Assembly: GCF_022179345.1 (NCBI RefSeq)
Contig: NZ_BPQR01000010.1
Location: 1 to 64,000, forward strand
Length of the DNA: 64,000 nt
Reading direction: 5' to 3'
From: Methylobacterium jeotgali
GTDB lineage: Bacteria; Pseudomonadota; Alphaproteobacteria; Rhizobiales; Beijerinckiaceae
The notes beneath the pieces were generated by a model. The model saw only the letters and a program-made list of their open reading frames with translations. It ran no database searches and was not told the DNA's origin. Made by a program: the position numbers and the translations under genes. The stretch's first letter is position 1. Each line of letters begins with the position of its first letter. Shown in pieces: positions 1-64,000 of the stretch.

Positions 1-1
1 C

Positions 2-58
2 GAGGCCAAGGCCTATCTGCTGCCGGCCATCGAACTCGGATGGCACGTCGTCGCCTGA
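2..58 (+). CDS. C-terminal tail of a gene entering from the left
   Basis: One frame is open from the window edge and ends at TGA 56-58, giving the tail EAKAYLLPAIELGWHVVA. This could be the last 18 residues of a gene that starts outside the window. The piece is too short to assign a family, and the call rests only on the open frame and the lack of a competing gene. Confidence 0.3.
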   Translation, partial: EAKAYLLPAIELGWHVVA

Positions 59-258
59 GCGCTGCGCCCGGCGCGACCGAGGGACGCGCCCCGCCCGCGA
101 CCAGATCGGAACGCGCCTGAGCCGATGATCGGGCGGACGCCGGGATGGAGCACATCGTAGCCCGGCCGCTGGGACCGTCCGGGCCGGCGATGCGGTCGCC
201 GAGGGTCCGCTGCGGCGCGTGAGGCCTCCAGCACCCCCGCATAGGCGGCGGAGGCGAC

Positions 259-480
259 CTAGCCGATCGAAATGCCGCCGGTCTCGCCGCGCCCCGCCCG
301 GCGAGCGGCGGCGGGCGCCGTCTCCGCCTGCGCCAGGGTCTTGCGCGCCTCCTGCAGGAAGATCTGCCCCGGCAGCGTCAGGTTCACGAGCCGGCGGCTC
401 CGCCCGGCATCGCCGTCCGACCTCGCCGCCATCGGCTTCGACGTCCGCCCGCCTATCGACGAGCCCATGACGGCGACGGA
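259..480 (-). pseudogene. Remnant of a LysR-type regulator
   Basis: Read on the minus strand, the segment ending at the stop 259-261 gives LTLPGQIFLQEARKTLAQAE and then a run ending GETGGISIG. This matches the linker helix of LysR-type regulators, typically L-T-x-A-G-x-x-L-L-E-x-A-R followed by R-x-x-x-G-E-x-G-x-L-x-I-G. Neither a convincing HTH upstream nor an effector domain downstream is present, so it is a truncated relic. The family call comes from motif resemblance only. Confidence 0.45.
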
Positions 481-604
481 AGGATAGCCCGCCCGGCACG
501 ATCGGCCGTGTCGCCAGGGATACACGCGACAGCGCGTCGGAGGCCGGCACACACCCATCTCAAGCTTTCGTGATTGACACGATGGCTCGCAGCCACGAGG
601 CAGG

Positions 605-800
605 GAGCGGTCAAGGTTCTCGCTGCCGCCGGGCGGCGAGCTAAGAGGGAATCCGGTGCGGTCCGATGGGCCAAGACCGGAGCTGCCCCCGCAACTGTCA
701 GCGGCGAGTCCTCCGTCGATCAGCGTCACTGGTGAGCGATCACCGGGAAGACCAGACGGAGGGTGACGACCCGCGAGCCAGGAGACCTGCCCTGACCGGA
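605..800 (+). promoter_or_regulatory. Cobalamin (B12) riboswitch
   Basis: The conserved cobalamin riboswitch blocks occur in order: AAGAGGGAATCCGGTGCG at about 647-664, the B12-box-like GCTGCCCCCGCAACTGT at about 682-698, and the closing GAGCCAGGAGACCTGCC at 776-792. It lies about 115 bp before the first start codon of a B12 uptake operon. Adenosylcobalamin binding would be expected to reduce expression of that operon. The fold was not computed; the call rests on the conserved blocks and their spacing. Confidence 0.92.
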
Positions 801-915
801 ACGTGTCTCGCGGGCGGGGTGTCCTGACGGGTCGCATGCGTGCGCGGCCCCGTCGTGGTCGCTCTGTCGCCTGCGTCCGGATCGGCCTCCCCGTCCATGG
901 TTCGGGGAAGGACCG

Positions 916-1704
916 ATGATACCGCAAACATCACCCGCCGCGTCGGCGGCGCCGCAAGGGATGGCCCGCTGCGGCGACGGCGCCGTCGACCCGCTGGAGC
1001 TCTACGCCGGCGGCATCGACACCTCCGACTACGTGGAGCAGCTGATGCCGCTGCTGCGGGCGGCGGTGCCTCGTGTCGGGACGCTGCTCGATGTCGGGGC
1101 CGGCGGCGGCCAGCTCGGGTCCGCGATGCGCGACCGGATCGCGGCCTGGACGGCGGTCGAGCCTTCACCGAGCATGCGGCGGCGTCTCGGCGCGCTGGTC
1201 CCGCCGCCGGCCCTGGTGAATGCCGGATGGCAGGACGCCGACCTCCCGGCGTCTTGCGCGGACACGGTGCTCGCCGCGAACATGCCGGCGCCCCTGACCG
1301 ACACCGCAGCCTTCCTCGCCCGCTGCCGGCGCTGGGCGCGCCGGACCGTCGTCTGGGTGGTGCCGGCCCAGCGCGGCCCGCGCGGCCTCTGCCTCGCCGG
1401 CTGCCTGCCGCGAGAGTGGCACGGGGAGGACGAGACCCCGGGCGTCGACATCGTCCTCCGCCGTCTGCCGCCGGGCGACCGGCCCGCCATCCTCGTGCGC
1501 AGCGACTGGACCTTCCGCCTCGACGTTCCCGACCTGCCGCGCATGGCCGCCCATCTCGCCGACAGGCTCGGCTGGGCCGAGGGCGACCCGCGCCGCCCCG
1601 AGCTCGTCCTTCATCTCGCCGCGCAGGCGCTTCCGGTCCCCGGCGGCCACCGCCTCAGCGTCTCCCGTGCCTCGGCCATCCTCGTCTGGAGAAAAGACTC
1701 GTGA
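916..1704 (+). CDS. Class I SAM-dependent methyltransferase in the B12 operon
   Basis: This 262-residue protein carries the SAM-binding motif LLDVGAGGGQLG (about residues 57-68) and then an acidic-strand region (TAVEPSPSMRRR), typical of class I methyltransferases. GGGGAAGGA about 4 nt before ATG 916 supports the start. It is the first gene after the cobalamin riboswitch and its TGA overlaps the GTG of the receptor gene, so it belongs to the uptake operon. Its substrate is unknown; a cobalamin-related small molecule or regulatory role is only a guess from context. Confidence 0.8.
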   Translation: MIPQTSPAASAAPQGMARCGDGAVDPLELYAGGIDTSDYVEQLMPLLRAAVPRVGTLLDVGAGGGQLGSAMRDRIAAWTAVEPSPSMRRRLGALVPPPALVNAGWQDADLPASCADTVLAANMPAPLTDTAAFLARCRRWARRTVVWVVPAQRGPRGLCLAGCLPREWHGEDETPGVDIVLRRLPPGDRPAILVRSDWTFRLDVPDLPRMAAHLADRLGWAEGDPRRPELVLHLAAQALPVPGGHRLSVSRASAILVWRKDS

Positions 1705-3884
1705 TCCCCCGCCGCCTCTCCCTCGCGCTCACCCTCGCCTGCGGCAGCGCGCTCCCGGCCGTCGCTACGGCGCAGGACGGCCCGCAGGTCCGACCGGAGG
1801 TGACGCTCGACCAGCTCGTCGTCACCGCCACCGGCCGCCCGGAGCCCCGCTCCGAGATCGCAGGCACGGTCCAGATCATCGACCGGACCATGATCGAGAC
1901 CTCGACCGCCAAGTCGGTCACCGACCTGCTCGCCGAGAACGCGGTGGGCTTCTTCTCCGAGTGGACGCCGGGGCAGACCTCGATCAACATCCGCGGCGGG
2001 GCCACCGACGGGCAGGGCAAGGACTTCAAGAGCCAGGTCCTCGTGCTCATGAACGGCCGCCGCGCCGGCACCGCCAACCTCTCGAAGCTATCGATCGCCG
2101 ACGTCGAGCGCATCGAGATCGTGCGCGGGCCTTCTTCCGTGATCTACGGCAGCCAGAACATCGGCGGCGTCATCAACATCATCCTCAAGAACGGCCGCAC
2201 CGCGCCAGGCACCCTCGTCGAGGGCATCGGCGGCGTCTGGGGCCTCGCGCAGGGCCGGGCGCAGACGGGGGGCGTGGTCGGCCCGTTCGACTACTATCTC
2301 GGCGTCTCGGGCGCCAAGCGCGACGATTACTTCGCCGGCTCCGGCGACCGCATGGCCAACACCCAGTGGAACCGGATGGGCATCACCGCCGGCCTGGGGC
2401 TCCAGATCGACCCGAACCAGCGGCTCGACTTCTCGATGCGCACCGACGGCATCTACGGCGTCGGCTTCCGCGGCTCCGGCGGCAATCTCTACAGCAAGGA
2501 TGAGCGCACCAACGGCTCCTTCGACGCGAGCTACACCGGCCGCACGGAGGACGGGCGCCTGGGGCTGTTCGCGCAGTTCTACAGCGTCAACGACGAGGAC
2601 CGCTTCAAGTGGGCCTCCCCCGTCCAGCGCGGGGGCACGGGCCTGCCGGTCGCGGGCACGCGGGCCGACTTCAACACGCGCGACCTCGACATCCTCGGCA
2701 CGCGCTTCCAGCCGCGGGTCAGCCTCTTCGAGGGCAACGACCTGCTGCTCGGCTGGGACTGGGAGACGAGCCGCCTGCGCTCCGACCGCTTCCGCGCGGG
2801 CGTGCCCGGCAACACGCTGGCGCAGGTCTCGCCCCAGGACAACAACCAGACGGACCAGTTCCACGCCCTCTACATCGAGGACACGCAGCGCCTCTTCGAC
2901 GACCGCGTGACGCTCCGCGCCGGCGTCCGCCAGACCTACGGCACCACGAGCTTCGACCCGACGCCCTACCTCACGGCGCAGGTGACGGGCTCGCGCCCCT
3001 ACGAGGCGACGACCTACTCCGTCGGCGCGACCTACAAGGCGACCGACTGGCTCGCCTTCCGGGCCGGCGCCTCATCCGGCTTCCGGGCGCCGACGGCTTC
3101 CGAGATCGCGGCGGACTTCAACACGCTCGGCGGCGGGCGCATCTTCGGCAACCCCAACATCCGACCCGAGACCAGCGAGCAGGTCGAGATCGGCACGACG
3201 CTGACGAGCGGCGTCTCCCGCCTCGACCTCGCCCTGTTCCAGAACGTCATCTCGGACCGCATCATCACCCGCTCGCGGGGGCCGAACGCCAACACCTCGG
3301 ACTACGTCAACAACCCCGGCGACGTCGTCATCCGGGGCATGGAGGTCCAGTACGAGACCGACATGCTGCACCTTCTTGGGTGGGAGGCCGGGGCCTGGCG
3401 CTGGCGGGCCACCGCCAACGGCAACTACAACTTCGACATGAAGGACGAGGGCGCGGTGAGCGTCGCCACCGCCAACACGCGGCGCGTCGAGAGGGTCTAC
3501 CAGTACCAGCTCGCGCTCGGCACCCGCTTCGGGCAGGCCGATGGGCCCTATCCCTGGACGCTCCAGGTGCAGGGCGTGCTCAACGGGCCGGTCTGGTACA
3601 ACACCGAGGAGAACCTCCTCGTGCCGGCGGCCGAGCCCTACCGCGAGTACATCTGGCGCAAGGACCCGTACTTTCTCGTCAACATCCGCGGCGAGGTCGA
3701 GGTGAGGCCCGGCGTGAGGCTCTTCGCCCAGGTGCGCAACCTCTTCGACGTGAACTATCACCCGCTCTTCATCGCCATCGCCGGCCAGCAGCCGACGCTG
3801 GCCGACCTGCGCTTCTACAACGGCGGCGGCGGCACCTCCGCGCCGGGACGCGACGTGCAGGTCGGCCTCCAGGCCCGGTTCTAG
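1701..3884 (+). CDS. btuB: TonB-dependent outer-membrane receptor, BtuB-like (cobalamin)
   Basis: This is a 727-residue TonB-dependent receptor. It has a Sec signal peptide (MIPRRLSLALTLACG to ATAQD), a TonB box-like stretch LDQLVVTAT (about residues 38-46), a plug domain (INIRG, VLVLMNGRR, VERIEIVRGPSSVIYGSQNIGGVINI) and a 22-strand-type barrel ending in the aromatic GLQARF. The start is GTG 1701, overlapping the previous stop; the frame is open further upstream, but that part crosses the riboswitch leader and the methyltransferase. Position behind a B12 riboswitch and before BtuFCD-like genes makes corrinoid the likely ligand, which is an inference. Confidence 0.88.
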   Translation: MIPRRLSLALTLACGSALPAVATAQDGPQVRPEVTLDQLVVTATGRPEPRSEIAGTVQIIDRTMIETSTAKSVTDLLAENAVGFFSEWTPGQTSINIRGGATDGQGKDFKSQVLVLMNGRRAGTANLSKLSIADVERIEIVRGPSSVIYGSQNIGGVINIILKNGRTAPGTLVEGIGGVWGLAQGRAQTGGVVGPFDYYLGVSGAKRDDYFAGSGDRMANTQWNRMGITAGLGLQIDPNQRLDFSMRTDGIYGVGFRGSGGNLYSKDERTNGSFDASYTGRTEDGRLGLFAQFYSVNDEDRFKWASPVQRGGTGLPVAGTRADFNTRDLDILGTRFQPRVSLFEGNDLLLGWDWETSRLRSDRFRAGVPGNTLAQVSPQDNNQTDQFHALYIEDTQRLFDDRVTLRAGVRQTYGTTSFDPTPYLTAQVTGSRPYEATTYSVGATYKATDWLAFRAGASSGFRAPTASEIAADFNTLGGGRIFGNPNIRPETSEQVEIGTTLTSGVSRLDLALFQNVISDRIITRSRGPNANTSDYVNNPGDVVIRGMEVQYETDMLHLLGWEAGAWRWRATANGNYNFDMKDEGAVSVATANTRRVERVYQYQLALGTRFGQADGPYPWTLQVQGVLNGPVWYNTEENLLVPAAEPYREYIWRKDPYFLVNIRGEVEVRPGVRLFAQVRNLFDVNYHPLFIAIAGQQPTLADLRFYNGGGGTSAPGRDVQVGLQARF

Positions 3885-3885
3885 G

Positions 3886-4776
3886 GTGCGGCGCGCCGCG
3901 GCCGCGGGGCTCGCCGTCCTCACGGCCGCGGCGCCTGCCGCGGCCGAGCCGATCCGGCTGACGGACGCGCTCGGCCGCGCCGTGACGCTCGAGGCGCCGC
4001 CGAAGCGCATCGTGACAATCTTCTCCTCGAACACCGAGCTCGTGGCGGCCCTCGGGCTGAGCGAGCGCATCGTCGGGATCGACGCCTTCACCCGCTACCC
4101 GCCGGAGGCCGCGGGCAAGCCCGTCGTCGGCGGCCGCCTCGGCTTCTCCGTCGACGCCGTGGTCGCTCAGGCGCCCGACCTCGTGCTCGTGACCCCGGCC
4201 CGTCAGGCGGCCCATCAGCTCCTCGCGGCGATGGAGCGGCTCGGCGTGCCGGTCCTGGTGCTGACGAGCCGCAGCCTCGCCGAGGTCCTCGACAACATCC
4301 GCCTCGTCGGGAAGGCCTCGGGCGAGACGGAGCGCGGCCGGGCGCTCGCCGATGCCCTCGCCGCCCGGCTCGCGACGGTCGCCGCCCGCATCGAGGGCCG
4401 GCCCTGCCCGCGGGTGCTGCTGATCACCGGACGTCTCGGCAACGGGCTGCTCCTCGCCGCACGGCCTGCGACCTACACCATGGACGCCCTGCGGCGAGCG
4501 GGCGCCTGCCCGGCGCTGCCCGGCCGCGCCGGGCTCGCCCAGGTCTCGCCGGAGGCGGTGCTCGCCGCCGATCCCGACGTGCTGCTCCTCGCCGGCCGGG
4601 AGGACGAATTGCGGGACCTCGCCGCACGGCCGGGCTTCCGCGAGATGCGCGCGGTGCGCGAGGGCCGCGCCCACACCGTGCTCCGCGCCGAGTTCCTGAT
4701 CCCGGGCCCTCGCACGGTCGACGGCATCGAGCGCCTCGCTAATCTGCTGCATCCGCCGACCGGGGCCGCGCCGTGA
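3886..4776 (+). CDS. btuF: Periplasmic cobalamin/iron-complex binding protein (BtuF-like)
   Basis: This 296-residue ABC substrate-binding protein of the helical-backbone (Fe3+-siderophore/B12) class starts at GTG 3886, one base after the receptor stop. It has a short signal peptide ending about AAPAAAEP, the family opening IRLTDALGRAVTLEAPPKRIV, and the long rigid helix near the middle. It would capture the corrinoid delivered through the BtuB-like receptor and pass it to the permease encoded next, whose gene overlaps by 4 bp (GTGA). B12 rather than iron is inferred from the riboswitch. Confidence 0.85.
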   Translation: MRRAAAAGLAVLTAAAPAAAEPIRLTDALGRAVTLEAPPKRIVTIFSSNTELVAALGLSERIVGIDAFTRYPPEAAGKPVVGGRLGFSVDAVVAQAPDLVLVTPARQAAHQLLAAMERLGVPVLVLTSRSLAEVLDNIRLVGKASGETERGRALADALAARLATVAARIEGRPCPRVLLITGRLGNGLLLAARPATYTMDALRRAGACPALPGRAGLAQVSPEAVLAADPDVLLLAGREDELRDLAARPGFREMRAVREGRAHTVLRAEFLIPGPRTVDGIERLANLLHPPTGAAP

Positions 4777-5753
4777 GGTTCGCCCTGCGCCTGGCTCCGC
4801 TGCTCGCTATCGCCCTCGTCTTCGGCATCGCCGCCGGCCACGACTGGGCCGGCCCGGCCGCCCTCGCCCGTGCCCTTGGCGGCGCCGACGACCTGCGCTC
4901 GAGGCTCCTCCTCGAGTGGCGCCTGCCCCGGGTGCTCGCCGCCGGCCTCGTCGGCGCGATGCTCGGGCTCGGCGGCGCGATCTTCCAGGGCGTGTTCCGC
5001 AACCCGCTGGCCGAGCCCTACCTCCTCGGGTCGGCGGGCGGGGCGGCGATCGGGGCGACGCTCGCGCTCCTCGTCCCTCTCGGGATGCCTTCGGCGCTGG
5101 CGCTCGGCGGCCTCTCCTTCGCCGGGGCCTGGGGCGCGACGCTCCTCGTGCTCGCCGTGGCGCGCGGCTCCGGCGCTGCCGACGCGGCGGGTCTGCTGCT
5201 CGCCGGCGTCGCGGTGGCGGCGATGCTCGGCGCCGTCCGCTCCCTCCTGATGCTCGCCCTGTCCGACGAGACCGTGAGCCTTCAGGTCGTGCTGAGCTGG
5301 ACGCTGGGCGGCATCCAGACGCCGACCTGGACCGGCCTCGCGCTTCTCGCCGGGCTCGCGGCCGCGGCGCTGGCCGCGAGCCTGCCGCTCGCCCGCGGCC
5401 TCGACCTGCTCGGGCTCGGCGACGACCAGGCGCGGGCCTTCGGCCTCGACGCCGACCGCTTCGTCCGCCGGGCCATCCTCGTCGGCGCCGCCGTGGTGGC
5501 GCTCGCCGTGGCCTATGGCGGCCTCGTCGCCTTCGTCGGGCTGATCGCGCCGCACGTCGCCCGCTGGTCGTCGGGGCCGCGCCATCGCGCCGTCCTGCCG
5601 CTCTCAGCGGCCATCGGCGCGATCCTCGTGATCGTCTGCGACGGCCTCGCCCGCGCCATGCTGCCCCCGGCGGAGATCCCTCTCGGCCTGATCACGGCCG
5701 CGGCCGGCGGGCCCTTCTTCCTCGTCCTCCTGCGCCGGAGGCTGCGGTCATGA
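4773..5753 (+). CDS. btuC: FecCD/BtuC-type ABC transporter permease
   Basis: A 326-residue polytopic inner-membrane protein of the FecCD family, with about ten hydrophobic segments. Recognisable family stretches are WRLPRVLAAGLVGAMLGLGG, GAIFQGVFRNPLAEPYLLG (near residues 67-85) and GGLVAFVGLIAPHVAR (about 250-265), the last next to the helix that contacts the ATPase. GTG 4773 overlaps the upstream TGA, and its own stop overlaps the ATG of the ATPase gene, so translational coupling along the operon is likely. Confidence 0.88.
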   Translation: MRFALRLAPLLAIALVFGIAAGHDWAGPAALARALGGADDLRSRLLLEWRLPRVLAAGLVGAMLGLGGAIFQGVFRNPLAEPYLLGSAGGAAIGATLALLVPLGMPSALALGGLSFAGAWGATLLVLAVARGSGAADAAGLLLAGVAVAAMLGAVRSLLMLALSDETVSLQVVLSWTLGGIQTPTWTGLALLAGLAAAALAASLPLARGLDLLGLGDDQARAFGLDADRFVRRAILVGAAVVALAVAYGGLVAFVGLIAPHVARWSSGPRHRAVLPLSAAIGAILVIVCDGLARAMLPPAEIPLGLITAAAGGPFFLVLLRRRLRS

Positions 5754-6499
5754 GTCACCTGGCCGCCGAAGGTCTCGTCGTGACGGCCGGGGAGCGGCGC
5801 CTCCTCGACGGCGTCTCGCTGAGGCTCGAGCCCGGCGCCCTCGTCGGGCTGATCGGCCCGAACGGCGCCGGGAAGACCACGCTCCTGCGCTGCCTCGCCG
5901 GCCTCGCGAGACCGGATGCCGGGACCGTCGCCCTCGACGGGACCGCGCTCGCCACGCTGCCGGTTTCCGAGCGCGGCCGCCGCATCGGCTACCTGCCGCA
6001 GAGCTTCCAGCTGGCCTGGGACTACACGGTCCGGGAGGTCGTCGCGCTGGGCGCGAGCCGGGCCTCCGGCGCCGGGGCGCGCATCCCCGCCGTCCTGCGC
6101 GCGCACGATCTGACGGCGCTGGCCGACCGGCCCTGGTCGGGCGTCTCCGGCGGCGAGCGGGCCCGCACCCTGCTTGCAGCGACCCTCGTCGCGGAGCCTG
6201 CCGTGCTGCTCGCCGACGAGCCCGGCGCCAGCCTCGACATCGGCCGCCGCCTCGACCTGATGCGCCGCCTGCGGGCCTACGCGCGGGAGCATGTCGCGGT
6301 CGTCGTCCTCCACGACATCGAGCAGGCCGTGCGCGATTGCGACCGCCTTGTTTTGATGGACGGCGGCCGCGTGATCCTCGACGGCCCGGCTCCGGCTCTG
6401 GCCGGCTCTCCCGAGATCGACCGGATCTTCGGCGTGCGCTTCGCGCGCACGCCCATCGACTCCGAGGCCGACGCCCTCCTCGCGGTATCTTCCCCTTGA
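5750..6499 (+). CDS. btuD: ABC transporter ATP-binding protein (BtuD-like)
   Basis: This 249-residue ATPase has Walker A GPNGAGKTTLL (about residues 38-48), Q-loop YLPQSFQ, signature VSGGERAR, Walker B VLLADEPGASLD and switch HDIEQ. These are the complete motifs of an importer ATPase of the FecE/BtuD group. ATG 5750 overlaps the permease stop. It is the last gene of the riboswitch-led operon and should power corrinoid import with the upstream permease and binding protein. Confidence 0.88.
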   Translation: MSHLAAEGLVVTAGERRLLDGVSLRLEPGALVGLIGPNGAGKTTLLRCLAGLARPDAGTVALDGTALATLPVSERGRRIGYLPQSFQLAWDYTVREVVALGASRASGAGARIPAVLRAHDLTALADRPWSGVSGGERARTLLAATLVAEPAVLLADEPGASLDIGRRLDLMRRLRAYAREHVAVVVLHDIEQAVRDCDRLVLMDGGRVILDGPAPALAGSPEIDRIFGVRFARTPIDSEADALLAVSSP

Positions 6500-6929
6500 G
6501 GAGCGGCCCGGATCTCCGATCCGCTCGCGGCGACTTTCCCGCTATCGCCTCGACGTTCCACGAGTGTGCCAAGTGCCAGGCAAGAACCTCGGATGGCGAG
6601 AGGTCGTCGGCACGATACCGAACGGCTGCCGTCGCTGTCGTGAAGACTCGCCGCAGGGCCTGTGCGCACGAATGTCCGATCCGCCGTGTGGTCGTGCCGC
6701 CACAGATCGATGGATTTGCCTCCGGTCCGACGCTTTGCCGGACACGGTGGCCAGCTCCAGGCCGGTCGCGTTTATGCCCCCGAAACAACGATTTATTGAG
6801 CGCCTCGCCGAATACCTTGGAGCATGTATAAACTACTGGAAGGCTTGCCTATTCTGCTGGAATCCGATTGCTCGGCGTTCGTGCGGGGCGGCCGGCGTGC
6901 CAAAATCCGTGGCGGCGAGGGCTGGTGTC
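6500..6929 (+). other. Intergenic region before the FecI-type sigma gene
   Basis: These 430 bases hold no convincing gene. An A+T-richer stretch around 6785-6840 (GATTTATTGAG, ATGTATAAAC) is the likely promoter region of the fecI-type operon. I see no clear Fur box by eye, although one would be expected for iron control. Confidence 0.4.
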
Positions 6930-7439
6930 ATGGAGGTGAGTTTGATCGATGCCCTGCATCGAAGCGAGGGCTTGGCGCTCCAGCGCTTCCTGCAGCGTCT
7001 GCTCGGCAACCCGGCCGATGCGGCCGACGCCCGTCAGGAAACCTACCTGCGCCTGCTCAAGGCTATCGAGCGGACCGAGATCGAACATCCGCGCGTGTTC
7101 CTGTTCTTCGTCGCGCGCAACGTCGCCAACACCTTGGGCAAGCGCCGCCGGTTTGAGGCGGACCTCTTCCGGTCCGCGACGAGCCTCCCCCTCGGCGACA
7201 TCGCCGACGATCAGTCGCGCATCGAGCAGCAGGTGATCGCCCGCCAGCAGCTCCGCCTGATCGCGGCCGCCATCGACGAGCTGCCGCCCCGCTGCCGGGA
7301 GGTCTTCCTGCTCAGCGCCTTCGACGGCCTCGCCAACGGCGAGATCGCCGCCCGGCTCGGCATCTGCCGGAACATGGTCGAGAAGCACCTGATGAAGGCG
7401 CTCCTGCGCACCCGCCTCTCCTGCCGCGACTTTTTCTAG
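6930..7439 (+). CDS. fecI: ECF sigma factor, FecI-like
   Basis: A 169-residue ECF sigma factor. Region 2 contains NPADAADARQETYLRLLKAI and VFLFFVARNVANTLGKRRR; region 4 contains IDELPPRCREVFLLSAFDGL, NGEIAARLGICRNMVEKHL and the terminal LRTRL. ATG 6930 gives the usual FecI length; the frame stays open upstream but there without sigma homology. It sits before a FecR gene and an STN-containing receptor, so it should direct transcription of that receptor in response to a ferric-siderophore signal. Confidence 0.9.
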   Translation: MEVSLIDALHRSEGLALQRFLQRLLGNPADAADARQETYLRLLKAIERTEIEHPRVFLFFVARNVANTLGKRRRFEADLFRSATSLPLGDIADDQSRIEQQVIARQQLRLIAAAIDELPPRCREVFLLSAFDGLANGEIAARLGICRNMVEKHLMKALLRTRLSCRDFF

Positions 7440-7533
7440 AGGCCGGACGTCAGGACTCCGCCCCTCCGCCGGTCTCTAAGGATGAGCGGAGCCGAGAGCC
7501 TCGCGGCCCGGTTCCGACAACCGATCGAGCGGC

Positions 7534-8478
7534 ATGAGCCAGAGCATCCCTCCCGAGGCCTCCGACGACGCCGAAGGCGACCCGGTCTACGAGCAGGCCG
7601 CGCTCTGGGTGGCGCGCCTCTCCTCCCCCGATGCGACCGCCGCCGACCGAAAGGCGTTCGAGGCCTGGCGCGCAGCCGATCCGGCGCATGCCGAAGCCTA
7701 TGCCGAGATGGACCAGTGGCGCCGGACGATGGGTCGGGTGCCCGATCCGCGCCGGCGCCGGCGCGGCAAGCCGGCGGGGCTGGCCGTCGCGGCCGCGCTC
7801 GGGCTCGCCGGGGCGCTCGGCCACCACATCGGACTGTTCGATCGGCTCAGGGCCGATGCGTGGACGGATGTCGGCGGGTTCCGGGCCGAGACGCTGGCGG
7901 ATGGCAGCCGGGTCGATCTGAACACGGATACGGCCCTGGCGCTGCATTACACGGCCGCGGAGCGCGGGATCGAGCTTCTCCGCGGCGAGGCGGCCTTCGA
8001 GGTCGTGCCGGACAGCCGGCGGCCTTTCGTCGTGCGCGGGAAGGGCCTCAGCGTCCGGGCCGTCGGCACGCGCTTCTTCGTGCGCGTCGACGGCGTCGCG
8101 ACGCCGGTTGGCGTCGCCGAGGGACAGGTCGAGGTCACGACGCCCGGAGGCCGGGCCGGGCTCCGGGCCGGCGAAACCCTGGTGCGGGAGCAGGCCAGCC
8201 GCGTCACGACCGAGCGGAGCGACGTCGCCCGGATGATGGCCTGGCGCGAGGGCCGGCTCGTCTTCTCCGGCCAGCCCCTCTCGGTGGTTCTCGCCGAGCT
8301 CGAGCGCTATCGGCGCGGACGCATCGTGTCCCTCGACCCCACGGTCGGCACCAGGCGCTTCAGCGGCACGCTCGATCCGCGCGATACCGACGAGGCCCTC
8401 GCGGTCCTGGCGACGACGATGGACGTGCGCATCACCCGCGTCACGCCGCTGCTGGTGCTGGTCCGGCCGGGTTCTTGA
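7534..8478 (+). CDS. fecR: FecR-type anti-sigma/signal transducer
   Basis: A 314-residue FecR-family protein. The N-terminus has the DUF4880-type opening EQAALWVARLSSPDATAADRKAFEAWRAADPAHAEAYAEMD (quoted in part; residues about 20-60). One transmembrane helix follows (about residues 82-105), then the FecR domain (LADGSRVDLNTDTAL, GEAAFEVVPDSRRPFVV, AVGTRFFVR) and a C-terminal secretin/STN-binding part. It relays the receptor signal from the periplasm to the sigma factor encoded just upstream. Confidence 0.9.
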   Translation: MSQSIPPEASDDAEGDPVYEQAALWVARLSSPDATAADRKAFEAWRAADPAHAEAYAEMDQWRRTMGRVPDPRRRRRGKPAGLAVAAALGLAGALGHHIGLFDRLRADAWTDVGGFRAETLADGSRVDLNTDTALALHYTAAERGIELLRGEAAFEVVPDSRRPFVVRGKGLSVRAVGTRFFVRVDGVATPVGVAEGQVEVTTPGGRAGLRAGETLVREQASRVTTERSDVARMMAWREGRLVFSGQPLSVVLAELERYRRGRIVSLDPTVGTRRFSGTLDPRDTDEALAVLATTMDVRITRVTPLLVLVRPGS

Positions 8479-8608
8479 TCCTCTCGCCGGTCCTCGAAAG
8501 AATCTGCGTTCCGGAGGTCAGGAGTTTCCAGGCTCGCCGGTCTACCTTCGCAGGGACGGCAGAGCCGAAGCGCCATCGTCCCTTCGCAGGAAGCGACCGG
8601 GGCTGACG

Positions 8609-11194
8609 ATGACGGTGCAGGATCCGACGAATCTGGTCAGGCGGTTCAAGCTCGCCGCTCTCGCGGGCGTCTCGATGGCTGCGATGAGCGGTGCCGGCTC
8701 GGCCCGCGAGGGCGGCCGCCTGCCGCCTCCCGTCGCCGAGAGGATCAGCATCGTGCCGATCTCGGCCGGCGCCGCCTCCCCCATCCTCGACGCCGGCGCG
8801 GCGCGGTCGCGTATCTCGATCCCGCCCGGGCCGCTCGAGCCGGCGCTGACGGCCCTCGCCCGGCAGATGCAGCTCAAGCTCGCCTACAACACCACGCTGA
8901 CCGAGAACCTGGTTACGCCGGGGGCGGAGGGCGCGTATCTGCCGCTGGAGGCGCTCGCCAGGGTGCTCGAAGGCACCGGGCTGGTCTACCGGGCGGCCGG
9001 GGCGTCCACGATCACACTGGTCAATCCGCGCTACGTCCAGCTCGGCGCGTCCACGGCCGCTCCGAGCGGCGTTCTGCTCGACGAGCTGTCCGTCGAGGGC
9101 CGGCGCGAGGCCGCCGCCGGATTGCCGCCCCGGACCGGGACGGTCGGCCAGCCCCCGGTGCCCTACGCCGGCGGCCAGGTCGGCTCCGGCGCCCGGCTCG
9201 GCGTGCTCGGCAACCGAGACGTGTTCTCGACGCCGTTCAACGTCGCCGGCTACACCGAGAAGCTGATCCGCGACCAGCAGGCGCAGAGCCTGATCGACGT
9301 CGTCGAGAACGATCCGTCGGTGCGGCCTCTCGGCACGTTGAGCGACGCCTACGGCAGCGGATTCTTCATCCGCGGCTTTCCCGTCCTTTCGGCCGATGTC
9401 GGCTTCGACGGCCTGTTCGGGATCGTCGACTACCGGCGGCCCTTCGTATTCAACGCCGAGCGGGTGGAGGTGCTCAAGGGCCCGAGCACCGTGATCAACG
9501 GCGCCTCGCCGAACGGGAATGTCGGCGGCAGCATCAACATCATCCCCAAGCGCGCCTACGACGAGCCGCTGACGCGGATCACGCCGTTCTTCATCTCGCA
9601 CGGACAGTTCGGCACCGCCGTCGATGTCGGCCGCCGCTTCGGCGAGCAGAAGGAGTGGGGCATCCGCGCCAACGGCGTCTTCCAGAAGGGCGAGACGGCC
9701 ATCGACAAGGAGCGGCTTCAGCTCGGCTTCGGCTCCCTGGCCGTCGACTATCGCGGCAGCCGCTTCCGAATGTCGGCCGACCTCGCCTACCAGGATCTCG
9801 ACTACAGCCGGAACCGGGGCTTCCTGCTCGTCTTCCCCGGCGTCGACATCCCGCGGGCGCCGAAGCTGTCGACCAACCTCGAGCAGCGCGGGCAGTTCAC
9901 GCGGGACCATTCGCTGCTCGGCGCCACCCGCCTCGAGTACGACCTGACCGACAACACCACCGTCTACGCGGCCTTCGGAGCCAACGCCTACCACGGCGAC
10001 GCCTATACGGACTTCAAGTATCTCGTCGCGCCGGACGGAACGTTCTCCAACACCTTCGTCCGGCAGCGGTTCGATACCTTGAGCTACACGGCCGAGACGG
10101 GCGTACGCTCGACCTTCGACACCGGACCGGTCCGGCATACCGTCTCGCTCGCGGCGACCGGGTACTGGACGACCCAGACCTTCCCGGTCGCAGTCCAGTT
10201 CCTCCCGAGCCCCGGCCTCTCGAACCTCTACAACCCCGCGGTCGTGCCGGCGCCGGGCTTCACGGACATCAACATCGGGGACGCCCGCTACTCCTCGCAG
10301 GTGAATCGCAGCATCGCCTTCGCCGATACGATCTCGTCCCTCGACGATCGCGTGCAGCTGACGGTCGGCGGCCGCGTCCAGCAATTCAATGGAAAGTACC
10401 TCGATTACACGCCGGGCAGCCCGAATTTCGGGTTGCCGACCTCGAGCTACGACAAGTCCCACGTGTCACCGGCCGTCGCGTTCCTGGTCAAGCCGACGGA
10501 GCGTCTGTCCCTCTACGGCAACTACGTCGAGGCGCTGATCGCGCCGCCGACCTCGCCGGTCCCCTTCAGCGCGGCGCTCTCGCCCATCGTCGGCGATCAG
10601 AAGGAGGTCGGCCTCAAGTACGATTTCGGGCCCGTGGGCACGAGCCTCTCCTTTTTCGAGATCAGCCGGCCCAACGGCGTGCTGAACCCGGTGACGCTAG
10701 CCTTCAGCAACGACGGCCTCCAGCGCAATCGCGGCATCGAGCTCAACGTGTTCGGCGAGCCCGCACCGGGCTTCCGCCTGCTCGGCGGCGTCACCTTCCT
10801 GGACGGGCGGCTCGTGAGGACGGTCGCGACGGCCGCCAACCCGAACGCGTACGACGGGAACGTCGCGCCGGGCGTGCCCGACGTGCAGCTGAACCTCTAC
10901 GGCGAGTACGATCTGCCGCCGTGGCTGCTTCCGGGGCTGACGGCGACGGGGCGGGTCATCTATACCGCCAAGCAGTTCTACGATCAGGCCAACACGCAAT
11001 CCATCCCGGACTGGACGCGCGTCGATGCCGGGCTGCGCTACACGTTCCTCGGCTCGTGGGGGAAGCCCGTGACGCTGCGCGCCAACGTCGTGAACCTCCT
11101 CAACGCGCGGTACTGGAACTCGACGGCCTATTCCGGGCTCCTGTCGCTCGGAACGCCGCGGACCTATCAACTCTCGGCGCAGCTCGATTTCTGA
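8609..11194 (+). CDS. TonB-dependent ferric-siderophore receptor with STN signalling domain
   Basis: An 861-residue receptor. After an export signal (MAAMSGAGSARE) comes an STN domain (about residues 68-140; ISIPPGPLEPALTALARQMQ), then a linker, a plug (NVAGYTEKLIRDQQAQSLIDV, FFIRGFP, FNAERVEVLKGPSTVING) and a barrel ending in LSAQLDF. The STN domain lets it signal through FecR to the FecI-type sigma encoded immediately upstream. ATG 8609 gives a full signal peptide. The ferric-siderophore class is clear; the particular siderophore cannot be told. Confidence 0.9.
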   Translation: MTVQDPTNLVRRFKLAALAGVSMAAMSGAGSAREGGRLPPPVAERISIVPISAGAASPILDAGAARSRISIPPGPLEPALTALARQMQLKLAYNTTLTENLVTPGAEGAYLPLEALARVLEGTGLVYRAAGASTITLVNPRYVQLGASTAAPSGVLLDELSVEGRREAAAGLPPRTGTVGQPPVPYAGGQVGSGARLGVLGNRDVFSTPFNVAGYTEKLIRDQQAQSLIDVVENDPSVRPLGTLSDAYGSGFFIRGFPVLSADVGFDGLFGIVDYRRPFVFNAERVEVLKGPSTVINGASPNGNVGGSINIIPKRAYDEPLTRITPFFISHGQFGTAVDVGRRFGEQKEWGIRANGVFQKGETAIDKERLQLGFGSLAVDYRGSRFRMSADLAYQDLDYSRNRGFLLVFPGVDIPRAPKLSTNLEQRGQFTRDHSLLGATRLEYDLTDNTTVYAAFGANAYHGDAYTDFKYLVAPDGTFSNTFVRQRFDTLSYTAETGVRSTFDTGPVRHTVSLAATGYWTTQTFPVAVQFLPSPGLSNLYNPAVVPAPGFTDINIGDARYSSQVNRSIAFADTISSLDDRVQLTVGGRVQQFNGKYLDYTPGSPNFGLPTSSYDKSHVSPAVAFLVKPTERLSLYGNYVEALIAPPTSPVPFSAALSPIVGDQKEVGLKYDFGPVGTSLSFFEISRPNGVLNPVTLAFSNDGLQRNRGIELNVFGEPAPGFRLLGGVTFLDGRLVRTVATAANPNAYDGNVAPGVPDVQLNLYGEYDLPPWLLPGLTATGRVIYTAKQFYDQANTQSIPDWTRVDAGLRYTFLGSWGKPVTLRANVVNLLNARYWNSTAYSGLLSLGTPRTYQLSAQLDF

Positions 11195-11246
11195 GCCGGG
11201 TGTCCCCGCCCCTCGACAGGGCCGCCGAAGCGACGGAGTGATGTCC

Positions 11247-12413
11247 ATGACGGCCGAGGCCCCACGGCTGCGCGCCTTCCGGATCTGGTCCGCGGTGCAT
11301 ACCTGGACGAGCCTGATCAGCATGGTGTTCCTGCTGATGCTCTGCCTGACCGGCCTGCCGCTGATCTTCCACCACGAGATCGACCACCTGCTCGGCTACG
11401 AGCCGGCGGTGCCCGAGATGCCGGCCGGCACGCCGTTCCTGCCGCTCGACCGTCTGGTGGAGGCGGCCAAGGCTCGGAAGCCGGGGCAGGTCGTGCAGTT
11501 CGCCTTCTTCGAGAAGGACGAGCCCGACACCGTCCTGATCGGGCTGGCCTCCGACCTGCGAAAGGTGCCCGGCGACAGCTTCGTCGGTCTCGACCGCAGG
11601 ACGGGCGCCGCGCTGATCGAGACGGCGCCGGGGGCCGGTCCCATGGGCTTCCTGCTGAAGCTTCACGCCGACATGTTCCTGGGCCTCGGCGGCAAGCTGT
11701 TCCTCGGCGTGATGGGGCTGCTCTTCGTCGTCGCGGTGATCTCCGGCGTCGTTCTCTACGGGCCGTTCATGAAGAAGCTCGACTTCGGCACCGTGCGACG
11801 GACGCGCAGCAGGCGGATCAGATGGCTGGACTGGCACAACCTGATCGGCGCCGCGACGATCGTCTGGGCCCTGATCGTCGGTGCCACGGGCACCATCAAT
11901 ACCTGGGCCGATCTCATGCTCAAGCTCTGGCAGTTCGGCCAGCTGGCCGAGATGACCGCCCCCTATCGCGACGTGCCCCGGCCCGAGACGCTGGTCTCCC
12001 TCGACATCGCGGTTGCGACAGCGCAGGCGGCGGCGCCGGACATGCGGGTGCAGCTCGTCGCCTTCCCCGGCACGGCGTTCTCGAGCGGCAACCATTACGC
12101 GGTGTTCATGGCCGGCAACACACCCCTGACCTCGCGGCTCCTCAAGCCTGCGCTCGTCGACGCCGGCACGGGCACGCTCACGGACATGCGCGCCATGCCC
12201 TGGTACGTGCAGGCCCTGTTCCTCTCTCAGCCGCTCCACTTCGGCGACTATGGCGGGATGCCGCTGAAGATCGTGTGGGCCCTTCTCGACGTGGCGACGA
12301 TCGTCGTGCTCGGCAGCGGCCTCTATCTCTGGGTCGTCCGCAAGCGTTCGTCGGTGCCGCGCCTCGCCCTTGGTCCGAAGGGCTCGCGCGCGGCGGCGGA
12401 GCCGGCGGAATGA
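11247..12413 (+). CDS. PepSY-associated transmembrane protein (siderophore reductase-like)
   Basis: An inner-membrane protein of about 388 residues with the PepSY_TM pattern: an N-terminal helix after RAFRIWSAVHTWTSLISMVF, a periplasmic PepSY region, a helix pair GLLFVVAVISGVVLYGP with DWHNLIGAATIVWALIVGATG, and a last helix before the basic tail RKRSSVPR. Conserved histidines (H16-type HTW, HHEID, DWHN) suggest haem or metal binding. GGAG at 11235-11238 fits ATG 11247 best; 11238 or 11241 are alternatives. Such genes follow siderophore receptors and are thought to help iron release. Confidence 0.85.
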   Translation: MTAEAPRLRAFRIWSAVHTWTSLISMVFLLMLCLTGLPLIFHHEIDHLLGYEPAVPEMPAGTPFLPLDRLVEAAKARKPGQVVQFAFFEKDEPDTVLIGLASDLRKVPGDSFVGLDRRTGAALIETAPGAGPMGFLLKLHADMFLGLGGKLFLGVMGLLFVVAVISGVVLYGPFMKKLDFGTVRRTRSRRIRWLDWHNLIGAATIVWALIVGATGTINTWADLMLKLWQFGQLAEMTAPYRDVPRPETLVSLDIAVATAQAAAPDMRVQLVAFPGTAFSSGNHYAVFMAGNTPLTSRLLKPALVDAGTGTLTDMRAMPWYVQALFLSQPLHFGDYGGMPLKIVWALLDVATIVVLGSGLYLWVVRKRSSVPRLALGPKGSRAAAEPAE

Positions 12414-12604
12414 GCGGCCGCAACGGAGACGCACGCCGCATCTGGACGGCGCCGGTCACGATCAACGCGGCCGCTCTGGTCAGCCTGATCGGCGCGCTGG
12501 TTGCCGAAGGGGTCTGGGATGGTCTTGCCGCGCTCGTCCTCTTGGGAGCTCTGGCCTACGCGGTGACGCTGGGGCTGCGGTCGGCGCCACGCGGGAAGCC
12601 GTAG
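12410..12604 (+). CDS. Small membrane protein of the siderophore operon
   Basis: A 64-residue protein with two predicted membrane segments (TINAAALVSLIGALVAEGVW and LAALVLLGALAYAVTLGL). Its ATG overlaps the stop of the PepSY gene (ATGA), so it is the last gene of the fecI-type operon. Small two-helix proteins are common after PepSY_TM genes in alphaproteobacteria; the function is unknown. Confidence 0.7.
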   Translation: MSGRNGDARRIWTAPVTINAAALVSLIGALVAEGVWDGLAALVLLGALAYAVTLGLRSAPRGKP

Positions 12605-12642
12605 ACGAGGTCGTGGTTGCCGCTGCCGGTGACGCTCCGTCG

Positions 12643-12941
12643 TCAAACCTGATCCGGTCGATCGCGGTGGCGAGTCAGGGAGAGCCGGATGCCGAAGGGC
12701 CCGAGGCCGATCGTCTGGATCGGCGTGGCGATGCCGCGGGCGAAGAGGTCGGCGTCGATGAGGAAGGCGATCTGGTCCCACGGCGAATTCAACGCCCCGG
12801 CGATGATGAGCGGCCCGGCAATGACGTTGGCGTCCATGACGAGCACGTGCTGGAGGCCGGGCACGAACTGGCGCGGGCCGGCAGGACCGCGTCGACCTCG
12901 TCCCGCGGCGGGGCCCCGTCGGGCGCATCGAAACCCTGCAT
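12643..12941 (-). pseudogene. Truncated, frameshifted NCS2 uracil/xanthine permease
   Basis: On the minus strand the segment 12864 to 12643 reads GLQHVLVMDANVIAGPLIIA and then QIAFLIDADLFARGIATPIQ and TIGLGPFGIRL. This is the N-terminal membrane part of nucleobase:cation symporter-2 proteins. The natural start region (from ATG 12941, with DEVDAVLPAR) lies in a different frame, so a frameshift separates them, and nothing after the second helix remains of a family normally about 450 residues long. It is a relic between two intact operons. Confidence 0.75.
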
Positions 12942-12982
12942 CGCCGTCTCGCTCGTGGGTAGCGGAAGACGGGGGACGGCGC

Positions 12983-13588
12983 TCAGCGGATCGCGAGATG
13001 CGGCCTGATGATCGTGAGCATCCGCTCGGCCGAGGTGCCGGGCGGGAAGAAGCCGAGATACCCGCCCGCCCGGTCCATCAGGTAGATGAAGGCCGAGTGG
13101 TCGATGGTGTCGCCCTCCGGGCGCGCGATCCGCTCATGGAAGACCCGGTAGGCGTCCGCCGCCCGCTCCATCGCCGCGCGGTCGCCCGTCAGGCCGATCA
13201 GGCGCGGGTGGAAGTTCGGCAGGTACTCCCGGAGATGCTCCGGCGTGTCCCGCTCCGGATCGAGGGTGACGAAGAGCGGCTGGATCGCCTCGCCCTCCGA
13301 GCCCAGGATCGTCAGGGCGCGGGCGATCTCCATGAGGTCCGTGGGACACACGTCCGGACAGTGGGTGTAGCCGAAATAGACGATCAGGAGCCGGCCGCGG
13401 AAATCGGTCTCCGTCCGGAGGCGGCCGTCGTGGTCGGTGAGCGCGAAGGGGCCGCCCACCGGCTCGCGGTTCCACATCAGAACATCCATCAGCTCGGCGG
13501 CCGAGCGGCGGCTGCCCTCCGCCGAAGCGCCGGGCAGGGAGCCGAGGAGCAGCGCGAGAGCGACGGCGAATCGGATCCGGCTACGCAC
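12983..13588 (-). CDS. SCO1/SenC/PrrC-family copper chaperone
   Basis: A 201-residue thioredoxin-fold protein with an N-terminal signal (FAVALALLLGSLPGASAEG). The copper-binding motif CPDVCP lies at about residues 77-82 (YFGYTHCPDVCPTDLMEI), with FVTLDPERDTPEHLREYLP after it and the distal histidine in TIDHSAFIYLMDR. SCO proteins deliver copper to, or reduce, the CuA site of cytochrome oxidase; in bacteria some act as thiol-disulfide reductases. Its start overlaps by 8 bp the end of the upstream metallohydrolase gene, so the two are co-transcribed. Confidence 0.9.
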   Translation of the reverse strand: MRSRIRFAVALALLLGSLPGASAEGSRRSAAELMDVLMWNREPVGGPFALTDHDGRLRTETDFRGRLLIVYFGYTHCPDVCPTDLMEIARALTILGSEGEAIQPLFVTLDPERDTPEHLREYLPNFHPRLIGLTGDRAAMERAADAYRVFHERIARPEGDTIDHSAFIYLMDRAGGYLGFFPPGTSAERMLTIIRPHLAIR

Positions 13589-14699
13589 CGAAGGTGAGCC
13601 GGCTGCCCGTCGTCGGCACGATGACGTTGTCCGGCAGCTGCGCCTGCGCCTCCAGGGCGAAGTTGAGGCCGCTGCAATGCATCGGGATCACCACGTCGGG
13701 CTTCAGCTTGCCGATCTCGGCGACGATCTCCTTGAGGTAGTCCTTCGGTGCCGGCCCGAGATGGAAGCCGCCGACGATGGCGTGGACCCGCTCGATGCCC
13801 GACACCGCTTGCGCCTGCCGCACCGAGTTCACGATGCCGACATGCCCGCAGGAGCTGATGACCACGAGCCCCTTGTCCTTGATGTTGAAGCAGGTGGCAT
13901 GCTCGTGGACGTGCTCGTCGGGCACGATCTTTCCCTGGAGCTCGGCCGCCGTGTAGTGGGTCGCGTCGCAGCCGAGACCGTCCTTGATGCCGCGCTCGAC
14001 GAAGGTGTTGGGCAGGATGCGCTCGATCGAGGACCGCTTGATGTGCCCCGTGGTGAAGGCGTGGCCGGCGACCACCGTCGGCGTCTCGCAGAGCACCGTG
14101 GTGATGCGCCGCGCGGCGAGCTCCCGCCGGTCGAGCTGGCCGAAATCCGTGAACTGGCCCTGCACGCCGCTCGGGGAGAGGCGGTGGCAGAAATTATCCT
14201 CGCCCCCGGCATAGAGCTTCAGGTCCGGCGCGAGCGCGTCGCGGTAGCGGTCGAGGAAGCCGGTGAGGCCGCCGTAATGGTCGTGGTGGCCGTGGCTGAC
14301 GACGAGCGCGTCGACCTTGCTCGGATCGACCTTCAGGATCTCGATGTTGTTGAGGAGCGCCTCGGGGCTGTAGCCGAAGTCGAGCAGGATGGTGCGCGCC
14401 TCCTCCGCCCGGCGTGTCTCGGCGAAGAGCGAGAGGCCCCACTGGTTGTGCAGCACCTTGCGGTAGTCGGCGCCCCGGCCGCTGCCCGGTGGCTGGTGGA
14501 GCACGCCCTGGACGGTGGCGGGCTTCAGGAACTGGTCGTGGGCCGAGTCGATCAGCACCCGGAGCGAGAGCCTGTCGACCGTCGGCACCTCGATCGGCGC
14601 GGCGCTGGCGATTTCTACACAGGAGAACCCGGCGAGCGCCCCCGCGGCGAGACCCGAGGACAGTTTCAGAAAGCCGCGCCTGTCGACGGTGCCGATCAT
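13581..14699 (-). CDS. Tat-exported MBL-fold metallo-hydrolase
   Basis: A 372-residue protein beginning MIGTVDRRGFLKLSSGLAAG, a twin-arginine signal followed by a hydrophobic stretch. The metallo-beta-lactamase motif is SHGHHDHYGG (about residues 157-166), with further metal ligands at GHAFTTGHI and VISSCGHVGIVN. The spacing resembles the dihydropteroate-synthase-like MBL group related to methanopterin precursor enzymes. The frame remains open upstream of 14699 but loses the Tat signal as N-terminus. It shares an operon with the SCO protein; the substrate is unknown. Confidence 0.85.
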   Translation of the reverse strand: MIGTVDRRGFLKLSSGLAAGALAGFSCVEIASAAPIEVPTVDRLSLRVLIDSAHDQFLKPATVQGVLHQPPGSGRGADYRKVLHNQWGLSLFAETRRAEEARTILLDFGYSPEALLNNIEILKVDPSKVDALVVSHGHHDHYGGLTGFLDRYRDALAPDLKLYAGGEDNFCHRLSPSGVQGQFTDFGQLDRRELAARRITTVLCETPTVVAGHAFTTGHIKRSSIERILPNTFVERGIKDGLGCDATHYTAAELQGKIVPDEHVHEHATCFNIKDKGLVVISSCGHVGIVNSVRQAQAVSGIERVHAIVGGFHLGPAPKDYLKEIVAEIGKLKPDVVIPMHCSGLNFALEAQAQLPDNVIVPTTGSRLTFGA

Positions 14700-15085
14700 G
14701 TCTACGCGTCTCCGTTCGAATACCGTATAATGAAGATATAGCCGAGTTTCCCGAGAACGATCTCGTTTCTTTGCCGCCCCCGCGACAAGGCCGTTCGCCC
14801 GTCCGCCACGCTGCGAGAAGGGTCTTGCTGTTTCAATTCCGAGGGCGCGGCGATTCAGAAGCCGACCACGCTGTACGCGACGTCCGCTCCGAGAAGGGGC
14901 GAAGGCCTCGCTGATCGCACATCGTGGGCTGTTCTGTGCGGTCTCACGGGACCAGAGACGCAAGCCGTCCGACGCCGCGGCTAAGCGACGGATATAGCTA
15001 ACGCGATAAGGACGAGACGGCAGCGGCTTCGACTAAGCCCCGGCAAAGTCAACGCTTTCTGCGCCGAACCGAACGTCGAAGAAAT
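14700..15085. other. Intergenic region left of the island
   Basis: No gene is supported in this stretch. It separates the leftward metallohydrolase operon from the integration site at 15097. The A+T-richer sequence around 14720-14740 is the likely promoter zone of the leftward gene. From about 15080 the sequence becomes the inverted-repeat core of the attachment site. Confidence 0.5.
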
Positions 15086-15096
15086 CACCAGGAAAA

Positions 15097-15115
15097 CCTG
15101 GTGGAGCTGAGGGGA
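15097..15115 (-). repeat. Left attachment-site repeat, tRNA/tmRNA 3' end
   Basis: Read on the minus strand this is TCCCCTCAGCTCCACCAGG: a T-arm strand, an acceptor strand CAGCTCC, a discriminator A and CCA. The CAGCTCCACCA ending is what tmRNA (ssrA) genes typically have, so ssrA is the likely target. No RNA body lies next to it, so this is a displaced 3' fragment. On the plus strand the hairpin CACCAGG-AAAA-CCTGGTG (15086-15103) overlaps it and may be the integrase core site. Confidence 0.7.
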
Positions 15116-15190
15116 TTCCCTTTTTCATCCCGCCCAAACCCTTGTTGCCAAAGAACTTCGATCCCGTTCAAGGGGTTGCGGGGACCAGGG

Positions 15191-15224
15191 TGGGGTACCA
15201 GGTGGGGTGACAACGGGGGTGCCA
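15191..15224 (+). repeat. Three 12-bp iterons inside the left end
   Basis: TGGGGTACCA (15191), TGGGGTGACA (15203) and GGGGGTGCCA (15215) repeat with an exact 12-bp period; CGGGGACCAG at 15179 may be a fourth, weaker copy. The same three variants occur at 45820-45853, just inside the other end of the island. Position and spacing suggest arm-type binding sites for the integrase. They also overlap the promoter region of the integrase gene, so autoregulation is possible. Confidence 0.65.
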
Positions 15225-15236
15225 CCGAGGGTTAGA

Positions 15237-16667
15237 ATGGCCCGCAAGCCGACCGCCGACAGAACCCACCTCGAATTCCACCACGGGACCTACCGCGTCT
15301 CCGTCACCGTGCCGCCGAGCCTGCGCGCGCGCCTGGGCAAGACCAAGCTCAAGCGTCCGCTCCGCACCGACAGCCTCATCGCGGCCCGGGCCATGAGGCA
15401 CCGGGCGGTGGCCGAGCTGAAGCGGGTGATCGAGGACGCCCGCAACGGGGCGAACGGCGGCGCCTACCTGCGCGAGGCGGCCGAGCTCGCGCGGTACACG
15501 ACCCAGGCGACCTCGGACGAGGAGCTCGACGAGCTGGGCCAGGCCATCCGCGAGCGCATGGACGACATCATCGGGCCGGAGGTGGCGGTCGGCCACTCGG
15601 AGGAGGGGCCGGAGCCGGTGTTCGACGGCGCGCGGATCGCCCAGGCCGAGGTCTACCGGGAGGTGGCCTGGGGGCGTGCCACGCCGCTCGGGCTGCACCA
15701 CGCCGCCTACCTCGGCAAGCTGACGGTCAAGGACCGGACCAAGGCCGACGACGTGCGGGCCCTGGCCCTGCTCACCGAATGGTGCGCCCAGAAGGGCTAC
15801 CCGGCGACGCTTGAGGCCATCACCGACAAGCGGGCCTACCACTTCGCCGACGACCTGGGCGAGCTCACCGGCGGCCTGAGCCACGTCACCCAGAACAAGT
15901 ACCTCAGCCGGCTGAGCGGCTACTGGAAGTACCTGGTGAAGCGGACGCCCGTGGAGCGCAACGTCTTCTACGGCGTCAAGGTCGAGGGAGAGGCGACCCC
16001 GCACGAGGAACTGGAGCGCGCTTTCGAGGACGACGAGGTGCGCCGTCTCCTCGCCGGGCCGGCGACACAGCACATGAAGGACCTGATGGTGCTCGGCGCC
16101 CTCACGGGCGCGCGGCTGGACGCCATCGTCGACCTCAAGGTCAAGGACACCATCGACGGGGCGCTCACCTTCAAGGCCCAGAAGAAGGAGCCCGCCCCGC
16201 GGGACATCCCGATCCATCCAGGTCTCCGGGAGGTCCTGGCGCGGCGGACCGCCGGCAAGGCGCCGCAGGACGACGTGTTTCCCGAATGGCCGAAGCCGAG
16301 GAAGATCGGCTCTAAGCGCGAGCGCAGCTTCAAGGCCAGCAACCAGTTCACCGAGTACCGCAAGACCGTCGGCGTGAACCACGTGGTCGCCGGGCGGCGG
16401 CGCGCCCTCACCAATTTCCACTCCTTCCGGCGCTGGTTCATCACGAAGATGGAACGCGCCGGCGTGCCCGCCCCCCTGATCGCCGCCATCGTCGGTCACA
16501 AGCGCGAGGGCATCACCCTCGGTCGCTACAGCGATGGTCCCGACATGAGGGCCGCCCGCAAGGCCATCGCCAAGATCTCGCTGCCGCCACTGGATGCCGG
16601 GCCGATCCCCGAGGTGCGCACCCTCCGACCCGGTCGGCGTACCGCCAAGGCGGCATCGACGGAGTGA
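15237..16667 (+). CDS. Tyrosine recombinase/integrase of the island
   Basis: A 476-residue site-specific integrase. The N-terminal strand region (LEFHHGTYRVSVTVPPSLRA) resembles an arm-binding domain, and a SAM-like core-binding region lies at about residues 150-250. The catalytic part has ALTGARLDAIVDLK (first Arg), NFHSFRRWF (HxxR), IVGHKREGITLGRYS (His and Tyr). ATG 15237 follows GAGGG with proper spacing; an upstream GTG at 15207 lies within the iterons and is less likely. It should integrate and excise the element at the flanking repeat. Confidence 0.92.
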   Translation: MARKPTADRTHLEFHHGTYRVSVTVPPSLRARLGKTKLKRPLRTDSLIAARAMRHRAVAELKRVIEDARNGANGGAYLREAAELARYTTQATSDEELDELGQAIRERMDDIIGPEVAVGHSEEGPEPVFDGARIAQAEVYREVAWGRATPLGLHHAAYLGKLTVKDRTKADDVRALALLTEWCAQKGYPATLEAITDKRAYHFADDLGELTGGLSHVTQNKYLSRLSGYWKYLVKRTPVERNVFYGVKVEGEATPHEELERAFEDDEVRRLLAGPATQHMKDLMVLGALTGARLDAIVDLKVKDTIDGALTFKAQKKEPAPRDIPIHPGLREVLARRTAGKAPQDDVFPEWPKPRKIGSKRERSFKASNQFTEYRKTVGVNHVVAGRRRALTNFHSFRRWFITKMERAGVPAPLIAAIVGHKREGITLGRYSDGPDMRAARKAIAKISLPPLDAGPIPEVRTLRPGRRTAKAASTE

Positions 16668-16755
16668 GGACGCGAGGCGGTCGCGTGCAGGGGCGCGACC
16701 GCAAGGTGAAAACTCGGGGCCGCGGCGGCAACGGAGCGGGGTTGCGGCCCAGCGG

Positions 16756-16962
16756 CTACCCCTTGCCGAGCACCTTGTCGGCTTTCGCATCGACCTTCTT
16801 CCTGTCGGCCGGCGAGAGGTTGCCGGCCTTCTCCTGCTGGGCGGCGCGGGCTTTCGCGTTCCGGGCGTGGGCCTTGTCCTCGATGGGATACTTCCGCTCC
16901 TCCGGCAGGGCGAATTTGCTCTTGGACAGGTCCTCGCGTTCCTCGGTCTTGAGCTTCGACAT
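16756..16962 (-). CDS. Small conserved lysine-rich protein (DUF6582-like)
   Basis: A 68-residue, strongly charged protein with the stretch LPEERKYPIEDKAHARNAKA and the ending ADKVLGKG. Proteins of this pattern (FALP-x-x-R-K-Y-P-I-x-D-x-x-H-A-R-N-A-x-x-R) are found in many phages and proteobacterial mobile regions. I know of no assigned function. It runs opposite to the integrase. Confidence 0.7.
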   Translation of the reverse strand: MSKLKTEEREDLSKSKFALPEERKYPIEDKAHARNAKARAAQQEKAGNLSPADRKKVDAKADKVLGKG

Positions 16963-17277
16963 CGTGGCCTCCGGGTCTCCGGAAGGGGCAACGCCGCACC
17001 GGATGCAGTGGTGCCCGACTCGAAGGCAGCGAGTCCGCCTCGGACGGCTCCTTGCCCAAGATCACGGACGGGGCGCAGGTGGCGGGCTTCCTCACTCTGG
17101 GGTCGCTCTTGGCAATCATGGCGGTGGCCATCACCCGAGCATGTCATGCCACATTAGGCAGCCGCTCTTCCGCTTCCGGGAGCTGGTTGCGGCGGCCTAG
17201 TGGGCGCCACCGTAATTCAGCCTTAGATTGATTCGGCCGGTCTGGCGCGGTGGGCTGGCGTACCGGGGGCTAAGGCC
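16963..17277. other. Intergenic region, 315 bases
   Basis: Several overlapping open frames exist here only because the DNA is GC-rich; none has a convincing start or family pattern. The final 50 bases, with TTAGATTGATTCGG around 17223, are A+T-richer and could hold the promoter of the following gene. Confidence 0.4.
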
Positions 17278-18633
17278 ATGAACGTCGACGAGGCCATCTA
17301 CGTGCACCGTGAGGACCTGATCGGCCTAGCCGACCGGGAGATCAACTTCGTCGAGCTGGTCGAAGCTATCCATGAGGATGCCAGCGGGGCCACGGAGATA
17401 TCCATACTCGGAGGCTACTATGCCGTCGAAGCGCTGGTGAACGTGTGCCGAAAGGTGCCTCGCTCGGCGCGGCGCGACTGCACCCTCAGGATCGCTGTTG
17501 GCCTGGAGGCCACGGCCCTCATTCCTCGGACCTGGGGAGACATGCGTGAGGTGGAGAACAGGCTTCGGGGCGTCGGCTTCAAGGACGTGACCGTCAAGGT
17601 CGTCATGAACTCGCCGGTCCACTTCCATACCAAGCTGTTTCGCATCCTTAGGCGGACGCATCCGGTTTGGTACGTCGGGTCCGCCAATCCGGGCAGCAAG
17701 CGCCATGAGATGATGGTGCGGCTCTCGGGGCGGCACGAAGCCCTGATGGCTTATATGGATGCCGTGTTCGATGAGGCGCGGTCCGTCGCGGATCCTCAGC
17801 CTGCCGTCGACATTCGGACGCTGCGGGACTTCTTCCTGGCCGGGGAGCTCTGCCACAAGCCGCCCACGCCCCGCCTTTTTACCTTCGATGCCTTCCGCTT
17901 CACGCCGGATAACAGGGAGCAGATCGGGGCGGTTCTCGCTGGCGAGGCCGGCGTCGAGCATGCCCGCCCGCGCACGGAGGGGTTCGGCTTCAGCCTTCGC
18001 AGCGCCCTCGGCCTGGACGACCTGCCAGTCCCGGAGGTCGAGGAGGCAGTGGCCCAGCGCACGCAATACCGTCGGTCAAGCATCGACACCGTGCTCGGGT
18101 TGTGGATGCCCAGGAAGTACGCCCGGGAACTTAGACTGCGCATCGCGGACGATGAGAGCGACCGGCTGAGGAAGCTCACGGAGATAGCCGAGGAACTGAA
18201 CACCGGCCCCGGGCAGGAAAGGGTCCGCACGGCGTTCGACGCGCACGTGACCTCCTTGCAGAGTTTGCTCGACAGGCACGGGATCGAGGTCCAGCCGGTC
18301 CCGAACCGGACGGCCTTGTTCGAGCGCTTTCTGCGGTCGAGGACCACGACCCTGTCGGACGAGGATACGCGCAAGCGCCTTGCCCGCACGCTGACGTTGG
18401 TCGACATGCCCGATATCTGGGAGGACGAGCATGCCGTCCGTGAGTTCGAGACATCCTTCTTCGAGGACCTTACCTACCGCGCCACTGCCACGACGGGCGG
18501 GACCGGCCGGATCATAAGGTCGTTTGTCGAGAGGTTGGGCTTCCTCGGGGCCCATGCGCCGGCCGAGGTTCGTTCAGAGCTGGAGGAAAGCCTGGCCGAA
18601 GCGGGGTGGCGCGACCATCATTGGCTGCCGTAG
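17278..18633 (+). CDS. Phospholipase D-like domain protein, possible defence nuclease
   Basis: A 451-residue protein. The N-terminal ~160 residues have one PLD-type half-site: H117-T-K119 (HFHTKLFR), then WYVGSANPGSKRHEM (G-S-A-N at 134-137), as in PLD nucleases that act as dimers. The remaining ~290 residues are helical, charged and not recognised. It lies alone, in sense with the integrase, and 136 bp before an IS630 insertion. In a defence island a PLD nuclease with an unknown C-terminal domain is plausibly a stand-alone effector; that role is inferred. Confidence 0.6.
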   Translation: MNVDEAIYVHREDLIGLADREINFVELVEAIHEDASGATEISILGGYYAVEALVNVCRKVPRSARRDCTLRIAVGLEATALIPRTWGDMREVENRLRGVGFKDVTVKVVMNSPVHFHTKLFRILRRTHPVWYVGSANPGSKRHEMMVRLSGRHEALMAYMDAVFDEARSVADPQPAVDIRTLRDFFLAGELCHKPPTPRLFTFDAFRFTPDNREQIGAVLAGEAGVEHARPRTEGFGFSLRSALGLDDLPVPEVEEAVAQRTQYRRSSIDTVLGLWMPRKYARELRLRIADDESDRLRKLTEIAEELNTGPGQERVRTAFDAHVTSLQSLLDRHGIEVQPVPNRTALFERFLRSRTTTLSDEDTRKRLARTLTLVDMPDIWEDEHAVREFETSFFEDLTYRATATTGGTGRIIRSFVERLGFLGAHAPAEVRSELEESLAEAGWRDHHWLP

Positions 18634-18768
18634 GCGACCACGATTCACTCATCCGGATGGGTGAAATCAACGTATCACTTAGAGCAGGTTGTTTTTTGAC
18701 GGAATCGAGGTTCACGGGCCGGCTGTGGTCTGGTTGTCTGTCAGCCCTGCAGCGGAGGGCGATGTGGG

Positions 18769-19155
18769 ATGACGCAGCCCTATTCGAAGGATTTACGCGA
18801 GCGGGCCCTGGCCCGGGCTGAGGCCGGCGAGACGATCCGGAGGATCGCTCGGGCTTTGGCGATCAGCCCGTCCTGCGTCTCGAAGTGGCGCAAGCTCAAG
18901 CGGGAGACGGGCACGCTGAGCCCTGTGCAGATCGGCGGCCACAAGAAGCCGGTGCTGTCGGGTGAGCCGGGCACATGGCTGTCCGAGCGGGTGCGGGGTG
19001 GGCCGTTCACCCTGCGGGGCTTGGTGGCGGAGTTGGCCGAGCGCGGGGTGAAGACGGACCTGCGTGCGGTCTGGGTGTTCGTGCGCGCCCAGGAGCTAAG
19101 CTTCAAAAAAAACGCTGCGGGCGAGCGAGCAGGATCGGGCCGACGTCGCGCGTAA
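18769..19155 (+). CDS. IS630 transposase, first frame (HTH part)
   Basis: This frame encodes 128 residues and contains the N-terminal helix-turn-helix of IS630 transposases (MTQPYSKDLRERALARAEAG, ISPSCVSKWRK, ending with FVRAQELSFKK). It reaches the A8 run at 19107-19114 (TTCAAAAAAAACG), where the second frame takes over. A shift of +1, or transcript slippage on the A run, would give a complete transposase of about 310 residues. Confidence 0.88.
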   Translation: MTQPYSKDLRERALARAEAGETIRRIARALAISPSCVSKWRKLKRETGTLSPVQIGGHKKPVLSGEPGTWLSERVRGGPFTLRGLVAELAERGVKTDLRAVWVFVRAQELSFKKNAAGERAGSGRRRA

Positions 19156-19201
19156 GCGCCAACGCTGGCAAAGGCATCAGGCGAAAGTCGATCCGCGCCG
19201 C

Positions 19202-19711
19202 TTGGTGTTCCTCGACGAGACCTGGGTCAAGACCAACCTGGCGCCGTTGCGCGGCTGGGGACCGCGCGGCCAGCGCTTGGACGCGCAGACCCCACACGGC
19301 CACTGGCGTACGCTCACCTTCATCGCCGCGCTCCGCCATGACCGGGTCAGCGCGCCCTGGGTCGTCGACGGGCCGATCAACGGCGCCATCTTCCGCCGCT
19401 ACGTCGAGACCGTCCTCGTCCCTGAGCTGAAACCGGGCGACGTCGTCATCCTGGACAATCTCGGAAGCCACAAAGGCAGAGCCGCCCGGGCTGCCATCCG
19501 AGCCGCCGGCGCGCATCTGCTGTTCCTGCCGCCCTACAGCCCCGATCTCAACCCGATCGAGCAGCTCTTCTCAAAGCTCAAGCATTTCACCCGAGCCGGC
19601 GAACCCAGGACCGTCGAGGCCACGTGGCGCCGCGTCGGGCACGTTCTCGATCGCGTCGCGCCCAACGAATGCGCCAACTACCTCACCAACTCAGGCTACG
19701 CTTCCGTGTGA
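19202..19711 (+). CDS. IS630 transposase, second frame (DDE catalytic part)
   Basis: This frame encodes the catalytic core. It has the first Asp in LVFLDETWVKTN, the second in DVVILDNLGSHKG and the Glu in PPYSPDLNPIEQLFSKLK, so all DDE residues are present. The reading frame is open from the A8 run at about 19110 (TLRASEQDRADVARKRQRWQ), so the natural product is probably a fusion with the upstream frame and not a protein starting at 19202. Confidence 0.88.
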   Translation: MVFLDETWVKTNLAPLRGWGPRGQRLDAQTPHGHWRTLTFIAALRHDRVSAPWVVDGPINGAIFRRYVETVLVPELKPGDVVILDNLGSHKGRAARAAIRAAGAHLLFLPPYSPDLNPIEQLFSKLKHFTRAGEPRTVEATWRRVGHVLDRVAPNECANYLTNSGYASV

Positions 19712-20430
19712 AAACTACACGCTCTAGTCATAAGGTGTTCGAACGCTTCCAGGCCAGAGGGCGGATCCGGATAAAGCTTTTTATAGATTTCCTCCCATTC
19801 GGTACGCGGCATAAGCTCGATCTCATCCTTTCCGAAGCCTTCCTCTGTCCAGATACCGCCTTCGAAGTGGCTGTCCTGGTAAAAATTCATGTTTGCCCGA
19901 GCAGACATGACATAGACGTTCAGATCGGAAAGCTTACGCGACGCGCTGATCGCACCTATGCTGACGGGCCTGCCGTCTGGGCCAGAATTGAATGACGGTT
20001 GCGATCTTACTTGAAAGTTCAAAAAAGCAAGCGTCGATCCTAGCTTGTGACACAAATGTAAGCGCCGAGGATATGTCCGGTTTACAGTCGTATTGCCTCC
20101 CTCCCGCGGCTCAATTCCGTCCTTAAGAATGCTCTCGTGTCTGGATGCATCGCTGACGTGATAAAGCCTCGTGCCGGGGGGAACGTGCGCCACACTTGTG
20201 TATGACGGCTCGATGGAGATGTTTTTCTGCCTCTCCATGGTGATAAGCCAGCCACGCTTCAGCGCGTAATCGCGCACCGCTTCAACATGCGCGGCTTCAC
20301 CCAACCCCAGTCGGATACCATTGGGGCTTGCGTTGACACTCGTAATGCTCAGTCCCTGTTCACTCAGGAGGCGACGGAGCATCTGTATGTGATCAGGTTC
20401 GTGTTCTGGATATAGGATTTCCATCCCCAT
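19696..20430 (-). CDS. Unrecognised protein with possible ADP-ribosyltransferase-like motif; 3' end altered by IS630
   Basis: A 244-residue protein. The middle has GTRLYHVSDASRHESILKDG (about residues 94-113) and later RRLHLCHKLGSTLAFLNFQV. The pattern L-Y-H-(V/L)-(S/T)...S-I-L-x-x-G-(I/L) recalls the N-terminal strand of KptA/ADP-ribosyltransferase-like folds, a weak resemblance. The last eight codons come from the IS. Removing the element and one TA restores ...FEHLMTK-stop, so the gene was hit one codon before its own stop and is essentially whole. Its base composition is lower in G+C than its neighbours. Confidence 0.6.
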   Translation of the reverse strand: MGMEILYPEHEPDHIQMLRRLLSEQGLSITSVNASPNGIRLGLGEAAHVEAVRDYALKRGWLITMERQKNISIEPSYTSVAHVPPGTRLYHVSDASRHESILKDGIEPREGGNTTVNRTYPRRLHLCHKLGSTLAFLNFQVRSQPSFNSGPDGRPVSIGAISASRKLSDLNVYVMSARANMNFYQDSHFEGGIWTEEGFGKDEIELMPRTEWEEIYKKLYPDPPSGLEAFEHLMTRACSFHTEA

Positions 20431-20493
20431 GATGTGGATATTGGGCGGGATGGCGCCAAGGGCCCGCTGATCGCGACTTCCTGCCTAGGGCGG

Positions 20494-21030
20494 TCATGCC
20501 CCGTCCAAGTACCAGCGCTTGGCATCGAAGTGGATGAGGCCAGCAGCCCGAAGTACGGTCTTTGCCCCGTCCACAGCTCCCGACCTGATACCGGCGGCGT
20601 AGACAGCGGTACTCAGGTCGCGGCCGTCCATGCCATCCGTTCCGGCCGCCTTGAGCTGCGCCAGGACTGCCTTCATCGCCACGGCAGCTTTGGTACCGCT
20701 AGGTTCCTGAGTGTCATGGCGCTGCGAGCCCGTGACGGCCGCCACGGCGGCATGAAGGTCCTCGATCCTCCTGCCCTGCCGGTCGATGGCCTCGGCGAGT
20801 TCGGCCGCCGTTGCCTGTTGTGCAGCCGGCCGCCTTCTCGCCTGGCCGATCCTCACGCCGCGGCTCCCGAGATAGGCCCGCACGGCTTCGCCGTAGACGT
20901 CGCTTGCCGACCGGTCCTCGTCCAGCGCGACCAGCTTCATCTCGCGATGGAGGTCCGGCGACACGTAGATCATGACCTTGCGGTTGCCGGACGGAAGGTC
21001 CTCGACGGGACGACGGCTTGGAATAGGCAT
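20494..21030 (-). CDS. Ribbon-helix-helix DNA-binding protein
   Basis: A 178-residue protein. Residues about 17-55 (RKVMIYVSPDLHREMKLVAL and DEDRSASDVYGEAVRAYLGS) form a clear ribbon-helix-helix domain: a basic beta strand and two helices. A short coiled region (AELAEAIDRQGRRIEDLHAA) and a winged-helix-like tail (VLRAAGLIHFDAKRWYLDG) follow. Such proteins act as plasmid or island regulators or antitoxins. The inverted repeat at 21139-21152 upstream of its start could be its own operator. Confidence 0.65.
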   Translation of the reverse strand: MPIPSRRPVEDLPSGNRKVMIYVSPDLHREMKLVALDEDRSASDVYGEAVRAYLGSRGVRIGQARRRPAAQQATAAELAEAIDRQGRRIEDLHAAVAAVTGSQRHDTQEPSGTKAAVAMKAVLAQLKAAGTDGMDGRDLSTAVYAAGIRSGAVDGAKTVLRAAGLIHFDAKRWYLDGA

Positions 21031-21138
21031 GGCTGCAGGCGCGGAAGCGGCGACAGCAAGCAGTCATGACAGGGGGCCGTTAACAGGCTTACCGGTGGAC
21101 CGTCGCTTCGGGAAAGACGGCAGCACACCAGCAGACTG

Positions 21139-21152
21139 TTATGCTGTCATAA
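21139..21152. promoter_or_regulatory. Inverted repeat TTATG-CTGT-CATAA, possible operator
   Basis: A perfect 5-bp inverted repeat with a 4-bp spacer lies 109 bp before the ATG of the leftward RHH gene and about 180 bp before the rightward phosphoesterase gene. It is A+T-rich within GC-rich DNA. RHH proteins bind short inverted or direct repeats, so it may be an autoregulatory site; this is inference from position. Confidence 0.35.
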
Positions 21153-21328
21153 TGCTGCCGGGGGATATCCGGCGGCCGCTCCGCCGCCGTGCTTGCCGGC
21201 CGTCGGCCCCCGAGCGATCGTCCCGCCGGCCAAGGATCCCGCATCATGAAAAGCGCGCCCCACCCCCGCCCATTTGCCTGAGGAGGATCGCGCCGCCTGT
21301 CGAGCCTCCGTCTCCCAACGAGGCTCAG

Positions 21329-22135
21329 ATGACATCCCCTCCGCCCATGCGCATATGGGCCTTCAGTGACCTCCATCAGGAGCACGCCGAGAACGCCTGG
21401 GATCCGGCCGGCCACGAGCCCGGGGGCGGCTTTGACGTCGCGGTGGTCGCCGGCGATGTCCACATGCCTATGACCCGTGCCCTGGACTGGCTGGGTGAGC
21501 GCCTACCCGGCGTTCCGGTCGTCTATGTGCCAGGCAACCATGATTTCTGGTGGGACCGGGGTGAGGACCGCTACACGATCTACGACCAATTCGAGCGCGG
21601 GAGGGATCGGGCGTCCGCACTCGGCATCCACCTGTTGCTCGACGACACTACGGTGATCGGAGGCACCCGGTTCCTCGGCGGCACCCTATGGACGGACTTC
21701 CGACTGGGATCCTTCGGGCTCACGCATGCCTTCCGGACCGCCCAGGGTCGCTTCGGCATGGTGGACTACCGCCGCATCAGAACGGGCCCCCGCTCCCGGA
21801 ACAGGATCGAGCCGCGCGAGGTACTTGCGATGCACCGGGCGACCCGGGACTTCATCAAGGACGAGCTCGCCTGCCCTCACGACGGCCAGACCGTAGTCGT
21901 GACCCATCACGCCCCGCACCCGGCCAGCCTACCGGATCCGCCTAGCGATCTGGCCTGGTGCTACGCCTCGGATCTGACGGACCTAATTTCAGATCGCCAA
22001 CCAGACCTTTGGGTGCATGGGCACGTGCATCATTCGGTTGACTATCGTGTCGGTACGACGAGGATATTATGTAACCCGCAAGGCCATCGAGGTGAGAGTA
22101 AGGCATTTGTGCCCGACCTTTTGCTAGTCCTTTGA
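21329..22135 (+). CDS. Calcineurin-like metallophosphoesterase
   Basis: A 268-residue metallophosphoesterase with the full metal-binding set: FSDLHQEH (D-x-H), VAGDVH, PGNHDFWWD (G-N-H-D), VVTHHAPHP and WVHGHVHHSVDY. It has no signal peptide, so it should act in the cytoplasm. ATG 21329 has GAGG 7 nt upstream; ATG 21347 is possible. Single-domain enzymes of this kind can be phosphodiesterases or nucleases; the substrate is unknown. It is next to an RHH gene in the defence island. Confidence 0.85.
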   Translation: MTSPPPMRIWAFSDLHQEHAENAWDPAGHEPGGGFDVAVVAGDVHMPMTRALDWLGERLPGVPVVYVPGNHDFWWDRGEDRYTIYDQFERGRDRASALGIHLLLDDTTVIGGTRFLGGTLWTDFRLGSFGLTHAFRTAQGRFGMVDYRRIRTGPRSRNRIEPREVLAMHRATRDFIKDELACPHDGQTVVVTHHAPHPASLPDPPSDLAWCYASDLTDLISDRQPDLWVHGHVHHSVDYRVGTTRILCNPQGHRGESKAFVPDLLLVL

Positions 22136-22212
22136 TGGTCTTACCACTGCAATTTGGAACACGGCTGCAGCTAGCAGCCTTACAATGTAGGACTGGGATA
22201 TGAATGGGCCCC

Positions 22213-22221
22213 TGGTATAAT
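22213..22221 (+). promoter_or_regulatory. Extended -10 promoter TGG-TATAAT
   Basis: TGGTATAAT at 22213-22221 is a consensus extended -10 element, 55 bp before ATG 22276. No clear -35 is seen, as expected for extended -10 promoters. It should drive the low-GC gene that follows. Confidence 0.5.
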
Positions 22222-22275
22222 CTAAAGACGGAAATTCTAGTCTGAAAGTTTTCCTATAATATCTGGTGGATCACG

Positions 22276-23229
22276 ATGGTGGCTGTGACATTGCATCGAG
22301 CTGTCGAAATAATTGACAGCTTCGAACAGTTGTTGGCTGATAATGATATAAGCATTCCGCGCCATCCGCAGACCGGGGCAGACATGCTGCCGTTCTGGAA
22401 AATACTCGACAGCATAAAGAAGGGTGATTTCGATCCATCGTCATCAGAAAGCCGCGAGCTGTACCGTGCCGGTGTTGCAGTTCATGATTTAGCCGTGAAA
22501 GTTCTTTCAGTGGGCAAAGATCCTGAGGTCTTTGCGGCGATACGAAAGCACCTGGAATTGCTAGCGTCTGGCGCCGTACATCTAGCTAGCGAGCCTCCAG
22601 CGGAGGCCGATGCATACAATAAATTGATAGAGTTATATTGGGCGTGCTTGCTTTATGGGTGTGGGGTTAAATCCAAATTGGATCCGCCCAAAAAGGGATC
22701 TATTGGTCTTAACCCAGACGTAATCAGCTTGGATAGTCAAAACCAACCTGTAAACGGCTACGCATTCAAGACAATCAGATCCCCTCATACCGAAAGCATC
22801 AGGGAACATATCGTCAAAGGAGTTTCGCAAATTGAAGTTTCACCTGCGCAATCTGGTATTGTCGGGCTTCATCTAACCCCGAGGCTTTCTTGGGGATCTG
22901 CGTGGCCGGATGACATGGTATTTACAGATTACCGTCACGCGGCAAACATTGCAATAAATGCCATGCGCACTATGCTGGGTGCAGTTATTAGAGACAATGG
23001 ACAAGCCGCTGTTGATCAGATATTTTTGAATAAGAAAGCCGCCGGAAGCGTGCTGTGCATTGCGTTTATTCCGACAATTGTACTTAGCCCTGAAACTGGC
23101 AAGCCAACTTTCATGCCTATCAAGATTTCCACAATCATCCATATGGCTTCCAATATTACACTGTCGCATTCTCTATACTTGGAGAATTGGTGCGCAAACG
23201 AAGTCATGCAACGGAGGTTGATCGCATGA
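22276..23229 (+). CDS. Unrecognised low-GC protein
   Basis: A 317-residue soluble protein from a gene with far lower G+C than the rest of the window, indicating recent transfer. The middle (SIGLNPDVISLDSQNQPVNG, then YAFKTI and REHIVKGVSQIEV) loosely resembles the strand order of PD-(D/E)xK nucleases, with D before and K after the gap, but the usual acidic residue before the lysine is missing. I do not recognise the family. It is preceded by its own promoter and stands just before the Zorya operon. Confidence 0.6.
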   Translation: MVAVTLHRAVEIIDSFEQLLADNDISIPRHPQTGADMLPFWKILDSIKKGDFDPSSSESRELYRAGVAVHDLAVKVLSVGKDPEVFAAIRKHLELLASGAVHLASEPPAEADAYNKLIELYWACLLYGCGVKSKLDPPKKGSIGLNPDVISLDSQNQPVNGYAFKTIRSPHTESIREHIVKGVSQIEVSPAQSGIVGLHLTPRLSWGSAWPDDMVFTDYRHAANIAINAMRTMLGAVIRDNGQAAVDQIFLNKKAAGSVLCIAFIPTIVLSPETGKPTFMPIKISTIIHMASNITLSHSLYLENWCANEVMQRRLIA

Positions 23230-23420
23230 AAAATGGGAATTCCCCAGGGAGCGTGAGTTGATCTGGCAAGAGCCTTAGGCCGGACATACGGCGCTCACTT
23301 CCTCGTGCGAATAGGTATATCTTCCTTCAACAACTTCAGATAGCACTGATGCATCCGTGCGCTTGCTGACCCACGATTCGCATGCGAGCGTCCAGGGAAA
23401 CGTAGCCTCCCCCTGGCAGT
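23230..23420. other. Spacer before the Zorya operon
   Basis: About 190 bases separate the low-GC gene from zorA. The A+T-richer part at 23310-23345 (AATAGGTATATCTTCCTTCA) may hold the zorA promoter. No strong ribosome binding site precedes ATG 23421. Confidence 0.35.
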
Positions 23421-25532
23421 ATGATGAAACCTTCGCTCTGGTCGCCCCTGGTACGGGTGCCCGCCTTCGCGGTGCTCTTCCTCGTCGGTTACAGGCTCTC
23501 ATACTTCTTCCCGGTCCTGTCGACGAAATCCGACCTGGCGACGGTCTTCAACGTCTTTAGGGAGATCGGTGCCGGCGAGTTCCGCAACGTCGGCCATCCC
23601 GAATTCGCGTTCGCGCTGGCATGCGCCATCGTCTCTTCGGCCGCAGGCTTGGCCCTCGCCATCCTGGTGATGCATGTCTTCGCGATCAGGCTCGCCCTCC
23701 GTTCCGCCTTGAAAGCGCTGGGTCCGAAGCGCGACCCACGGGCCTTTCGCGGTGAATTTCAGACGGCCGATCAGAGGCTGTCTAACCATCCGCTTGTAGG
23801 CCATGCTTGGAGCGAGTTCGCGAAGACGTGCGTGAAGGAGGACGTCGTTGTCCGGACTGTGCGCCCTGGCTCGCTCATCAGCGCGTCGGCCGCTCGCGAG
23901 AACCTGGCCGGCCTCAAGCTCATGCCGACCATTCCCGGCTACTTCGTCGGGCTCGGCCTGCTGCTGACGTTTGTTGGCCTCGTCATCGCCCTGTCGAAGG
24001 CGGCGGGCGGCGTCGCAGGCTCGCCCGAGAACATGACGCAGTCCCTTCGGGAGCTCCTCGATGCGGCGACGTTCAAGTTCGCCACGTCCATTGCCGGCCT
24101 GTTCGCCTCGTTGGCCCTGGCGCTGACATTCAAGGTCTACTCGATTGCCATTGAGACCGGGTTCGAGAGATTCGCACGTGCCATCGAAGCCAGGACGACC
24201 TTCCAGGCTCCCCAGGAGGCGTTGCAAAGGCTGCAGAGGACGAGCGACGATCAACTCAACCAGCTCAAGGCCATTAACGACGTCCAGTTCTTTACCCGCC
24301 TGGGCTCGACCATCGCCCCTGCGCTGGCGGACGCCGTCGAGAAGGCGGTCAAGCCGCTCGCCGCCCAACTGGAGGCGACGGCTAACAAGCTGGACGACAA
24401 CAGCCGCACGGGCGCCGAAGGGCTTATCACCCAGTTTACGAAAACTATCCAAGGGAGCGCCGGCGCCGAGATCAGCGCCCTGGCTGGGGTCCTGCGCGAG
24501 ACGAAGGAAGCGCTCGAAGGCGTGAGGGGCAACCTTGCGGGATCGAGCGAGGATTTCGCCCGGAAGATCGCAGCGGCCACAGAAGGCTTTTCAAGGCTGG
24601 TCGGGCAGGCCGGCGACCAGTTCAACAACGCGAACTCCGCCAGCCGCGAGACCATGGAGGGCCTTCTCGCCGCCCTCAGAGAAGCAGGCGAACAAGCTCG
24701 GGACCGCATGAACAGCGGAGTGTCCGAGGCGGGCAAGAAGGCCGCCACGATGCTCGAAACGGGACTTGGCGAGGTTCTGTCACGCGTGGAGAAGCAGATG
24801 GGGTCGTTCCAGACGGCGCTGGCCGGCTTCCAGGAGCGCGTCACGGAGGAGTCCGGCCGATCTGCCGCCGCCTCCAAAGACGCTGCGAGGGCGGCTGCCA
24901 CGGCGGCTGGCGAGGCCGCGAGGGAGGCCGCCGCCTCCATCCGGTCGGGCTTCAACGAGGTCGTGACCGAGCTGCGCGGGGATATGGAGCGCATGTCGGC
25001 GGCCATGCGAGCTTCGGCGGCTGCATTCGCCGAACAGGCACGAGCCCACCAACAGACGACGGAGCAATCGACTGTCGTGGCCACCGCCTTCGGAAAGGTG
25101 GCCAATGACGTCAGCTCGGCGTCCCGGCCGCTCGTGCAGTCCGCCGACCGCATCACCGCCTCGACGGAGACGATGGCCAGGGCGGTTACTGAGGCCAGCG
25201 CCGCTATCCGTGTGGGGCAGGATGCGGCCAAGACTCTCGCGGACCGACTGGAAGCTAATCAGCGTCAGGTGGAGGCGGCCTGGAAGAGTTACGATGAGCG
25301 CTTCGGCGCCGTGGACCAGGTCCTTGCCGACGCCGTGAAGGCGCTGGCCGCCGAGACGACGCGTCAGCAGCAGGGCATCGCGCAGTTCGTCCGCGACATC
25401 GACGCTGGGTGCGCCGACGCGATCCAGAAGCTCCACACTGTCACCAGCAGTCTGGAGCAGAACACCACGGATTTGGCCGACACGTTCGAGGATTTCCTCA
25501 CCAACGTTCGCCGCGTCCCCGCGAACGCGTGA
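23421..25532 (+). CDS. zorA: Zorya ZorA: MotA/TolQ-like proton channel subunit with long tail
   Basis: A 703-residue inner-membrane protein. Membrane segments lie at about residues 12-32, 68-92, 168-190 and 215-240; the last pair (MPTIPGYFVGLGLLLTFVGL and FATSIAGLFASLALALTFK) is the MotA/TolQ/ExbB channel core. Residues ~250-700 form a long alpha-helical, Ala/Glu-rich coiled tail (for example ASKDAARAAATAAGEAAREA). That length matches the long-tailed ZorA of type I Zorya. ZorA5B2 complexes are proton-driven motors that sense phage entry at the envelope. The zorB gene begins 9 bp after its stop. Confidence 0.92.
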   Translation: MMKPSLWSPLVRVPAFAVLFLVGYRLSYFFPVLSTKSDLATVFNVFREIGAGEFRNVGHPEFAFALACAIVSSAAGLALAILVMHVFAIRLALRSALKALGPKRDPRAFRGEFQTADQRLSNHPLVGHAWSEFAKTCVKEDVVVRTVRPGSLISASAARENLAGLKLMPTIPGYFVGLGLLLTFVGLVIALSKAAGGVAGSPENMTQSLRELLDAATFKFATSIAGLFASLALALTFKVYSIAIETGFERFARAIEARTTFQAPQEALQRLQRTSDDQLNQLKAINDVQFFTRLGSTIAPALADAVEKAVKPLAAQLEATANKLDDNSRTGAEGLITQFTKTIQGSAGAEISALAGVLRETKEALEGVRGNLAGSSEDFARKIAAATEGFSRLVGQAGDQFNNANSASRETMEGLLAALREAGEQARDRMNSGVSEAGKKAATMLETGLGEVLSRVEKQMGSFQTALAGFQERVTEESGRSAAASKDAARAAATAAGEAAREAAASIRSGFNEVVTELRGDMERMSAAMRASAAAFAEQARAHQQTTEQSTVVATAFGKVANDVSSASRPLVQSADRITASTETMARAVTEASAAIRVGQDAAKTLADRLEANQRQVEAAWKSYDERFGAVDQVLADAVKALAAETTRQQQGIAQFVRDIDAGCADAIQKLHTVTSSLEQNTTDLADTFEDFLTNVRRVPANA

Positions 25533-25541
25533 TAGCCGGTC

Positions 25542-26417
25542 ATGATATCGGAAGCGGAAGGATCGACCGAGGAGAGCGAGAACTACTTCGTGTCCATGAC
25601 GGACATGATGGTGGGGATGCTCTTCATATTCATCATCATGCTGATGGTCTTTGCGCTGAATTATCGCATCGGCGACGATGATTCGAAGCGCATCAAGGAT
25701 TGCCTGACCAACGTCCTCATGCGCAACGCCCAGTTGAGCAGCGACATCAACGCGAAGGTCAACCTCATCCAGGACAACGTCCGCGGGCAGATCGAGGCGT
25801 TGGAGCTCGCGGCGGACCAGCGGCGTCGCCTGCTCAACGTCATCCGCGAACAGCTCGCGGCCCAGGGGACTGCCGTCGAGATCGACGAGAGGAACGGCGT
25901 CCTCCGGCTGACCGAGGCCGCGGTCCGTTTCGACCCGGGCAAGTCCGACCTCGACGCGCGTGCCCGCGAGAACGTCGGGAGGATCGCCAGGGTGCTCGCG
26001 GCGGCGGTCGGGGCATTCCAGAGCGCCGGGCTCGAAACGATCTTCGTCGAGGGCCACACCGACACGACCGGCGTCCCGGACCTCGCCGAACGCGACAGAC
26101 GCAACTGGGTACTTTCGACCGAAAGGGCGACCTCGACCTATCGCGAGCTCCTTGCCGACGCTCCCGAGCTGCGGCAGTTCCGGAACCGCCGCGGGGAGAC
26201 CGTCGTCTCGGTGTCGGGGTACTCGTCCACCCGCGCCATCGCCGCCGGTGAGGACCGGGAAGCCTGGGCCCGCAACCGGCGCATCGACCTCCGGTTCGTC
26301 ATGGACGCCGACACCACAGTCAACCTGCGGGACATCCTCAGCCTCAACGAACAGGTGAAGGCCCAGATCGCCCGCCTCGCCGAGATCAGCCAGGAAAGCA
26401 TCCAGGCATGCAAATGA
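25542..26417 (+). CDS. zorB: Zorya ZorB: MotB/OmpA-like stator subunit
   Basis: A 291-residue protein with one N-terminal transmembrane helix holding the proton-carrying Asp (SMTDMMVGMLFIFIIMLMVF, Asp21) and a C-terminal OmpA/MotB peptidoglycan-binding domain (VRFDPGKSDL, FVEGHTDTTG, ARNRRIDLRFVMD). It pairs with ZorA as the dimeric core of the motor and anchors it to the cell wall. Its 3' end overlaps the start of zorC by 10 bp, indicating translational coupling. Confidence 0.92.
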   Translation: MISEAEGSTEESENYFVSMTDMMVGMLFIFIIMLMVFALNYRIGDDDSKRIKDCLTNVLMRNAQLSSDINAKVNLIQDNVRGQIEALELAADQRRRLLNVIREQLAAQGTAVEIDERNGVLRLTEAAVRFDPGKSDLDARARENVGRIARVLAAAVGAFQSAGLETIFVEGHTDTTGVPDLAERDRRNWVLSTERATSTYRELLADAPELRQFRNRRGETVVSVSGYSSTRAIAAGEDREAWARNRRIDLRFVMDADTTVNLRDILSLNEQVKAQIARLAEISQESIQACK

Positions 26418-27787
26418 AGCGCGCCTTGGCGGATCTGGCTGACCCGCCGCGTTTCGGGGTCCGTTTGCCGGAGCGGGCGACGGCAGTGGCGGCCGCAGAG
26501 GCCATCGCGCCCAACGACATCGAGGTCGAGATCAAGGAGCCGGACGACCTCGACGAGATAGCCGACCGTGTGGCCCTCGCTTTCCAGGCCGGCCACCCCC
26601 CGGGGAGGCGCGATCTGAAACATGCCCCTCTATGCCTGTGGGATGGTGCGCGACCCCTAGCCCGACGGCCCGGCGGCGTCGATGGACTTCTCGATCATGT
26701 GTCTCGGTCGGGTCGCAAGAGCCTCTTCCGCCGTCTTGCCGCAACCTACGTCATCAAGTTCCCGTTCGGGGATCCCTCGCTAATGCGGGTCGCCGATACG
26801 CTCCGAGTGATAGCCGGAGATTATGTGGATACTTGGTCGGCTGCTGCCGATGCCCTGTCGCTGTTCGACCCGGCCCGTGCGCCTGGGATCATCGCTGGGA
26901 TCGCTCTCGAAACTGGCCGCTCGCCCACCGACGTTCTGGCCAGCCATGGAATCCGAGGTCTCGCGACCGAGTCCAAGCTGTGTGAGGCGGCATTCCTCGC
27001 AGGCATCAGCCAGATCTGCGAGAGCGTGACGCTTTCTCCGGCTGCGCGGTTGGCAAGCATCCGGGCATGGGGCTTCCGCGCCGATGGAACCCTCTTGTTC
27101 CCACAGCATCGCGGTCCGCTCGCGGATGCCCTGGTGCTCCCGTATGCCGATGTTGATCCCCCCGCCATCGTGAACCAGTACCTCGACTTCCTCCTCAAGG
27201 CCTTCCGTGACCCCAGGGTCGGGTCTGAGAACTGGGGCACGATGGCGTGCACGCCCATCGTCCTCCGTTGGCTGACGACGTTGACCCTCCGTCAGTTCCT
27301 CGACGTCGTGGACGGGTATGCGCTGGAGAGCCACTGGAAGTACCGCAGAAAGTTCTGGGAGGCGGTCAACAATCGCAGGTTGATCTCGGATGCCTGGGTT
27401 GCCTTCGATGGTGATGGCGCCTTCAAGGCCCGCCGGATCTTTGGGGCCAACACGCAATACGCGCGGCTTCATTCCAGCAAGAGGAAGAGGATCGAGCGTG
27501 GGCACGCCGTCCTCCTTTTGAAGATCGGGAATGGCATCGTGGCCGAGTGGAGCCAGAACGGCATCTGCAACATCTGGCACGATGCACATGATGATACTGC
27601 GCCCAAGTGGCGGCGTCAGGATTATACGGCTGACGAGGTCAGGCTGATCGACGATACCGAAATTCTCTGCCGCCATGCGAGCATCAAGCATGATCAATCC
27701 GAACGCTATTACTGGCAAAGCGATGTGGCCAATCAAATCTTCGATCTGACTGGCGTACGTATTACCCCATCCGAGTACAGGATCTGA
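26408..27787 (+). CDS. zorC: Zorya ZorC (EH-signature protein)
   Basis: A 459-residue soluble protein. The C-terminal half shows the EH_Signature pattern seen in ZorC: WKYRRKFWEAVNN, the later GNGIVAEWSQNGICNIW and KHDQSERYYWQSDVANQI near the end. The N-terminal half is helical and not otherwise recognisable. It is the third gene in the order A-B-C-D that defines type I Zorya and is thought to bind DNA and act with ZorD at the injection site. Its length is somewhat below that of the E. coli protein as I recall it. Confidence 0.88.
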   Translation: MQMKRALADLADPPRFGVRLPERATAVAAAEAIAPNDIEVEIKEPDDLDEIADRVALAFQAGHPPGRRDLKHAPLCLWDGARPLARRPGGVDGLLDHVSRSGRKSLFRRLAATYVIKFPFGDPSLMRVADTLRVIAGDYVDTWSAAADALSLFDPARAPGIIAGIALETGRSPTDVLASHGIRGLATESKLCEAAFLAGISQICESVTLSPAARLASIRAWGFRADGTLLFPQHRGPLADALVLPYADVDPPAIVNQYLDFLLKAFRDPRVGSENWGTMACTPIVLRWLTTLTLRQFLDVVDGYALESHWKYRRKFWEAVNNRRLISDAWVAFDGDGAFKARRIFGANTQYARLHSSKRKRIERGHAVLLLKIGNGIVAEWSQNGICNIWHDAHDDTAPKWRRQDYTADEVRLIDDTEILCRHASIKHDQSERYYWQSDVANQIFDLTGVRITPSEYRI

Positions 27788-27789
27788 AC

Positions 27790-30700
27790 ATGGCCGTGCG
27801 GTTTCAGGCTCGGTGTTTGTCGGACCATGTTGAGATCACGCTCGTGCGGTCGGTCTTGCTCAGGGGGGCGCGGCCACTTGCCCGGGCAGACTGGGAAACC
27901 CTCGATGGCGCGAATGCGGCCACGGCGCGGCTCCTGCTGGCCGCAGTGGCCGAGGCCAACACGCAATGGCGGGATGGCACGCTGGTGATCCCGAATCAGG
28001 CTGCAGCGGAACTGCCCGGGATGCTGGCTTCCCGCATCGGTCTGCCAGACCCTGCGCCGGTCTTTGTGGCCATCTCCATCAAAGGCGCAATCAGCCAAGC
28101 CGATAGCTCTATCAGGGTGGTATGGCGCGAGACTTCCTATCGGGAAATTACACCCCGTAGGTCCGGGATCATGATCGAATGGGGCGAGCGATCAGGGCGT
28201 CTGACAGCCCCACTCTTTGCTCTCATGGAGGCGGCCGACGGTTACAACCGGGCTGCACAGAAAGGTCTGGAAGGCAGGGTGGCTTGGTGGGGCTCGATCC
28301 AGCAAGCCATCGCGCGAGTGGCTCCCGACACCATCGAAGACGACTACACTCGCAGCCTCACTGTCTACCAAGCCGGTTCCTTTTCCCTCGACATCGACGA
28401 CCGTCCCGGCCGCATCAGTTTCGACCCGATCCTGATGAGCCGTTCCTGGGCGCGTTCGCTGGAAGATAACGCTCCTGTCGGGGACGACGATCAATCCGAA
28501 CCGGGTGACAGCGAGGGATTGGTCGACGCCGAGGCCGCGAGACTCCTCAATGCGGAGGACCATCGGGCATTCCTCGGCCAGTTCGAGGCCACGGACGACA
28601 CGCGCCGCGCCTATTCGCTTCGACGCACCACACATCTTCTCCTTGATCCGGATCTTCAACGCGCCCTGAACGTCGTGCGCAAGGTCCGGCTAGGGAGCGA
28701 GGACGAGAAGCGCGCCTTCATCAGCAATCCCCGTGCGGCCATCGCGACCGCCCTGGGTCTGGACGGCGGCGACGCTCTCAGCACCGCGCTCTTCGTGGAA
28801 ACATGGCAGTATTCCGAACGCGTGCTCGGGTTGGGGGCCTGGATAAAACCCGACCTGTCATGGCTCTCGAAGGCTCGGACGGACTGGTTGCCCGAGCGCT
28901 TCCCCGTCGTTGTGAACGGCCGGGAGGTGGAAATCGGTCGCGACGATATCGAGCGGCTTCGACAGGACGTCATAACCGCCGAGGCCGAAGGCAGTCCTAC
29001 CGTCTCCTTTCAAGGGGCCGACCTGGCCTTGGGAGCGGCACAGACCCTTTTCGACCAAGTCGGACTTGGACGAGCGGCCATTGCAGAGGACGGCATCGTG
29101 CGGCCGGACGCCGAGGGGCGCCCGGCCTCGACGACCTTTCCCGAGCCTGCGATGCCGGTGGTGGTCCAGATCAAGAGGAATTTCGAGGGTGTCGCCTACG
29201 TCATGGCGGCAATCCCGCGCCATCCGGCTATTCCCCTGACGCCTCCGGCGGGGAAGATGGGCAGAACCAGCTTCAAGCTGCATCAGGAGCACGGCTTCAA
29301 GTGGCTCGTGGACGCGTGGACGACCGGCTGGCCTGGTGTCCTGCTCGCCGATGACATGGGGCTCGGGAAGACCTTCCAGAGCCTTGCTTTCCTCGCCTGG
29401 GTGAGAGCTGACCAGGAGGCGCGGCCTCCAGGCCGAGCGCGGCTGGCTAAGCGACCGATGCTCATCGTCGCTCCGACCGCCTTGTTGGAAAACTGGGTCG
29501 AGGAGATGGGGAAGCACTTGGCGCCGGGAGCGCTGGGTGGCGAACTGGCCAAGGTGTTTGGCCCATCGGTCCGATTGTTCAGGAACACCAGCACTGACAA
29601 GGCCGCATCCTTCGAGAGGCTCGACAGGGAGAAGATTGCGCAGCACGACATCGTCCTGACGACCTACGAGACCCTCGCCGACAACCACATCGCCTTTTCG
29701 AAGATCGAGTTCTCGGTCGCGCTGTTCGACGAGATCCAGAAAATCAAGGATCCTGGCACGCTCAACGCCAATGCCGCGGGCGCCATTAATGCCGACTTCG
29801 TTCTGGGACTGACGGGCACCCCAATCGAGAACCGCATCGAGGACCTCTGGTCCATCATGGATCGAGTAATGCCCGGTCAGTTACGTGACCTCAGGACGTT
29901 CTCGTCCAACTACCGCGACGACGACCTGGAGAAGTACCGCCTGCTGTCCGACCAGCTCCTGAAATCCCAGGGCGGCGCTCCTCCGATCATTCTCCGGCGC
30001 ATGAAGGGCGAGCACCTGAAGGGGCTGCCGAGCAGGGAATACAAGGCTTATCCAACGGACATGCCTGAAGTTCAGGCGAGGGCCTACGGTGAGGTGGTGG
30101 CTGAGGCTGTCGCGCGAACCGGGCAACGCGCACCTGGCGCGATGCTGGAGGTGATCCAACGACTCCGCGGGATATCGTTGTTTCCCGGCGAGCCCGACGA
30201 TTTCGACCTGACGACAGAGTCAGGCTGCAGGAGCTGGATCGCGCAGTCCGCCAGGCTGGCCCGCTCATTCGAGATATTCCGTGGAATCGACCGCCTGAAC
30301 GAGAAGGTGCTCGTTTTCGTAGACACGCGCCGCATGCAGGCGCTCATGGCCCTAGCGATGGCGACGGTCTTCGGGATCGACCCACCGGTGATCATCAACG
30401 GCACCGTTCCGGGCGGGGCACGGCAGAAGAGGGTGAACGACTTCCAGGCGAAGCGGCCTGGGTTCGACGCCATGATCCTCTCGCCGAAAGCCGCGGGCGT
30501 CGGTCTCACGATCACCGCCGCCAATCACGTGCTGCACCTGAGCAGGTGGTGGAACCCGGCGGTCGAGGATCAGTGTAACGACCGGGTCTACCGGATCGGC
30601 CAGCAGCGGGACGTCACCGTCCACATCCCCATGGCCGTGCACCCCCAGCTCCGCGACAGGACCTTCGATGTGACCCTGAATGCCCTTCTCGAAAGGAAGC

Positions 30701-30810
30701 GGCGGATGTCCCAGAACCTGCTCGCACCGCCGGTGAGGGGCAATGAGGCTGAGACCCTGATGACCGATCTCGGGCTGGGGCAGGAGGGGGCGGGTGCAGG
30801 TCTTCGCTAA
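27790..30810 (+). CDS. zorD: Zorya ZorD: SNF2-family ATPase/effector
   Basis: A 1006-residue protein with an unassigned N-terminal ~480 residues and a C-terminal SNF2 helicase: Walker A LLADDMGLGKTFQ (about 516-528), motif II ALFDEIQKIKDP, motif III GLTGTPIENRIEDLWSI, motif V SPKAAGVGLTITAANHVLHL, and motif VI DRVYRIGQQRDV. ZorD is the nuclease/helicase effector that degrades incoming phage DNA in type I systems. It begins 2 bp after zorC. The following gene overlaps its 3' end by 17 bp, so that gene is part of the same transcript. Confidence 0.92.
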   Translation: MAVRFQARCLSDHVEITLVRSVLLRGARPLARADWETLDGANAATARLLLAAVAEANTQWRDGTLVIPNQAAAELPGMLASRIGLPDPAPVFVAISIKGAISQADSSIRVVWRETSYREITPRRSGIMIEWGERSGRLTAPLFALMEAADGYNRAAQKGLEGRVAWWGSIQQAIARVAPDTIEDDYTRSLTVYQAGSFSLDIDDRPGRISFDPILMSRSWARSLEDNAPVGDDDQSEPGDSEGLVDAEAARLLNAEDHRAFLGQFEATDDTRRAYSLRRTTHLLLDPDLQRALNVVRKVRLGSEDEKRAFISNPRAAIATALGLDGGDALSTALFVETWQYSERVLGLGAWIKPDLSWLSKARTDWLPERFPVVVNGREVEIGRDDIERLRQDVITAEAEGSPTVSFQGADLALGAAQTLFDQVGLGRAAIAEDGIVRPDAEGRPASTTFPEPAMPVVVQIKRNFEGVAYVMAAIPRHPAIPLTPPAGKMGRTSFKLHQEHGFKWLVDAWTTGWPGVLLADDMGLGKTFQSLAFLAWVRADQEARPPGRARLAKRPMLIVAPTALLENWVEEMGKHLAPGALGGELAKVFGPSVRLFRNTSTDKAASFERLDREKIAQHDIVLTTYETLADNHIAFSKIEFSVALFDEIQKIKDPGTLNANAAGAINADFVLGLTGTPIENRIEDLWSIMDRVMPGQLRDLRTFSSNYRDDDLEKYRLLSDQLLKSQGGAPPIILRRMKGEHLKGLPSREYKAYPTDMPEVQARAYGEVVAEAVARTGQRAPGAMLEVIQRLRGISLFPGEPDDFDLTTESGCRSWIAQSARLARSFEIFRGIDRLNEKVLVFVDTRRMQALMALAMATVFGIDPPVIINGTVPGGARQKRVNDFQAKRPGFDAMILSPKAAGVGLTITAANHVLHLSRWWNPAVEDQCNDRVYRIGQQRDVTVHIPMAVHPQLRDRTFDVTLNALLERKRRMSQNLLAPPVRGNEAETLMTDLGLGQEGAGAGLR

Positions 30811-31660
30811 GCGGGATCACGGCTTCGATCCGGCGGGCTGGCCATTGGTCGCCTTCGGCAAAGAAGGGAACCGTGACGCGCTCCTTCGTGCCTCGAAGCC
30901 CGGGGACCGGGTCGTGTTCGTCGGCACGCAGGGCGAACCGACGGCTCCGGAGGAACGAGGCCGTTTGCTCGGCATGGCCGAGTTCGCCCGTATCGCCGTC
31001 AATACGCGGGACATCGTCGATCCAGGCCTGATGCAGGCCAGGGACCTCAATGAGGACGGCACCCACGTTTGGGGCTGGGCCCTGCCGATGGTTCGGGCCT
31101 GGCGGTTCACCGAGCCACGGCTGAAGCTCATCGACGTCCTAAGGGAGCAGCTGAGCTACGAGGCGACGGTGCGTGCCGTCCTGCTCGATGACGCCGATGC
31201 CGGCATGGTGATGGCGCTGCCCAAGGACGAGGTTCCGGTCGCCGTCAACGCCCGTGTGCGTGGCCTGACCGAGGCTGTCGATGCCATCACGGGCACCGGT
31301 CCTACGACAGGCCTCACGCCGACATCCTGGGAGGGTAGCGTCTCGCACGATGCCACTCGGGAGGCCTGGACCTACGCCATGAGGTTCGGCCGACGGAACA
31401 TCTGGAAGGTCGGTCACGCCCAGGACGTGGAAGAGCGCCTGCGCCAGATCAACCTGCACGTGCCGCACGAGGAACTCGGTGAGCAATGGCGGCTCCACGC
31501 GCAACAGCGTTGGCCCACCTCCCTCCAGGCCTTCGAGATGGAGCAACGCGTGTTCGGGGCGATGAAGTCGTTTCGGACGCAGGGGGAACGGCTGCGCTGC
31601 ACCGAAAACCAGCTCCTCCAAGCCTGGACAGGATCGTTGACCTCGACCTCAGGTTGCTGA
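30794..31660 (+). CDS. Zorya-associated protein: possible PUA/EVE-like domain plus GIY-YIG nuclease domain
   Basis: A 288-residue protein starting at GTG 30794 inside the end of zorD. The N-terminal ~115 residues (PGDRVVFVGTQGEPTAPEER, RLLGMAEFARI, HVWGWALPMVRAWRF) resemble PUA/EVE-type folds, which can read modified bases. Residues 192-280 match the T5orf172/MUG113 GIY-YIG group: TYAMRFGRRNIWKVGHA (Tyr194, Lys205-Val-Gly-His), EERLRQIN (Arg215), and FEMEQRVFGAM (Glu248/Glu250). It is probably an accessory effector or a self/non-self filter of this Zorya locus; the N-terminal call is tentative. Confidence 0.7.
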   Translation: MQVFAKRDHGFDPAGWPLVAFGKEGNRDALLRASKPGDRVVFVGTQGEPTAPEERGRLLGMAEFARIAVNTRDIVDPGLMQARDLNEDGTHVWGWALPMVRAWRFTEPRLKLIDVLREQLSYEATVRAVLLDDADAGMVMALPKDEVPVAVNARVRGLTEAVDAITGTGPTTGLTPTSWEGSVSHDATREAWTYAMRFGRRNIWKVGHAQDVEERLRQINLHVPHEELGEQWRLHAQQRWPTSLQAFEMEQRVFGAMKSFRTQGERLRCTENQLLQAWTGSLTSTSGC

Positions 31661-31758
31661 ACACCGTCGATTTCGGTGCGCGTTGAGGCCCGGGCGAAGC
31701 CAGAGGTTGAACGCTGGGACGAATCCTTCTTCCGCAGCTAGGCTTGGTCAGCACGCCC

Positions 31759-31788
31759 CAGAGGTTTTTTGCCGCCCCGACAGATCAA
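31759..31788 (+). promoter_or_regulatory. Shared 30-bp motif, copy 1 (before the sigma-like gene)
   Basis: The motif has the form CAGAGGTTTTTT, 5 variable bases, CCC, 2 variable, C, 1 variable, GATCAA. An identically spaced copy lies at 36570-36599 before the Bil operon. Distance from motif end to start codon is 43 nt here and 41 nt there. It may be a promoter (-35-like GGTTTTTT, -10-like GATCAA) read by the sigma-like factor encoded just downstream, or an operator. Confidence 0.6.
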
Positions 31789-31831
31789 AGGTCCATGGGA
31801 GGGCTTGGCCTCCCCAAAGCAGCGGGGAGAC

Positions 31832-32530
31832 ATGCCCAATATCCTGACCCATCCGAAGCGCGTCGCCAGCGCGCTCGACCAGATCGACGACCTTCCGGAC
31901 GAAGCCGACGTTCTGGCCCTCCTGAACGACCACCATCGACGGCCTGCCTTGCCGCCGGAGGTGTACGTCAGGCTCCTGCGGCGGTGTCGGGTCGCTCCGA
32001 ACCGGAGGGTGGAGCATGCGACGCTCAAGGCGCTGATCGCCTTCGTCGTTCGGTGGGTGGGCTGGCAGTACCGCGGGCTCTCGCATCACGACCGTGAGGA
32101 AATGGCCCAGGGTCTCCTGCTCGTCATCAACCGGGAGGTCGCCAAGCAGACCGGCATCGACTGGTGGGAGATCACCTTCCGGACGAACATGGAGCGGGCC
32201 GCCGCCGATCTCTACCCGACCCTCTACGACCTGCGTCCCGACGCGGAGAAGGTCGCCATCGACGACCATACGGACGCGATCAACGACGAGGCCTCGGTGG
32301 CACGCGAAACGGTGGACAGCGTGCTCATCGACGGACGCATCGCCAAGATCCTGACCCCGGACGAGATGGCGGTCTTCTACCTCCTGTTTATGTCCGAGAT
32401 CCCGATCCGCAGCGACAAGGCGCCCCGCGATCTCGTGAGGATGCTCGGCAAGCCGGAAGGCACGCTGCGCGAGATGAAGACCGCCATCAAGACCAAGCTG
32501 GAAGCCGCCCTGACCAAGGAGGAGCTGTGA
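31832..32530 (+). CDS. Sigma-70-like RNA polymerase sigma factor
   Basis: A 232-residue protein. The middle (ALIAFVVRWVGWQYRGLSHH and DREEMAQGLLLVINREV) has the layout of sigma region 2, and the C-terminus (ILTPDEMAVFYLLFMSEIPI, RDLVRMLGKPEGTLREMKTA) that of region 4 with its helix-turn-helix. ATG 31832 has GGGGAGA in front; an upstream TTG at 31769 lies inside the motif and is unlikely. Its stop overlaps the next ATG. It is not a housekeeping or FecI-type sigma. In this context it may switch on its own operon and the Bil operon. Confidence 0.6.
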   Translation: MPNILTHPKRVASALDQIDDLPDEADVLALLNDHHRRPALPPEVYVRLLRRCRVAPNRRVEHATLKALIAFVVRWVGWQYRGLSHHDREEMAQGLLLVINREVAKQTGIDWWEITFRTNMERAAADLYPTLYDLRPDAEKVAIDDHTDAINDEASVARETVDSVLIDGRIAKILTPDEMAVFYLLFMSEIPIRSDKAPRDLVRMLGKPEGTLREMKTAIKTKLEAALTKEEL

Positions 32531-33120
32531 TGACCGCCAACACGACTGATCCGCGCGCCATGGCCGACGCGATCTTCGAGGCCGGATCCCGCCCCGAGGA
32601 GATCCAGGATGCCCTTGCCCGCCTTGGGCATGGTGCGCCCGAATTCCTGAGCCGCCTCGCGGCCCGAGCCGCCGTCGGCGGCGGACCCGACGTGATCGAA
32701 GGCCTCGACGTGGCCGAGGAGGAGACGATGACCTCCAAGCTGCTTGGCCGCGTCCAGGCCGATTACGAGGCACAGAAGGAAGCGAACGCTGATTCCGTTA
32801 AGCCGAGGGACCTGGGCAAGCTGCCTTCCTGGATGCCGGCTAAGGCGGCATTCGGCAACGACGTTGCCTTCATCATCAAGCTCGCGAACCGGAACGTCTC
32901 GCCGCCGACCAACCGCTTCGTCCGTTACGTAGCCGACGCGCTTGGTGTGGCCATCGGGCAGGTGAGGCAGCATTTCGCCGACACCTCCCCCCGGGGGCTC
33001 GCCGGGGTGGAAGCCAAGTCGTCCGGCAAGCCTAACGTCAACATGGTCGAGGACTTCGCCGACGCCGTCGGAAAGGCGAAGGTTCCCGACGAGCTTCGGG
33101 CTCGCTGGCTGTCGGAGTGA
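32530..33120 (+). CDS. Small partner protein between sigma-like factor and ImmA-helicase
   Basis: A 196-residue soluble, acidic N-terminus/basic C-terminus protein. The first ~75 residues are helical and acidic (GLDVAEEETM), and residues ~95-160 include FVRYVADALGVAIGQVRQHF, which could be a helix-turn-helix. ATG 32530 overlaps the sigma stop (TGATG) and the gene ends 6 bp before the ImmA-helicase gene. By analogy with ImmR/ImmA and DdrO/IrrE pairs it is a candidate anti-sigma factor or repressor cleaved by the downstream peptidase. This is inference; the family is not recognised. Confidence 0.6.
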   Translation: MTANTTDPRAMADAIFEAGSRPEEIQDALARLGHGAPEFLSRLAARAAVGGGPDVIEGLDVAEEETMTSKLLGRVQADYEAQKEANADSVKPRDLGKLPSWMPAKAAFGNDVAFIIKLANRNVSPPTNRFVRYVADALGVAIGQVRQHFADTSPRGLAGVEAKSSGKPNVNMVEDFADAVGKAKVPDELRARWLSE

Positions 33121-33126
33121 ACAAGC

Positions 33127-36100
33127 ATGGACGCGTTTGCCCTAGCTCGCCATCTGGCTAGGCGCAGGCGCGCTCAGCTGCCGGCAGGTATCCAGTCCGG
33201 CTACGCGGCCGTGGAGCATGCCTTCACGGCCGAGGGTCTTCAGATCCTGAAAGAGCCCGTCGATGGGTCGGTCCTCGGCGGATGCGACGCGAAGCTTTAT
33301 CGCGACGCGTCCGCCGTCTTCGTCCGGGAGGACGCCAGCGAGGCCGAACAGACCCTCCATCTCGCCCATGAACTGGGCCATCTCGACGTTCACCGACCCG
33401 ACGATCCCTGCGAGCTCCATCAGACCGACCTGCGTCCCGCGGGCTCGCGGGCGCTCTCGAAGGTCGAGGCTTACGGACCGCGCGAGCGCCGCGAACTTCA
33501 GGCCAACGTGTACGGCCGCGAGTATCTCCTGCCGCGCGACCTGGCGAGGCAGCTTTTCCTCGACGAAGGCCTGCCGGCGTCCGAGATCGCGAGCCGCCTC
33601 CGTATCCCGCTGCCGATGGTCCGCCAGCAACTGTTCGATGCCCTGCTCCAGCGCGATGTCGAGCCGCCGGCAGATGCGCCCGCCAAGGAGCCTCAGGACC
33701 TCGACAAAAGCCAAGCGACGGCGGTGGAACACGAGGGTCGCGCCCTGCTGGTCGAGGCAGGCCCGGGCTCCGGTAAGACGAAGACCCTCGTCGCCCGGGT
33801 GAGCCACCTGCTCGACAGGGTCCACCCCTCCCAGATCCTCGCCCTCACCTTCTCGAACAAGGCGGCCGCCGAGCTCTCCTCGCGGATCACGGAGATGCGG
33901 GGCGACGACACCGTCGAGGTGTGGACCGGGACATTCCACGCCTTCGGCTTGGAGGTGATGCGCCGCCACTACGACCGAATGGGCCTGGGGCCCAAGATCC
34001 GTCTGGTCTCTCCATCTCAGGCCGTGGAGATGCTGGAGGAGCGCCTCCCGCTGCTCGGCCTGGTCCACTTCCACGACCTGAGCAACCCTGGGGCCAAGCT
34101 CAAGGAGATCCTCAAGCCCATCGGGCGCGCCAAGGACGAACTGATCGGTCCCGCCGAGTTCCGCAGGCTCGCGGAACAGAACCTAGAAAGGGCCCAAGCG
34201 GCCTACGAAGCCCTCGCCAGAAAAACGAAGGCGGCGCTGAAGCCCATTGAGGTGGCAGAGAAGACGCTGGAGGCCGCCGCCGTCTACGAGGCCTACGAGG
34301 CGATGCTGAGGAGCAATGGGCTCGTCGATTTCGCGGACCTGGTGATGAAGCCGGTCCTGCTCATGCGCGACGACCCGGAGATCCTGGGCCAGTTGCAGTC
34401 GAGGCACCGCGAGATCCTCGTGGACGAGTATCAAGACGTCAATCGCGCGAGTTCGACGATGCTCCAGCTTCTCTGGGGCGAGAGCAACCGCATCTGGGTC
34501 GTCGGTGACGCCCGGCAGAGCATCTACCGGTTCCGTGGGGCGTCCCCCCTGAACATGGAACGGTTCGAGCAGGATTTCCCCGGCGGCGAGCGCGTGCCCC
34601 TCGAATTCAACTACCGGTCCACCGACCACGTCACCGGGCTGTGCCGAACCTTCGCAGCGGCGAGCGACGAGGCACGGAAGAAACCCGGCCAGCCGTCCGG
34701 GGAAACTCTGCCCTACTTGGCCGAGGCGAAGAGGAAGGAGCCCGGGAGCCAGACGCGGCTGCTGGTTGGCCAGGACGACGATTGCGAGGCGGATCTCGTC
34801 GAGAAGGAGATCCGGGCGCTTCGCGATGCCGGTGTCCGGTTCGGTCAGCAGACCATCCTGGCCCGCACCAACACCAGGTTGGACACCCTCGCCACGCGCC
34901 TGGCTCGGCATGGCATCCCGGTGCTTCACCTAGGCAGCTTCTTCGAGCGAAGCGAGGTGCGGGACATCCTGTCGATCCTCGCCATCGTGGCCGAGCCGAA
35001 CGGGGCAGCTCTGTCCCGCGTGGCGACATTCAGGGGGATCGACGTCGTGGCAACCGACATCGCCGTCGCCGTCGAGCATGCCCGCCATCAGGGCAAGGCT
35101 CTCGCCGAGGTTCTGCCCGATGCCGTCGGCATCGAGGGCCTGACGCCGAGGGGCGCCGAGGCCCTGGCACGCTTGGGGGAGCGGCTCAGGGGCCTCACCC
35201 CGAGGACGCCAGCCTTCGAGGCCGTCGCAGGATGGCTTCTCGACCGCAGCGATTACCTGCGGCACCTGGCAGCCGAGAACGGCATCGACGCGGACATGAG
35301 CCGCTCCGCCTTGCGGCAGCTCGTGGAGTTTCTCGATCAGGTCGAGCCGGACGGAAGTCCCCTGACGGTCAAGGACGCCTTGCGCCGGGTTCGCACGGTC
35401 ATGCTGCTGGCCGACGACCGTGACCTTCGTGAGCCCGACCTTGGGCCCGACGTCGATGCGGTCAGGCTGATGACGGTGCACGCCTCGAAGGGGCTGCAGT
35501 TCAAGGCGGTGCATCTCGTCGGGCTGCACGATAAGGGCTTCCCGAAGACTCCTTCAGCCGACCAATGCCAAGTCCCTGCGGGAATCGGCGACGGGCGGGA
35601 TCCTAAGGTGGCTCAGAGCGAAGAGGAGCGTTGCTGCTTCTTCGTGGCCATCTCGCGGGCCGAGGATCACCTACGGCTCTACCACACGTGCCAAGCCAAG
35701 AAGGAGGACCGGACCCCGTCGCCGTTCATCGCCGAACTCGGGACGTTCGAGACCGAGACGCTCGGAACCCCGACGGCGAACTTCGCCGTCACTGTCGCAG
35801 GTGTTGGCGAGGTCGAGCTCGACTTCATCACCTTCCACGACATCCGTGACTTCGAGAAGTGCCCGCTCAGGGTGGCCTATCGACACCAGCTCTCGATCCG
35901 CAGTCGCCGTCATGAGAGCCCGCATCAGATGACCGGGGGCGTGATCTACGAGCTGATCGACCGCGTGTCGGAGATCGCCGGTGCGGGTCCCGATCTCGCT
36001 GCTGCCATCGAGGTGGCGTTCGGGCTGGCATGGGAGGAGCGCGGCCCTGCGGCCGATCATCCCCTGGCGGGCGAATATGAAGCGGTCGGCCGCCGCAGCA

Positions 36101-36540
36101 TCGCCGACTTGAGGCGGCTGCTGGAAGGGCATGCGGGATCCGGCAGGGAGATGGTCCGCCTGCCCATTGAGGGCGGTCACGTCCTGGTGCCGGCACCGCT
36201 CTTCTCGACGGGCTCGGGTGGCGCGCGTACCGCTCGGATGGTGGTGGCCGGCAAGAGGGATACCGCGAACGCCCGCGCCCTGACCGCCGGTCTCTTCCTC
36301 GCCGCTGCTCGTATCAGGGCCGAACAGGCCGTCGCCGCCGAGGTCGCCCATCTTACGGGCGGCGACATCATCCCGATCCTACGGGACGATGCCGAGGCGG
36401 CGAACGACCTCGAACAGGCCGCCATCATCCTCGACGCGATCCGGACCGGTCGCCTCGAACCGAAGCCGCGTCTGCAGGTCTGCATGCGGTGCGGGCACTT
36501 CATGTCGTGCCCCGCGACCGGGGCTCGCCCGCACGCGTAG
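33127..36540 (+). CDS. ImmA/IrrE peptidase - UvrD-type helicase - Fe-S nuclease-like fusion
   Basis: An 1137-residue fusion. Residues 20-175 are an ImmA/IrrE zinc peptidase (HLAHELGHLDVH, His81-Glu82-His85; third ligand Glu123 in RRELQANVYGREYLLP). Residues ~192-850 are a UvrD/Rep helicase: AGPGSGKTKT (211-220), LTFSNKAAAEL, ILVDEYQDVN, VVGDARQSIYRFRGA, VRLMTVHASKGLQFK, FFVAISRAEDHL. The C-terminus has Cys912 (FEKCPLRVAYRH) and CMRCGHFMSC (Cys1119, 1122, 1128), the four-cysteine layout of AddB/Cas4 Fe-S nucleases. The usual GxxD and D-x-K nuclease residues between them are not evident, so this domain may only bind DNA. Confidence 0.88.
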   Translation: MDAFALARHLARRRRAQLPAGIQSGYAAVEHAFTAEGLQILKEPVDGSVLGGCDAKLYRDASAVFVREDASEAEQTLHLAHELGHLDVHRPDDPCELHQTDLRPAGSRALSKVEAYGPRERRELQANVYGREYLLPRDLARQLFLDEGLPASEIASRLRIPLPMVRQQLFDALLQRDVEPPADAPAKEPQDLDKSQATAVEHEGRALLVEAGPGSGKTKTLVARVSHLLDRVHPSQILALTFSNKAAAELSSRITEMRGDDTVEVWTGTFHAFGLEVMRRHYDRMGLGPKIRLVSPSQAVEMLEERLPLLGLVHFHDLSNPGAKLKEILKPIGRAKDELIGPAEFRRLAEQNLERAQAAYEALARKTKAALKPIEVAEKTLEAAAVYEAYEAMLRSNGLVDFADLVMKPVLLMRDDPEILGQLQSRHREILVDEYQDVNRASSTMLQLLWGESNRIWVVGDARQSIYRFRGASPLNMERFEQDFPGGERVPLEFNYRSTDHVTGLCRTFAAASDEARKKPGQPSGETLPYLAEAKRKEPGSQTRLLVGQDDDCEADLVEKEIRALRDAGVRFGQQTILARTNTRLDTLATRLARHGIPVLHLGSFFERSEVRDILSILAIVAEPNGAALSRVATFRGIDVVATDIAVAVEHARHQGKALAEVLPDAVGIEGLTPRGAEALARLGERLRGLTPRTPAFEAVAGWLLDRSDYLRHLAAENGIDADMSRSALRQLVEFLDQVEPDGSPLTVKDALRRVRTVMLLADDRDLREPDLGPDVDAVRLMTVHASKGLQFKAVHLVGLHDKGFPKTPSADQCQVPAGIGDGRDPKVAQSEEERCCFFVAISRAEDHLRLYHTCQAKKEDRTPSPFIAELGTFETETLGTPTANFAVTVAGVGEVELDFITFHDIRDFEKCPLRVAYRHQLSIRSRRHESPHQMTGGVIYELIDRVSEIAGAGPDLAAAIEVAFGLAWEERGPAADHPLAGEYEAVGRRSIADLRRLLEGHAGSGREMVRLPIEGGHVLVPAPLFSTGSGGARTARMVVAGKRDTANARALTAGLFLAAARIRAEQAVAAEVAHLTGGDIIPILRDDAEAANDLEQAAIILDAIRTGRLEPKPRLQVCMRCGHFMSCPATGARPHA

Positions 36541-36569
36541 GACGATGTGGCGGTTCGGCAATCGGGCGT

Positions 36570-36599
36570 CAGAGGTTTTTTCGGCGCCCAGCCGATCAA
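36570..36599 (+). promoter_or_regulatory. Shared 30-bp motif, copy 2 (before the Bil operon)
   Basis: This copy matches the motif at 31759-31788: a 12-base identical block CAGAGGTTTTTT, then CCC, C and GATCAA at the same internal spacing. It lies 41 nt before the ATG of the ubiquitin-like gene and just after the stop of the ImmA-helicase gene. It gives the Bil operon its own start point while linking its control to the upstream three-gene module. Confidence 0.6.
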
Positions 36600-36640
36600 T
36601 TCCGTGAGCGGCCACGACGGCCGGCTACGGAGTTCACTAC

Positions 36641-37129
36641 ATGACCACGCACATCGACATCTTCATCCGCCGCGAGGGCGACCTCGATCCGGCCCATCAC
36701 CAAGTCCACGACGGCATCACCGTCGAAACCCTCAAGATCGACCTGGCCAATGGCCGGGAGGTGATCGGCCTCTTCCTCTTCGAGGAGGACGCCGACGAGC
36801 CGCTGCCGGACCACCACCAGATCCGGCACCACGGCAAGCCCCACTTCCTGCACCACAGCCGCTGCCGCCACGTGCACGTCGTCGTGCGGTACGCCGGCCG
36901 TCCGGTCGAGCGGGCCTTCGGCCCGGGCTCCACGCTGACGCGGATCAAGGACTGGGCCGAGCGCCAGTTCGAGATCGACGCGGTCGATGCCGCGGAGCTC
37001 TCCCTGCAGCTGCACGGGACCAACGACCGGCCCGACGAGGCAACACACGTGGGCTCCCTCGCCAAGTGCCCGGACTGCCGCGTGGTCTTCGACCTGCTGC
37101 CCTCGACCCGCGTGAACGGGAGCATCTGA
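36641..37129 (+). CDS. bilA: BilA: tandem ubiquitin-like protein
   Basis: A 162-residue protein that reads as two beta-grasp units. The first spans about residues 1-70 (THIDIFIRREGDLDPAHHQV, LFLFEEDADEPLPDH). The second spans about 75-160 (RHVHVVVRYAGRPVERAFGP, STLTRIKDWAERQFEID, RVVFDLLPSTRVNG). This is the ISG15-like double-Ubl form of BilA. The C-terminus RVNGSI would expose a terminal Gly if the last two residues were removed by the JAMM peptidase. CPDC (residues 142-145) may bind zinc. ACGGAG 8 nt upstream supports ATG 36641. Confidence 0.8.
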   Translation: MTTHIDIFIRREGDLDPAHHQVHDGITVETLKIDLANGREVIGLFLFEEDADEPLPDHHQIRHHGKPHFLHHSRCRHVHVVVRYAGRPVERAFGPGSTLTRIKDWAERQFEIDAVDAAELSLQLHGTNDRPDEATHVGSLAKCPDCRVVFDLLPSTRVNGSI

Positions 37130-37584
37130 TGACCCCGGATCGCGCCCAGCTGGAGCGCGACCTCGCGGCCCCCCTCTTCACAGAGGGTGCGGCCCGCGGG
37201 CGTTGGCGCCTCATCACCGTCGCGTGGCCCCACGCGATCTTCGGCATCACCGCCAGGGACAAGCGCGAGTTCGTCCTGCGGCTGGAATGCAGCGGTTACC
37301 CAGCTGAGCCGCCGACCGGCGGCCTCTGGGACCTCACGAACGGGACGATCCTGGCACCCGCCCTCTGGCCACGGGGTGATGCCGTCTTCTCCGGGACGTT
37401 CCGGTGGGACTGGCACGCCGGGGCGGCGATGTACTTCCCCTTGGACCGGCTGTCCCGCATGGGCCACGCGGATTGGGCGAGCACCCACCCGCACATGGCC
37501 TGGAAGCCCGAGCGGGGCATCGTCCAGTACATCTCCGAGATTCACCGGTACCTGAACTCGCGAGGCTACCATGGCATCGCGTGA
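37129..37584 (+). CDS. bilB: BilB: E2-like conjugating enzyme, catalytic Cys apparently absent
   Basis: A 151-residue E2-fold protein with the signature LRLECSGYPAEPPTGGLWDL (residues 51-70) and a later MYFPLDRLSRMGHADW (101-116) and RGIVQYISEIHRYL. From memory, related bacterial E2s have P-C-D-R at the 104-107 position; here it is P-L-D-R, and the only cysteine is Cys54, before the YPxxPP motif. So thioester transfer by the usual residue looks lost. Its ATG overlaps the bilA stop, and bilC starts 14 bp before its end. The family call is firm from order and motif. Confidence 0.8.
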   Translation: MTPDRAQLERDLAAPLFTEGAARGRWRLITVAWPHAIFGITARDKREFVLRLECSGYPAEPPTGGLWDLTNGTILAPALWPRGDAVFSGTFRWDWHAGAAMYFPLDRLSRMGHADWASTHPHMAWKPERGIVQYISEIHRYLNSRGYHGIA

Positions 37585-38065
37585 GCAATCCGGCCTGATG
37601 GTCTCGTACCCGATCTGGTGGCGGCTGTTCCGGGAACTCCAGCGCCGCGGTGCCGGCGTTCGGGAAAGCGGTGCCTTCCTGCTTGGCGACAGGAGCCTGA
37701 CGGGCGGGCGGGTCCGGATGATCGTATTCTACGACGACATCGACCCCGAGGCCCTCACCACCGGCATCGTGCGGCTCTCCGGGCACGCCATGAACGCCGT
37801 GTGGGAGACCTGCGCGGCTAAGAACCTGGAGGTCCTCGCCGACATCCACACCCATCCGGACGGTGCGGGGCAGAGCCGTTCGGACCAGGAGCATCCGATG
37901 GTGGCGACCCGTGGGCACGTGGCGCTGATCGCCCCGCGGCTCGCGAGATCCGCCTTCGACCTCGCCGGCGTCGGCGTCTACCGCTACCGGGGCGCGAAGC
38001 GATGGGATGTCCTCCCTACGCCCCGCTTCGGCTGGCTTGGCATCAGCATCCGAGGTGAGAGATGA
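37571..38065 (+). CDS. bilC: BilC: JAMM (JAB) deubiquitinase-like peptidase
   Basis: A 164-residue zinc peptidase of the JAB/MPN+ group with all catalytic residues: Glu32 in RESGAFLLGD, and HTHPDGAGQSRSD with His93, His95, Ser102 and Asp105. It should trim the C-terminus of the ubiquitin-like protein and remove it from targets. The gene overlaps bilB by 14 bp and bilD by 4 bp, so it is tightly coupled with both. Confidence 0.9.
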   Translation: MASREQSGLMVSYPIWWRLFRELQRRGAGVRESGAFLLGDRSLTGGRVRMIVFYDDIDPEALTTGIVRLSGHAMNAVWETCAAKNLEVLADIHTHPDGAGQSRSDQEHPMVATRGHVALIAPRLARSAFDLAGVGVYRYRGAKRWDVLPTPRFGWLGISIRGER

Positions 38066-39429
38066 CCCACTCCGATATCGACCGGCTGCGAGACACGCTC
38101 AGTCGCATCGCCAAGGTGGACCTCGACAACGGCACGGCGCCTGACGTCGAGACCGCCATGGCCCGCCTACATGAACACCGGATCGGCGTGTTCGCCGGTC
38201 CCGAGATCGCGTCGTCGGCGGCCCACCAAGCCGCCCTGCTCACCCTCGTGAACATCGGCCGGCGGTTCGCCCTCGGCGGGGTCCTCGTCGACGGTGACCT
38301 CGACGTGCCGCTGCTCGTCCAGGGCGGCCCCACAAGGTCGCTGGCCGACGAGGTCGAGGCTCAAGGCGGCCAGAGAGGCAGTGCCGATGCCTCGGTGCCC
38401 GGCGTGATCATCGGCAACACGGCCACCATGCCTCAGCGTGGCGTCGCGGTGACCTTCGAGGGGTGGCGCGGAGGAATCGTGCCTCTGAGCGGCGCGCGGC
38501 TGAGTGATGTCACGACCGTTACGCCGGCCGCGGTGCTTGCCGGCGCTCTGGCTGCCGCCGAGGTGTTCGCGATGCTACGTGGAGAGGTCGAGGCGGGGCA
38601 CCGCAACCTCGGCCTGTCGCTTTGGCGCCCCGACCGCTCCCACGACTGGACCGTAGCCGCCGGAGACGGTCCGGCCCTCGCTGCTCTGCCCAATCACCTC
38701 TGGATCCTCGGCCTCGGGCATCTTGGCCAGGCGTTTCTCTGGACCCTGATGCTCTGCCCGTATTCGGATCGGGCGGCGGTGCGGCTCGTCCTGCAGGATA
38801 CCGACGAGGTGACCGGCTCGACGGACAGCACGTCGATCCTGACTCAGGAGGGGATGCTCGGTAGGCGGAAGACGCGTGCCGTTGCCGACGTTCTCGATCA
38901 GCAAGGCTTCAACACCGTGCTCGTGGAACGTCCGTTCGACGGCGGCTTTCGGCGGCGGTCCGAGGACGACCCAGCCGTACTGGTCTGCGGCGTGGACAAC
39001 GCGCTTGCCAGATCGCAGGTTGAGATGCCGGGTTTCCCCTTCGTCGTCGAGGCCGGCATCGGCGCCAGCGCCCAGGACTTCAGGGCGCTCAGGGTCCACA
39101 CGTTCCCGTCGCCGAAGTCCGCCGCCGAGATGTGGGGACAGGGTGCTCACGCACGAGGCGCGGCCGACCTCTCCCGGCCGGGGTATCGCCGCCTTTCGGA
39201 TGCCGGCAGTGACATCTGCGGCCTGACGAGGTTGGCCGAGACGGCCGTGGGGGCACCTTTCGTCGGGGCGGTGGCCGGGTGCCTGATGCTTGCGCAGGTG
39301 TTGCGGGTGCTTGCCGGCGATTTCCCCGACACCCTAATTGATCTCGACCTCCGTTCTATCAGGTCGAGGCGAGCCGTCACTAACGGCAGGCTCACGCTCT
39401 TCAATCCGGGCTTCCAGCCGGCCGCCTAG
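38062..39429 (+). CDS. bilD: BilD: E1-like (ThiF-family) activating enzyme
   Basis: A 455-residue protein. The N-terminal ~210 residues are specific to this group. The ThiF/MoeB fold follows, with nucleotide-binding WILGLGHLGQAFLWTL (about 214-229), the acidic strand QDTDEVTGSTDSTS and VLVCGVDNALARSQVEM. Cys386 in GSDICGLTRLAETAVGAPFV is the likely thioester cysteine. It would adenylate BilA and pass it to BilB. It completes the A-B-C-D order of Bil systems, which conjugate a ubiquitin-like protein to phage tail components. A hairpin follows its stop. Confidence 0.88.
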   Translation: MTHSDIDRLRDTLSRIAKVDLDNGTAPDVETAMARLHEHRIGVFAGPEIASSAAHQAALLTLVNIGRRFALGGVLVDGDLDVPLLVQGGPTRSLADEVEAQGGQRGSADASVPGVIIGNTATMPQRGVAVTFEGWRGGIVPLSGARLSDVTTVTPAAVLAGALAAAEVFAMLRGEVEAGHRNLGLSLWRPDRSHDWTVAAGDGPALAALPNHLWILGLGHLGQAFLWTLMLCPYSDRAAVRLVLQDTDEVTGSTDSTSILTQEGMLGRRKTRAVADVLDQQGFNTVLVERPFDGGFRRRSEDDPAVLVCGVDNALARSQVEMPGFPFVVEAGIGASAQDFRALRVHTFPSPKSAAEMWGQGAHARGAADLSRPGYRRLSDAGSDICGLTRLAETAVGAPFVGAVAGCLMLAQVLRVLAGDFPDTLIDLDLRSIRSRRAVTNGRLTLFNPGFQPAA

Positions 39430-39458
39430 ATGTCGAGGGGGCTTTTCCCCTCGACATC
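39429..39458 (+). terminator. Perfect 12-bp hairpin after bilD
   Basis: GATGTCGAGGGG and its exact complement CCCCTCGACATC flank a 6-base loop GCTTTT, beginning at the last base of the bilD stop codon. No T-run follows, so it may be a processing or stability hairpin, not a classic intrinsic terminator. It marks the end of the Bil operon. Confidence 0.7.
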
Positions 39459-39834
39459 TCTCATCATGAATTAACTATAATCTTGGGGGAAATCCTGGTC
39501 TCGACGCGGGACAGCTTGAACCTTCGTCCGTTTACCTGCATTTAAGATCCCATGTTCGCGCAGATCAAATGCACGGCGCTCCGGGTGGGGATCCCCGCAC
39601 CGGCCCACGCCGATTCCTCCTCCCGCGGATAACCGCGCACTTCATCGTGCGTGACCGGGAGACCTTTGAAGGTTTGCTCCCGATGACCACCACCCTCCGA
39701 AAATCGGCTGCCATCCCGGCTTGGGCACGACCCGGCCGCGATCCGTCACGGGCGCTCGCCCGCCTTTCCGATACCCGCTGAGGGCTGACCCGCCGCCACG
39801 GAGCGCGGCCGGCTGCCCCTGCGCGGAGGCAGCC
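39459..39834. other. Intergenic region before the AAA+ protease gene
   Basis: These 376 bases hold no supported gene. TATAAT at 39476-39481 (AACTATAATC) is a good -10 candidate for the AAA+ protease gene, though the leader would be long. CAGATCAAA at 39561-39569 repeats the last part of the 30-bp motif found before the two upstream operons, without its T-run half. Confidence 0.4.
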
Positions 39835-41772
39835 ATGATCCGTAATCTCAAGAATACCGATCCCGAAGACATGCCGGCCGACGAGTTCCTCGGCCTGAAC
39901 CACGAACCCGCGGGCACCGCCCTCCAACGGGCCGGATCCAGCCTGGCCCTTCTCGGGCAACTCCTCCTGGAGGAGGCGATGACGCCGGAGATCCGGCGCC
40001 GCGTAATTGGCGAGCGCGGCATAGCCGTGCTGGTGGAAGCGCCTTCAATGGCGTGGGTGCCGTATCTTCGCCGCGCCCTCGCGCAGACAGGCACCTGGGG
40101 TCTCATCGAGGGGCGCGACGGATCCTATCGGGCCGGGCGGAAGCCAACGGACGGCGTTGCGGAGCTGGTCGAGTCTGTCGCCGCGGGACAGCGGGTGGCA
40201 GTGGTCTGCCACGCCCCCGAAGCCCATGTCCCGCCGGCTTTCATCGTGGCCGCCGACCTCCGCCTCAGGATCGGTGGTCCCACCGCCGCACTGGTCTCGG
40301 CCGCCATCTGCGCGCTGACGGGGAAGACGCCGAGGAGGATGCCAGCCGCGGTCGAGGGCTTGGACCTGCCCGATCTGGCCACAGCACTCCGTTCGGGCGC
40401 GGGCGGGGCTGCGGGCTGCGTCAGACGCCTCGAACGGGCTGTAGCCGCTCGCGCGATGTCTTCGGCCCCCCTCCGGGAGGTGCCCCAAATACATGACCTG
40501 CATGGCATGGGCGAGGCCGGCGTGTTCGCCCGCCGCCTGGTCGAGGACCACCGCTCGATGCCGGCGGAGGCCTTCTGGCGCGAGGCGGACCGCTGCTGCG
40601 TGGTTGCGGGCGAGCCCGGTCTGGGCAAGACCTCCCTCGTGCACAGCCTCGCGCGTAGCACCGGCCTGCCCCTGATCGAGACCTCGGTCGCGGCGTGGTT
40701 CGAGGGCTCCTCCTACCTCGACAAGACCCTGGCGGCGATGGTCGAAGCCTTCTCGTCGGCACGGGCGCGTGGCGGATGCATCCTCTTCCTCGACGAGCTC
40801 GACGGCCTCCCCCATCGCGACGGCCGTGAGGACGACCGCAACGGCTCGTATTGGCGGCCGCTGCAGGCCGCCTACCTCCGCGAGTGCGAACTGACGGCGG
40901 CACCGGGCTCGCGCGTCATCCTGATCGGCGCCACCAACTACCCGGGCAGGCTCGACCCGGCCTTGCTGCGGCCCGGGCGCCTCGGCCGGGTGATCCGCGT
41001 GCCTCGCCCGGACGCAACCGCCCTTGAAGGCATCCTCCGGCAGCACCTGGGCAACGATCTCGACGGGGTCGACCTGTCGGGCGTCGCTCTGGCCGGGCTT
41101 GGCGCGACCGGCGCGGACGTGAGCGCATGGGTGAAGGGCGCGCGGAGAACGGCACGGGTCTCGGGTCGGCCCATGACGCTCGACGACCTGATGGACGAGG
41201 TGCTTCCGCCCGACGACCGCGGCGCGGACGACCTCTGGCGGTGCTCGGTCCACGAGGCGGCACATGCTTGCGTCGCTCATGCAGTCGGCGGCGACGTCAG
41301 GCGGATCAGCATCGTCGCGACGGCGCGGCGCGGCGGCTCGACGGTCGTCAGCCCCGCCGGCTCCCAGACGCTGGGCAAGGACGGCCTGACCGCGCTCGTC
41401 GTCACCGCCTTGGCCGGGCGCGCCGGCGAGGAGGCATTCGGGCTGGAGGCCTCGACCGGCGCGCACGACGACCTTGCGCACGCCACGAATTTGGCGGCGT
41501 CCGCCCGGGTCAGCTTCGGCCTTGGCGGGAGTCTGGTCCATCGCGCGCCGATGGACCGAGCGGCCACCCTCTTGGGCGATGCCGAGCTCCGGGCGGCGGT
41601 CGGGCGCGACCTGCGGCGGGCTTACCTCGTAGCACAGGAGCACGTCCGCACCCACCGGGTGGCGATTGAGGCGCTGGCCCGGCTGCTCCTGGCGGATCGA
41701 GTCGTCGATGGTGCCGACTTCGCGCGCCTTATGGTGGCCCACAACCGTGCGATGGAGGCCCGCCATGGATGA
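39835..41772 (+). CDS. Soluble AAA+ ATPase / M41 (FtsH-like) metalloprotease
   Basis: A 645-residue protein. An N-terminal ~220-residue domain is unassigned. It is followed by an AAA module (Walker A GEPGLGKTSL near residue 260, Walker B CILFLDELDG, sensor GATNYPGRLDPALLRPGRL with arginine finger) and an M41 peptidase (His473-Glu-Ala-Ala-His477, with Asp546 in TGAHDDLAHATNLA as third ligand). It lacks the FtsH membrane helices, so it acts in the cytoplasm. GCGGAGG 6 nt upstream supports ATG 39835. Downstream of Bil genes it may degrade tagged or phage proteins; that link is inferred. Confidence 0.85.
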   Translation: MIRNLKNTDPEDMPADEFLGLNHEPAGTALQRAGSSLALLGQLLLEEAMTPEIRRRVIGERGIAVLVEAPSMAWVPYLRRALAQTGTWGLIEGRDGSYRAGRKPTDGVAELVESVAAGQRVAVVCHAPEAHVPPAFIVAADLRLRIGGPTAALVSAAICALTGKTPRRMPAAVEGLDLPDLATALRSGAGGAAGCVRRLERAVAARAMSSAPLREVPQIHDLHGMGEAGVFARRLVEDHRSMPAEAFWREADRCCVVAGEPGLGKTSLVHSLARSTGLPLIETSVAAWFEGSSYLDKTLAAMVEAFSSARARGGCILFLDELDGLPHRDGREDDRNGSYWRPLQAAYLRECELTAAPGSRVILIGATNYPGRLDPALLRPGRLGRVIRVPRPDATALEGILRQHLGNDLDGVDLSGVALAGLGATGADVSAWVKGARRTARVSGRPMTLDDLMDEVLPPDDRGADDLWRCSVHEAAHACVAHAVGGDVRRISIVATARRGGSTVVSPAGSQTLGKDGLTALVVTALAGRAGEEAFGLEASTGAHDDLAHATNLAASARVSFGLGGSLVHRAPMDRAATLLGDAELRAAVGRDLRRAYLVAQEHVRTHRVAIEALARLLLADRVVDGADFARLMVAHNRAMEARHG

Positions 41773-42022
41773 GGCCGTGATGGCGCTGCTGGAGACGCTC
41801 GTCGAGATCGAGCGCGAGCTCGGGCGGCAGGTGTTCGAGGGCGCGGTCGAGCGGGCGCGGGTCGCGGTCGCGGCGGAGGTCATGGTCGAGGCCGAGCGGC
41901 GGGCGCTGCGGCAGCGGCGCCGGCACCGGTGCGACGGCAACGTGATCGTGCTGCGGCCCGACCGCCCTGGCCCGTGCGCGGCGCCGGGTCGCGAAGGATC
42001 GCCGCAAGAATCGGATAGCTAA
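41765..42022 (+). CDS. Small unrecognised protein coupled to the AAA+ protease
   Basis: An 85-residue protein starting at ATG 41765, 8 bp inside the end of the protease gene. The first ~55 residues form a helix rich in Glu, Ala, Val and Arg (ELGRQVFEGAVERARVAVAA), followed by a basic tail. The overlap suggests co-translation and perhaps an adaptor role. No family is recognised. Confidence 0.5.
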   Translation: MDEAVMALLETLVEIERELGRQVFEGAVERARVAVAAEVMVEAERRALRQRRRHRCDGNVIVLRPDRPGPCAAPGREGSPQESDS

Positions 42023-42411
42023 TCCTAGGCGGAAACCCGAACGATGCCAATGACTTGGGCGGGCCGTCGATTCGACAGCCGGGACCGGGTGGTGCATGCT
42101 GGGCCTGCCCGGCAAGGGCGGGGACCGAGTCCCTGTCGCGCGGGCGCGCCGGGCGGGGCCATGCCCCGGCCGGACATCCGAAGGGCCCCGACGGTGGCGA
42201 CCGCCGAGGCCCTTCTGAAAGACACGCACGGCCGCCTTTTCGACGAGACCGGCCGGAGCGTCCAGCGATCCGAGGGGCCCTAGGGCCCGACGAGGAATCT
42301 GGACGCTAGGCGATCGTCGGCGGGCCGTCAAACGCCCGCCGGCGCGAGCGGCGGGCCGGGCGGGAGGACCGCCCGGCCCGCATCCAGCGAGAACCAGGCG
42401 AGGACAGCACG
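42023..42411. other. GC-rich intergenic region with hairpins
   Basis: No gene is supported in these 389 bases. The hairpin CGGCGGGC...GCCCGCCG at 42318-42341 (8-bp stem, 8-base loop) is terminator-like without a T-run. GGGGCCATGCCCC near 42156 is a second short palindrome. The region ends 10 bp or so before the next gene. Confidence 0.45.
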
Positions 42412-43401
42412 ATGACCGACACTGACAGGCGCGCCCGCAGCCGCGGGCGCGAACGGGAAGCCATGCCCGATGCCGGGCCGCTCCGGGACGCGAACGGCCC
42501 CGCTGCGGGCGACGGCGCGAGCCGGAAGGGCGGAAGGGTCCGGCCGGGCCGCGGCACGCGAACCGGGGGCCGGGACGCGCACGCAGCCGGCGGCGGGGCG
42601 GGCGGAGGCCCGACGCCGCGAACCGACGCAGCCTCAGCGGACGGCGGCGTTGGACCGGCCGTGCCGGGTATGGCGGCAGGTCGCGTCCGCTCCCCGGAAC
42701 TGCAACGTGCGCTGCTGCAGGGGGGGCAGCTCCGCTTCGAGGCCGACCTCCACGCCGACGCGTACGTCCAGCCCGGTGCGGGCCACCGCAAGCGGCATTA
42801 TGAGGACAGCCTGCGCACGCCGACGACCCCGGAGGTCGCCGCCTTCGTGGCCGCGATGGCGGACGACGAGGATGCCAGGCGCTGGTGCGTCCTGACGCTC
42901 GCGGGCGCGCTCAGGCCCGGGGTTGTCACGTCGGCGCGCCGCTGGCGGATCGACCCGGAGGCTGGTGCCCTCATCCATGAGGGCGGCCGGTATGCCACGG
43001 CGTGGCGCGGGCATCCGGCGACCGAGGTTCTCCTGCCGCCCTGCGCGCTGGCCGAGGCCGCGGCCTGGACGGACGAGCCTTGGCGCGGTCCCGAACCGGG
43101 GCGGTTCCGCCGGCGGTTCGAGCGGCACCGGCGGACGTCGGCCGCCCTGTTCGTCACCCCCTCCTCGTTCCGGCGCTTCGTGTTCGAGGAGCTCTGGCGT
43201 CGTGCCCCCGGGCTCGTCCCCCACGGCGTCGCGGCCTGGCTCGGCCTCCGCCGGCGGACCTGGAATCGCTTCCAGCCGCACTGCCGCGCCGACGTCGCCG
43301 CCGTCCTGCGGGCCGTGGACGACCTGGTGCGGGACCTCGACCGCCGGTCCGGGGGCACCCTGCTGCGCGCGGGACCTGGCGACGGTGAAAAAGCCGGCTG
43401 A
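42412..43401 (+). CDS. Unrecognised protein with an integrase-like patch
   Basis: A 329-residue protein. The first ~95 residues are a low-complexity Gly/Arg/Ala stretch and probably disordered. The rest is folded, with the patch RRWCVLTLAGALRPGVVTSARRW (about residues 161-183, quoted in part) resembling the first-arginine region of tyrosine recombinases, but no HxxR or Tyr motif follows convincingly. It is transcribed with the HTH and integrase genes at the right end of the island. It may be a degenerate recombinase or an accessory protein; confidence in coding is moderate. Confidence 0.55.
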   Translation: MTDTDRRARSRGREREAMPDAGPLRDANGPAAGDGASRKGGRVRPGRGTRTGGRDAHAAGGGAGGGPTPRTDAASADGGVGPAVPGMAAGRVRSPELQRALLQGGQLRFEADLHADAYVQPGAGHRKRHYEDSLRTPTTPEVAAFVAAMADDEDARRWCVLTLAGALRPGVVTSARRWRIDPEAGALIHEGGRYATAWRGHPATEVLLPPCALAEAAAWTDEPWRGPEPGRFRRRFERHRRTSAALFVTPSSFRRFVFEELWRRAPGLVPHGVAAWLGLRRRTWNRFQPHCRADVAAVLRAVDDLVRDLDRRSGGTLLRAGPGDGEKAG

Positions 43402-43449
43402 GACCGCCTCGCCCGAACCCTGCCAAGCCCGCAATCAAGGATCACGACC

Positions 43450-43842
43450 ATGTTCACGCTGATGGGCGCGACGCCCGCAATTTTCGCCTTCGAGAAGGTC
43501 TTCACCATCGCCGAGGCCGCCGACCGGCTCGGCATCTCTTTGAGCGAGGCCCATCACCACGTCGCCGACGGCTCGCTGTCGGCGTTCAAGGTAGGGCGCG
43601 GCAGCCTGCGCCGTCACCTGCGGGTGACGGACGATGACCTCGACCGGTTCGTCGCGGCCCGCAGGGTCGGACCGACGGTCCGGGCGCCGGATCGCCCGAG
43701 CCCCGGGCCGCGGGCCTCAGGCGCCGTCCCGGCGGCTGCCCGTCCCCTGGACGCTCCACGGCGCGCCCGCCGTGCCGCGCTTCCCGAGGGCCGGCCGGGG
43801 GCCTTCCTTGAGGCGCTGCGTGCCCGCGACGGGAGGGCCTGA
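43450..43842 (+). CDS. Helix-turn-helix (excisionase/MerR-like) protein
   Basis: A 130-residue protein. Residues about 15-60 (FEKVFTIAEAADRLGISLSE, DGSLSAFKVGRGSLRRHLRV) are an HTH_17-type winged helix like that of excisionases. The tail is Pro/Arg/Ala-rich and probably disordered. It ends 2 bp before the integrase gene, so it is the likely recombination directionality factor for that integrase. Confidence 0.7.
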   Translation: MFTLMGATPAIFAFEKVFTIAEAADRLGISLSEAHHHVADGSLSAFKVGRGSLRRHLRVTDDDLDRFVAARRVGPTVRAPDRPSPGPRASGAVPAAARPLDAPRRARRAALPEGRPGAFLEALRARDGRA

Positions 43843-43844
43843 CC

Positions 43845-45656
43845 ATGGTGGACGCGCAGAAGGCTAAGGCGGCCAAGAAGCGGAAGCGGGCCGAGCGCCC
43901 GCCGGGCGAGGAGATCCAGCGCGGCAAGTACGTCTACCTCGACCCGCGCAAGTCGCCGTTCTGGCAGATGGAATTCGACCTGTACGGGACCACCCACCGC
44001 AAGACGACGGAGTGCAGGGACCGGCGGAAGGCGGAGCGGTTCGCACGCGAGTACCGCGACGCCCGGATCGACGAGCATGTCCGCATCTACGGCAAGCGCG
44101 GCGTCCCGGACCGGGTGCGGGACGGGCGCCTCGACGAGGCCATCGACGTGTTCTGGGCGCGGGAGGCGCACAAGGACGCGGGCGCCGGAGACACGAAGAC
44201 GCGTTTCATGACCCTCGTCGAGATCCTCAGGGCCGAAACCAGGCTGAGCGAGATCGACGACGAGCGGGTCTGGCGGCTGATCCGGACCCTGGAGGAACGC
44301 GGCCTCAGCGACGACCGCGTCGACACGCACGTGAAGACGCTGCGACGGCTCATGAACGATGCCGTCGCCGTCAGGAAGTTCCATCTCCCGGACATGCCGA
44401 ACTGGCCGACGCTCACGCTCGCGGACGTCGCCCGCACGCGCGAACTCTCGCTGGACGAGGTCGATGCCGCGTTCGATGCCTGGCGGGCGGACACCACGCC
44501 GGCCGCCCGGTTCCTCCACGAGAGCGGCCTGCGGCTGACGAACGCCGTCGAGCTCCGGTGGGCCCAGGTCGACCTGGAACTGATGATGGTCACGGTCAAG
44601 GTGAAGGCGCCGAAGAGCCGGCGGCGCAAGCGGCGCCAGCTCGACGAGCGGCGGATCGTGCAGGAATTGCCGATCACGCCGGCCATGCACGAGATCCTGC
44701 TCGGCGAGATCGGGAAGCATCCCACGTCGGTCTTCACGTTCCGGTGCCAGCGAACCATGCGCGGGCGTTGCGGGACGCTGTTCGTGAAGGGCCGGTTCTA
44801 CCCGCTCAAGGTGCCCGCCTTCAGGAAGCACTGGGCCGCGACGCGCGACGGGGTCGGATTGGTCGACGCGCGGCCGCACGACTTCCGCCGCACCCGGGGC
44901 AGCTTGGTGCTGCGCGCGACCGGCGACATCACCAAGGCGCAGAAGGTCCTGCACCACTCCCGGGTCGGCACCACCGCGCACCACTACGCCCGCGTGGCGC
45001 CCGCCGAGACGCTCGCGGCGATGGTCCAGGCCTCGGCGTTCGAGGCGGCGCAGCGCGCGCGGCGTCCGCGCCGCCCGGTTCCGGAGGCCGGTGCCTTGCA
45101 GGCGCCCGTGGTAGGGAATCCGGAGGAACTCCCGGACTCGCCGTCCGCGAAAGGGGTAACCCATTGGCACGCAACGGAAACGTCGTCACCGTCCGCCACC
45201 CCGTCCCTTTCCTGGGCGTCGCCGAACGATAATCTCTGCGGAGCGAAGGTACTCACCACAACCAACTGCGAAGAAACAGGTTTTCGCTCGTCAGATCCCG
45301 CAACGGCGCTTGTGCTCGCGGACTGCCAATTCCAGGCAAACGGACCGAAACCGACGGTTCACGAGGCAAATTCCCGAACTTTTCCCGGACTCCCGGGAGC
45401 CCTGGGCGACGTCGATGCGGGTGCACTGGAAGCCGGCTCGGTCGTCATCCATCAGGGGGTGAGGGGGCGCTTCCGGGAAGTCCGCCGGAAGGTCGCCTGC
45501 CGGCTCGACGAGGCGTTCGAGCCGACGCCGATGGAGCGTCTCCGCAAGGCCGGCCACACCTTCTGGGCATTCGAGCCGGAGGACGGGAGCGTCTCGGATC
45601 AGGTGGTCGTCGTCGGCGAGCGGCACCAGGTCGCCGTGCGCGGCGGCGCGGGCTGA
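43845..45656 (+). CDS. Tyrosine integrase with long C-terminal extension
   Basis: A 603-residue protein whose first ~420 residues form a phage-type integrase: HESGLRLTNAVELRW (first Arg), RPHDFRRTRGSLVLR (HxxR), VLHHSRVGTTAHHYARV (His, Tyr). GGGAGGG upstream supports ATG 43845. It belongs to a different subgroup from the two larger island integrases. The last ~180 residues (from about SPSAKGVTHWHATETSS) show no family pattern; they may be read-through of formerly non-coding DNA, so the natural C-terminus is uncertain. It is paired with the HTH gene just upstream. Confidence 0.85.
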   Translation: MVDAQKAKAAKKRKRAERPPGEEIQRGKYVYLDPRKSPFWQMEFDLYGTTHRKTTECRDRRKAERFAREYRDARIDEHVRIYGKRGVPDRVRDGRLDEAIDVFWAREAHKDAGAGDTKTRFMTLVEILRAETRLSEIDDERVWRLIRTLEERGLSDDRVDTHVKTLRRLMNDAVAVRKFHLPDMPNWPTLTLADVARTRELSLDEVDAAFDAWRADTTPAARFLHESGLRLTNAVELRWAQVDLELMMVTVKVKAPKSRRRKRRQLDERRIVQELPITPAMHEILLGEIGKHPTSVFTFRCQRTMRGRCGTLFVKGRFYPLKVPAFRKHWAATRDGVGLVDARPHDFRRTRGSLVLRATGDITKAQKVLHHSRVGTTAHHYARVAPAETLAAMVQASAFEAAQRARRPRRPVPEAGALQAPVVGNPEELPDSPSAKGVTHWHATETSSPSATPSLSWASPNDNLCGAKVLTTTNCEETGFRSSDPATALVLADCQFQANGPKPTVHEANSRTFPGLPGALGDVDAGALEAGSVVIHQGVRGRFREVRRKVACRLDEAFEPTPMERLRKAGHTFWAFEPEDGSVSDQVVVVGERHQVAVRGGAG

Positions 45657-45819
45657 GGCGAGGGCCGGCCCGCGGGGCGCGGGTCGGTTCCCAAAAGCCT
45701 GGGCGTGCGCGGGCCGACGTTCCTCGGATGCAGACAGGTTCGTGTAGCCGATCCTTCGGACCCGCGGCGCCGCCGCCGGGCCGCGGCGCACGAAAAAAGG
45801 TGGTTAATTCGGTCCGGCC

Positions 45820-45853
45820 AGGGGTGACAGGCGGGGTGCCACGTGGGGTACCA
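45820..45853 (+). repeat. Three 12-bp iterons inside the right end
   Basis: AGGGGTGACA (45820), CGGGGTGCCA (45832) and TGGGGTACCA (45844) repeat with a 12-bp period. They are the same three variants, in rotated order, as those at 15191-15224. They end 61 bp before the right attachment repeat. Being inside the island at both ends, they fit the P and P' arm sites of a lambda-type recombination system. Confidence 0.65.
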
Positions 45854-45914
45854 TCGCGTCTCGCCGGCCCGGCTAAGTGCCTGGCCTGATTCAGGAAACC
45901 ACCGGGCGGAAAGG

Positions 45915-45933
45915 CCTGGTGGAGCTGAGGGGA
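45915..45933 (-). repeat. Right attachment-site repeat, tRNA/tmRNA 3' end
   Basis: This 19-bp copy of CCTGGTGGAGCTGAGGGGA is identical to and in the same orientation as the left copy at 15097. Beyond it (from 45934) the sequence does not continue into an RNA body, so this too is a displaced 3' end. With another integrase starting 540 bp further on, it marks the junction between two tandem elements. The intact RNA gene should lie to the right, beyond the second element. Confidence 0.7.
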
Positions 45934-46473
45934 CTGTTACCCCAGCCACAGCTAAGTCATTGAAATCGCAAATTTGCAATCCGTCTCTGTGACTTGCTGG
46001 GAAGCGAGCTGGGAATTGTATGGGATTTACCGCCTCCGAAACGCGTCGAGCAGCCGAAGAGGCGGCGGTGGTCGGGATCGGGCGTCTCCCATCCCCCCTG
46101 AGGCCGACGTAGCGCCCGTGTCCCGTGAGTGCCGTTCGACATGCGGACGACCCCGACGAACCGGGCGAGGCATCGGACACCGCTGTCCTCCTCCGTCGAA
46201 CTGCCGCCCGCTATGCAATTGATTTTATCGCTGGTATAAACAGGCCCTCGTCGACCTCACGGCGACTTTCGGTCGTGTGGCCCAGAGGCGTTCAACGGCA
46301 CGCAGCCTCGGCGCCTTGAAAGCTGTCGCCACCAAGGTCGCGTTAGCGTCGGATGAACGTCTTCGGCCGACAATCAGTCCCCGTGCCGAGACGAAGGCGG
46401 CCGCCTCGGGGCAGCATTCGCGGGACAGGGGTAGGGACTGCGCCCTGACGGCTCCTACCGCAGGGAGATCGAA
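45934..46473. other. Left end of a second integrated element
   Basis: These 540 bases have no supported gene. They hold an A+T-rich block at 45955-46025 and the 19-bp motif at 46221-46239. The region occupies the same position relative to the downstream integrase as 15116-15236 does in the first island, but without recognisable iterons. Confidence 0.4.
46221..46239 (+). promoter_or_regulatory. 19-bp shared motif, copy 1
   Basis: GATTTTATCGCTGGTATAA lies about 235 bp before the second-element integrase gene and matches 17 of 19 bases of 48193-48211. The CTGGTATAA end is an extended -10-like element, so both copies may be promoters or a shared operator overlapping promoters of the second element. 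Confidence 0.45.
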
Positions 46474-47916
46474 TTGGCGCGTACGCCTGACCCGAAGAAG
46501 GCCTACTTGGAACTCCACGGCGGCACCTGGCGCGTCACCGTCTCGGTCCCGATCCAGGTCCGGCGCGCGCTCGGCGCCACGAAGCTCGTGCACAACCTGG
46601 AGACGGACAGCCTCCGGGAGGCGAACGTCCTCAAGCGGAAGCACGTGGAGCGGTTCAAGCGCCGGATCGCCGAGGCCATGGAGGCGGTTGGCCGGCCCGG
46701 GCCGGACGACATGAAGGTCGCCGTCGAATTTTCCAAGGTCGCCGAGGAGCTCAAGCGGAACGGCAGCGCCGAGGATTGGGAGGAGTTTCGGGAGGCGGTC
46801 TACGAGCGCCACGCGGAGATCCGGTGGAAGGATGCTCGCTGGGTCAGGGTCGTGGATCCCGAGGAGGGCCCGACCGAGATCGAGGAGGCGCTTCCCGAAC
46901 AGACCGAGAAGGCCATGCTCTTCTCGGCGGTTTCCTGGGGGCGGGCCACTCCCATCGACCTGATGCACGAGGATTATCGCAAGCAACTCTTCGTCAAGGA
47001 TCGGACGCGGGCGGACGACGCCCGTGCCCTCCGTCTCCTGCAGGACTGGTGCAAGCGAGAGCGCGTCCCGGCGACGCTGCAGGAACTCGACGTAAGCCGG
47101 GCGCACGCCTTCGCCGACGCCTTGGTCGAGATGACCGGCCTCCACCACGTGACGCTCAACAAGTACATCGGCAGGCTCTCGGGCTACTGGCAGTGGATGG
47201 TGCCCAGGACGAAGGCCGTGCCTGGAAACGTGTTCGCCAACGTTCGGGTCAAGGGGCCGAAGGCCAAGCACGATCAGAAGGAGCGGCCGTTCACCGACCG
47301 GGAACTCGCGGACCTGTTGCGCGGGCCGGCGCCGCCGAAGCTGCGCGACCTGATGCTGATCGGCGCCCTCACCGGCGCCCGGCTCGACGCCATCGTCGAC
47401 CTGAAGGTCCGGGACACCGCGCATAACTGCTTCCTGTTCAAGCCGCAGAAGCAGGAGGCGTCGGCGCGCTTCGTCCCCATCCATGCGGACCTCGCCGAGG
47501 TCGTTTCTCGACGGACGGCGGGGAAGAAGCCGGAGGACGACCTTTTCCCGGAATGGCCCCCCGTCAAGAAGGTCGGCTCGATGCGTGAGCGCAGCTTCAA
47601 GGCGTCGAACCGGTTCACGGAGTATCGCCGCAGCGTCGGCGTCGACGAGGTCGTCGCCGGCAAGCGGCGGTCCCTTGTCAACTTCCATTCCTTCCGACGC
47701 TGGTTCAGCAGCCGCATGGAGCAGGCCGGCGTACCGGGCGAGATGATCTCCGCCATCGTCGGGCACAAACGCAGCAGCATCACCCTCGACGTGTACAGCG
47801 AGGGGCCGCACATGCGCTCCGCGCGGCGCGCCATCGCGAAGCTCAAGCTGCCGCCGCTCGACGGCAGCCCGATCCGCGAGGAGATGATCCTCAGGCCACG
47901 CGCGCCGCTCGACTAG
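46474..47916 (+). CDS. Tyrosine integrase of the second element
   Basis: A 480-residue integrase starting at TTG 46474, with CAGGGAG 6-7 nt upstream. It is clearly paralogous to the first island integrase: LELHGGTWRVTVSVP, ALTGARLDAIVDLKVRDT, RERSFKASNRFTEYRRSVGV, NFHSFRRWFSSRMEQAGVPG and IVGHKRSSITLDVYSEGP carry the same catalytic Arg, HxxR, His and Tyr. Same family plus the adjacent copy of the attachment repeat means both elements use the same target, producing a tandem array. Confidence 0.92.
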   Translation: MARTPDPKKAYLELHGGTWRVTVSVPIQVRRALGATKLVHNLETDSLREANVLKRKHVERFKRRIAEAMEAVGRPGPDDMKVAVEFSKVAEELKRNGSAEDWEEFREAVYERHAEIRWKDARWVRVVDPEEGPTEIEEALPEQTEKAMLFSAVSWGRATPIDLMHEDYRKQLFVKDRTRADDARALRLLQDWCKRERVPATLQELDVSRAHAFADALVEMTGLHHVTLNKYIGRLSGYWQWMVPRTKAVPGNVFANVRVKGPKAKHDQKERPFTDRELADLLRGPAPPKLRDLMLIGALTGARLDAIVDLKVRDTAHNCFLFKPQKQEASARFVPIHADLAEVVSRRTAGKKPEDDLFPEWPPVKKVGSMRERSFKASNRFTEYRRSVGVDEVVAGKRRSLVNFHSFRRWFSSRMEQAGVPGEMISAIVGHKRSSITLDVYSEGPHMRSARRAIAKLKLPPLDGSPIREEMILRPRAPLD

Positions 47917-48192
47917 GCTTCCGGAAGGCCCGTCGTCACTCGCGAGGAGTCCCCGTCCTCCGGATCGGCGCAGCCGGGCATGGCACGCTTACGCCGGTTC
48001 GTGGGCCGTCACGTGAGAGCGGCCTTCTTCGTCGCGCGCGCCAGCCGCGCCGTCGCGCGCCGAACTTCCGCGCCTCGATGAGACGCGGTTTCCGACGGAC
48101 GGGGCATGGTTCCCCAAGCCGCGTCGCGAAAGCCTCCGGTAACCCTGATCGCCATTTCGCGCTGGGCCCGCGCGACGGCCACTTGTCCGATA
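47917..48192. other. Intergenic region after the second integrase
   Basis: No supported gene. The region is GC-rich up to about 48180 and then turns A+T-rich at the promoter-like motif before the next gene. TTGTCC at 48183-48188 lies 18 bp before TATAAT 48207-48212 and could serve as its -35. Confidence 0.4.
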
Positions 48193-48211
48193 GATTATAT
48201 CTCTGGTATAA
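48193..48211 (+). promoter_or_regulatory. 19-bp shared motif, copy 2, with extended -10
   Basis: GATTATATCTCTGGTATAA continues into T to make TGG-TATAAT, an extended -10 element, 50 bp before ATG 48262. It matches the copy at 46221-46239 at 17 of 19 positions. It is probably the promoter of the following gene, perhaps with an overlapping operator shared by the integrase promoter. Confidence 0.5.
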
Positions 48212-48261
48212 TTTCCTTGCAGTCGAAAGACGAGGTCGCACGTGTTTTAACGGAGGTCACG

Positions 48262-49164
48262 ATGGTCGTGGGGTTCTTTTCTGACGATGGTTCCGCGCTG
48301 TACGCCGCCTTGCTCGTCAGCTGTGGCTTGGCATGCGTGGACCGGGGCATGACGGTCATCGAAGGGGCAGAGATCGGAAGGCCGTCGCTCGAACCGTCGA
48401 TCAAGGATTCCGCCGCCATCCGAACGGAGCTCGTTGCCGCACTCATTGCGGCCAGGGCCGACGAGAGCCGCGACGTCGCCTTCGCCGCGCCGCTCGACCT
48501 CCTTCACGACTGCAGCGTCGCGGCCCACCTCGACGTGGCCGTGGTATCCGGCGGGGATCCCATGCAGGCGCGGCGTGCCGAGAGGGCCGCCGGCTATGCG
48601 GCCGTCGGCCGGATGGTTCCCGAGGCGGGACGCCCGGAACCGGATCGGCCCGTCTCGGGCCGTCCCTGGACGCTGCAATTCGGCCCGTGGCGGCGGCCTG
48701 TCCGAGCTGCACGGTACCGGACATGGCGGCAGGGGCGTGGCGCCTTGCCGGCCGCGAGGACGTTGCCGGTCGAGATCCCGTTGCCCGGGCGGTCGGTGAA
48801 GGCGGCCATGGAACGGGGACTTCCGACCCTTGAGGCCCTTCGCATCGGCATCCTCCTGGCGGCAACCTTGGAGGTTGCCGCATCGGATCCGGATGCCACG
48901 ACAATCGAGCCGGCGACGATGGCCGACCTGATGTTCCCCGCTTCTCATCCGACGGACCAAGCGTTGGCCGAGCGCTTGACCGGGCTGGCGGACCGCTTGG
49001 AAGACATCGAGCGGACCCTGGCAGACGAACACGGCCCTTCCTCGCTCTTCCCGAGGGGGTGGACACGTCAACGCAGGCGGGATGGACGGCCGAGCCGCAC
49101 CGGCGTTGCCGGGTGGGCGCAGGAGGTACGGCCGGGAAGCGACGTCTCCGCCTGCGGCAGGTAA
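48262..49164 (+). CDS. Unrecognised protein, weakly ParA-like at the N-terminus
   Basis: A 300-residue protein starting at ATG 48262 with CGGAGGT just upstream. The opening MVVGFFSDDGSALYAALLVS and GMTVIEG resembles the first strand and helix of ParA-type ATPases, but the K-G-G-x-G-K-T loop is missing. Residues ~175-240 are basic, and the helix ADRLEDIERTLADEHG lies near the C-terminus. Function is unknown. The promoter motif it shares with the integrase suggests it belongs to the same element. Confidence 0.55.
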   Translation: MVVGFFSDDGSALYAALLVSCGLACVDRGMTVIEGAEIGRPSLEPSIKDSAAIRTELVAALIAARADESRDVAFAAPLDLLHDCSVAAHLDVAVVSGGDPMQARRAERAAGYAAVGRMVPEAGRPEPDRPVSGRPWTLQFGPWRRPVRAARYRTWRQGRGALPAARTLPVEIPLPGRSVKAAMERGLPTLEALRIGILLAATLEVAASDPDATTIEPATMADLMFPASHPTDQALAERLTGLADRLEDIERTLADEHGPSSLFPRGWTRQRRRDGRPSRTGVAGWAQEVRPGSDVSACGR

Positions 49165-49497
49165 CGCCGCGCGCCTGCGCAGGCCAAGCACGGGGCGGCG
49201 CCGCGAAGCGGCCGCGGGGCCTTCCAGCCGGGCTCGGTCATGGGTGCGTGTTCCCGGGGGCGCAACCCGGTGCGGGCGACGGCGCCCCACCACGCCGGTA
49301 ATGGCATGACCTGGTCGGAGCATCGCGTTCGGGTTTAACCCGGGAGGGCCAACGGCGCGGCGGATCTCAGTGGGTCAAGAGAGGCAAGGGGGCCGGTGCG
49401 TCTCGCCCCATCCCTGACGGCTTTCACCTCGTGCGGGGCTCAATCAAGCTCCCGGCGACGTCGCAGGGGCGATCCTGAAGCCTCGTCCGCCACAAAC
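49165..49497. other. Intergenic region, 333 bases
   Basis: No gene is supported. A short palindrome CGGGTTTAACCCG occurs at 49330-49342. The remainder is GC-rich without repeats that I can see. Confidence 0.4.
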
Positions 49498-49881
49498 TTA
49501 GGCCACGTCTCGCTCGAACGGCAGTGACGGTTCGCATCGGATCGCGGCTGACGAGGGTGCCGTGCCTGAACGGGAGCCAGCACGGGGTCTAGGACGCCGT
49601 TCGAACGCCTGGACTTCCGGTTTCCCGTGGCTCGCCTCGGAGGCCGTGGCGCACAGGGTTTGAAGGATCGCCTCGTTGATCCTTATCGAGCCGCTACGCG
49701 GCTCGTTTCGGATAAGCCATTGTAAGTTATGTGATTTTTTCAGATCCATGTATTCGTCCGAGAAGGATAGCGTATTAAATCCTTTCAAGACGAAAGACCG
49801 ACGATATTCCGGCTCGAAAGAAAGCATATGGGCCGGGATGCCCGTCAAGGATCGGGCGCGTGCCAAGTATAAGGCGGGCAT
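49498..49881 (-). CDS. Unrecognised small protein
   Basis: A 127-residue candidate. The N-terminal half (MLSFEPEYRRSFVLKGFNTL, FSDEYMDLKKSHNLQWLIRN) looks like real coding sequence, with mixed composition and lower G+C; the C-terminal ~45 residues are Arg/Ser/Pro-rich and could be non-coding. ATG 49881 is chosen as the last start before that region. No family is recognised. Confidence 0.4.
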   Translation of the reverse strand: MPALYLARARSLTGIPAHMLSFEPEYRRSFVLKGFNTLSFSDEYMDLKKSHNLQWLIRNEPRSGSIRINEAILQTLCATASEASHGKPEVQAFERRPRPRAGSRSGTAPSSAAIRCEPSLPFERDVA

Positions 49882-50205
49882 CGGGCTTGACTCTGCGGGC
49901 GGTCGGTGCCCTACAAGGCTCCGCCCGGGTCGCGTCGGCCCGCGTTGATAAGGAGTAGGGAGATGACCGTGTCGGATCCGCCATTCCGCAGGTAGGCGTG
50001 TGCGGGTAGCCGCCCGCACACGCCACCATGCGATCCATCGACCGGGGTGTACCCTGACGAAACCGAGTGCACCCCGGCCGGCAACCCTAACCGCCGATGG
50101 CGGACATGGGCGCCTTGGCGCGTGGACGATCGATTCGCATCTCCCGACGCCATTGGCAAGAGTCCCGTTCCGCTTCGGCCTGAGCGACGTCGCAAGCTGC
50201 CCGGC
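49882..50205. other. Intergenic region, 324 bases
   Basis: This stretch lies between divergent hypothetical genes and shows no supported gene or RNA. GATAAGGAGTAGGGAG at 49947-49962 looks like a ribosome binding site, but the frame from ATG 49962 closes after a few codons. Confidence 0.35.
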
Positions 50206-50724
50206 ATGAGCCGCTGGCCCGTCGCCATTGCGGAGCTGTCATTGAATACGAAACATCATTCGGATGCCGCGCCCGCGGGACGGGAGTGGTCCCCCGCCGT
50301 GCCAGAAGCGGCGGACAAGGCGAGGGCCGATACGGCCGAACTTCTCTACCCGCCGACGAGGATCGCCGGTGGCAACGTCGTTGTCGCCGGTCTCGCATAC
50401 CGGTCCGACGAGTGGGACGCCTTCCTGGAAGATGAGGAGGTCGATGGGGGCACCGACCTGGCTGCCGCAGTCGATCCCCGGGACCTTCGCGAGATCGACG
50501 CGGCGGTCGCGGGGCGCACCTTCCGACTCTCGGCCGTAGACCGGGAACTTGCGATGGCTACGTCCCTGGCGGTCCAGCTCGGCCTCTTTGGACCGCCATC
50601 GCTCAAGGTCCTCCCACCGCCGGCGAAGCAGAAAGGCTTGACCGGGAACCGGGCGCGCCGCGCGCCCGAGCGGCCGTGGGTACACACCCTCGGTTGCCCG
50701 CAGTCCCGAAATCCCTGGCGCTAA
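50206..50724 (+). CDS. Unrecognised protein
   Basis: A 172-residue candidate from ATG 50206. It has an acidic middle (YRSDEWDAFLEDEEVDGGTD), then LREIDAAVAGRTFRLSAVDR, and a basic Pro-rich tail. Composition in the middle is protein-like. No domain, signal peptide or membrane segment is seen, and no family is recognised. The frame is open upstream to 50047, but there the sequence looks non-coding. Confidence 0.45.
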   Translation: MSRWPVAIAELSLNTKHHSDAAPAGREWSPAVPEAADKARADTAELLYPPTRIAGGNVVVAGLAYRSDEWDAFLEDEEVDGGTDLAAAVDPRDLREIDAAVAGRTFRLSAVDRELAMATSLAVQLGLFGPPSLKVLPPPAKQKGLTGNRARRAPERPWVHTLGCPQSRNPWR

Positions 50725-51036
50725 CAACGCGGCGGGAGGGGGCTTGCGTCGCCTCCTCCCGCACGCAGCCAACCGAATTCGAGGCGTGCGACGCCCCGGC
50801 CCGTCCGAACGACGGAGGCGCCAATCGACGGCCGTAGGAGTATCGCGTTCATCGGGACCTCGCGAGGATGGCCGGCAGCAGCTTGCGGAGACACAAATGC
50901 CCTGCACGACGGCGCCGCCCTGAATGGACGGGTGCGGCTTCGTTGGAGCTCGCCCAGGAGGCAGTCAGGCTGGCGAGACGCCACATGCCGACCACGCCCG
51001 AGGGGGCGCGAGGCCGGATGTGAGCAAACCGGTCAT
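50725..51036. other. Intergenic region, 312 bases
   Basis: I see no supported gene here. Short open frames on the minus strand have Arg/Pro-rich, unlikely compositions. The region abuts the YeeE pseudogene. Confidence 0.35.
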
Positions 51037-51410
51037 CTACGCATCGGCCTCCTGCACCGCCATCGGCTTCGAGACCGCCGAGGGCATGAGACGGAACAGC
51101 AGCATGCCGACGATCATGCCGGCTACGAAGGTTGCCGCTGGGCGCGGCGCCACCATGAGGATGGTCAGGGCGGGCCCGGGGCACAGGCCGACCAAACCCC
51201 ACGCCAAACCGAAGACGGGAGCGCCGACGATCAACCGTGGGTCGACCTTACGTCGGTCCGGGATCTCCGGCCGGGGCGCGAGTAACGGCCGACGCGTCGC
51301 TACGCGAGGAGGTAGCCGACGGCCGAGACCGCCACGGCACCCGCCATGACGAGGGCGAGGCTCGGGTCGCATGCCGGAGACGAGGAGGCCGAGCCCGACC
51401 GGCGCCCAGG
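51037..51410 (-). pseudogene. Broken YeeE/YedE (DUF6691-like) sulfur transporter half
   Basis: The minus strand reads VGLGLLVSGM, then after a frame change DPSLALVMAGAVAVSAVGYL ending in an in-frame stop, then after another shift DPRLIVGAPVFGLAWGLVGL and CPGPALTILMVAPRPAATFV. This is a copy of the intact gene at 59004-59450. About 16 codons after SGM are missing; the join occurs at GACCC, which is repeated at both ends of the missing part in the intact gene, suggesting deletion between short repeats. Confidence 0.85.
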
Positions 51411-51461
51411 GCGCACGCCGTTGCATTGCGTGCGGGCGGCTTACGGGTGTCGAAGAGGCGT

Positions 51462-51935
51462 CTAGGCCGGTATCCGGCCGTCCGGCGTGTATCGATTGAT
51501 GGCCTGGGGAAGCTCCCTGGACAGGCGGGAGAGAAGCTCCGCGCGGGACAGCCCGGTGCGCTGGGTCAGTGTCGCGAGTATGTCGGGTCCGATGGCTTGC
51601 TCCAAGTGCTGGGCCGGCAGTTCCTGGTTCGGGCCCTGGCTGACCCAGGACTGCGCGGCCGCCCCGTGGCCGGCCTGCTGGAAGCGCTGAAGCATCTCGC
51701 CCAAGCCGCTGTTGAGGAAGCCGCCCGGTTCCTGGCCGCGCCGGTCGCCCAACAGGCCGCCGAGAAGGCCACCCAGCCCGCCACCGGAGGCATCGGCCAC
51801 GGCGCCGGGACCGGTGGGTGCAGGGGCCGACTGGCCAGCGCCTCCGAGCAGTTCGGCAAGCTTGTCCCGGTTCTGGTAGCCGGCCAGGGCGAGGAGGCCA
51901 AGCAGCGCCGTCATCGAGGGGTACCCGTCGCTCAT
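51462..51935 (-). CDS. YidB-family (DUF937) protein
   Basis: A 157-residue protein with [20 protein letters not shown], a Gly-rich linker ([17 protein letters not shown]) and the family C-terminus ([49 protein letters not shown]). YidB/DUF937 proteins are widespread; no biochemical role is known to me. ATG 51935 is chosen because upstream sequence lacks family resemblance. It is unrelated in function to the flanking sulfur genes as far as I can tell. Confidence 0.85.
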
Positions 51936-52140
51936 GGGTCGTCTCCGGCTTATGGCGGACGGGTGTGGCCATCCGCCGATGGCGGTCGGAATAGGAAACG
52001 CGCCCAGGCGCCATTGCGATGCATCTCCTGCCACCCCTCCATCAGGGACGAGGGTAGTAGGTCGCATCGGGTGCAGCCACCGGATGGTATTCGGAGCGAA
52101 GCACGAGCGGCGGTCCGGGGGGAGACAGCCGCGTGCGGTG

Positions 52141-52169
52141 ACATTATATTAGGAACACCTAAATAAGCT
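52141..52169. promoter_or_regulatory. BigR-type operator/promoter, copy 1
   Basis: The A+T-rich block CATTATATTAGGAACACC-TAAATAAGCT contains the inverted repeat TTAGG-AACA-CCTAA and lies 27 bp before the ArsR-type sensor gene. It aligns base for base with 58461-58488 before the YeeE-to-rhodanese operon (CATTA-ATTAG and CTAAATAAGCT identical). This is the likely binding site of the sensor, and so an autoregulatory and operon-control element. Confidence 0.75.
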
Positions 52170-52195
52170 GAGCCTGACACCCTGGATACGGACCG

Positions 52196-52519
52196 ATGGA
52201 CGTCGCGACGCCGACCGACCTGATGCGCCTGCAGGACAAGGCAGCCGACGCGGCCCGCCTGCTCCGCCTCCTCGCCAACGAAAAGCGGTTGCTGATCCTG
52301 TGCCTGCTGGTCGCCCGCGGCGAGATGGACGTGACCAGCCTCGCCGGGGAGGTCGAGCTCAGCCAGTCGGCCCTGTCGCAGCACCTCGCCAAGCTGCGCG
52401 AGGACGGGCTGGTCGCGTTCCGGCGCGAGAGCCAGACGATCCATTACCGCCTTGAGGATCCCCGAGCCGCGCGGGTGCTGGAGACCCTGAAGGACATCTT
52501 CTGCCCGGAGCTCGGCTGA
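52196..52519 (+). CDS. bigR: ArsR-family persulfide sensor (BigR/SqrR-like)
   Basis: A 107-residue winged-helix repressor of the ArsR/SmtB family (LLRLLANEKRLLILCLLVAR, LSQSALSQHLAKLREDGLVA, FRRESQTIHYRL). Cys36 (LILC) and Cys103 (IFCPEL) match the two redox cysteines of BigR/SqrR, which form a polysulfide bridge when reactive sulfur rises and then release DNA. The shared operator upstream of this gene and of the YeeE-TauE-ETHE1-rhodanese operon fits that regulon. No metal-binding ArsR motif is seen. Confidence 0.85.
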   Translation: MDVATPTDLMRLQDKAADAARLLRLLANEKRLLILCLLVARGEMDVTSLAGEVELSQSALSQHLAKLREDGLVAFRRESQTIHYRLEDPRAARVLETLKDIFCPELG

Positions 52520-52525
52520 CCGGTC

Positions 52526-53842
52526 TCAGTCCGGAACGATCTCCGCCTCAAGCCCCGGGCGATCCGTCCGGTTGCGCAGCCGCAGGCTCAGGCCGCTCCG
52601 GCGGGACGCCATGTCGGCAATGGTGAGGCCGAGGCCGCTACCCGTCGCGCTCTTGTGGCGCCCTCGGAAGAAGCGCGTCGTGACGAGGGGCAGTTCGTCT
52701 TCCGGGATGCCCGGTCCCTCGTCGCGAACGACGATGCCCCCGCCATCCGGCAGTGGGCCCCAAGCCACAGTGCCGGTCACCATGTGCTGCACGGCGTTCT
52801 CGTGCAGGTTCCGGACGGCGAGGCGCAAGCCCTCAGGATCGGCCCGAAGGGTATAGCCGCGCAAGCCCGGATCGATCTGCGTTCGAACCCCGGGAGGGGG
52901 CCGCATGCCCTCCACGGTCTCCGTCACCAGCGCGCCGACGTCGACCTCCGCCAGGGACGGCGTTTCCCCTGCGGCGTCGAGCCGGGCGGCGTCGAGCAAC
53001 TGGCGGACGAGGCGTGTGGTCCGGTCGACGGCGGACAGGATCTGGCGCAGCGCCGCCTTCGCCACGTCCGGGTCGGTGGCGGCGATGGCAACCTGGGCCT
53101 GGACCTTGAGGCCGGCGAGCGGGGTGCGCAGCTCGTGCGCGGCGAACGCCGTCAGCTCCCGTTCGTGCCGTCGCGCGGATTCGACCTTGAGGAACAGCCC
53201 GTTGAGGGCGTCGGCCAGGGGGCGCACCTCAGCGGGCGCGCGGCTCGCGTCGATGGCGCTCATGTCGTCCGCGTCGCGACCCGCGAGGTCGCGCGCCATC
53301 AGCCGTAAGGGTCGCAGGCCCCTTCCGAGGCTCGCCCAGATCAGCATTCCCAGCAGCGGCACCACGAGCAGCGCGGGCGTGACCAAGCCCATGATGAGGT
53401 CGGTAACGAGGCGCTCACGGAGGCCGAGGCGGTCGGCGACCATCACGCGAACGCCCTTGTCGGCGTCCTCCACCGTGAAGACACGCCAGGTCTCGCCGTC
53501 GACCTCGCGCTGCGAGAACCCGGCAGGCGCGTCGGTCAGGCGTCGCTCCGGGGCGCCGCTCGACCGCGCGACCATGCGCCCGTCGAGCGACCAGATCTGA
53601 CAGGAGAGTTGACGCTCGTAGGCGGTCTGCGCCGGGATGGTGCCGATCGCCCCGTCCGGTCCCGGGCCGCCGACCGCGCCCACCAGGGAACTGACCATGC
53701 GGGCCGCTTCCTGCAGGCGGTTGTCGAGGACCTGCTCCACCTCGCGCTTCGAGCCGAGATAGATCCAGGCGACCGCGCTGAGCCAGATCAGGCCGGTCGC
53801 GAGGAGCAGGATGGCGAAGAGCCTGACGCGCAACGACCTCAT
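52526..53842 (-). CDS. Sensor histidine kinase (QseC/PmrB-like)
   Basis: A 438-residue kinase with two membrane helices (about residues 8-28 and 160-180) framing a periplasmic sensor of ~130 residues, a HAMP-like linker, a HisKA domain (ELTAFAAHELRTPLAGLKVQ, phospho-His), an N box NLHENAVQH, G1 DEGPGIP and G2 GSGLGLTIA. In the N box the usual Asn-x-x-x-Asn-Ala pattern appears as N-L-H-E-N-A. Its start overlaps the response-regulator stop by 4 bp. It is divergent from dsbD, so envelope thiol or metal stress is a plausible signal. Confidence 0.9.
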   Translation of the reverse strand: MRSLRVRLFAILLLATGLIWLSAVAWIYLGSKREVEQVLDNRLQEAARMVSSLVGAVGGPGPDGAIGTIPAQTAYERQLSCQIWSLDGRMVARSSGAPERRLTDAPAGFSQREVDGETWRVFTVEDADKGVRVMVADRLGLRERLVTDLIMGLVTPALLVVPLLGMLIWASLGRGLRPLRLMARDLAGRDADDMSAIDASRAPAEVRPLADALNGLFLKVESARRHERELTAFAAHELRTPLAGLKVQAQVAIAATDPDVAKAALRQILSAVDRTTRLVRQLLDAARLDAAGETPSLAEVDVGALVTETVEGMRPPPGVRTQIDPGLRGYTLRADPEGLRLAVRNLHENAVQHMVTGTVAWGPLPDGGGIVVRDEGPGIPEDELPLVTTRFFRGRHKSATGSGLGLTIADMASRRSGLSLRLRNRTDRPGLEAEIVPD

Positions 53843-54501
53843 GTCAGGGCCCTCATGCGGTAGCCGAGGCCGCGCACCGTCTCGATGGCGTGCCGGCCGA
53901 TCTTGGCGCGCAGGTTGTGCACGTGGACCTCGACCGCGTTGCTCTCGACCTCTTCCTGCCAGCCGTAGAGGCGCTCCTCCAACTCGGCCTTCGAGCGAAG
54001 CACGTCGGGGCGCTCCATCAGCGCCGCCAGCACCATGACCTCGCGCCGGGAGACGGTGACGGGTGCCCCGTCGACGGTGACGGCGAGGCTGCCGGGATCG
54101 AGCCGGATGGCGCCGTGTTCCAAGATCGCGGCGGCCCGCCCCGAAGCCCGCCGGACGACGGCGCGGATGCGGGCCGAGAGCTCGTCAAGGTCGAAGGGCT
54201 TGCCGAGGTAGTCGTCGGCGCCCCCGTCGAGCCCGGCGATCCGGTCGGCGACCGCGTCACGGGCCGTCAGCAGGACGACCGGCGTCCGGTCGTTCCGGCG
54301 GCGCAGCCCCCGCAGCACGTCGAGGCCGGAGCCGTCGGGCAGCATCAGGTCGAGCACGATGGCCGAGAACGCGCTCGTGGCCAGCGCCGCCTCGGCGTCG
54401 GCGCAGGTCGCGACGCAATCGACCGTCGCCCCGCCCAGGCCCAAGCCAGCCCGGAGCCCGTCCGACAGGATGGTGTCGTCCTCGACGACGAGGATGCGCA
54501 T
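53839..54501 (-). CDS. OmpR-family response regulator
   Basis: A 220-residue regulator: receiver domain MRILVVEDDTILSDGLRAGL with phospho-Asp in IVLDLMLPDGSG, the conserved Thr and Lys in VLLTARD and LGKPFDLDEL, and a winged helix ending SNAVEVHVHNLRAKIG and VRGLGYRM. ATG 54501 gives the usual start; an upstream start at 54525 would add eight residues. Only ~100 bp separate it from dsbD on the other strand, so it may control that gene. Confidence 0.92.
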   Translation of the reverse strand: MRILVVEDDTILSDGLRAGLGLGGATVDCVATCADAEAALATSAFSAIVLDLMLPDGSGLDVLRGLRRRNDRTPVVLLTARDAVADRIAGLDGGADDYLGKPFDLDELSARIRAVVRRASGRAAAILEHGAIRLDPGSLAVTVDGAPVTVSRREVMVLAALMERPDVLRSKAELEERLYGWQEEVESNAVEVHVHNLRAKIGRHAIETVRGLGYRMRALT

Positions 54502-54602
54502 GCGTGTCTCCCTTCGCGGCCCCATTCTCCGGGCCTGGCTTAAGCCTGGCTTAAGCTGCGTTTCCGACCCGCGGCGGGCCGATCCGAGCCCGGACCCCGC
54601 CC

Positions 54603-56348
54603 ATGCCGAACGTTTTTACCCACCTGATCCTCGCTGCCCTGCTCTGGAGCGGCTCCTCGCTGTGGTCGCCGGGGCAGTGCCGCGAGCCCGGTGCGCAGCC
54701 GACGCCCTTCACCGTCGATGCGGCTCGTGACCCTGACCTCTCGTTGCGCCTGCGATGGACCATCGCTCCCGGCACCTACCTCTACCGGGACAAGATCGCC
54801 GCCGCCGACGCGAGCGGTCGGGAGCTTCCCGTCAGCACCCAGCCCGGCGAGACCAAGGACGACCCCAACTTCGGGCCGACGGAAGTCTATCACGGCGCGA
54901 CGGAGGCCACCGTGCCGGGCGCGGCTCTCGCGGGGGTGCGCGAGGTGCGCGTCACCTATCAGGGGTGTGCCGAGAAGGGTATCTGCTACCCGCCGATCAA
55001 CAAGGTCATCGAGGTCCCGGCGCCAGGTCTGCAGGCGACCACGAACGCCGCGACGCCGGCCGAGGACGCGTCGCCCGAGCCCGAGAGCGGCCTGCTCTCG
55101 GGCCATCTCGCGGGCGTTTTGGCGACCTTCCTCGGGCTCGGCCTGCTCCTGGCCTTCACCCCGTGCGTGCTCCCGATGGTCCCGGTACTGGCCGGCATGC
55201 TGGCCCGCTCCGGGGAGCGGCTCTCGGCCGGCCGCGGTTTCGTCCTGTCCGGCAGCTACGTGCTCGCGATGGCGCTGGCCTACGGTACGCTCGGCGTGGC
55301 GGCGGCGTGGTCCGGCCGCAACCTCCAGGTCGCGCTCCAGACTCCCGTCGCGCTCGGGCTGCTCGCGGCGGCCTTCGTCGCCCTGGCGCTGTCGATGTTC
55401 GGGGCCTTCGACCTGGCGCTGCCGGCCGGCGCCGCCAGCCGCCTGTCTCGCCTGAGCGGGCGCAGGTTCGGCACGCTCGGCGGCGCCGCCGTCATGGGCT
55501 TCACCTCCGCCTTGATCGTCGGGCCCTGCGTGACGCCGCCGCTCGCCGCCGCCCTTCTCTACGTCGCCCAGACGGGCGACATCGCGCGCGGCGCCACCGC
55601 CCTGTTCGCGCTCGGCCTCGGCATGGGCCTTCCGCTGGTCGCGTTCGGCACGTTCGGTGCAGGGATACTGCCGAGGTCGGGCCCGTGGCTGGTCGCCGCC
55701 AAACAGGGCTTCGGCGTGGTCTTCCTCGCGTTGGCCATCACCATGGTCTCCCGCCTCTTGCCGTCCGAGGTCACCCTCGTGCTCTGGGGCGTGCTGGCGA
55801 TCGGCATCGGCGTGTTCGTCGGGGCGTTCGACGTCGTGACGGCGGGGGTCGCGGGCCGGCTGGGCAAGGGCGCCGGTATCGTTGCCGTGACCTACGGCTG
55901 CGCCCTCGTCGTCGGCGCCGCGAGCGGCGGGACCGACCCGCTCCGACCGCTCGCAGGCTTCGGCCGGTCGCGGGCGGTCCACGTCGATGAAGGCCGGACG
56001 GTCTCCTCCGTCCCAGCGTTCGAGGCCGCCCTCGCGGCGGCCCGTGCCGCGGGCAAGCCGGTGCTCGTCGAGTTCGCCGCCGACTGGTGCACCGTCTGCA
56101 AGACGAACGAACGGACGGTCCTGGCCGACGCCGGCATCCGGGCGAAGCTGAAGGCCGTCGCGGTCATCCGCGCCGACGTCACCCGCGACGACGACGCCAC
56201 CCGCGCCCTGATGCGGCGCTTCGAGGTCGTCGGACCACCGACCCTCATCCTGATGCGTCCCGACGGCGGCGAGGTCCGAGAGGCCCGCATCGAGGGCGAG
56301 CTCACGGTCGAGGACCTGACGCGCCGCCTCGCCCTCGTCGGCGCCTGA
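54603..56348 (+). CDS. dsbD: Thiol:disulfide interchange protein DsbD (ScsB-like)
   Basis: A 581-residue protein with the three DsbD modules. The N-terminal periplasmic domain has the cysteine pair in QGCAEKGICYPP. The membrane domain has its paired cysteines in FTPCVLPMVPVLAGM and GPCVTPPLAAALLY. The C-terminal thioredoxin domain contains FAADWCTVCKTNERTV. It carries electrons from cytoplasmic thioredoxin to periplasmic partners, here probably the DsbA-like protein encoded 40 bp downstream. Start at ATG 54603 gives a short hydrophobic leader. Confidence 0.92.
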   Translation: MPNVFTHLILAALLWSGSSLWSPGQCREPGAQPTPFTVDAARDPDLSLRLRWTIAPGTYLYRDKIAAADASGRELPVSTQPGETKDDPNFGPTEVYHGATEATVPGAALAGVREVRVTYQGCAEKGICYPPINKVIEVPAPGLQATTNAATPAEDASPEPESGLLSGHLAGVLATFLGLGLLLAFTPCVLPMVPVLAGMLARSGERLSAGRGFVLSGSYVLAMALAYGTLGVAAAWSGRNLQVALQTPVALGLLAAAFVALALSMFGAFDLALPAGAASRLSRLSGRRFGTLGGAAVMGFTSALIVGPCVTPPLAAALLYVAQTGDIARGATALFALGLGMGLPLVAFGTFGAGILPRSGPWLVAAKQGFGVVFLALAITMVSRLLPSEVTLVLWGVLAIGIGVFVGAFDVVTAGVAGRLGKGAGIVAVTYGCALVVGAASGGTDPLRPLAGFGRSRAVHVDEGRTVSSVPAFEAALAAARAAGKPVLVEFAADWCTVCKTNERTVLADAGIRAKLKAVAVIRADVTRDDDATRALMRRFEVVGPPTLILMRPDGGEVREARIEGELTVEDLTRRLALVGA

Positions 56349-56388
56349 GCCACCCCCTTTCGGCAAACCGACTTTCACGGAGACCACC

Positions 56389-57024
56389 ATGGACCGCAGG
56401 ACCCTGCTCGCCCTTCTGCCCGCCGTCGCGCTGGCGCCCGCGCTGCTCTCGCTGGCGCCACCGACCGAGGAAGCCTTCGCCCAGGGCGTCGACCCGAACG
56501 CCATCCTCAACGACCCCGAGGCGCCGATCTCGGGCAACCCGAAGGGCGACCTGACCATCGTCGCCTTCCTCGATTACAACTGCCCCTTCTGCAAGAAGGC
56601 CGAGCCCGACCTCACCCGTCTGGTGAAGGCGGACGGGCGCATCCGCCTCGTCCACAAGGACTGGCCAATCCTCGGCGACGCCTCCGTCTACGGCGCCCAG
56701 CTCGCCCTCGCGGCGAAGTATCAGGGCCGCTACGACGCCGTGCACCGGGCGCTCATGGCGATCCCGGGTCGCAAGATTCCCAAGGAGCGGATGCTGGAGG
56801 CGGTGGCCGCCTCGGGCGTCGACATGGCTCGTCTGGAAGAGGACCGGAAGGCGCACGAAGGCGAGATAGCGGCGCTGCTCCAGCGCAACCTCGACCAGGC
56901 CGACGCCCTCGGCCTGCAGGGGACCCCGGTCTTCCTGATCGGCCAGCTGAAGGTCGCGGCGGCGCTCGATTACGACGGTTTCAGGCAGGCGGTCGCACAA
57001 GCCCGCGCGCGGGGACGCTCGTGA
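56389..57024 (+). CDS. DsbA-family periplasmic thiol oxidoreductase (ScsC-like)
   Basis: A 211-residue protein with an N-terminal export signal (LLALLPAVALAPALLSLAPP), then the DsbA-like thioredoxin fold with helical insert: FLDYNCPFCKKAEPDL (CPFC motif about residues 69-72), RLVHKDWPILG, and the cis-proline region GLQGTPVFLIG. GGAG 10 nt before ATG 56389 supports the start. It is likely the periplasmic partner of the DsbD encoded upstream, acting in disulfide isomerisation or repair of oxidised thiols. Confidence 0.92.
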   Translation: MDRRTLLALLPAVALAPALLSLAPPTEEAFAQGVDPNAILNDPEAPISGNPKGDLTIVAFLDYNCPFCKKAEPDLTRLVKADGRIRLVHKDWPILGDASVYGAQLALAAKYQGRYDAVHRALMAIPGRKIPKERMLEAVAASGVDMARLEEDRKAHEGEIAALLQRNLDQADALGLQGTPVFLIGQLKVAAALDYDGFRQAVAQARARGRS

Positions 57025-57872
57025 TGTGGCGGGCCCTCCATCTGCCGGCGCTGATCGCCCTCGCCTCGGCGCTCGGCGCCTGCTCGACCTCGCAGGGGGC
57101 GCCGGCCCCCGTCGCGGAGGCCCGGCCGCAGATCGCCCCGGAAGTCCTGCGCCGGTACGCCGCCGTCACGGACGAGCCCTTCCCGGTCGAGGCGGTCGAC
57201 CCGCGCGACCTCAAGGCGCGCAACGTCCGCCAATTGGTCGACTACCCGACGAAGGAGCCGCCCGGCACCCTCGTAGTCGATCCCTACAGGCGCTTCCTCT
57301 ACCTCGTCATGGAGGGCGGCAAGGCGATGCGCTACGCGGTCGGGGTGGGCAAGGCCGGCTTCGAGTTCACCGGCGAGGCGACCGTCGCCCGCAAGGCGTC
57401 TTGGCCACGCTGGACGCCGACGCCCGACATGCTCCGGCGTGATCCGGAGCGGAACGGGCGCTGGGCCGGCGGGATGCCGGGCGGCGAGAGGAACCCGCTC
57501 GGCGCCAGGGCGCTGTACCTGTTCAAGGACGGGAAGGACACGCTCTACCGCATCCACGGCACGACGGAGCCCTGGAGCATCGGCGAGGCGGTGTCCTCAG
57601 GTTGCATCCGCATGCTGAACCAGGACGTGATCGACCTGCACCGGCGCGTCCCCACCGGCACGAAGGTGGTGGTGCTCGGGTCCCGAGGCACCGTCCACGC
57701 CGCACGGCCAAAAGCGCCGGAGACGACGGGCAGCGTCGGGAACGGCGCATCCGCCAGACCGAAGCCGGACGACGGCCTCGATCATGCGGGGCTCGACAAC
57801 CTATCGCGCAGCGCGTCGGAAGCACCGGAGTCTCCGGCCTACGACGGGGAGGCGGACGATGACGGTCTTTAG
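57021..57872 (+). CDS. L,D-transpeptidase (YkuD domain)
   Basis: A 283-residue lipoprotein-like protein. The N-terminus LIALASALGACSTSQG has a lipobox-like LGAC. The YkuD domain includes VDPYRRFLYLVMEGGKAMRY, the His in YRIHGTTEPWSIGEAVSSGC and the catalytic Cys in SGCIRMLNQDVIDL. Such enzymes form 3-3 crosslinks in peptidoglycan or anchor proteins to it. GTG 57021 (or ATG 57024) overlaps the preceding stop. The last ~60 residues are low complexity and unassigned. Confidence 0.9.
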   Translation: MMWRALHLPALIALASALGACSTSQGAPAPVAEARPQIAPEVLRRYAAVTDEPFPVEAVDPRDLKARNVRQLVDYPTKEPPGTLVVDPYRRFLYLVMEGGKAMRYAVGVGKAGFEFTGEATVARKASWPRWTPTPDMLRRDPERNGRWAGGMPGGERNPLGARALYLFKDGKDTLYRIHGTTEPWSIGEAVSSGCIRMLNQDVIDLHRRVPTGTKVVVLGSRGTVHAARPKAPETTGSVGNGASARPKPDDGLDHAGLDNLSRSASEAPESPAYDGEADDDGL

Positions 57873-58320
57873 GAGCCTGATGATCGCGGTCGTTCTTGCG
57901 ACCCTGGGCGTAGGGGCGGCCCATGCCGGCTCGGAAGCGCCGGCCAGGTACTACGCAGACCAGAAGGTGGTCTACCATAACGACGGCGGCCCCGACGGAG
58001 CCACCTACTTCAAGCGCCTGCTCGGCAACCTGCGCAATCACGTCAAGGCCGTGGGCAAGTCCCACGTCGAGATCCGCGTGGTGAGTCACGGCGACGGTGT
58101 CGCGCTCTTCCAGTCGGCCGCGAGCGACAAGGAGGTCGCCGCCCGCATCGAGGCGCTCAAGGTGATGGGCGTTCGGTTCCTCGTCTGCGGCCATACCCTG
58201 CGCGAGCGGAAGATCGACCGTGATACGCTCTACGGCGTCACCGAGGACGATGTCGTGCCGAGCGGCGCCGCCGAACTGGCGCGGCTGCAGGGCATGGGGT
58301 TCGCCTACATCCATCCCTGA
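57859..58320 (+). CDS. Periplasmic DsrE-family protein
   Basis: A 153-residue protein with a signal peptide (LMIAVVLATLGVGAAHAGSE) and a DsrE/YchN-type fold (KVVYHNDGGPDGATYFKRLL, IRVVSHGDGVALFQ, VRFLVCGHTLRERK). The single cysteine in FLVCGHTL is at the position used for sulfur binding in DsrE proteins. GGGGAGG precedes ATG 57859, and the gene overlaps the L,D-transpeptidase gene by 14 bp. Context points to periplasmic sulfur handling. Confidence 0.88.
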   Translation: MTVFRSLMIAVVLATLGVGAAHAGSEAPARYYADQKVVYHNDGGPDGATYFKRLLGNLRNHVKAVGKSHVEIRVVSHGDGVALFQSAASDKEVAARIEALKVMGVRFLVCGHTLRERKIDRDTLYGVTEDDVVPSGAAELARLQGMGFAYIHP

Positions 58321-58460
58321 ACTGGTCGAACGGGAGACGGCGAGCCTCCCGTCGGCATCGACGCCACGCCATCAATGGCGTCCGCCCGAAGGCGAAGGCG
58401 CCCGTGCGCCACCGCACCCCCTCTGCGCGTCCCAGTCCAGGCCGTCGGTTTTACGCTTGC

Positions 58461-58498
58461 CATTACATTAGATGATGCTAAATAAGCTTCATCTAATG
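58461..58498. promoter_or_regulatory. BigR-type operator/promoter, copy 2, with large palindrome
   Basis: 58461-58488 aligns with the operator at 52141-52169 (CATTA, ATTAG and CTAAATAAGCT in register). Here an extra symmetry is seen: CATTAGATGATGC (58466-58478), TAAATAA, then GCTTCATCTAATG (58486-58498), a 12-of-13 inverted repeat. It lies about 75 bp before the first YeeE gene. The BigR-like repressor should bind it and control the sulfur operon that follows. Confidence 0.75.
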
Positions 58499-58574
58499 TT
58501 CATGGCTTGGCAGGGGAGGACGTCCCTTGCAGCCAGCCGGGCATCCCCCGGACCACCGCCTGGGAGCGACCACC

Positions 58575-59000
58575 ATGGATGGCTTCACGCCTGTCAGCGC
58601 CCTCGCCGGCGGTGCCTTGATCGGCACCTCCGCGGCCCTGTTCCTGCTCCTCAACGGACGGATCGCCGGCATCAGCGGCATTCTCGGCGGCCTCCTAACC
58701 CCGCCGTCTCGCGAGACCGGCTGGCGCGCCGCCTTCGTAGCAGGACTCGTCCTGGCGCCGTTCGCCTACGCTGGCCTGGGTGGCAGCCTGCCGCCGGTGA
58801 CGGTGGATGCCTCGTTCCCGCTGCTCGCCGTCGCCGGCCTGCTGGTCGGGTTCGGATCGCGCCTCGGTGCCGGCTGCACGAGCGGCCACGGGGTCTGCGG
58901 CATCGGCCGTGGCTCGCCCCGCTCCGTGGTCGCCACCGGCACCTTCATGGCCGTCGCCATCCTGACCGTCCTCGTCGTGCGCCATCTCGTCGGAGCCTGA
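58575..59000 (+). CDS. YeeE/YedE-family transporter, first half
   Basis: A 141-residue membrane protein with about four helices and the conserved cysteine/glycine motifs [20 protein letters not shown]. YeeE/YedE proteins move reduced sulfur compounds such as thiosulfate across the inner membrane; here the fold is split into two genes, and the next gene supplies the second half. ATG 58575 follows GGAG. It is the first gene of the operon behind the BigR-type operator. Confidence 0.9.
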
Positions 59001-59003
59001 GCC

Positions 59004-59450
59004 ATGGCCAAGACCGCCTCCGCCTTCGCTGTCGGCCTCCTGTTCGGGCTCGGCCTCCTCGTCTCCGGCATGGCCGACCCGGCCAAGGTCCTCGCCTTCC
59101 TCGACGTGACCGGGCGCTGGGACCCGAGCCTCGCCTTCGTAATGGCTGGCGCCGTCGCGGTCTCGGCGACGGGCTATCTCGTGGCGCGGCGCCGGGGGCG
59201 GCCGTTGCTCGCCTCCCGGCTTGAGATCCCGAACCGGCGCGACCTCGACCCGCGCCTGATCGCCGGCGCCGCGGTGTTCGGTCTCGGCTGGGGCCTCGCC
59301 GGCCTGTGCCCGGGGCCCGCGCTCACCCTGCTGACGGTCGCACCGGCGCAGGCGGTGACCTTCGTCGTCGCCATGGTCATCGGGATGCTGGCGTTTCGCC
59401 TTCTCCCGGCGGCAGCCCCGAAGCCGGCGGTCCAGGGAGCCGACGCATGA
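59004..59450 (+). CDS. YeeE/YedE-family transporter, second half (DUF6691)
   Basis: A 148-residue membrane protein with VGLLFGLGLLVSGMADPAKV near the N-terminus, a central helix, and LGWGLAGLCPGPALTLLT with the conserved cysteine. It pairs with the product of the preceding gene, 3 bp upstream. A decayed copy of this gene exists at 51037-51410 on the other strand. Confidence 0.9.
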   Translation: MAKTASAFAVGLLFGLGLLVSGMADPAKVLAFLDVTGRWDPSLAFVMAGAVAVSATGYLVARRRGRPLLASRLEIPNRRDLDPRLIAGAAVFGLGWGLAGLCPGPALTLLTVAPAQAVTFVVAMVIGMLAFRLLPAAAPKPAVQGADA

Positions 59451-60256
59451 CGCCCGGCCTGCTGACATCCGGCCTAGCCGCCGGCTCGGGCGGGGTCGTC
59501 GGCGTGATCCTCGGTCTCGTCGGCGGGGGCGGCTCGATCCTGGCCGTCCCGCTCCTGACCTACGTCGTCGGCGTGTCCTCGCCACATGTGGCGATCGGCA
59601 CCAGCGCCTTGGCGGTGTCGGTCAGCGCGGCCGGCAACCTCGTCCCGCAATGGCGGGCCGGGAACGTGAAGTGGCGATGCGCGGCGGCGTTCTCGGTCGC
59701 CGGCGTCCTCGGCGCGCTGGCCGGCTCGGTCGCTGCGAAGGCGGTCGACGGGCAGAGCCTCCTGGCCCTGTTCGGGGTCGTGATGCTGGTGGTCGGGAGC
59801 CTGATGCTGCGCAAGCGGCGCGGCGACGGCGACCCGGAGGTGCGCCTGACCATGGCCAACGCCCCGGTACTCCTGCCCTGGCTGCTCGGCATCGGGTTCG
59901 CGGTCGGCCTGTTCTCCGGCTTCTTCGGCATCGGCGGGGGATTCCTCATCGTGCCGGGCCTGATGCTGGCGACGTCGATGCCGCTGCCGATGGCCATCGG
60001 CACCTCGCTGGTCGCGGTCAGCGCCTTCGGGGCGGCGACCGCGGCGAGCTACGCCGCCTCCGGCCTGATCGACTGGCCGTTGGCCGGCTTGTTCATCCTG
60101 GGGGGCGTGCTCGGTGGCCTCGCCGGCACGCGCTTCGGTCAGCGGCTCGCCGGGCGCAAGCGCGCCCTGACCGTCACCTTCGCCGGCCTCGTCATCCTGG
60201 TCGGTCTCTACGTCGTCGCCCGCGGGGCCCTGCCGCTCCTCGGGGCCAACACCTGA
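59447..60256 (+). CDS. TauE/SafE-family sulfite/sulfur exporter
   Basis: A 269-residue membrane protein with the duplicated TauE/SafE repeat: VILGLVGGGGSILAVPLLTY with VAIGTSALAVSVSA in the first half and GFFGIGGGFLIVPGLMLATS with MAIGTSLVAVSAF in the second. It probably exports sulfite or thiosulfate formed during persulfide oxidation. ATG 59447 overlaps the preceding stop by 4 bp. Confidence 0.92.
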   Translation: MTPGLLTSGLAAGSGGVVGVILGLVGGGGSILAVPLLTYVVGVSSPHVAIGTSALAVSVSAAGNLVPQWRAGNVKWRCAAAFSVAGVLGALAGSVAAKAVDGQSLLALFGVVMLVVGSLMLRKRRGDGDPEVRLTMANAPVLLPWLLGIGFAVGLFSGFFGIGGGFLIVPGLMLATSMPLPMAIGTSLVAVSAFGAATAASYAASGLIDWPLAGLFILGGVLGGLAGTRFGQRLAGRKRALTVTFAGLVILVGLYVVARGALPLLGANT

Positions 60257-60277
60257 ACCCGGAAAAGGAGGCGTTTC

Positions 60278-61189
60278 ATGTCGGACCAGACCATCGAAGC
60301 CCTGCGCGGGCATCCCATCGTGACCGGCTTCCATGACGAGCCGACCGGCAGCATCCAGTACGTCGTCGCCGATCCCGGGACGAAGCGCTGCGCCATCATC
60401 GACCCGGTGCTCGACTTCGACCCGAAGTCCGGCGCGACCGCGACCCGGTCCGCCGACGCCCTGCTCGCCCACATCGAGCGCGAGGGCTACGAACTGGAGT
60501 GGATCCTCGACACCCACCCGCACGCCGACCACTTTTCGGCGGCCGGCTACCTGCACGACAAGACCGGCGTCCCGACCGCCATAGGCGAGAAGGTCGTCGA
60601 CGTGCAGCGGCTCTGGAAAGGGCTCTACAACCTGCCCGACACGTTCCGGACGGACGGTTCGCAGTGGGACCGGCTGTTCGCTGACGGCGAGCGCTTCCGG
60701 ATCGGCGACCTCGACGTCGAGGTGCTGTTCACGCCGGGCCACACCCTGGCCTCCATCGCCTATCGGGTCGGCGACGCCGCCTTCATCCACGACACGCTGT
60801 TCATGCCCGACAGCGGCTCGGCGCGGGCCGACTTTCCGGGCGGCAGCGCGCACGCGCTCTGGCGCAGCATCCAGCGCATCATGGCGCTGCCGGACGACAC
60901 GCGGCTGTTCACCGGGCACGATTACCGTCCGGACGGGCGCGAGGCGGCCTGGGAGAGCACGGTGGCCCGGCAGCGGGCCGAGAACCCGCACCTCGTCGAG
61001 ACCCCGACCGAGGAGGCGTTCGTCCGCATGCGCGAGGCACGCGACCGCGAACTGCCGATGCCCAAGCTGATCCTGCATTCCCTGCAGGTGAACATCCGAG
61101 GCGGCCGCCTGCCCGAGCCCGAGACGAACGGCAGGCGTTACCTGAAGATTCCGCTGGACGCCCTCGACGGCGCGGCCTGGGGCGAGTGA
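60278..61189 (+). CDS. ETHE1-like MBL-fold persulfide dioxygenase (Blh-type)
   Basis: A 303-residue metallo-beta-lactamase-fold enzyme with the non-heme iron ligands in LDTHPHADHFSAAGYLHD, LFTPGHTLASIAYRVG, AAFIHDTLFMPDSG and LFTGHDYRPDGRE. This is the pattern of ETHE1/Blh persulfide dioxygenases, which oxidise glutathione persulfide to sulfite. AAAAGGAG precedes ATG 60278. BigR-controlled operons in Rhizobiales and Xylella contain the same enzyme, supporting the assignment. Confidence 0.92.
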   Translation: MSDQTIEALRGHPIVTGFHDEPTGSIQYVVADPGTKRCAIIDPVLDFDPKSGATATRSADALLAHIEREGYELEWILDTHPHADHFSAAGYLHDKTGVPTAIGEKVVDVQRLWKGLYNLPDTFRTDGSQWDRLFADGERFRIGDLDVEVLFTPGHTLASIAYRVGDAAFIHDTLFMPDSGSARADFPGGSAHALWRSIQRIMALPDDTRLFTGHDYRPDGREAAWESTVARQRAENPHLVETPTEEAFVRMREARDRELPMPKLILHSLQVNIRGGRLPEPETNGRRYLKIPLDALDGAAWGE

Positions 61190-61200
61190 CGGAGGAAGCT

Positions 61201-61584
61201 ATGACCATGAGAAGCGCGAAGGATTTGGTGGCGGAAGCCAACCGCGAGGTGGACACCCTGTCGGCCGAGGAGGCGCTCGCACGCCTCGGCCAGCCCGACA
61301 CGATGCTCGTCGACGTGCGCGAAGGCGAGGAATTGGCCAAGACCGGCAGGATCGCCGGCGCGGTCCATGTGCCGCGGGGCTTCCTGGAGTTCCAGGCCGA
61401 TCCGGAGAGCCCGACCCACAAGGCCGAGCTCGGCGGCAGGCGCCTGGTTCTCTACTGCGGCTCCGGCAACCGCTCGGCCCTGGCCGCCAAGGCGCTCAAC
61501 GACATGGGCCTCGGGCCGGTCGCCCATGTAGCCGGGGGCTTCCCGGCACTGGAGAAAGCGGGGGCGACGGTCGATCCGGCCTAG
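61201..61584 (+). CDS. Rhodanese-domain protein
   Basis: A 127-residue single-domain rhodanese with LVDVREGEELAKTGRIAGAV and the active-site loop LYCGSGNRSALAAK, whose Cys carries the persulfide. GGAGGA before ATG 61201 supports the start; GTG 61186 or ATG 61207 are alternatives. It is the last gene of the sulfur operon and should move sulfane sulfur to or from the dioxygenase. Confidence 0.92.
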   Translation: MTMRSAKDLVAEANREVDTLSAEEALARLGQPDTMLVDVREGEELAKTGRIAGAVHVPRGFLEFQADPESPTHKAELGGRRLVLYCGSGNRSALAAKALNDMGLGPVAHVAGGFPALEKAGATVDPA

Positions 61585-61696
61585 GGGCGGCTTACCTCGT
61601 CGATTGCCACTAGGAGCGGAAGGAGCGGGAGTCGGAACGGCTGCAGGCGATGGCCGCCGATATCGGGGGCGCGAGGCGCTGACGCCGGGCGTCGGC

Positions 61697-62467
61697 TCAG
61701 TTCGCCCCCTCGTCGGGGATGCTGAGGAGGTGGCCGCACGCCTTGCAGTGGACGGCATCCGGCTCGTGCCGCTGCAACCCGCAGGCGGTGCAGGGGTAGC
61801 GCACCTTGTAGGGGCGGAACACCACCTGCGCGAGGCGGAAGAACAGCGTCACGCCGCAGATCATCACGAAGACCGACAGCAGCCGACCCGTCGTCCCGGG
61901 CAATGTGATGTCGCCGTAGCCGGTCGTCGTGAGCGACGTCACCGTGAAATAAAGGGCATCGACGGGCGTGCGGATCGCCGGGTTGCCGCCGTGTTGGGTG
62001 GCGTAGACGATGCCCGTCATGACGAACACGAACACAACCAGGTTCGTGGCCGCCAGGATCGCGTCCTCGTTGCGGCGGAACAGGTCGCTGTCCTGCCGCA
62101 GCCGCTCCAGCAGGTGGTAGGTGCGCAGCAGGCGCAGCGTCCGCAGGATGCGAAGGAAGCCGACGCCCTCGACGACCACCGGCGCGACGAACGAGGCCAC
62201 CGCCACGAGGTCCGTCCAGGTGCTCAGGTGCCGGAACTCGCGCAGCGGCGCGCGGCTGATGAGGAGGCGGGCGGCGAAATCGGCCAGGACGCAGGCGCCC
62301 ACCGCCAGGTCGCATGCGACGATCCACGGCGACAGCGGAAGGAACGAGGTGACGACGACGAAGGCGATGGTCGCCACGTCGAACACGAGCAGGGCGTAGC
62401 GGAAGCGGTGCGCTCCCGGCGTGTCGCCTTCGTACAGTTCGCGCAGCGTCGCTTTGGGTGGTGTCAT
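61697..62467 (-). CDS. Voltage-gated-type K+ channel with C-terminal zinc ribbon
   Basis: A 256-residue six-helix channel. It has four voltage-sensor-like helices with an arginine-rich S4 (RILRTLRLLRTYHLLERLR) and a pore with the K+ selectivity filter SLTTTGYGDITLPG. A C-terminal cytoplasmic tail follows, with CTACG and CKACG (two Cys-x-x-Cys pairs about 15 residues apart), which form a zinc ribbon. It is leftward and separated from the sulfur operon by about 110 bp. The channel class is clear; the role of the ribbon is unknown. Confidence 0.9.
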   Translation of the reverse strand: MTPPKATLRELYEGDTPGAHRFRYALLVFDVATIAFVVVTSFLPLSPWIVACDLAVGACVLADFAARLLISRAPLREFRHLSTWTDLVAVASFVAPVVVEGVGFLRILRTLRLLRTYHLLERLRQDSDLFRRNEDAILAATNLVVFVFVMTGIVYATQHGGNPAIRTPVDALYFTVTSLTTTGYGDITLPGTTGRLLSVFVMICGVTLFFRLAQVVFRPYKVRYPCTACGLQRHEPDAVHCKACGHLLSIPDEGAN

Positions 62468-62515
62468 CGGGGTCGACGCGCGAGCGGTGAAGGTGGGAGT
62501 CCCGCGTAGGCCGGT

Positions 62516-63724
62516 TCAGCGCCGGGACGGATGGGCCGGGGCGAACCGCAGCACCAGCGCCCCGGCGGCCATGCAGGCAAGAGACCCGATCAGCACGCCG
62601 ACCTTGGTCTCTGCCGCAAGCTCCGGGGCGTTCGCGAAGGCGAGCAGGCCGATGAACAGGCTCATGGTGAAGCCGACGCCGCAGAGGAGCGAGACGCCGT
62701 AGACCTGCGGCCAGGTCGCGTGCGCCGGCCGCTGCGCCAGCCCGAGCCTCACCGCGGCGAGGACGAGGCCGAACACGCCGACCTGCTTGCCGACGAACAG
62801 GCCGAGCGCCACGCCGAGCGTGACCGGGTCCAGCAGCATGCGCGGCGTGATCCCGGCGAGCGACACGCCCGCGTTGGCGAAGCCGAAGATGGGCAGGATG
62901 AGGTAGGCCGACCAGGGATGGACCGCGTGCTCCAGGATGTGCAGCGGCGAGGTCGGATCGTCCGGCTTGCCGACGCTCAGCCGCAACGGGATCGTCAGCG
63001 CCAGCAGCACGCCCGCGATGGTCGCATGGACGCCGGACTTGAGCACGAACACCCACAGCACCACGCCGAGCAACAGGTACGGCCAAAGGCGGGCCACACC
63101 GGCCTTGTTGAGGCCGTAGAGAACCGCGAGCGTGAGGCCCGCGCCACCGAGCATCGGAAGCGATAGGTCGGCGGTGTAGAACGCCGCGATGATGAGCACG
63201 GCGCCCAGGTCGTCGATGATGGCGAGCGCCGTCAGGAAGACCTTGAGCGAGACCGGCACCCGGGACCCGAGCAAGGCCAGCACGCCGAGGGCGAAGGCGA
63301 TGTCGGTGGCGGCCGGGATCGCCCAGCCCCGCAGGGTCTCAGGCGAGTTCCAGTTCACGGCGGCGTAGACGAGGGCCGGCGCCGCCATGCCGCCGAGCGC
63401 GGCCAGCCCCGGCAGGACGCGGTCGGGCCAAGTGCGCAGGCGCCCGTCCAGCACCTCGCGCTTGATCTCCAGTCCGACGAGCAGGAAGAACACCGCCATG
63501 AGGGCGTCGTTGATCCAGTGCAGGACCGACAGGGGACCGAGATAGGCCTTGAGCGCGGCGAAGTAGGTGTCCGCCAGCGGCGAGTTGGCGATCACCAGGG
63601 CGAGCGCGGCGCTCGCCATCAGGACGAGGCCGCCGCCGGCGTCGCTGGTCAGGACATTGCGCAGGGCCGACAGGGGACGGCGGCGAGGCCGCGGAACGAT
63701 GTGCGAAGGCGACGCCACGGGCAC
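62516..63724 (-). CDS. nhaA: Na+/H+ antiporter NhaA
   Basis: A 402-residue NhaA antiporter with the family features: [33 protein letters not shown] with the conserved Asp, [20 protein letters not shown] holding the Asp-Asp pair that carries ions, and [11 protein letters not shown]. It exchanges Na+ for protons across the inner membrane. Its upstream gene neighbour is outside the window; the K+ channel gene follows 48 bp downstream on the same strand, suggesting an ion-homeostasis pair. Confidence 0.93.
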
Positions 63725-64000
63725 GGGTCTCCGGCGCTGGCGGCCCGACCAGCGCTCGTCCTACCGGTCCGACAGACGGACCGCGCACCCTGCGCGGGCT
63801 ATCGCATCGAAGCGGGATAGGGACAACCCGTCCCGCCCCGGATCCCAGGAGAGGGGGGCCGGAACCCGCCGGCTTGTCGTGGGACGTATCCCAGCCCACG
63901 CTTGAGCGGCCTCGGGTCGGGCGGCATGGGCACGGGTCACCGCCTGCGCCCATGCCTCTTCCTAGGTTCAGTGACCGGGGGCGGCCAGCGCAGCCCCCGG
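63725..64000. other. Intergenic right edge with GC hairpin
   Basis: No gene is supported. The last 26 bases form the hairpin CCGGGGGC...GCCCCCGG (63975-63982 and 63993-64000), which may be a terminator that continues past the window edge. The stretch before it should contain the nhaA promoter. Confidence 0.4.

What the first reader, a model, noticed from the sequence alone, without database searches (positions are those of the whole stretch)
31759..36599. Same 30-bp motif precedes a sigma-factor operon and the Bil operon, suggesting a dedicated sigma switch for ubiquitin-like defence
Copies at 31759-31788 and 36570-36599 share CAGAGGTTTTTT and, at identical internal spacing, CCC, C and GATCAA. 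They end 43 and 41 nt before the start codons of the sigma-70-like gene and of bilA. The upstream operon encodes the sigma-like factor, a small partner and an ImmA-helicase fusion. A simple model: the sigma factor reads this element as its promoter, the small partner holds it inactive, and the peptidase releases it on DNA damage or phage entry, turning on Bil.
Basis: partly seen in the sequence, partly recalled or inferred. Interest (0 to 1): 0.88.

Follow-up and report, generated by a model that had tools for sequence, protein, structure and literature searches.

The report
Sigma switch for ubiquitin-like phage defence
Next to a bacterial antiviral operon that resembles our ubiquitin system sits a small sigma factor (a protein that tells RNA polymerase where to start), and the same two-part DNA signal precedes both its own operon and the antiviral one here and in many distant bacteria, which points to a dedicated on-switch.

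Summary
Both copies are real: 31759-31788 and 36570-36599 share 22 of 30 bases, and the 12-mer occurs nowhere else in the genome. The motif is a two-block promoter: CAGAGG-N17-(A/C)GATCA here, TTCCGG-N16-CGATTA in most relatives. Blind discovery on 39 ubiquitin-operon upstream regions and, separately, on 48 sigma upstream regions gave that second form. Copies within a locus co-vary. Bil operons without the sigma gene show no site, though the model can miss variants. The window protein models as sigma2 plus sigma4. So a dedicated sigma factor most likely drives its own operon and Bil. That the small partner inhibits it, and that ImmA-UvrD releases it on DNA damage, is inferred by analogy. Extensions: the triad also precedes multiubiquitin operons; there the second promoter lies inside the sigma gene, kept in its codons (Ile ATT 25 of 25, 5.8 expected). 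Extra sites precede a caspase-domain gene (one locus) and an SbcD-like operon (three loci, two near-identical). Nothing was tested experimentally.

The parts
31759..31787 (+). Proposed sigma-dependent promoter of the regulator operon: -35-like CAGAGG 31759-31764, 17-nt spacer that begins with six T, -10-like AGATCA 31782-31787
36570..36598 (+). Proposed sigma-dependent promoter of the Bil operon: -35-like CAGAGG 36570-36575, 17-nt spacer, -10-like CGATCA 36593-36598
31832..32530 (+). Sigma-70-family (ECF-like, sigma2 + sigma4) factor, 232 aa; no Pfam/NCBIfam/PHROG hit of its own; family alignment and AF2 model match sigma factors
32530..33120 (+). Small partner, 196 aa, found with the sigma gene in all loci where that was recognised; weak Xre-like helices at residues 94-150; proposed anti-sigma factor (inferred)
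33127..36540 (+). Fusion of ImmA/IrrE-type (M78) metallopeptidase, residues 54-169 with HELGH, to a UvrD-like SF1 helicase; proposed DNA-damage sensor and releasing protease (inferred)
36641..37129 (+). BilA, ubiquitin-like protein
   Evidence: PADLOC 2.1e-47
37129..37584 (+). BilB, E2-like
   Evidence: 4.2e-55
37571..38065 (+). BilC, JAB/JAMM peptidase
   Evidence: 8.3e-59
38062..39429 (+). BilD, E1-like
   Evidence: 2.2e-152

Best explanation
The two elements are the -35/-10 promoters of a dedicated ECF-like sigma factor encoded by the first gene of the upstream operon. The sigma factor starts transcription of its own operon (positive feedback) and of bilABCD about 4.8 kb downstream. The small partner, translated with it, most likely holds the sigma factor inactive; the third gene, an ImmA-type metallopeptidase fused to a UvrD-like helicase, most likely engages damaged or single-stranded DNA and cleaves the partner, so that phage attack on DNA switches Bil on. 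Supported by sequence: sigma-factor fold, paired promoter, co-variation, association of the element with the sigma gene. Inferred: inhibition by the partner, cleavage, the DNA signal. The same switch drives multiubiquitin-E1 operons; in that branch the second promoter lies inside the sigma gene and would feed the partner and the sensor rather than sigma (negative feedback, inferred). The confidence given is for the promoter/sigma part (lowered from 0.86 to 0.84 on re-reading, because the negative control can miss promoter variants); I put the anti-sigma and release steps at about 0.55.
For: Blind EM on 39 Ub-operon upstream regions gives TTCCGGTT-N14-CGATTAA, log-likelihood 286 against 63-81 on 10 shuffles; EM on 48 sigma upstream regions alone gives TTTCCGG..CGATT at the same spacing, 181 against 55-76 on 6 shuffles (shuffles had 12 restarts, real data 25). 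The Ub-trained PWM scores p<0.01 before sigma in 29 of 48 clusters, about 0.5 expected. Same-locus copies agree in 15.43 of 18 columns against 12.50 (maximum 13.82 of 20,000) when partners are permuted, 28 loci. Group variants appear in both copies: CGACT in L029, L030, L031, L035, L061, L066; GAATTA in L036; TTGCCGG in L022, L044 (L024 has CGACT before sigma but CGATT before Ub); L127 TTCCGG-17-CGCTCC twice, L128 TTCCGTTTTTTTA..TTCGCTnC twice. L109 has sigma and partner but no ImmA-UvrD hit and has the Ub-side site (21.5, p 0.006). Bil loci without a sigma hit show no site: 5 of 5 plasmid loci, 9 of 9 regions of a BilD search. Model: sigma2 37-131 (2z2s, Z 9.1, 2.5 A over 80) and sigma4 152-232 (5e18, Z 8.0, 2.3 A over 74); family profile against PDB sigma factors, best E 4e-7. 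In 12 genomes TTTCCGG-N16-CGATYA occurs 21 times, 16 at these loci by my matching of coordinates.
Against: No transcript or binding data. The window protein alone hits no sigma model. The general PWM misses 13 of 48 clusters on the regulator side (intragenic site counted) and 6 of 45 on the Ub side. L010, L023, L036 and L050 miss narrowly (p 0.012-0.023); L021, L027, L059 and L086 have no good regulator-side site. The negative control is limited: the PWM also missed the variant in L127 and L128, so a variant could hide in loci without sigma; L131 and L132 end within 4.4 kb upstream of E1, so a sigma gene could lie off the contig; in L136 and L137 my models did not recognise E1. The CGCT pattern was written after seeing L127 and also matches 3 other places there and 1 in L128. 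Related loci are not independent and no tree was made. The small partner has no confident fold match (best Z 5.0). Foldseek has no hit at E <= 0.001 for the sigma model, and Z of about 9 for a helical protein is suggestive rather than decisive (tool note). In four triad loci (L021, L022, L025, L044) the downstream ORFs I tested show no ubiquitin-type domain.
Confidence: 0.84

Rival explanations
1. The element is an operator: the Xre-like small partner binds it as a repressor (as CapH does) and the ImmA domain cleaves the repressor; the sigma-like protein is accessory and the promoter is a housekeeping one.
For: The small partner's residues 94-150 weakly align with Xre repressors, CapH among them (7t5u, Z 2.9, 3.1 A over 55). 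HTH + ImmA pairs occupy the same slot in L110 and L112. L109 and the 85 loci carry both sigma and partner, so they do not separate the two proteins.
Against: The element has little dyad symmetry: block 1 against its own reverse complement 0.40, block 2 0.00, block 1 against reverse complement of block 2 0.11. It has the spacing of a -35/-10 pair, and no sigma-70-type promoter was found in 31600-36700.
Confidence: 0.1
2. Sigma and promoter are real, but the small partner is not an anti-sigma factor (for example a co-activator or chaperone), and ImmA-UvrD acts as an effector or degrades sigma itself to end the response.
For: No direct evidence for inhibition; the partner has no recognisable anti-sigma fold. 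L109 does without ImmA-UvrD.
Against: Strict co-occurrence of sigma and partner, with overlapping or abutting genes in the loci opened; precedent of protease-released sigma in phage defence (PMC10028731, passages; PMC12751052, abstract and passages); peptidases with HTH partners known as DNA-damage switches (PMC13373217, passages; PMC10904395, abstract).
Confidence: 0.3
3. The similarity of the two copies is chance or the trace of a recent duplication.
For: On the window alone a 12-base shared run arises in 2 of 300 shuffles.
Against: In the window only the two blocks are shared, not spacer or flanks; paired sites are found in 33 of 45 clusters with both regions available and co-vary.
Confidence: 0.01

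Closest known systems
CASP-sigma / Csx30 / Csx29-Cas7-11 (type III-E CRISPR; PMC10028731, abstract and passages seen)
   Same: ECF-like sigma factor, a neighbouring inhibitor and a protease that removes it; sigma motifs before genes of the same defence locus; a transcriptional arm of immunity
   Different: Protease is RNA-guided TPR-CHAT, not ImmA-UvrD; [quoted passage not shown] homology of the inhibitors was not tested
CalpL / CalpT / CalpS (type III-B CRISPR Lon protease; PMC12751052, abstract and passages)
   Different: Cyclic-nucleotide signal and Lon protease; no ubiquitin-like operon in the passages seen
CapH + CapP and other Cap controllers, CapW and CapK+CapS (PMC13373217, passages)
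   Same: Genes placed before immune operons, Bil and Bub among them, that raise their expression upon DNA damage; CapP is an ssDNA-activated protease
   Different: They act through repressors. Here a sigma factor would supply promoter specificity, and the ImmA domain is fused to a UvrD helicase. The passages seen mention no sigma factor in this role
PprI (IrrE) / DdrO of Deinococcus (PMC10904395, abstract)
   Same: Metallopeptidase stimulated by single-stranded DNA cleaves a regulator
   Different: Cleaves a repressor; no sigma factor and no helicase fusion in the abstract
BilABCD (PADLOC models; reviewed in PMC11354881, passages)
   Same: The downstream operon is a complete bilABCD
   Different: Ordinary Bil; the new part is its controller

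Membership tests
Sigma-70 family, ECF-like (group IV) sigma factor | sigma2 domain | tested here: met
   AF2 residues 37-131 on R. sphaeroides SigE 2z2s (Z 9.1, 2.5 A/80) and 38-141 on E. coli sigmaE bound to -10 DNA 4lup (Z 8.7, 3.5 A/92); structure only, no sequence-level hit for this domain in the window protein
Sigma-70 family, ECF-like (group IV) sigma factor | sigma4 domain | tested here: met
   Pfam Sigma70_r4_2 at E <= 0.1 in 12 of 14 family members (best 2.6e-8), not in the window protein itself; family profile vs PDB sigma factors, best E 4e-7; AF2 152-232 on 5e18, Z 8.0, 2.3 A/74
Sigma-70 family, ECF-like (group IV) sigma factor | cognate two-block promoter with about 16-17 nt spacer, autoregulation common | tested here: met
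   before the sigma gene in 29 of 48 clusters; recognition by sigma itself not shown
Sigma-70 family, ECF-like (group IV) sigma factor | binds core RNA polymerase and starts transcription | not testable with these tools
   needs biochemistry
Protease-released anti-sigma module (CASP-sigma / Calp type) | neighbouring inhibitor of sigma | not testable with these tools
   small partner found in 85 of 85 loci with a sigma hit; inhibition not shown
Protease-released anti-sigma module (CASP-sigma / Calp type) | protease in the module | tested here: met
   M78 domain E 1.9e-7 and invariant HExxH; no hit in the 17 kb of L109
CapH + CapP controller | HTH repressor next to an ImmA/IrrE-type peptidase | tested here: inconclusive
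   small partner aligns only weakly with Xre folds, Z about 3
Bil (BilABCD) | ubiquitin-like, E2-like, JAB and E1-like genes in order | tested here: met
   PADLOC BilA, BilB, BilC, BilD, E 2.1e-47 to 2.2e-152

The most novel reading that the evidence does not exclude
A widespread family of dedicated sigma factors exists only to run bacterial ubiquitin-like conjugation. A sigma / partner / ImmA-UvrD triad with a private promoter language controls Bil and multiubiquitin operons in several phyla, re-tunes its -35 and -10 words from group to group, recruits further genes (a caspase-domain gene, an SbcD-like nuclease operon), and in one branch has its second promoter inside the coding sequence of sigma itself, turning positive into negative feedback.
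Probability: 0.58. Interest if true: 0.88.

Novelty: new variant of a known kind. Interest (0 to 1): 0.82.

Why it matters
It would supply a regulator for a defence system whose trigger is, as far as I know, unclear, and tie it to a protease-helicase that could sense DNA. It yields a testable promoter code: predicted promoters in dozens of genomes, natural sigma/promoter variants for specificity swaps, and a way to find further genes that bacteria switch on together with ubiquitin-like conjugation (a caspase-domain gene and an SbcD-like operon already appear). A promoter conserved inside a coding sequence through its codons would be a clean case of overlapping constraint.

Tried and rejected
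Considered and rejected: (1) chance or duplication. (2) Housekeeping promoter: no sigma-70-type site in 31600-36700. (3) Intrinsic terminator because of the T-run: the only terminator-like site in that stretch is at 34701-34684 on the other strand. (4) RNA element: no Rfam match there. (5) Operator: see rivals.

Led nowhere: scan of viral contigs with the sigma protein; sigma protein in 397 genomes of the order, only the window's own at E <= 1e-5, and in plasmids, one record; relaxed window-group pattern at genome scale in the genomes of L018-L020, 36 matches, too unspecific; small-partner family against Pfam and PDB. Foldseek gives no match at E <= 0.001 for either model.

Selections: the 14 plasmid loci opened for the ImmA-UvrD family are hits H2-H10, H17, H21, H24, H27 and H38 of 269 records, mostly the top of the list; 6 of 35 records were opened for BilD. 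Loci L018-L097 are the best 80 of 334 relatives of the ImmA domain. Of 95 loci scanned 85 had all three genes by HMM, E <= 1e-3; the HMMs were built from 13-15 of these same loci. Ten were dropped before the counts; two of them (L065, L091) have a partner hit but no sigma hit. 48 clusters at 70 percent sigma identity; EM was trained on the 39 with an E1 hit and a full Ub region. The Ub result (38 of 45 at p<0.01) includes the training set. At score 16 or more the 85 loci hold 38 sites before sigma, 59 at the Ub operon and 41 elsewhere: 23 intragenic, 4 third targets, 3 probably Ub sites behind interrupted UvrD genes, 6 others on the same strand and 5 on the opposite strand. The 12 genomes were chosen among Bil-type loci already seen to have sites; the exact word lies at the locus in 9 of 12, in two or more copies in 6. 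The list was picked by score; one search repeats the test without that selection. Poly-type and Bil-type sigmas there were assigned by similarity to reference members that I named. Of 12 BilD matches outside the window 11 regions were fetched. The sigma of L128 is below my HMM threshold and was found by place and by eye; the sigma-side site of L109 was read by eye.

Papers: all seen as search listings, abstracts or passages; no section was read. Also looked at without finding the triad: PMC1779556 (passages), PMC2588565 (no hits), PMC12839542 (passages). Novelty: ten searches of a library of openly licensed PMC papers listed no paper that, by title and abstract start or by the passages I saw, describes this triad or promoter. 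Two Bil papers (one DOI recalled) and the ECF classification paper are not held, so prior mention cannot be excluded; some relatives are already annotated as sigma factors or sigma-like.
Full report
WHAT IS THERE. The window carries ZorB, ZorC and ZorD, a gene of unknown function, a three-gene operon (31832-36540: sigma-like, small, ImmA-UvrD fusion) and a complete bilABCD (36641-39429). The 12-mer occurs only at these two places in the 4.46 Mb genome; of the longer two-block pattern there is no other place with fewer than two mismatches. Inside the window alone this would be only suggestive (2 of 300 shuffles).

THE TRIAD IS WIDESPREAD AND MOSTLY SITS BEFORE UBIQUITIN-LIKE OPERONS. tblastn of the ImmA-UvrD protein hits 269 of 72,556 plasmid records at E <= 1e-20, plain helicases possibly included. 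The 14 loci that I opened, mostly the best hits, all have the order sigma-like (interrupted by an IS in L004), small, ImmA-UvrD; 13 have an E1 gene downstream, in a Bil or multiubiquitin operon, and one an IS element. A scan of 84,980 species genomes gave 334 relatives of the ImmA domain, 80 kept. Of 95 loci scanned, 85 have all three genes by HMM, and 68 of these 85 have an E1 hit. Of the 17 without, several end at a contig end; in L027 and L043 Pfam shows ThiF, Prok-E2 or Multi_ubiq domains; in L021, L022, L025 and L044 the downstream ORFs tested show none. Record titles include Alpha-, Beta- and Gammaproteobacteria, Acidobacteria, a cyanobacterium (L016) and Candidatus Manganitrophus (L050).

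THE ELEMENT. Without any prior motif, EM on 39 Ub-operon upstream regions (one per 70-percent sigma cluster) gives TTCCGGTT-N14-CGATTAA, that is TTCCGG-16-CGATTA, log-likelihood 286 against 63-81 on ten dinucleotide shuffles. EM run separately on 48 sigma upstream regions gives TTTCCGG..CGATT at the same spacing, 181 against 55-76 on six shuffles. The shuffles had 12 restarts, the real data 25. The Ub-trained model reaches p<0.01, against other stretches of the same locus on both strands, before the sigma gene in 29 of 48 clusters (0.5 expected) and before the Ub operon in 38 of 45, the latter including training data. With opposite-strand controls a regulator-side site, upstream (26) or only intragenic (9), is found in 35 of 48 clusters, a Ub-side site in 39 of 45 and both in 33 of 45. 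The window's own group is among the misses because it uses another word: about CAGA(G/C)G-N17-nGATnA. A PWM from the two window copies alone puts the two expected places at ranks 1 and 2 in L018 and joint first in L019; in L004 and L020 the sigma side ranks 1 and 2, the Ub side only 22 and 15.

ONE READER FOR BOTH COPIES. In 28 clusters with both sites the two copies agree in 15.43 of 18 block columns; with partners permuted 12.50, maximum 13.82 in 20,000; the spacer is the same in 25 of 28. Deviant words appear in both copies of a locus: CGACT in L029, L030, L031, L035, L061 and L066 (L024 has it only before sigma), GAATTA in L036, TTGCCGG in L022 and L044, CGCTCC in L127 and CGCTnC in L128 (pattern written after seeing L127, it also matches three other places in L127 and one in L128). 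I made no tree, so these are groups by eye. The element goes with the sigma gene. L109 (Cupriavidus) has sigma and partner hits but no ImmA-UvrD hit; it carries the site before the first gene of its E1-containing operon (21.5, p 0.006), and by eye one before sigma. Bil operons without a sigma hit show none: 5 of 5 plasmid loci, scores -2.5 to 1.6 upstream of the first gene taken as Ub gene, and 9 of 9 regions from a BilD search over 385 and 398 genomes, where no site of 11 or more lies within 3 kb upstream of the E1 gene. Limits: L131 and L132 end within 4.4 kb upstream of E1; L136 and L137 have a weak BilD match that my E1 models did not recognise; and the PWM missed the CGCT variant of L127 and L128, the two regions of that search that do have the triad, so a variant could be missed elsewhere too. 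In 12 genomes, about 60 Mb, the strict word TTTCCGG-N16-CGATYA occurs 21 times, by my matching of coordinates 16 at these loci and 5 elsewhere; about 3.6 are expected at even base composition (my arithmetic), and the backwards control gives 0.

THE SIGMA FACTOR. The window protein hits nothing in Pfam, NCBIfam or PHROGs. Its family does: Sigma70_r4_2 at E <= 0.1 in 12 of 14 members, best 2.6e-8, and sigma factors in the PDB by profile, best E 4e-7. AlphaFold2 on 35 family sequences (pLDDT 85.8, pTM 0.59) gives two domains: residues 37-131 on R. sphaeroides SigE (2z2s, Z 9.1, 2.5 A over 80) and 38-141 on E. coli sigmaE bound to -10 DNA (4lup, Z 8.7, 3.5 A over 92); 152-232 on a primary sigma factor's region 4 (5e18, Z 8.0, 2.3 A over 74). 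By their titles the 50 rows of that list are sigma factors, phage T4 gp55 included, or transcription complexes; they come from Foldseek's own candidates, none of which had E <= 0.001. A stretch DREDVIQE in L004, DREEMAQG in the window, resembles what I recall as the core-binding region 2.2 of sigma factors.

PARTNER AND PEPTIDASE. The 196-aa partner has no convincing family match. Its model (pLDDT 79.6) has helices at 94-150 that align weakly with Xre-type folds, CapH among them (Z about 3). The third protein has an M78 peptidase domain with HExxH, invariant in 13 members, fused to a UvrD-like helicase. In L110 and L112, Bil operons without the triad, an HTH + ImmA/IrrE pair takes the same place. 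Published switches of this kind: CapP is a protease activated by ssDNA that cleaves CapH (PMC13373217, passages); ssDNA enhances cleavage of DdrO by PprI (PMC10904395, abstract); in CRISPR type III systems proteases remove the anti-sigma proteins Csx30 and CalpT (PMC10028731, passages; PMC12751052, abstract). By analogy I take the partner as anti-sigma and the fusion as DNA sensor and releasing protease; neither is shown.

INTRAGENIC PROMOTER. In the multiubiquitin branch no element was found before sigma, but a copy lies inside the sigma gene, about 555-590 nt from its start and about 180-220 nt before the partner gene. It reads T(A/T)CCGG-N16-CGATT in nearly all and typically encodes YRxRLDxAI. 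To separate codon from protein constraint I aligned the sigma proteins and looked at the Ile codon whatever the score: ATT in 25 of 25 with Ile (27 members, 2 with Met; in L027 the first block is missing), 5.8 expected from UvrD codon use in the same loci. Eight other conserved Ile columns give ATT 4/22, 3/17, 2/19, 7/19, 4/23, 14/22, 4/26 and 2/25; the homologous column of Bil-type sigmas 6/17 (4.7 expected). Related sequences are not independent, so this is strong but not a formal probability. It would make sigma feed its own inhibitor and sensor but not itself.

FURTHER TARGETS. L052 has a third exact site, about 60 nt before an ATG that opens a gene with a caspase domain (Pfam E 3.1e-41) just upstream of the sigma operon. 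L037, L041 and L089 share TTTCCGG-17-CGATCA in the leader of a nuclease-like and SMC-like gene pair upstream of sigma; L041 differs in the flanks, the other two are nearly identical. The names rest on annotation of similar neighbours and on reading the L041 translation.

VERDICT. The mechanism as a kind, a protease-released sigma factor in immunity, is known from CRISPR type III; the sensor, the targets, the group-wise promoter words and the intragenic promoter are not described in any paper that my ten searches of an open library listed and I looked into. Several key papers were not held, so this is a limited statement. On re-reading I lowered the main confidence from 0.86 to 0.84, raised the operator rival from 0.08 to 0.10 and lowered the novel case from 0.60 to 0.58, because the loci without sigma are a weaker control than first written.

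Noticed in passing
L011-L017, L047, L053-L055, L058, L063, L068-L070, L072, L078, L081, L092, L093, L095-L097 (sigma genes, about +555 to +590 nt): Promoter word conserved inside the sigma coding sequence of the multiubiquitin branch; Ile codon ATT 25 of 25.
   Followed up: yes
L052 6582-8131: Third exact promoter word before a caspase-domain gene directly upstream of the sigma operon.
   Followed up: partly
L037 3370, L041 3463, L089 3466: Shared promoter word in the leader of an SbcD-like / SMC-like gene pair upstream of the sigma operon.
   Followed up: partly
L026, L033, L038, L057, L062, L083, L087, L090: ImmA-UvrD relatives without sigma, partner or E1 hits (five are Pseudomonas by title); their context was not studied.
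   Followed up: no
L021, L022, L025, L044: Triad loci whose tested downstream ORFs show no ubiquitin-type domain; L022 and L044 still have the promoter word after UvrD.
   Followed up: partly
L110 5258-6308, L112 5450-6321: Bil operons with an annotated HTH + ImmA/IrrE pair in place of the triad, as in CapH + CapP.
   Followed up: partly
window 25542-30810: ZorB, ZorC and ZorD (type I models of PADLOC) end at the gene before the triad; no promoter word there.
   Followed up: partly
window 39760-41772: FtsH-like protein (AAA plus M41 peptidase domains) downstream of bilD.
   Followed up: partly
window 30794-31660: Gene between zorD and the triad, only a weak match to MUG113 (Pfam E 0.011, below the curated cut-off).
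   Followed up: no
window 597-808 (+) and 63735-63790 (-): Cobalamin riboswitch and nhaA-I RNA (Rfam).
   Followed up: no
L004 7247-9293: Sigma gene of Sphingorhabdus is interrupted by an IS256-family element; the Bil-side site there is weak.
   Followed up: no
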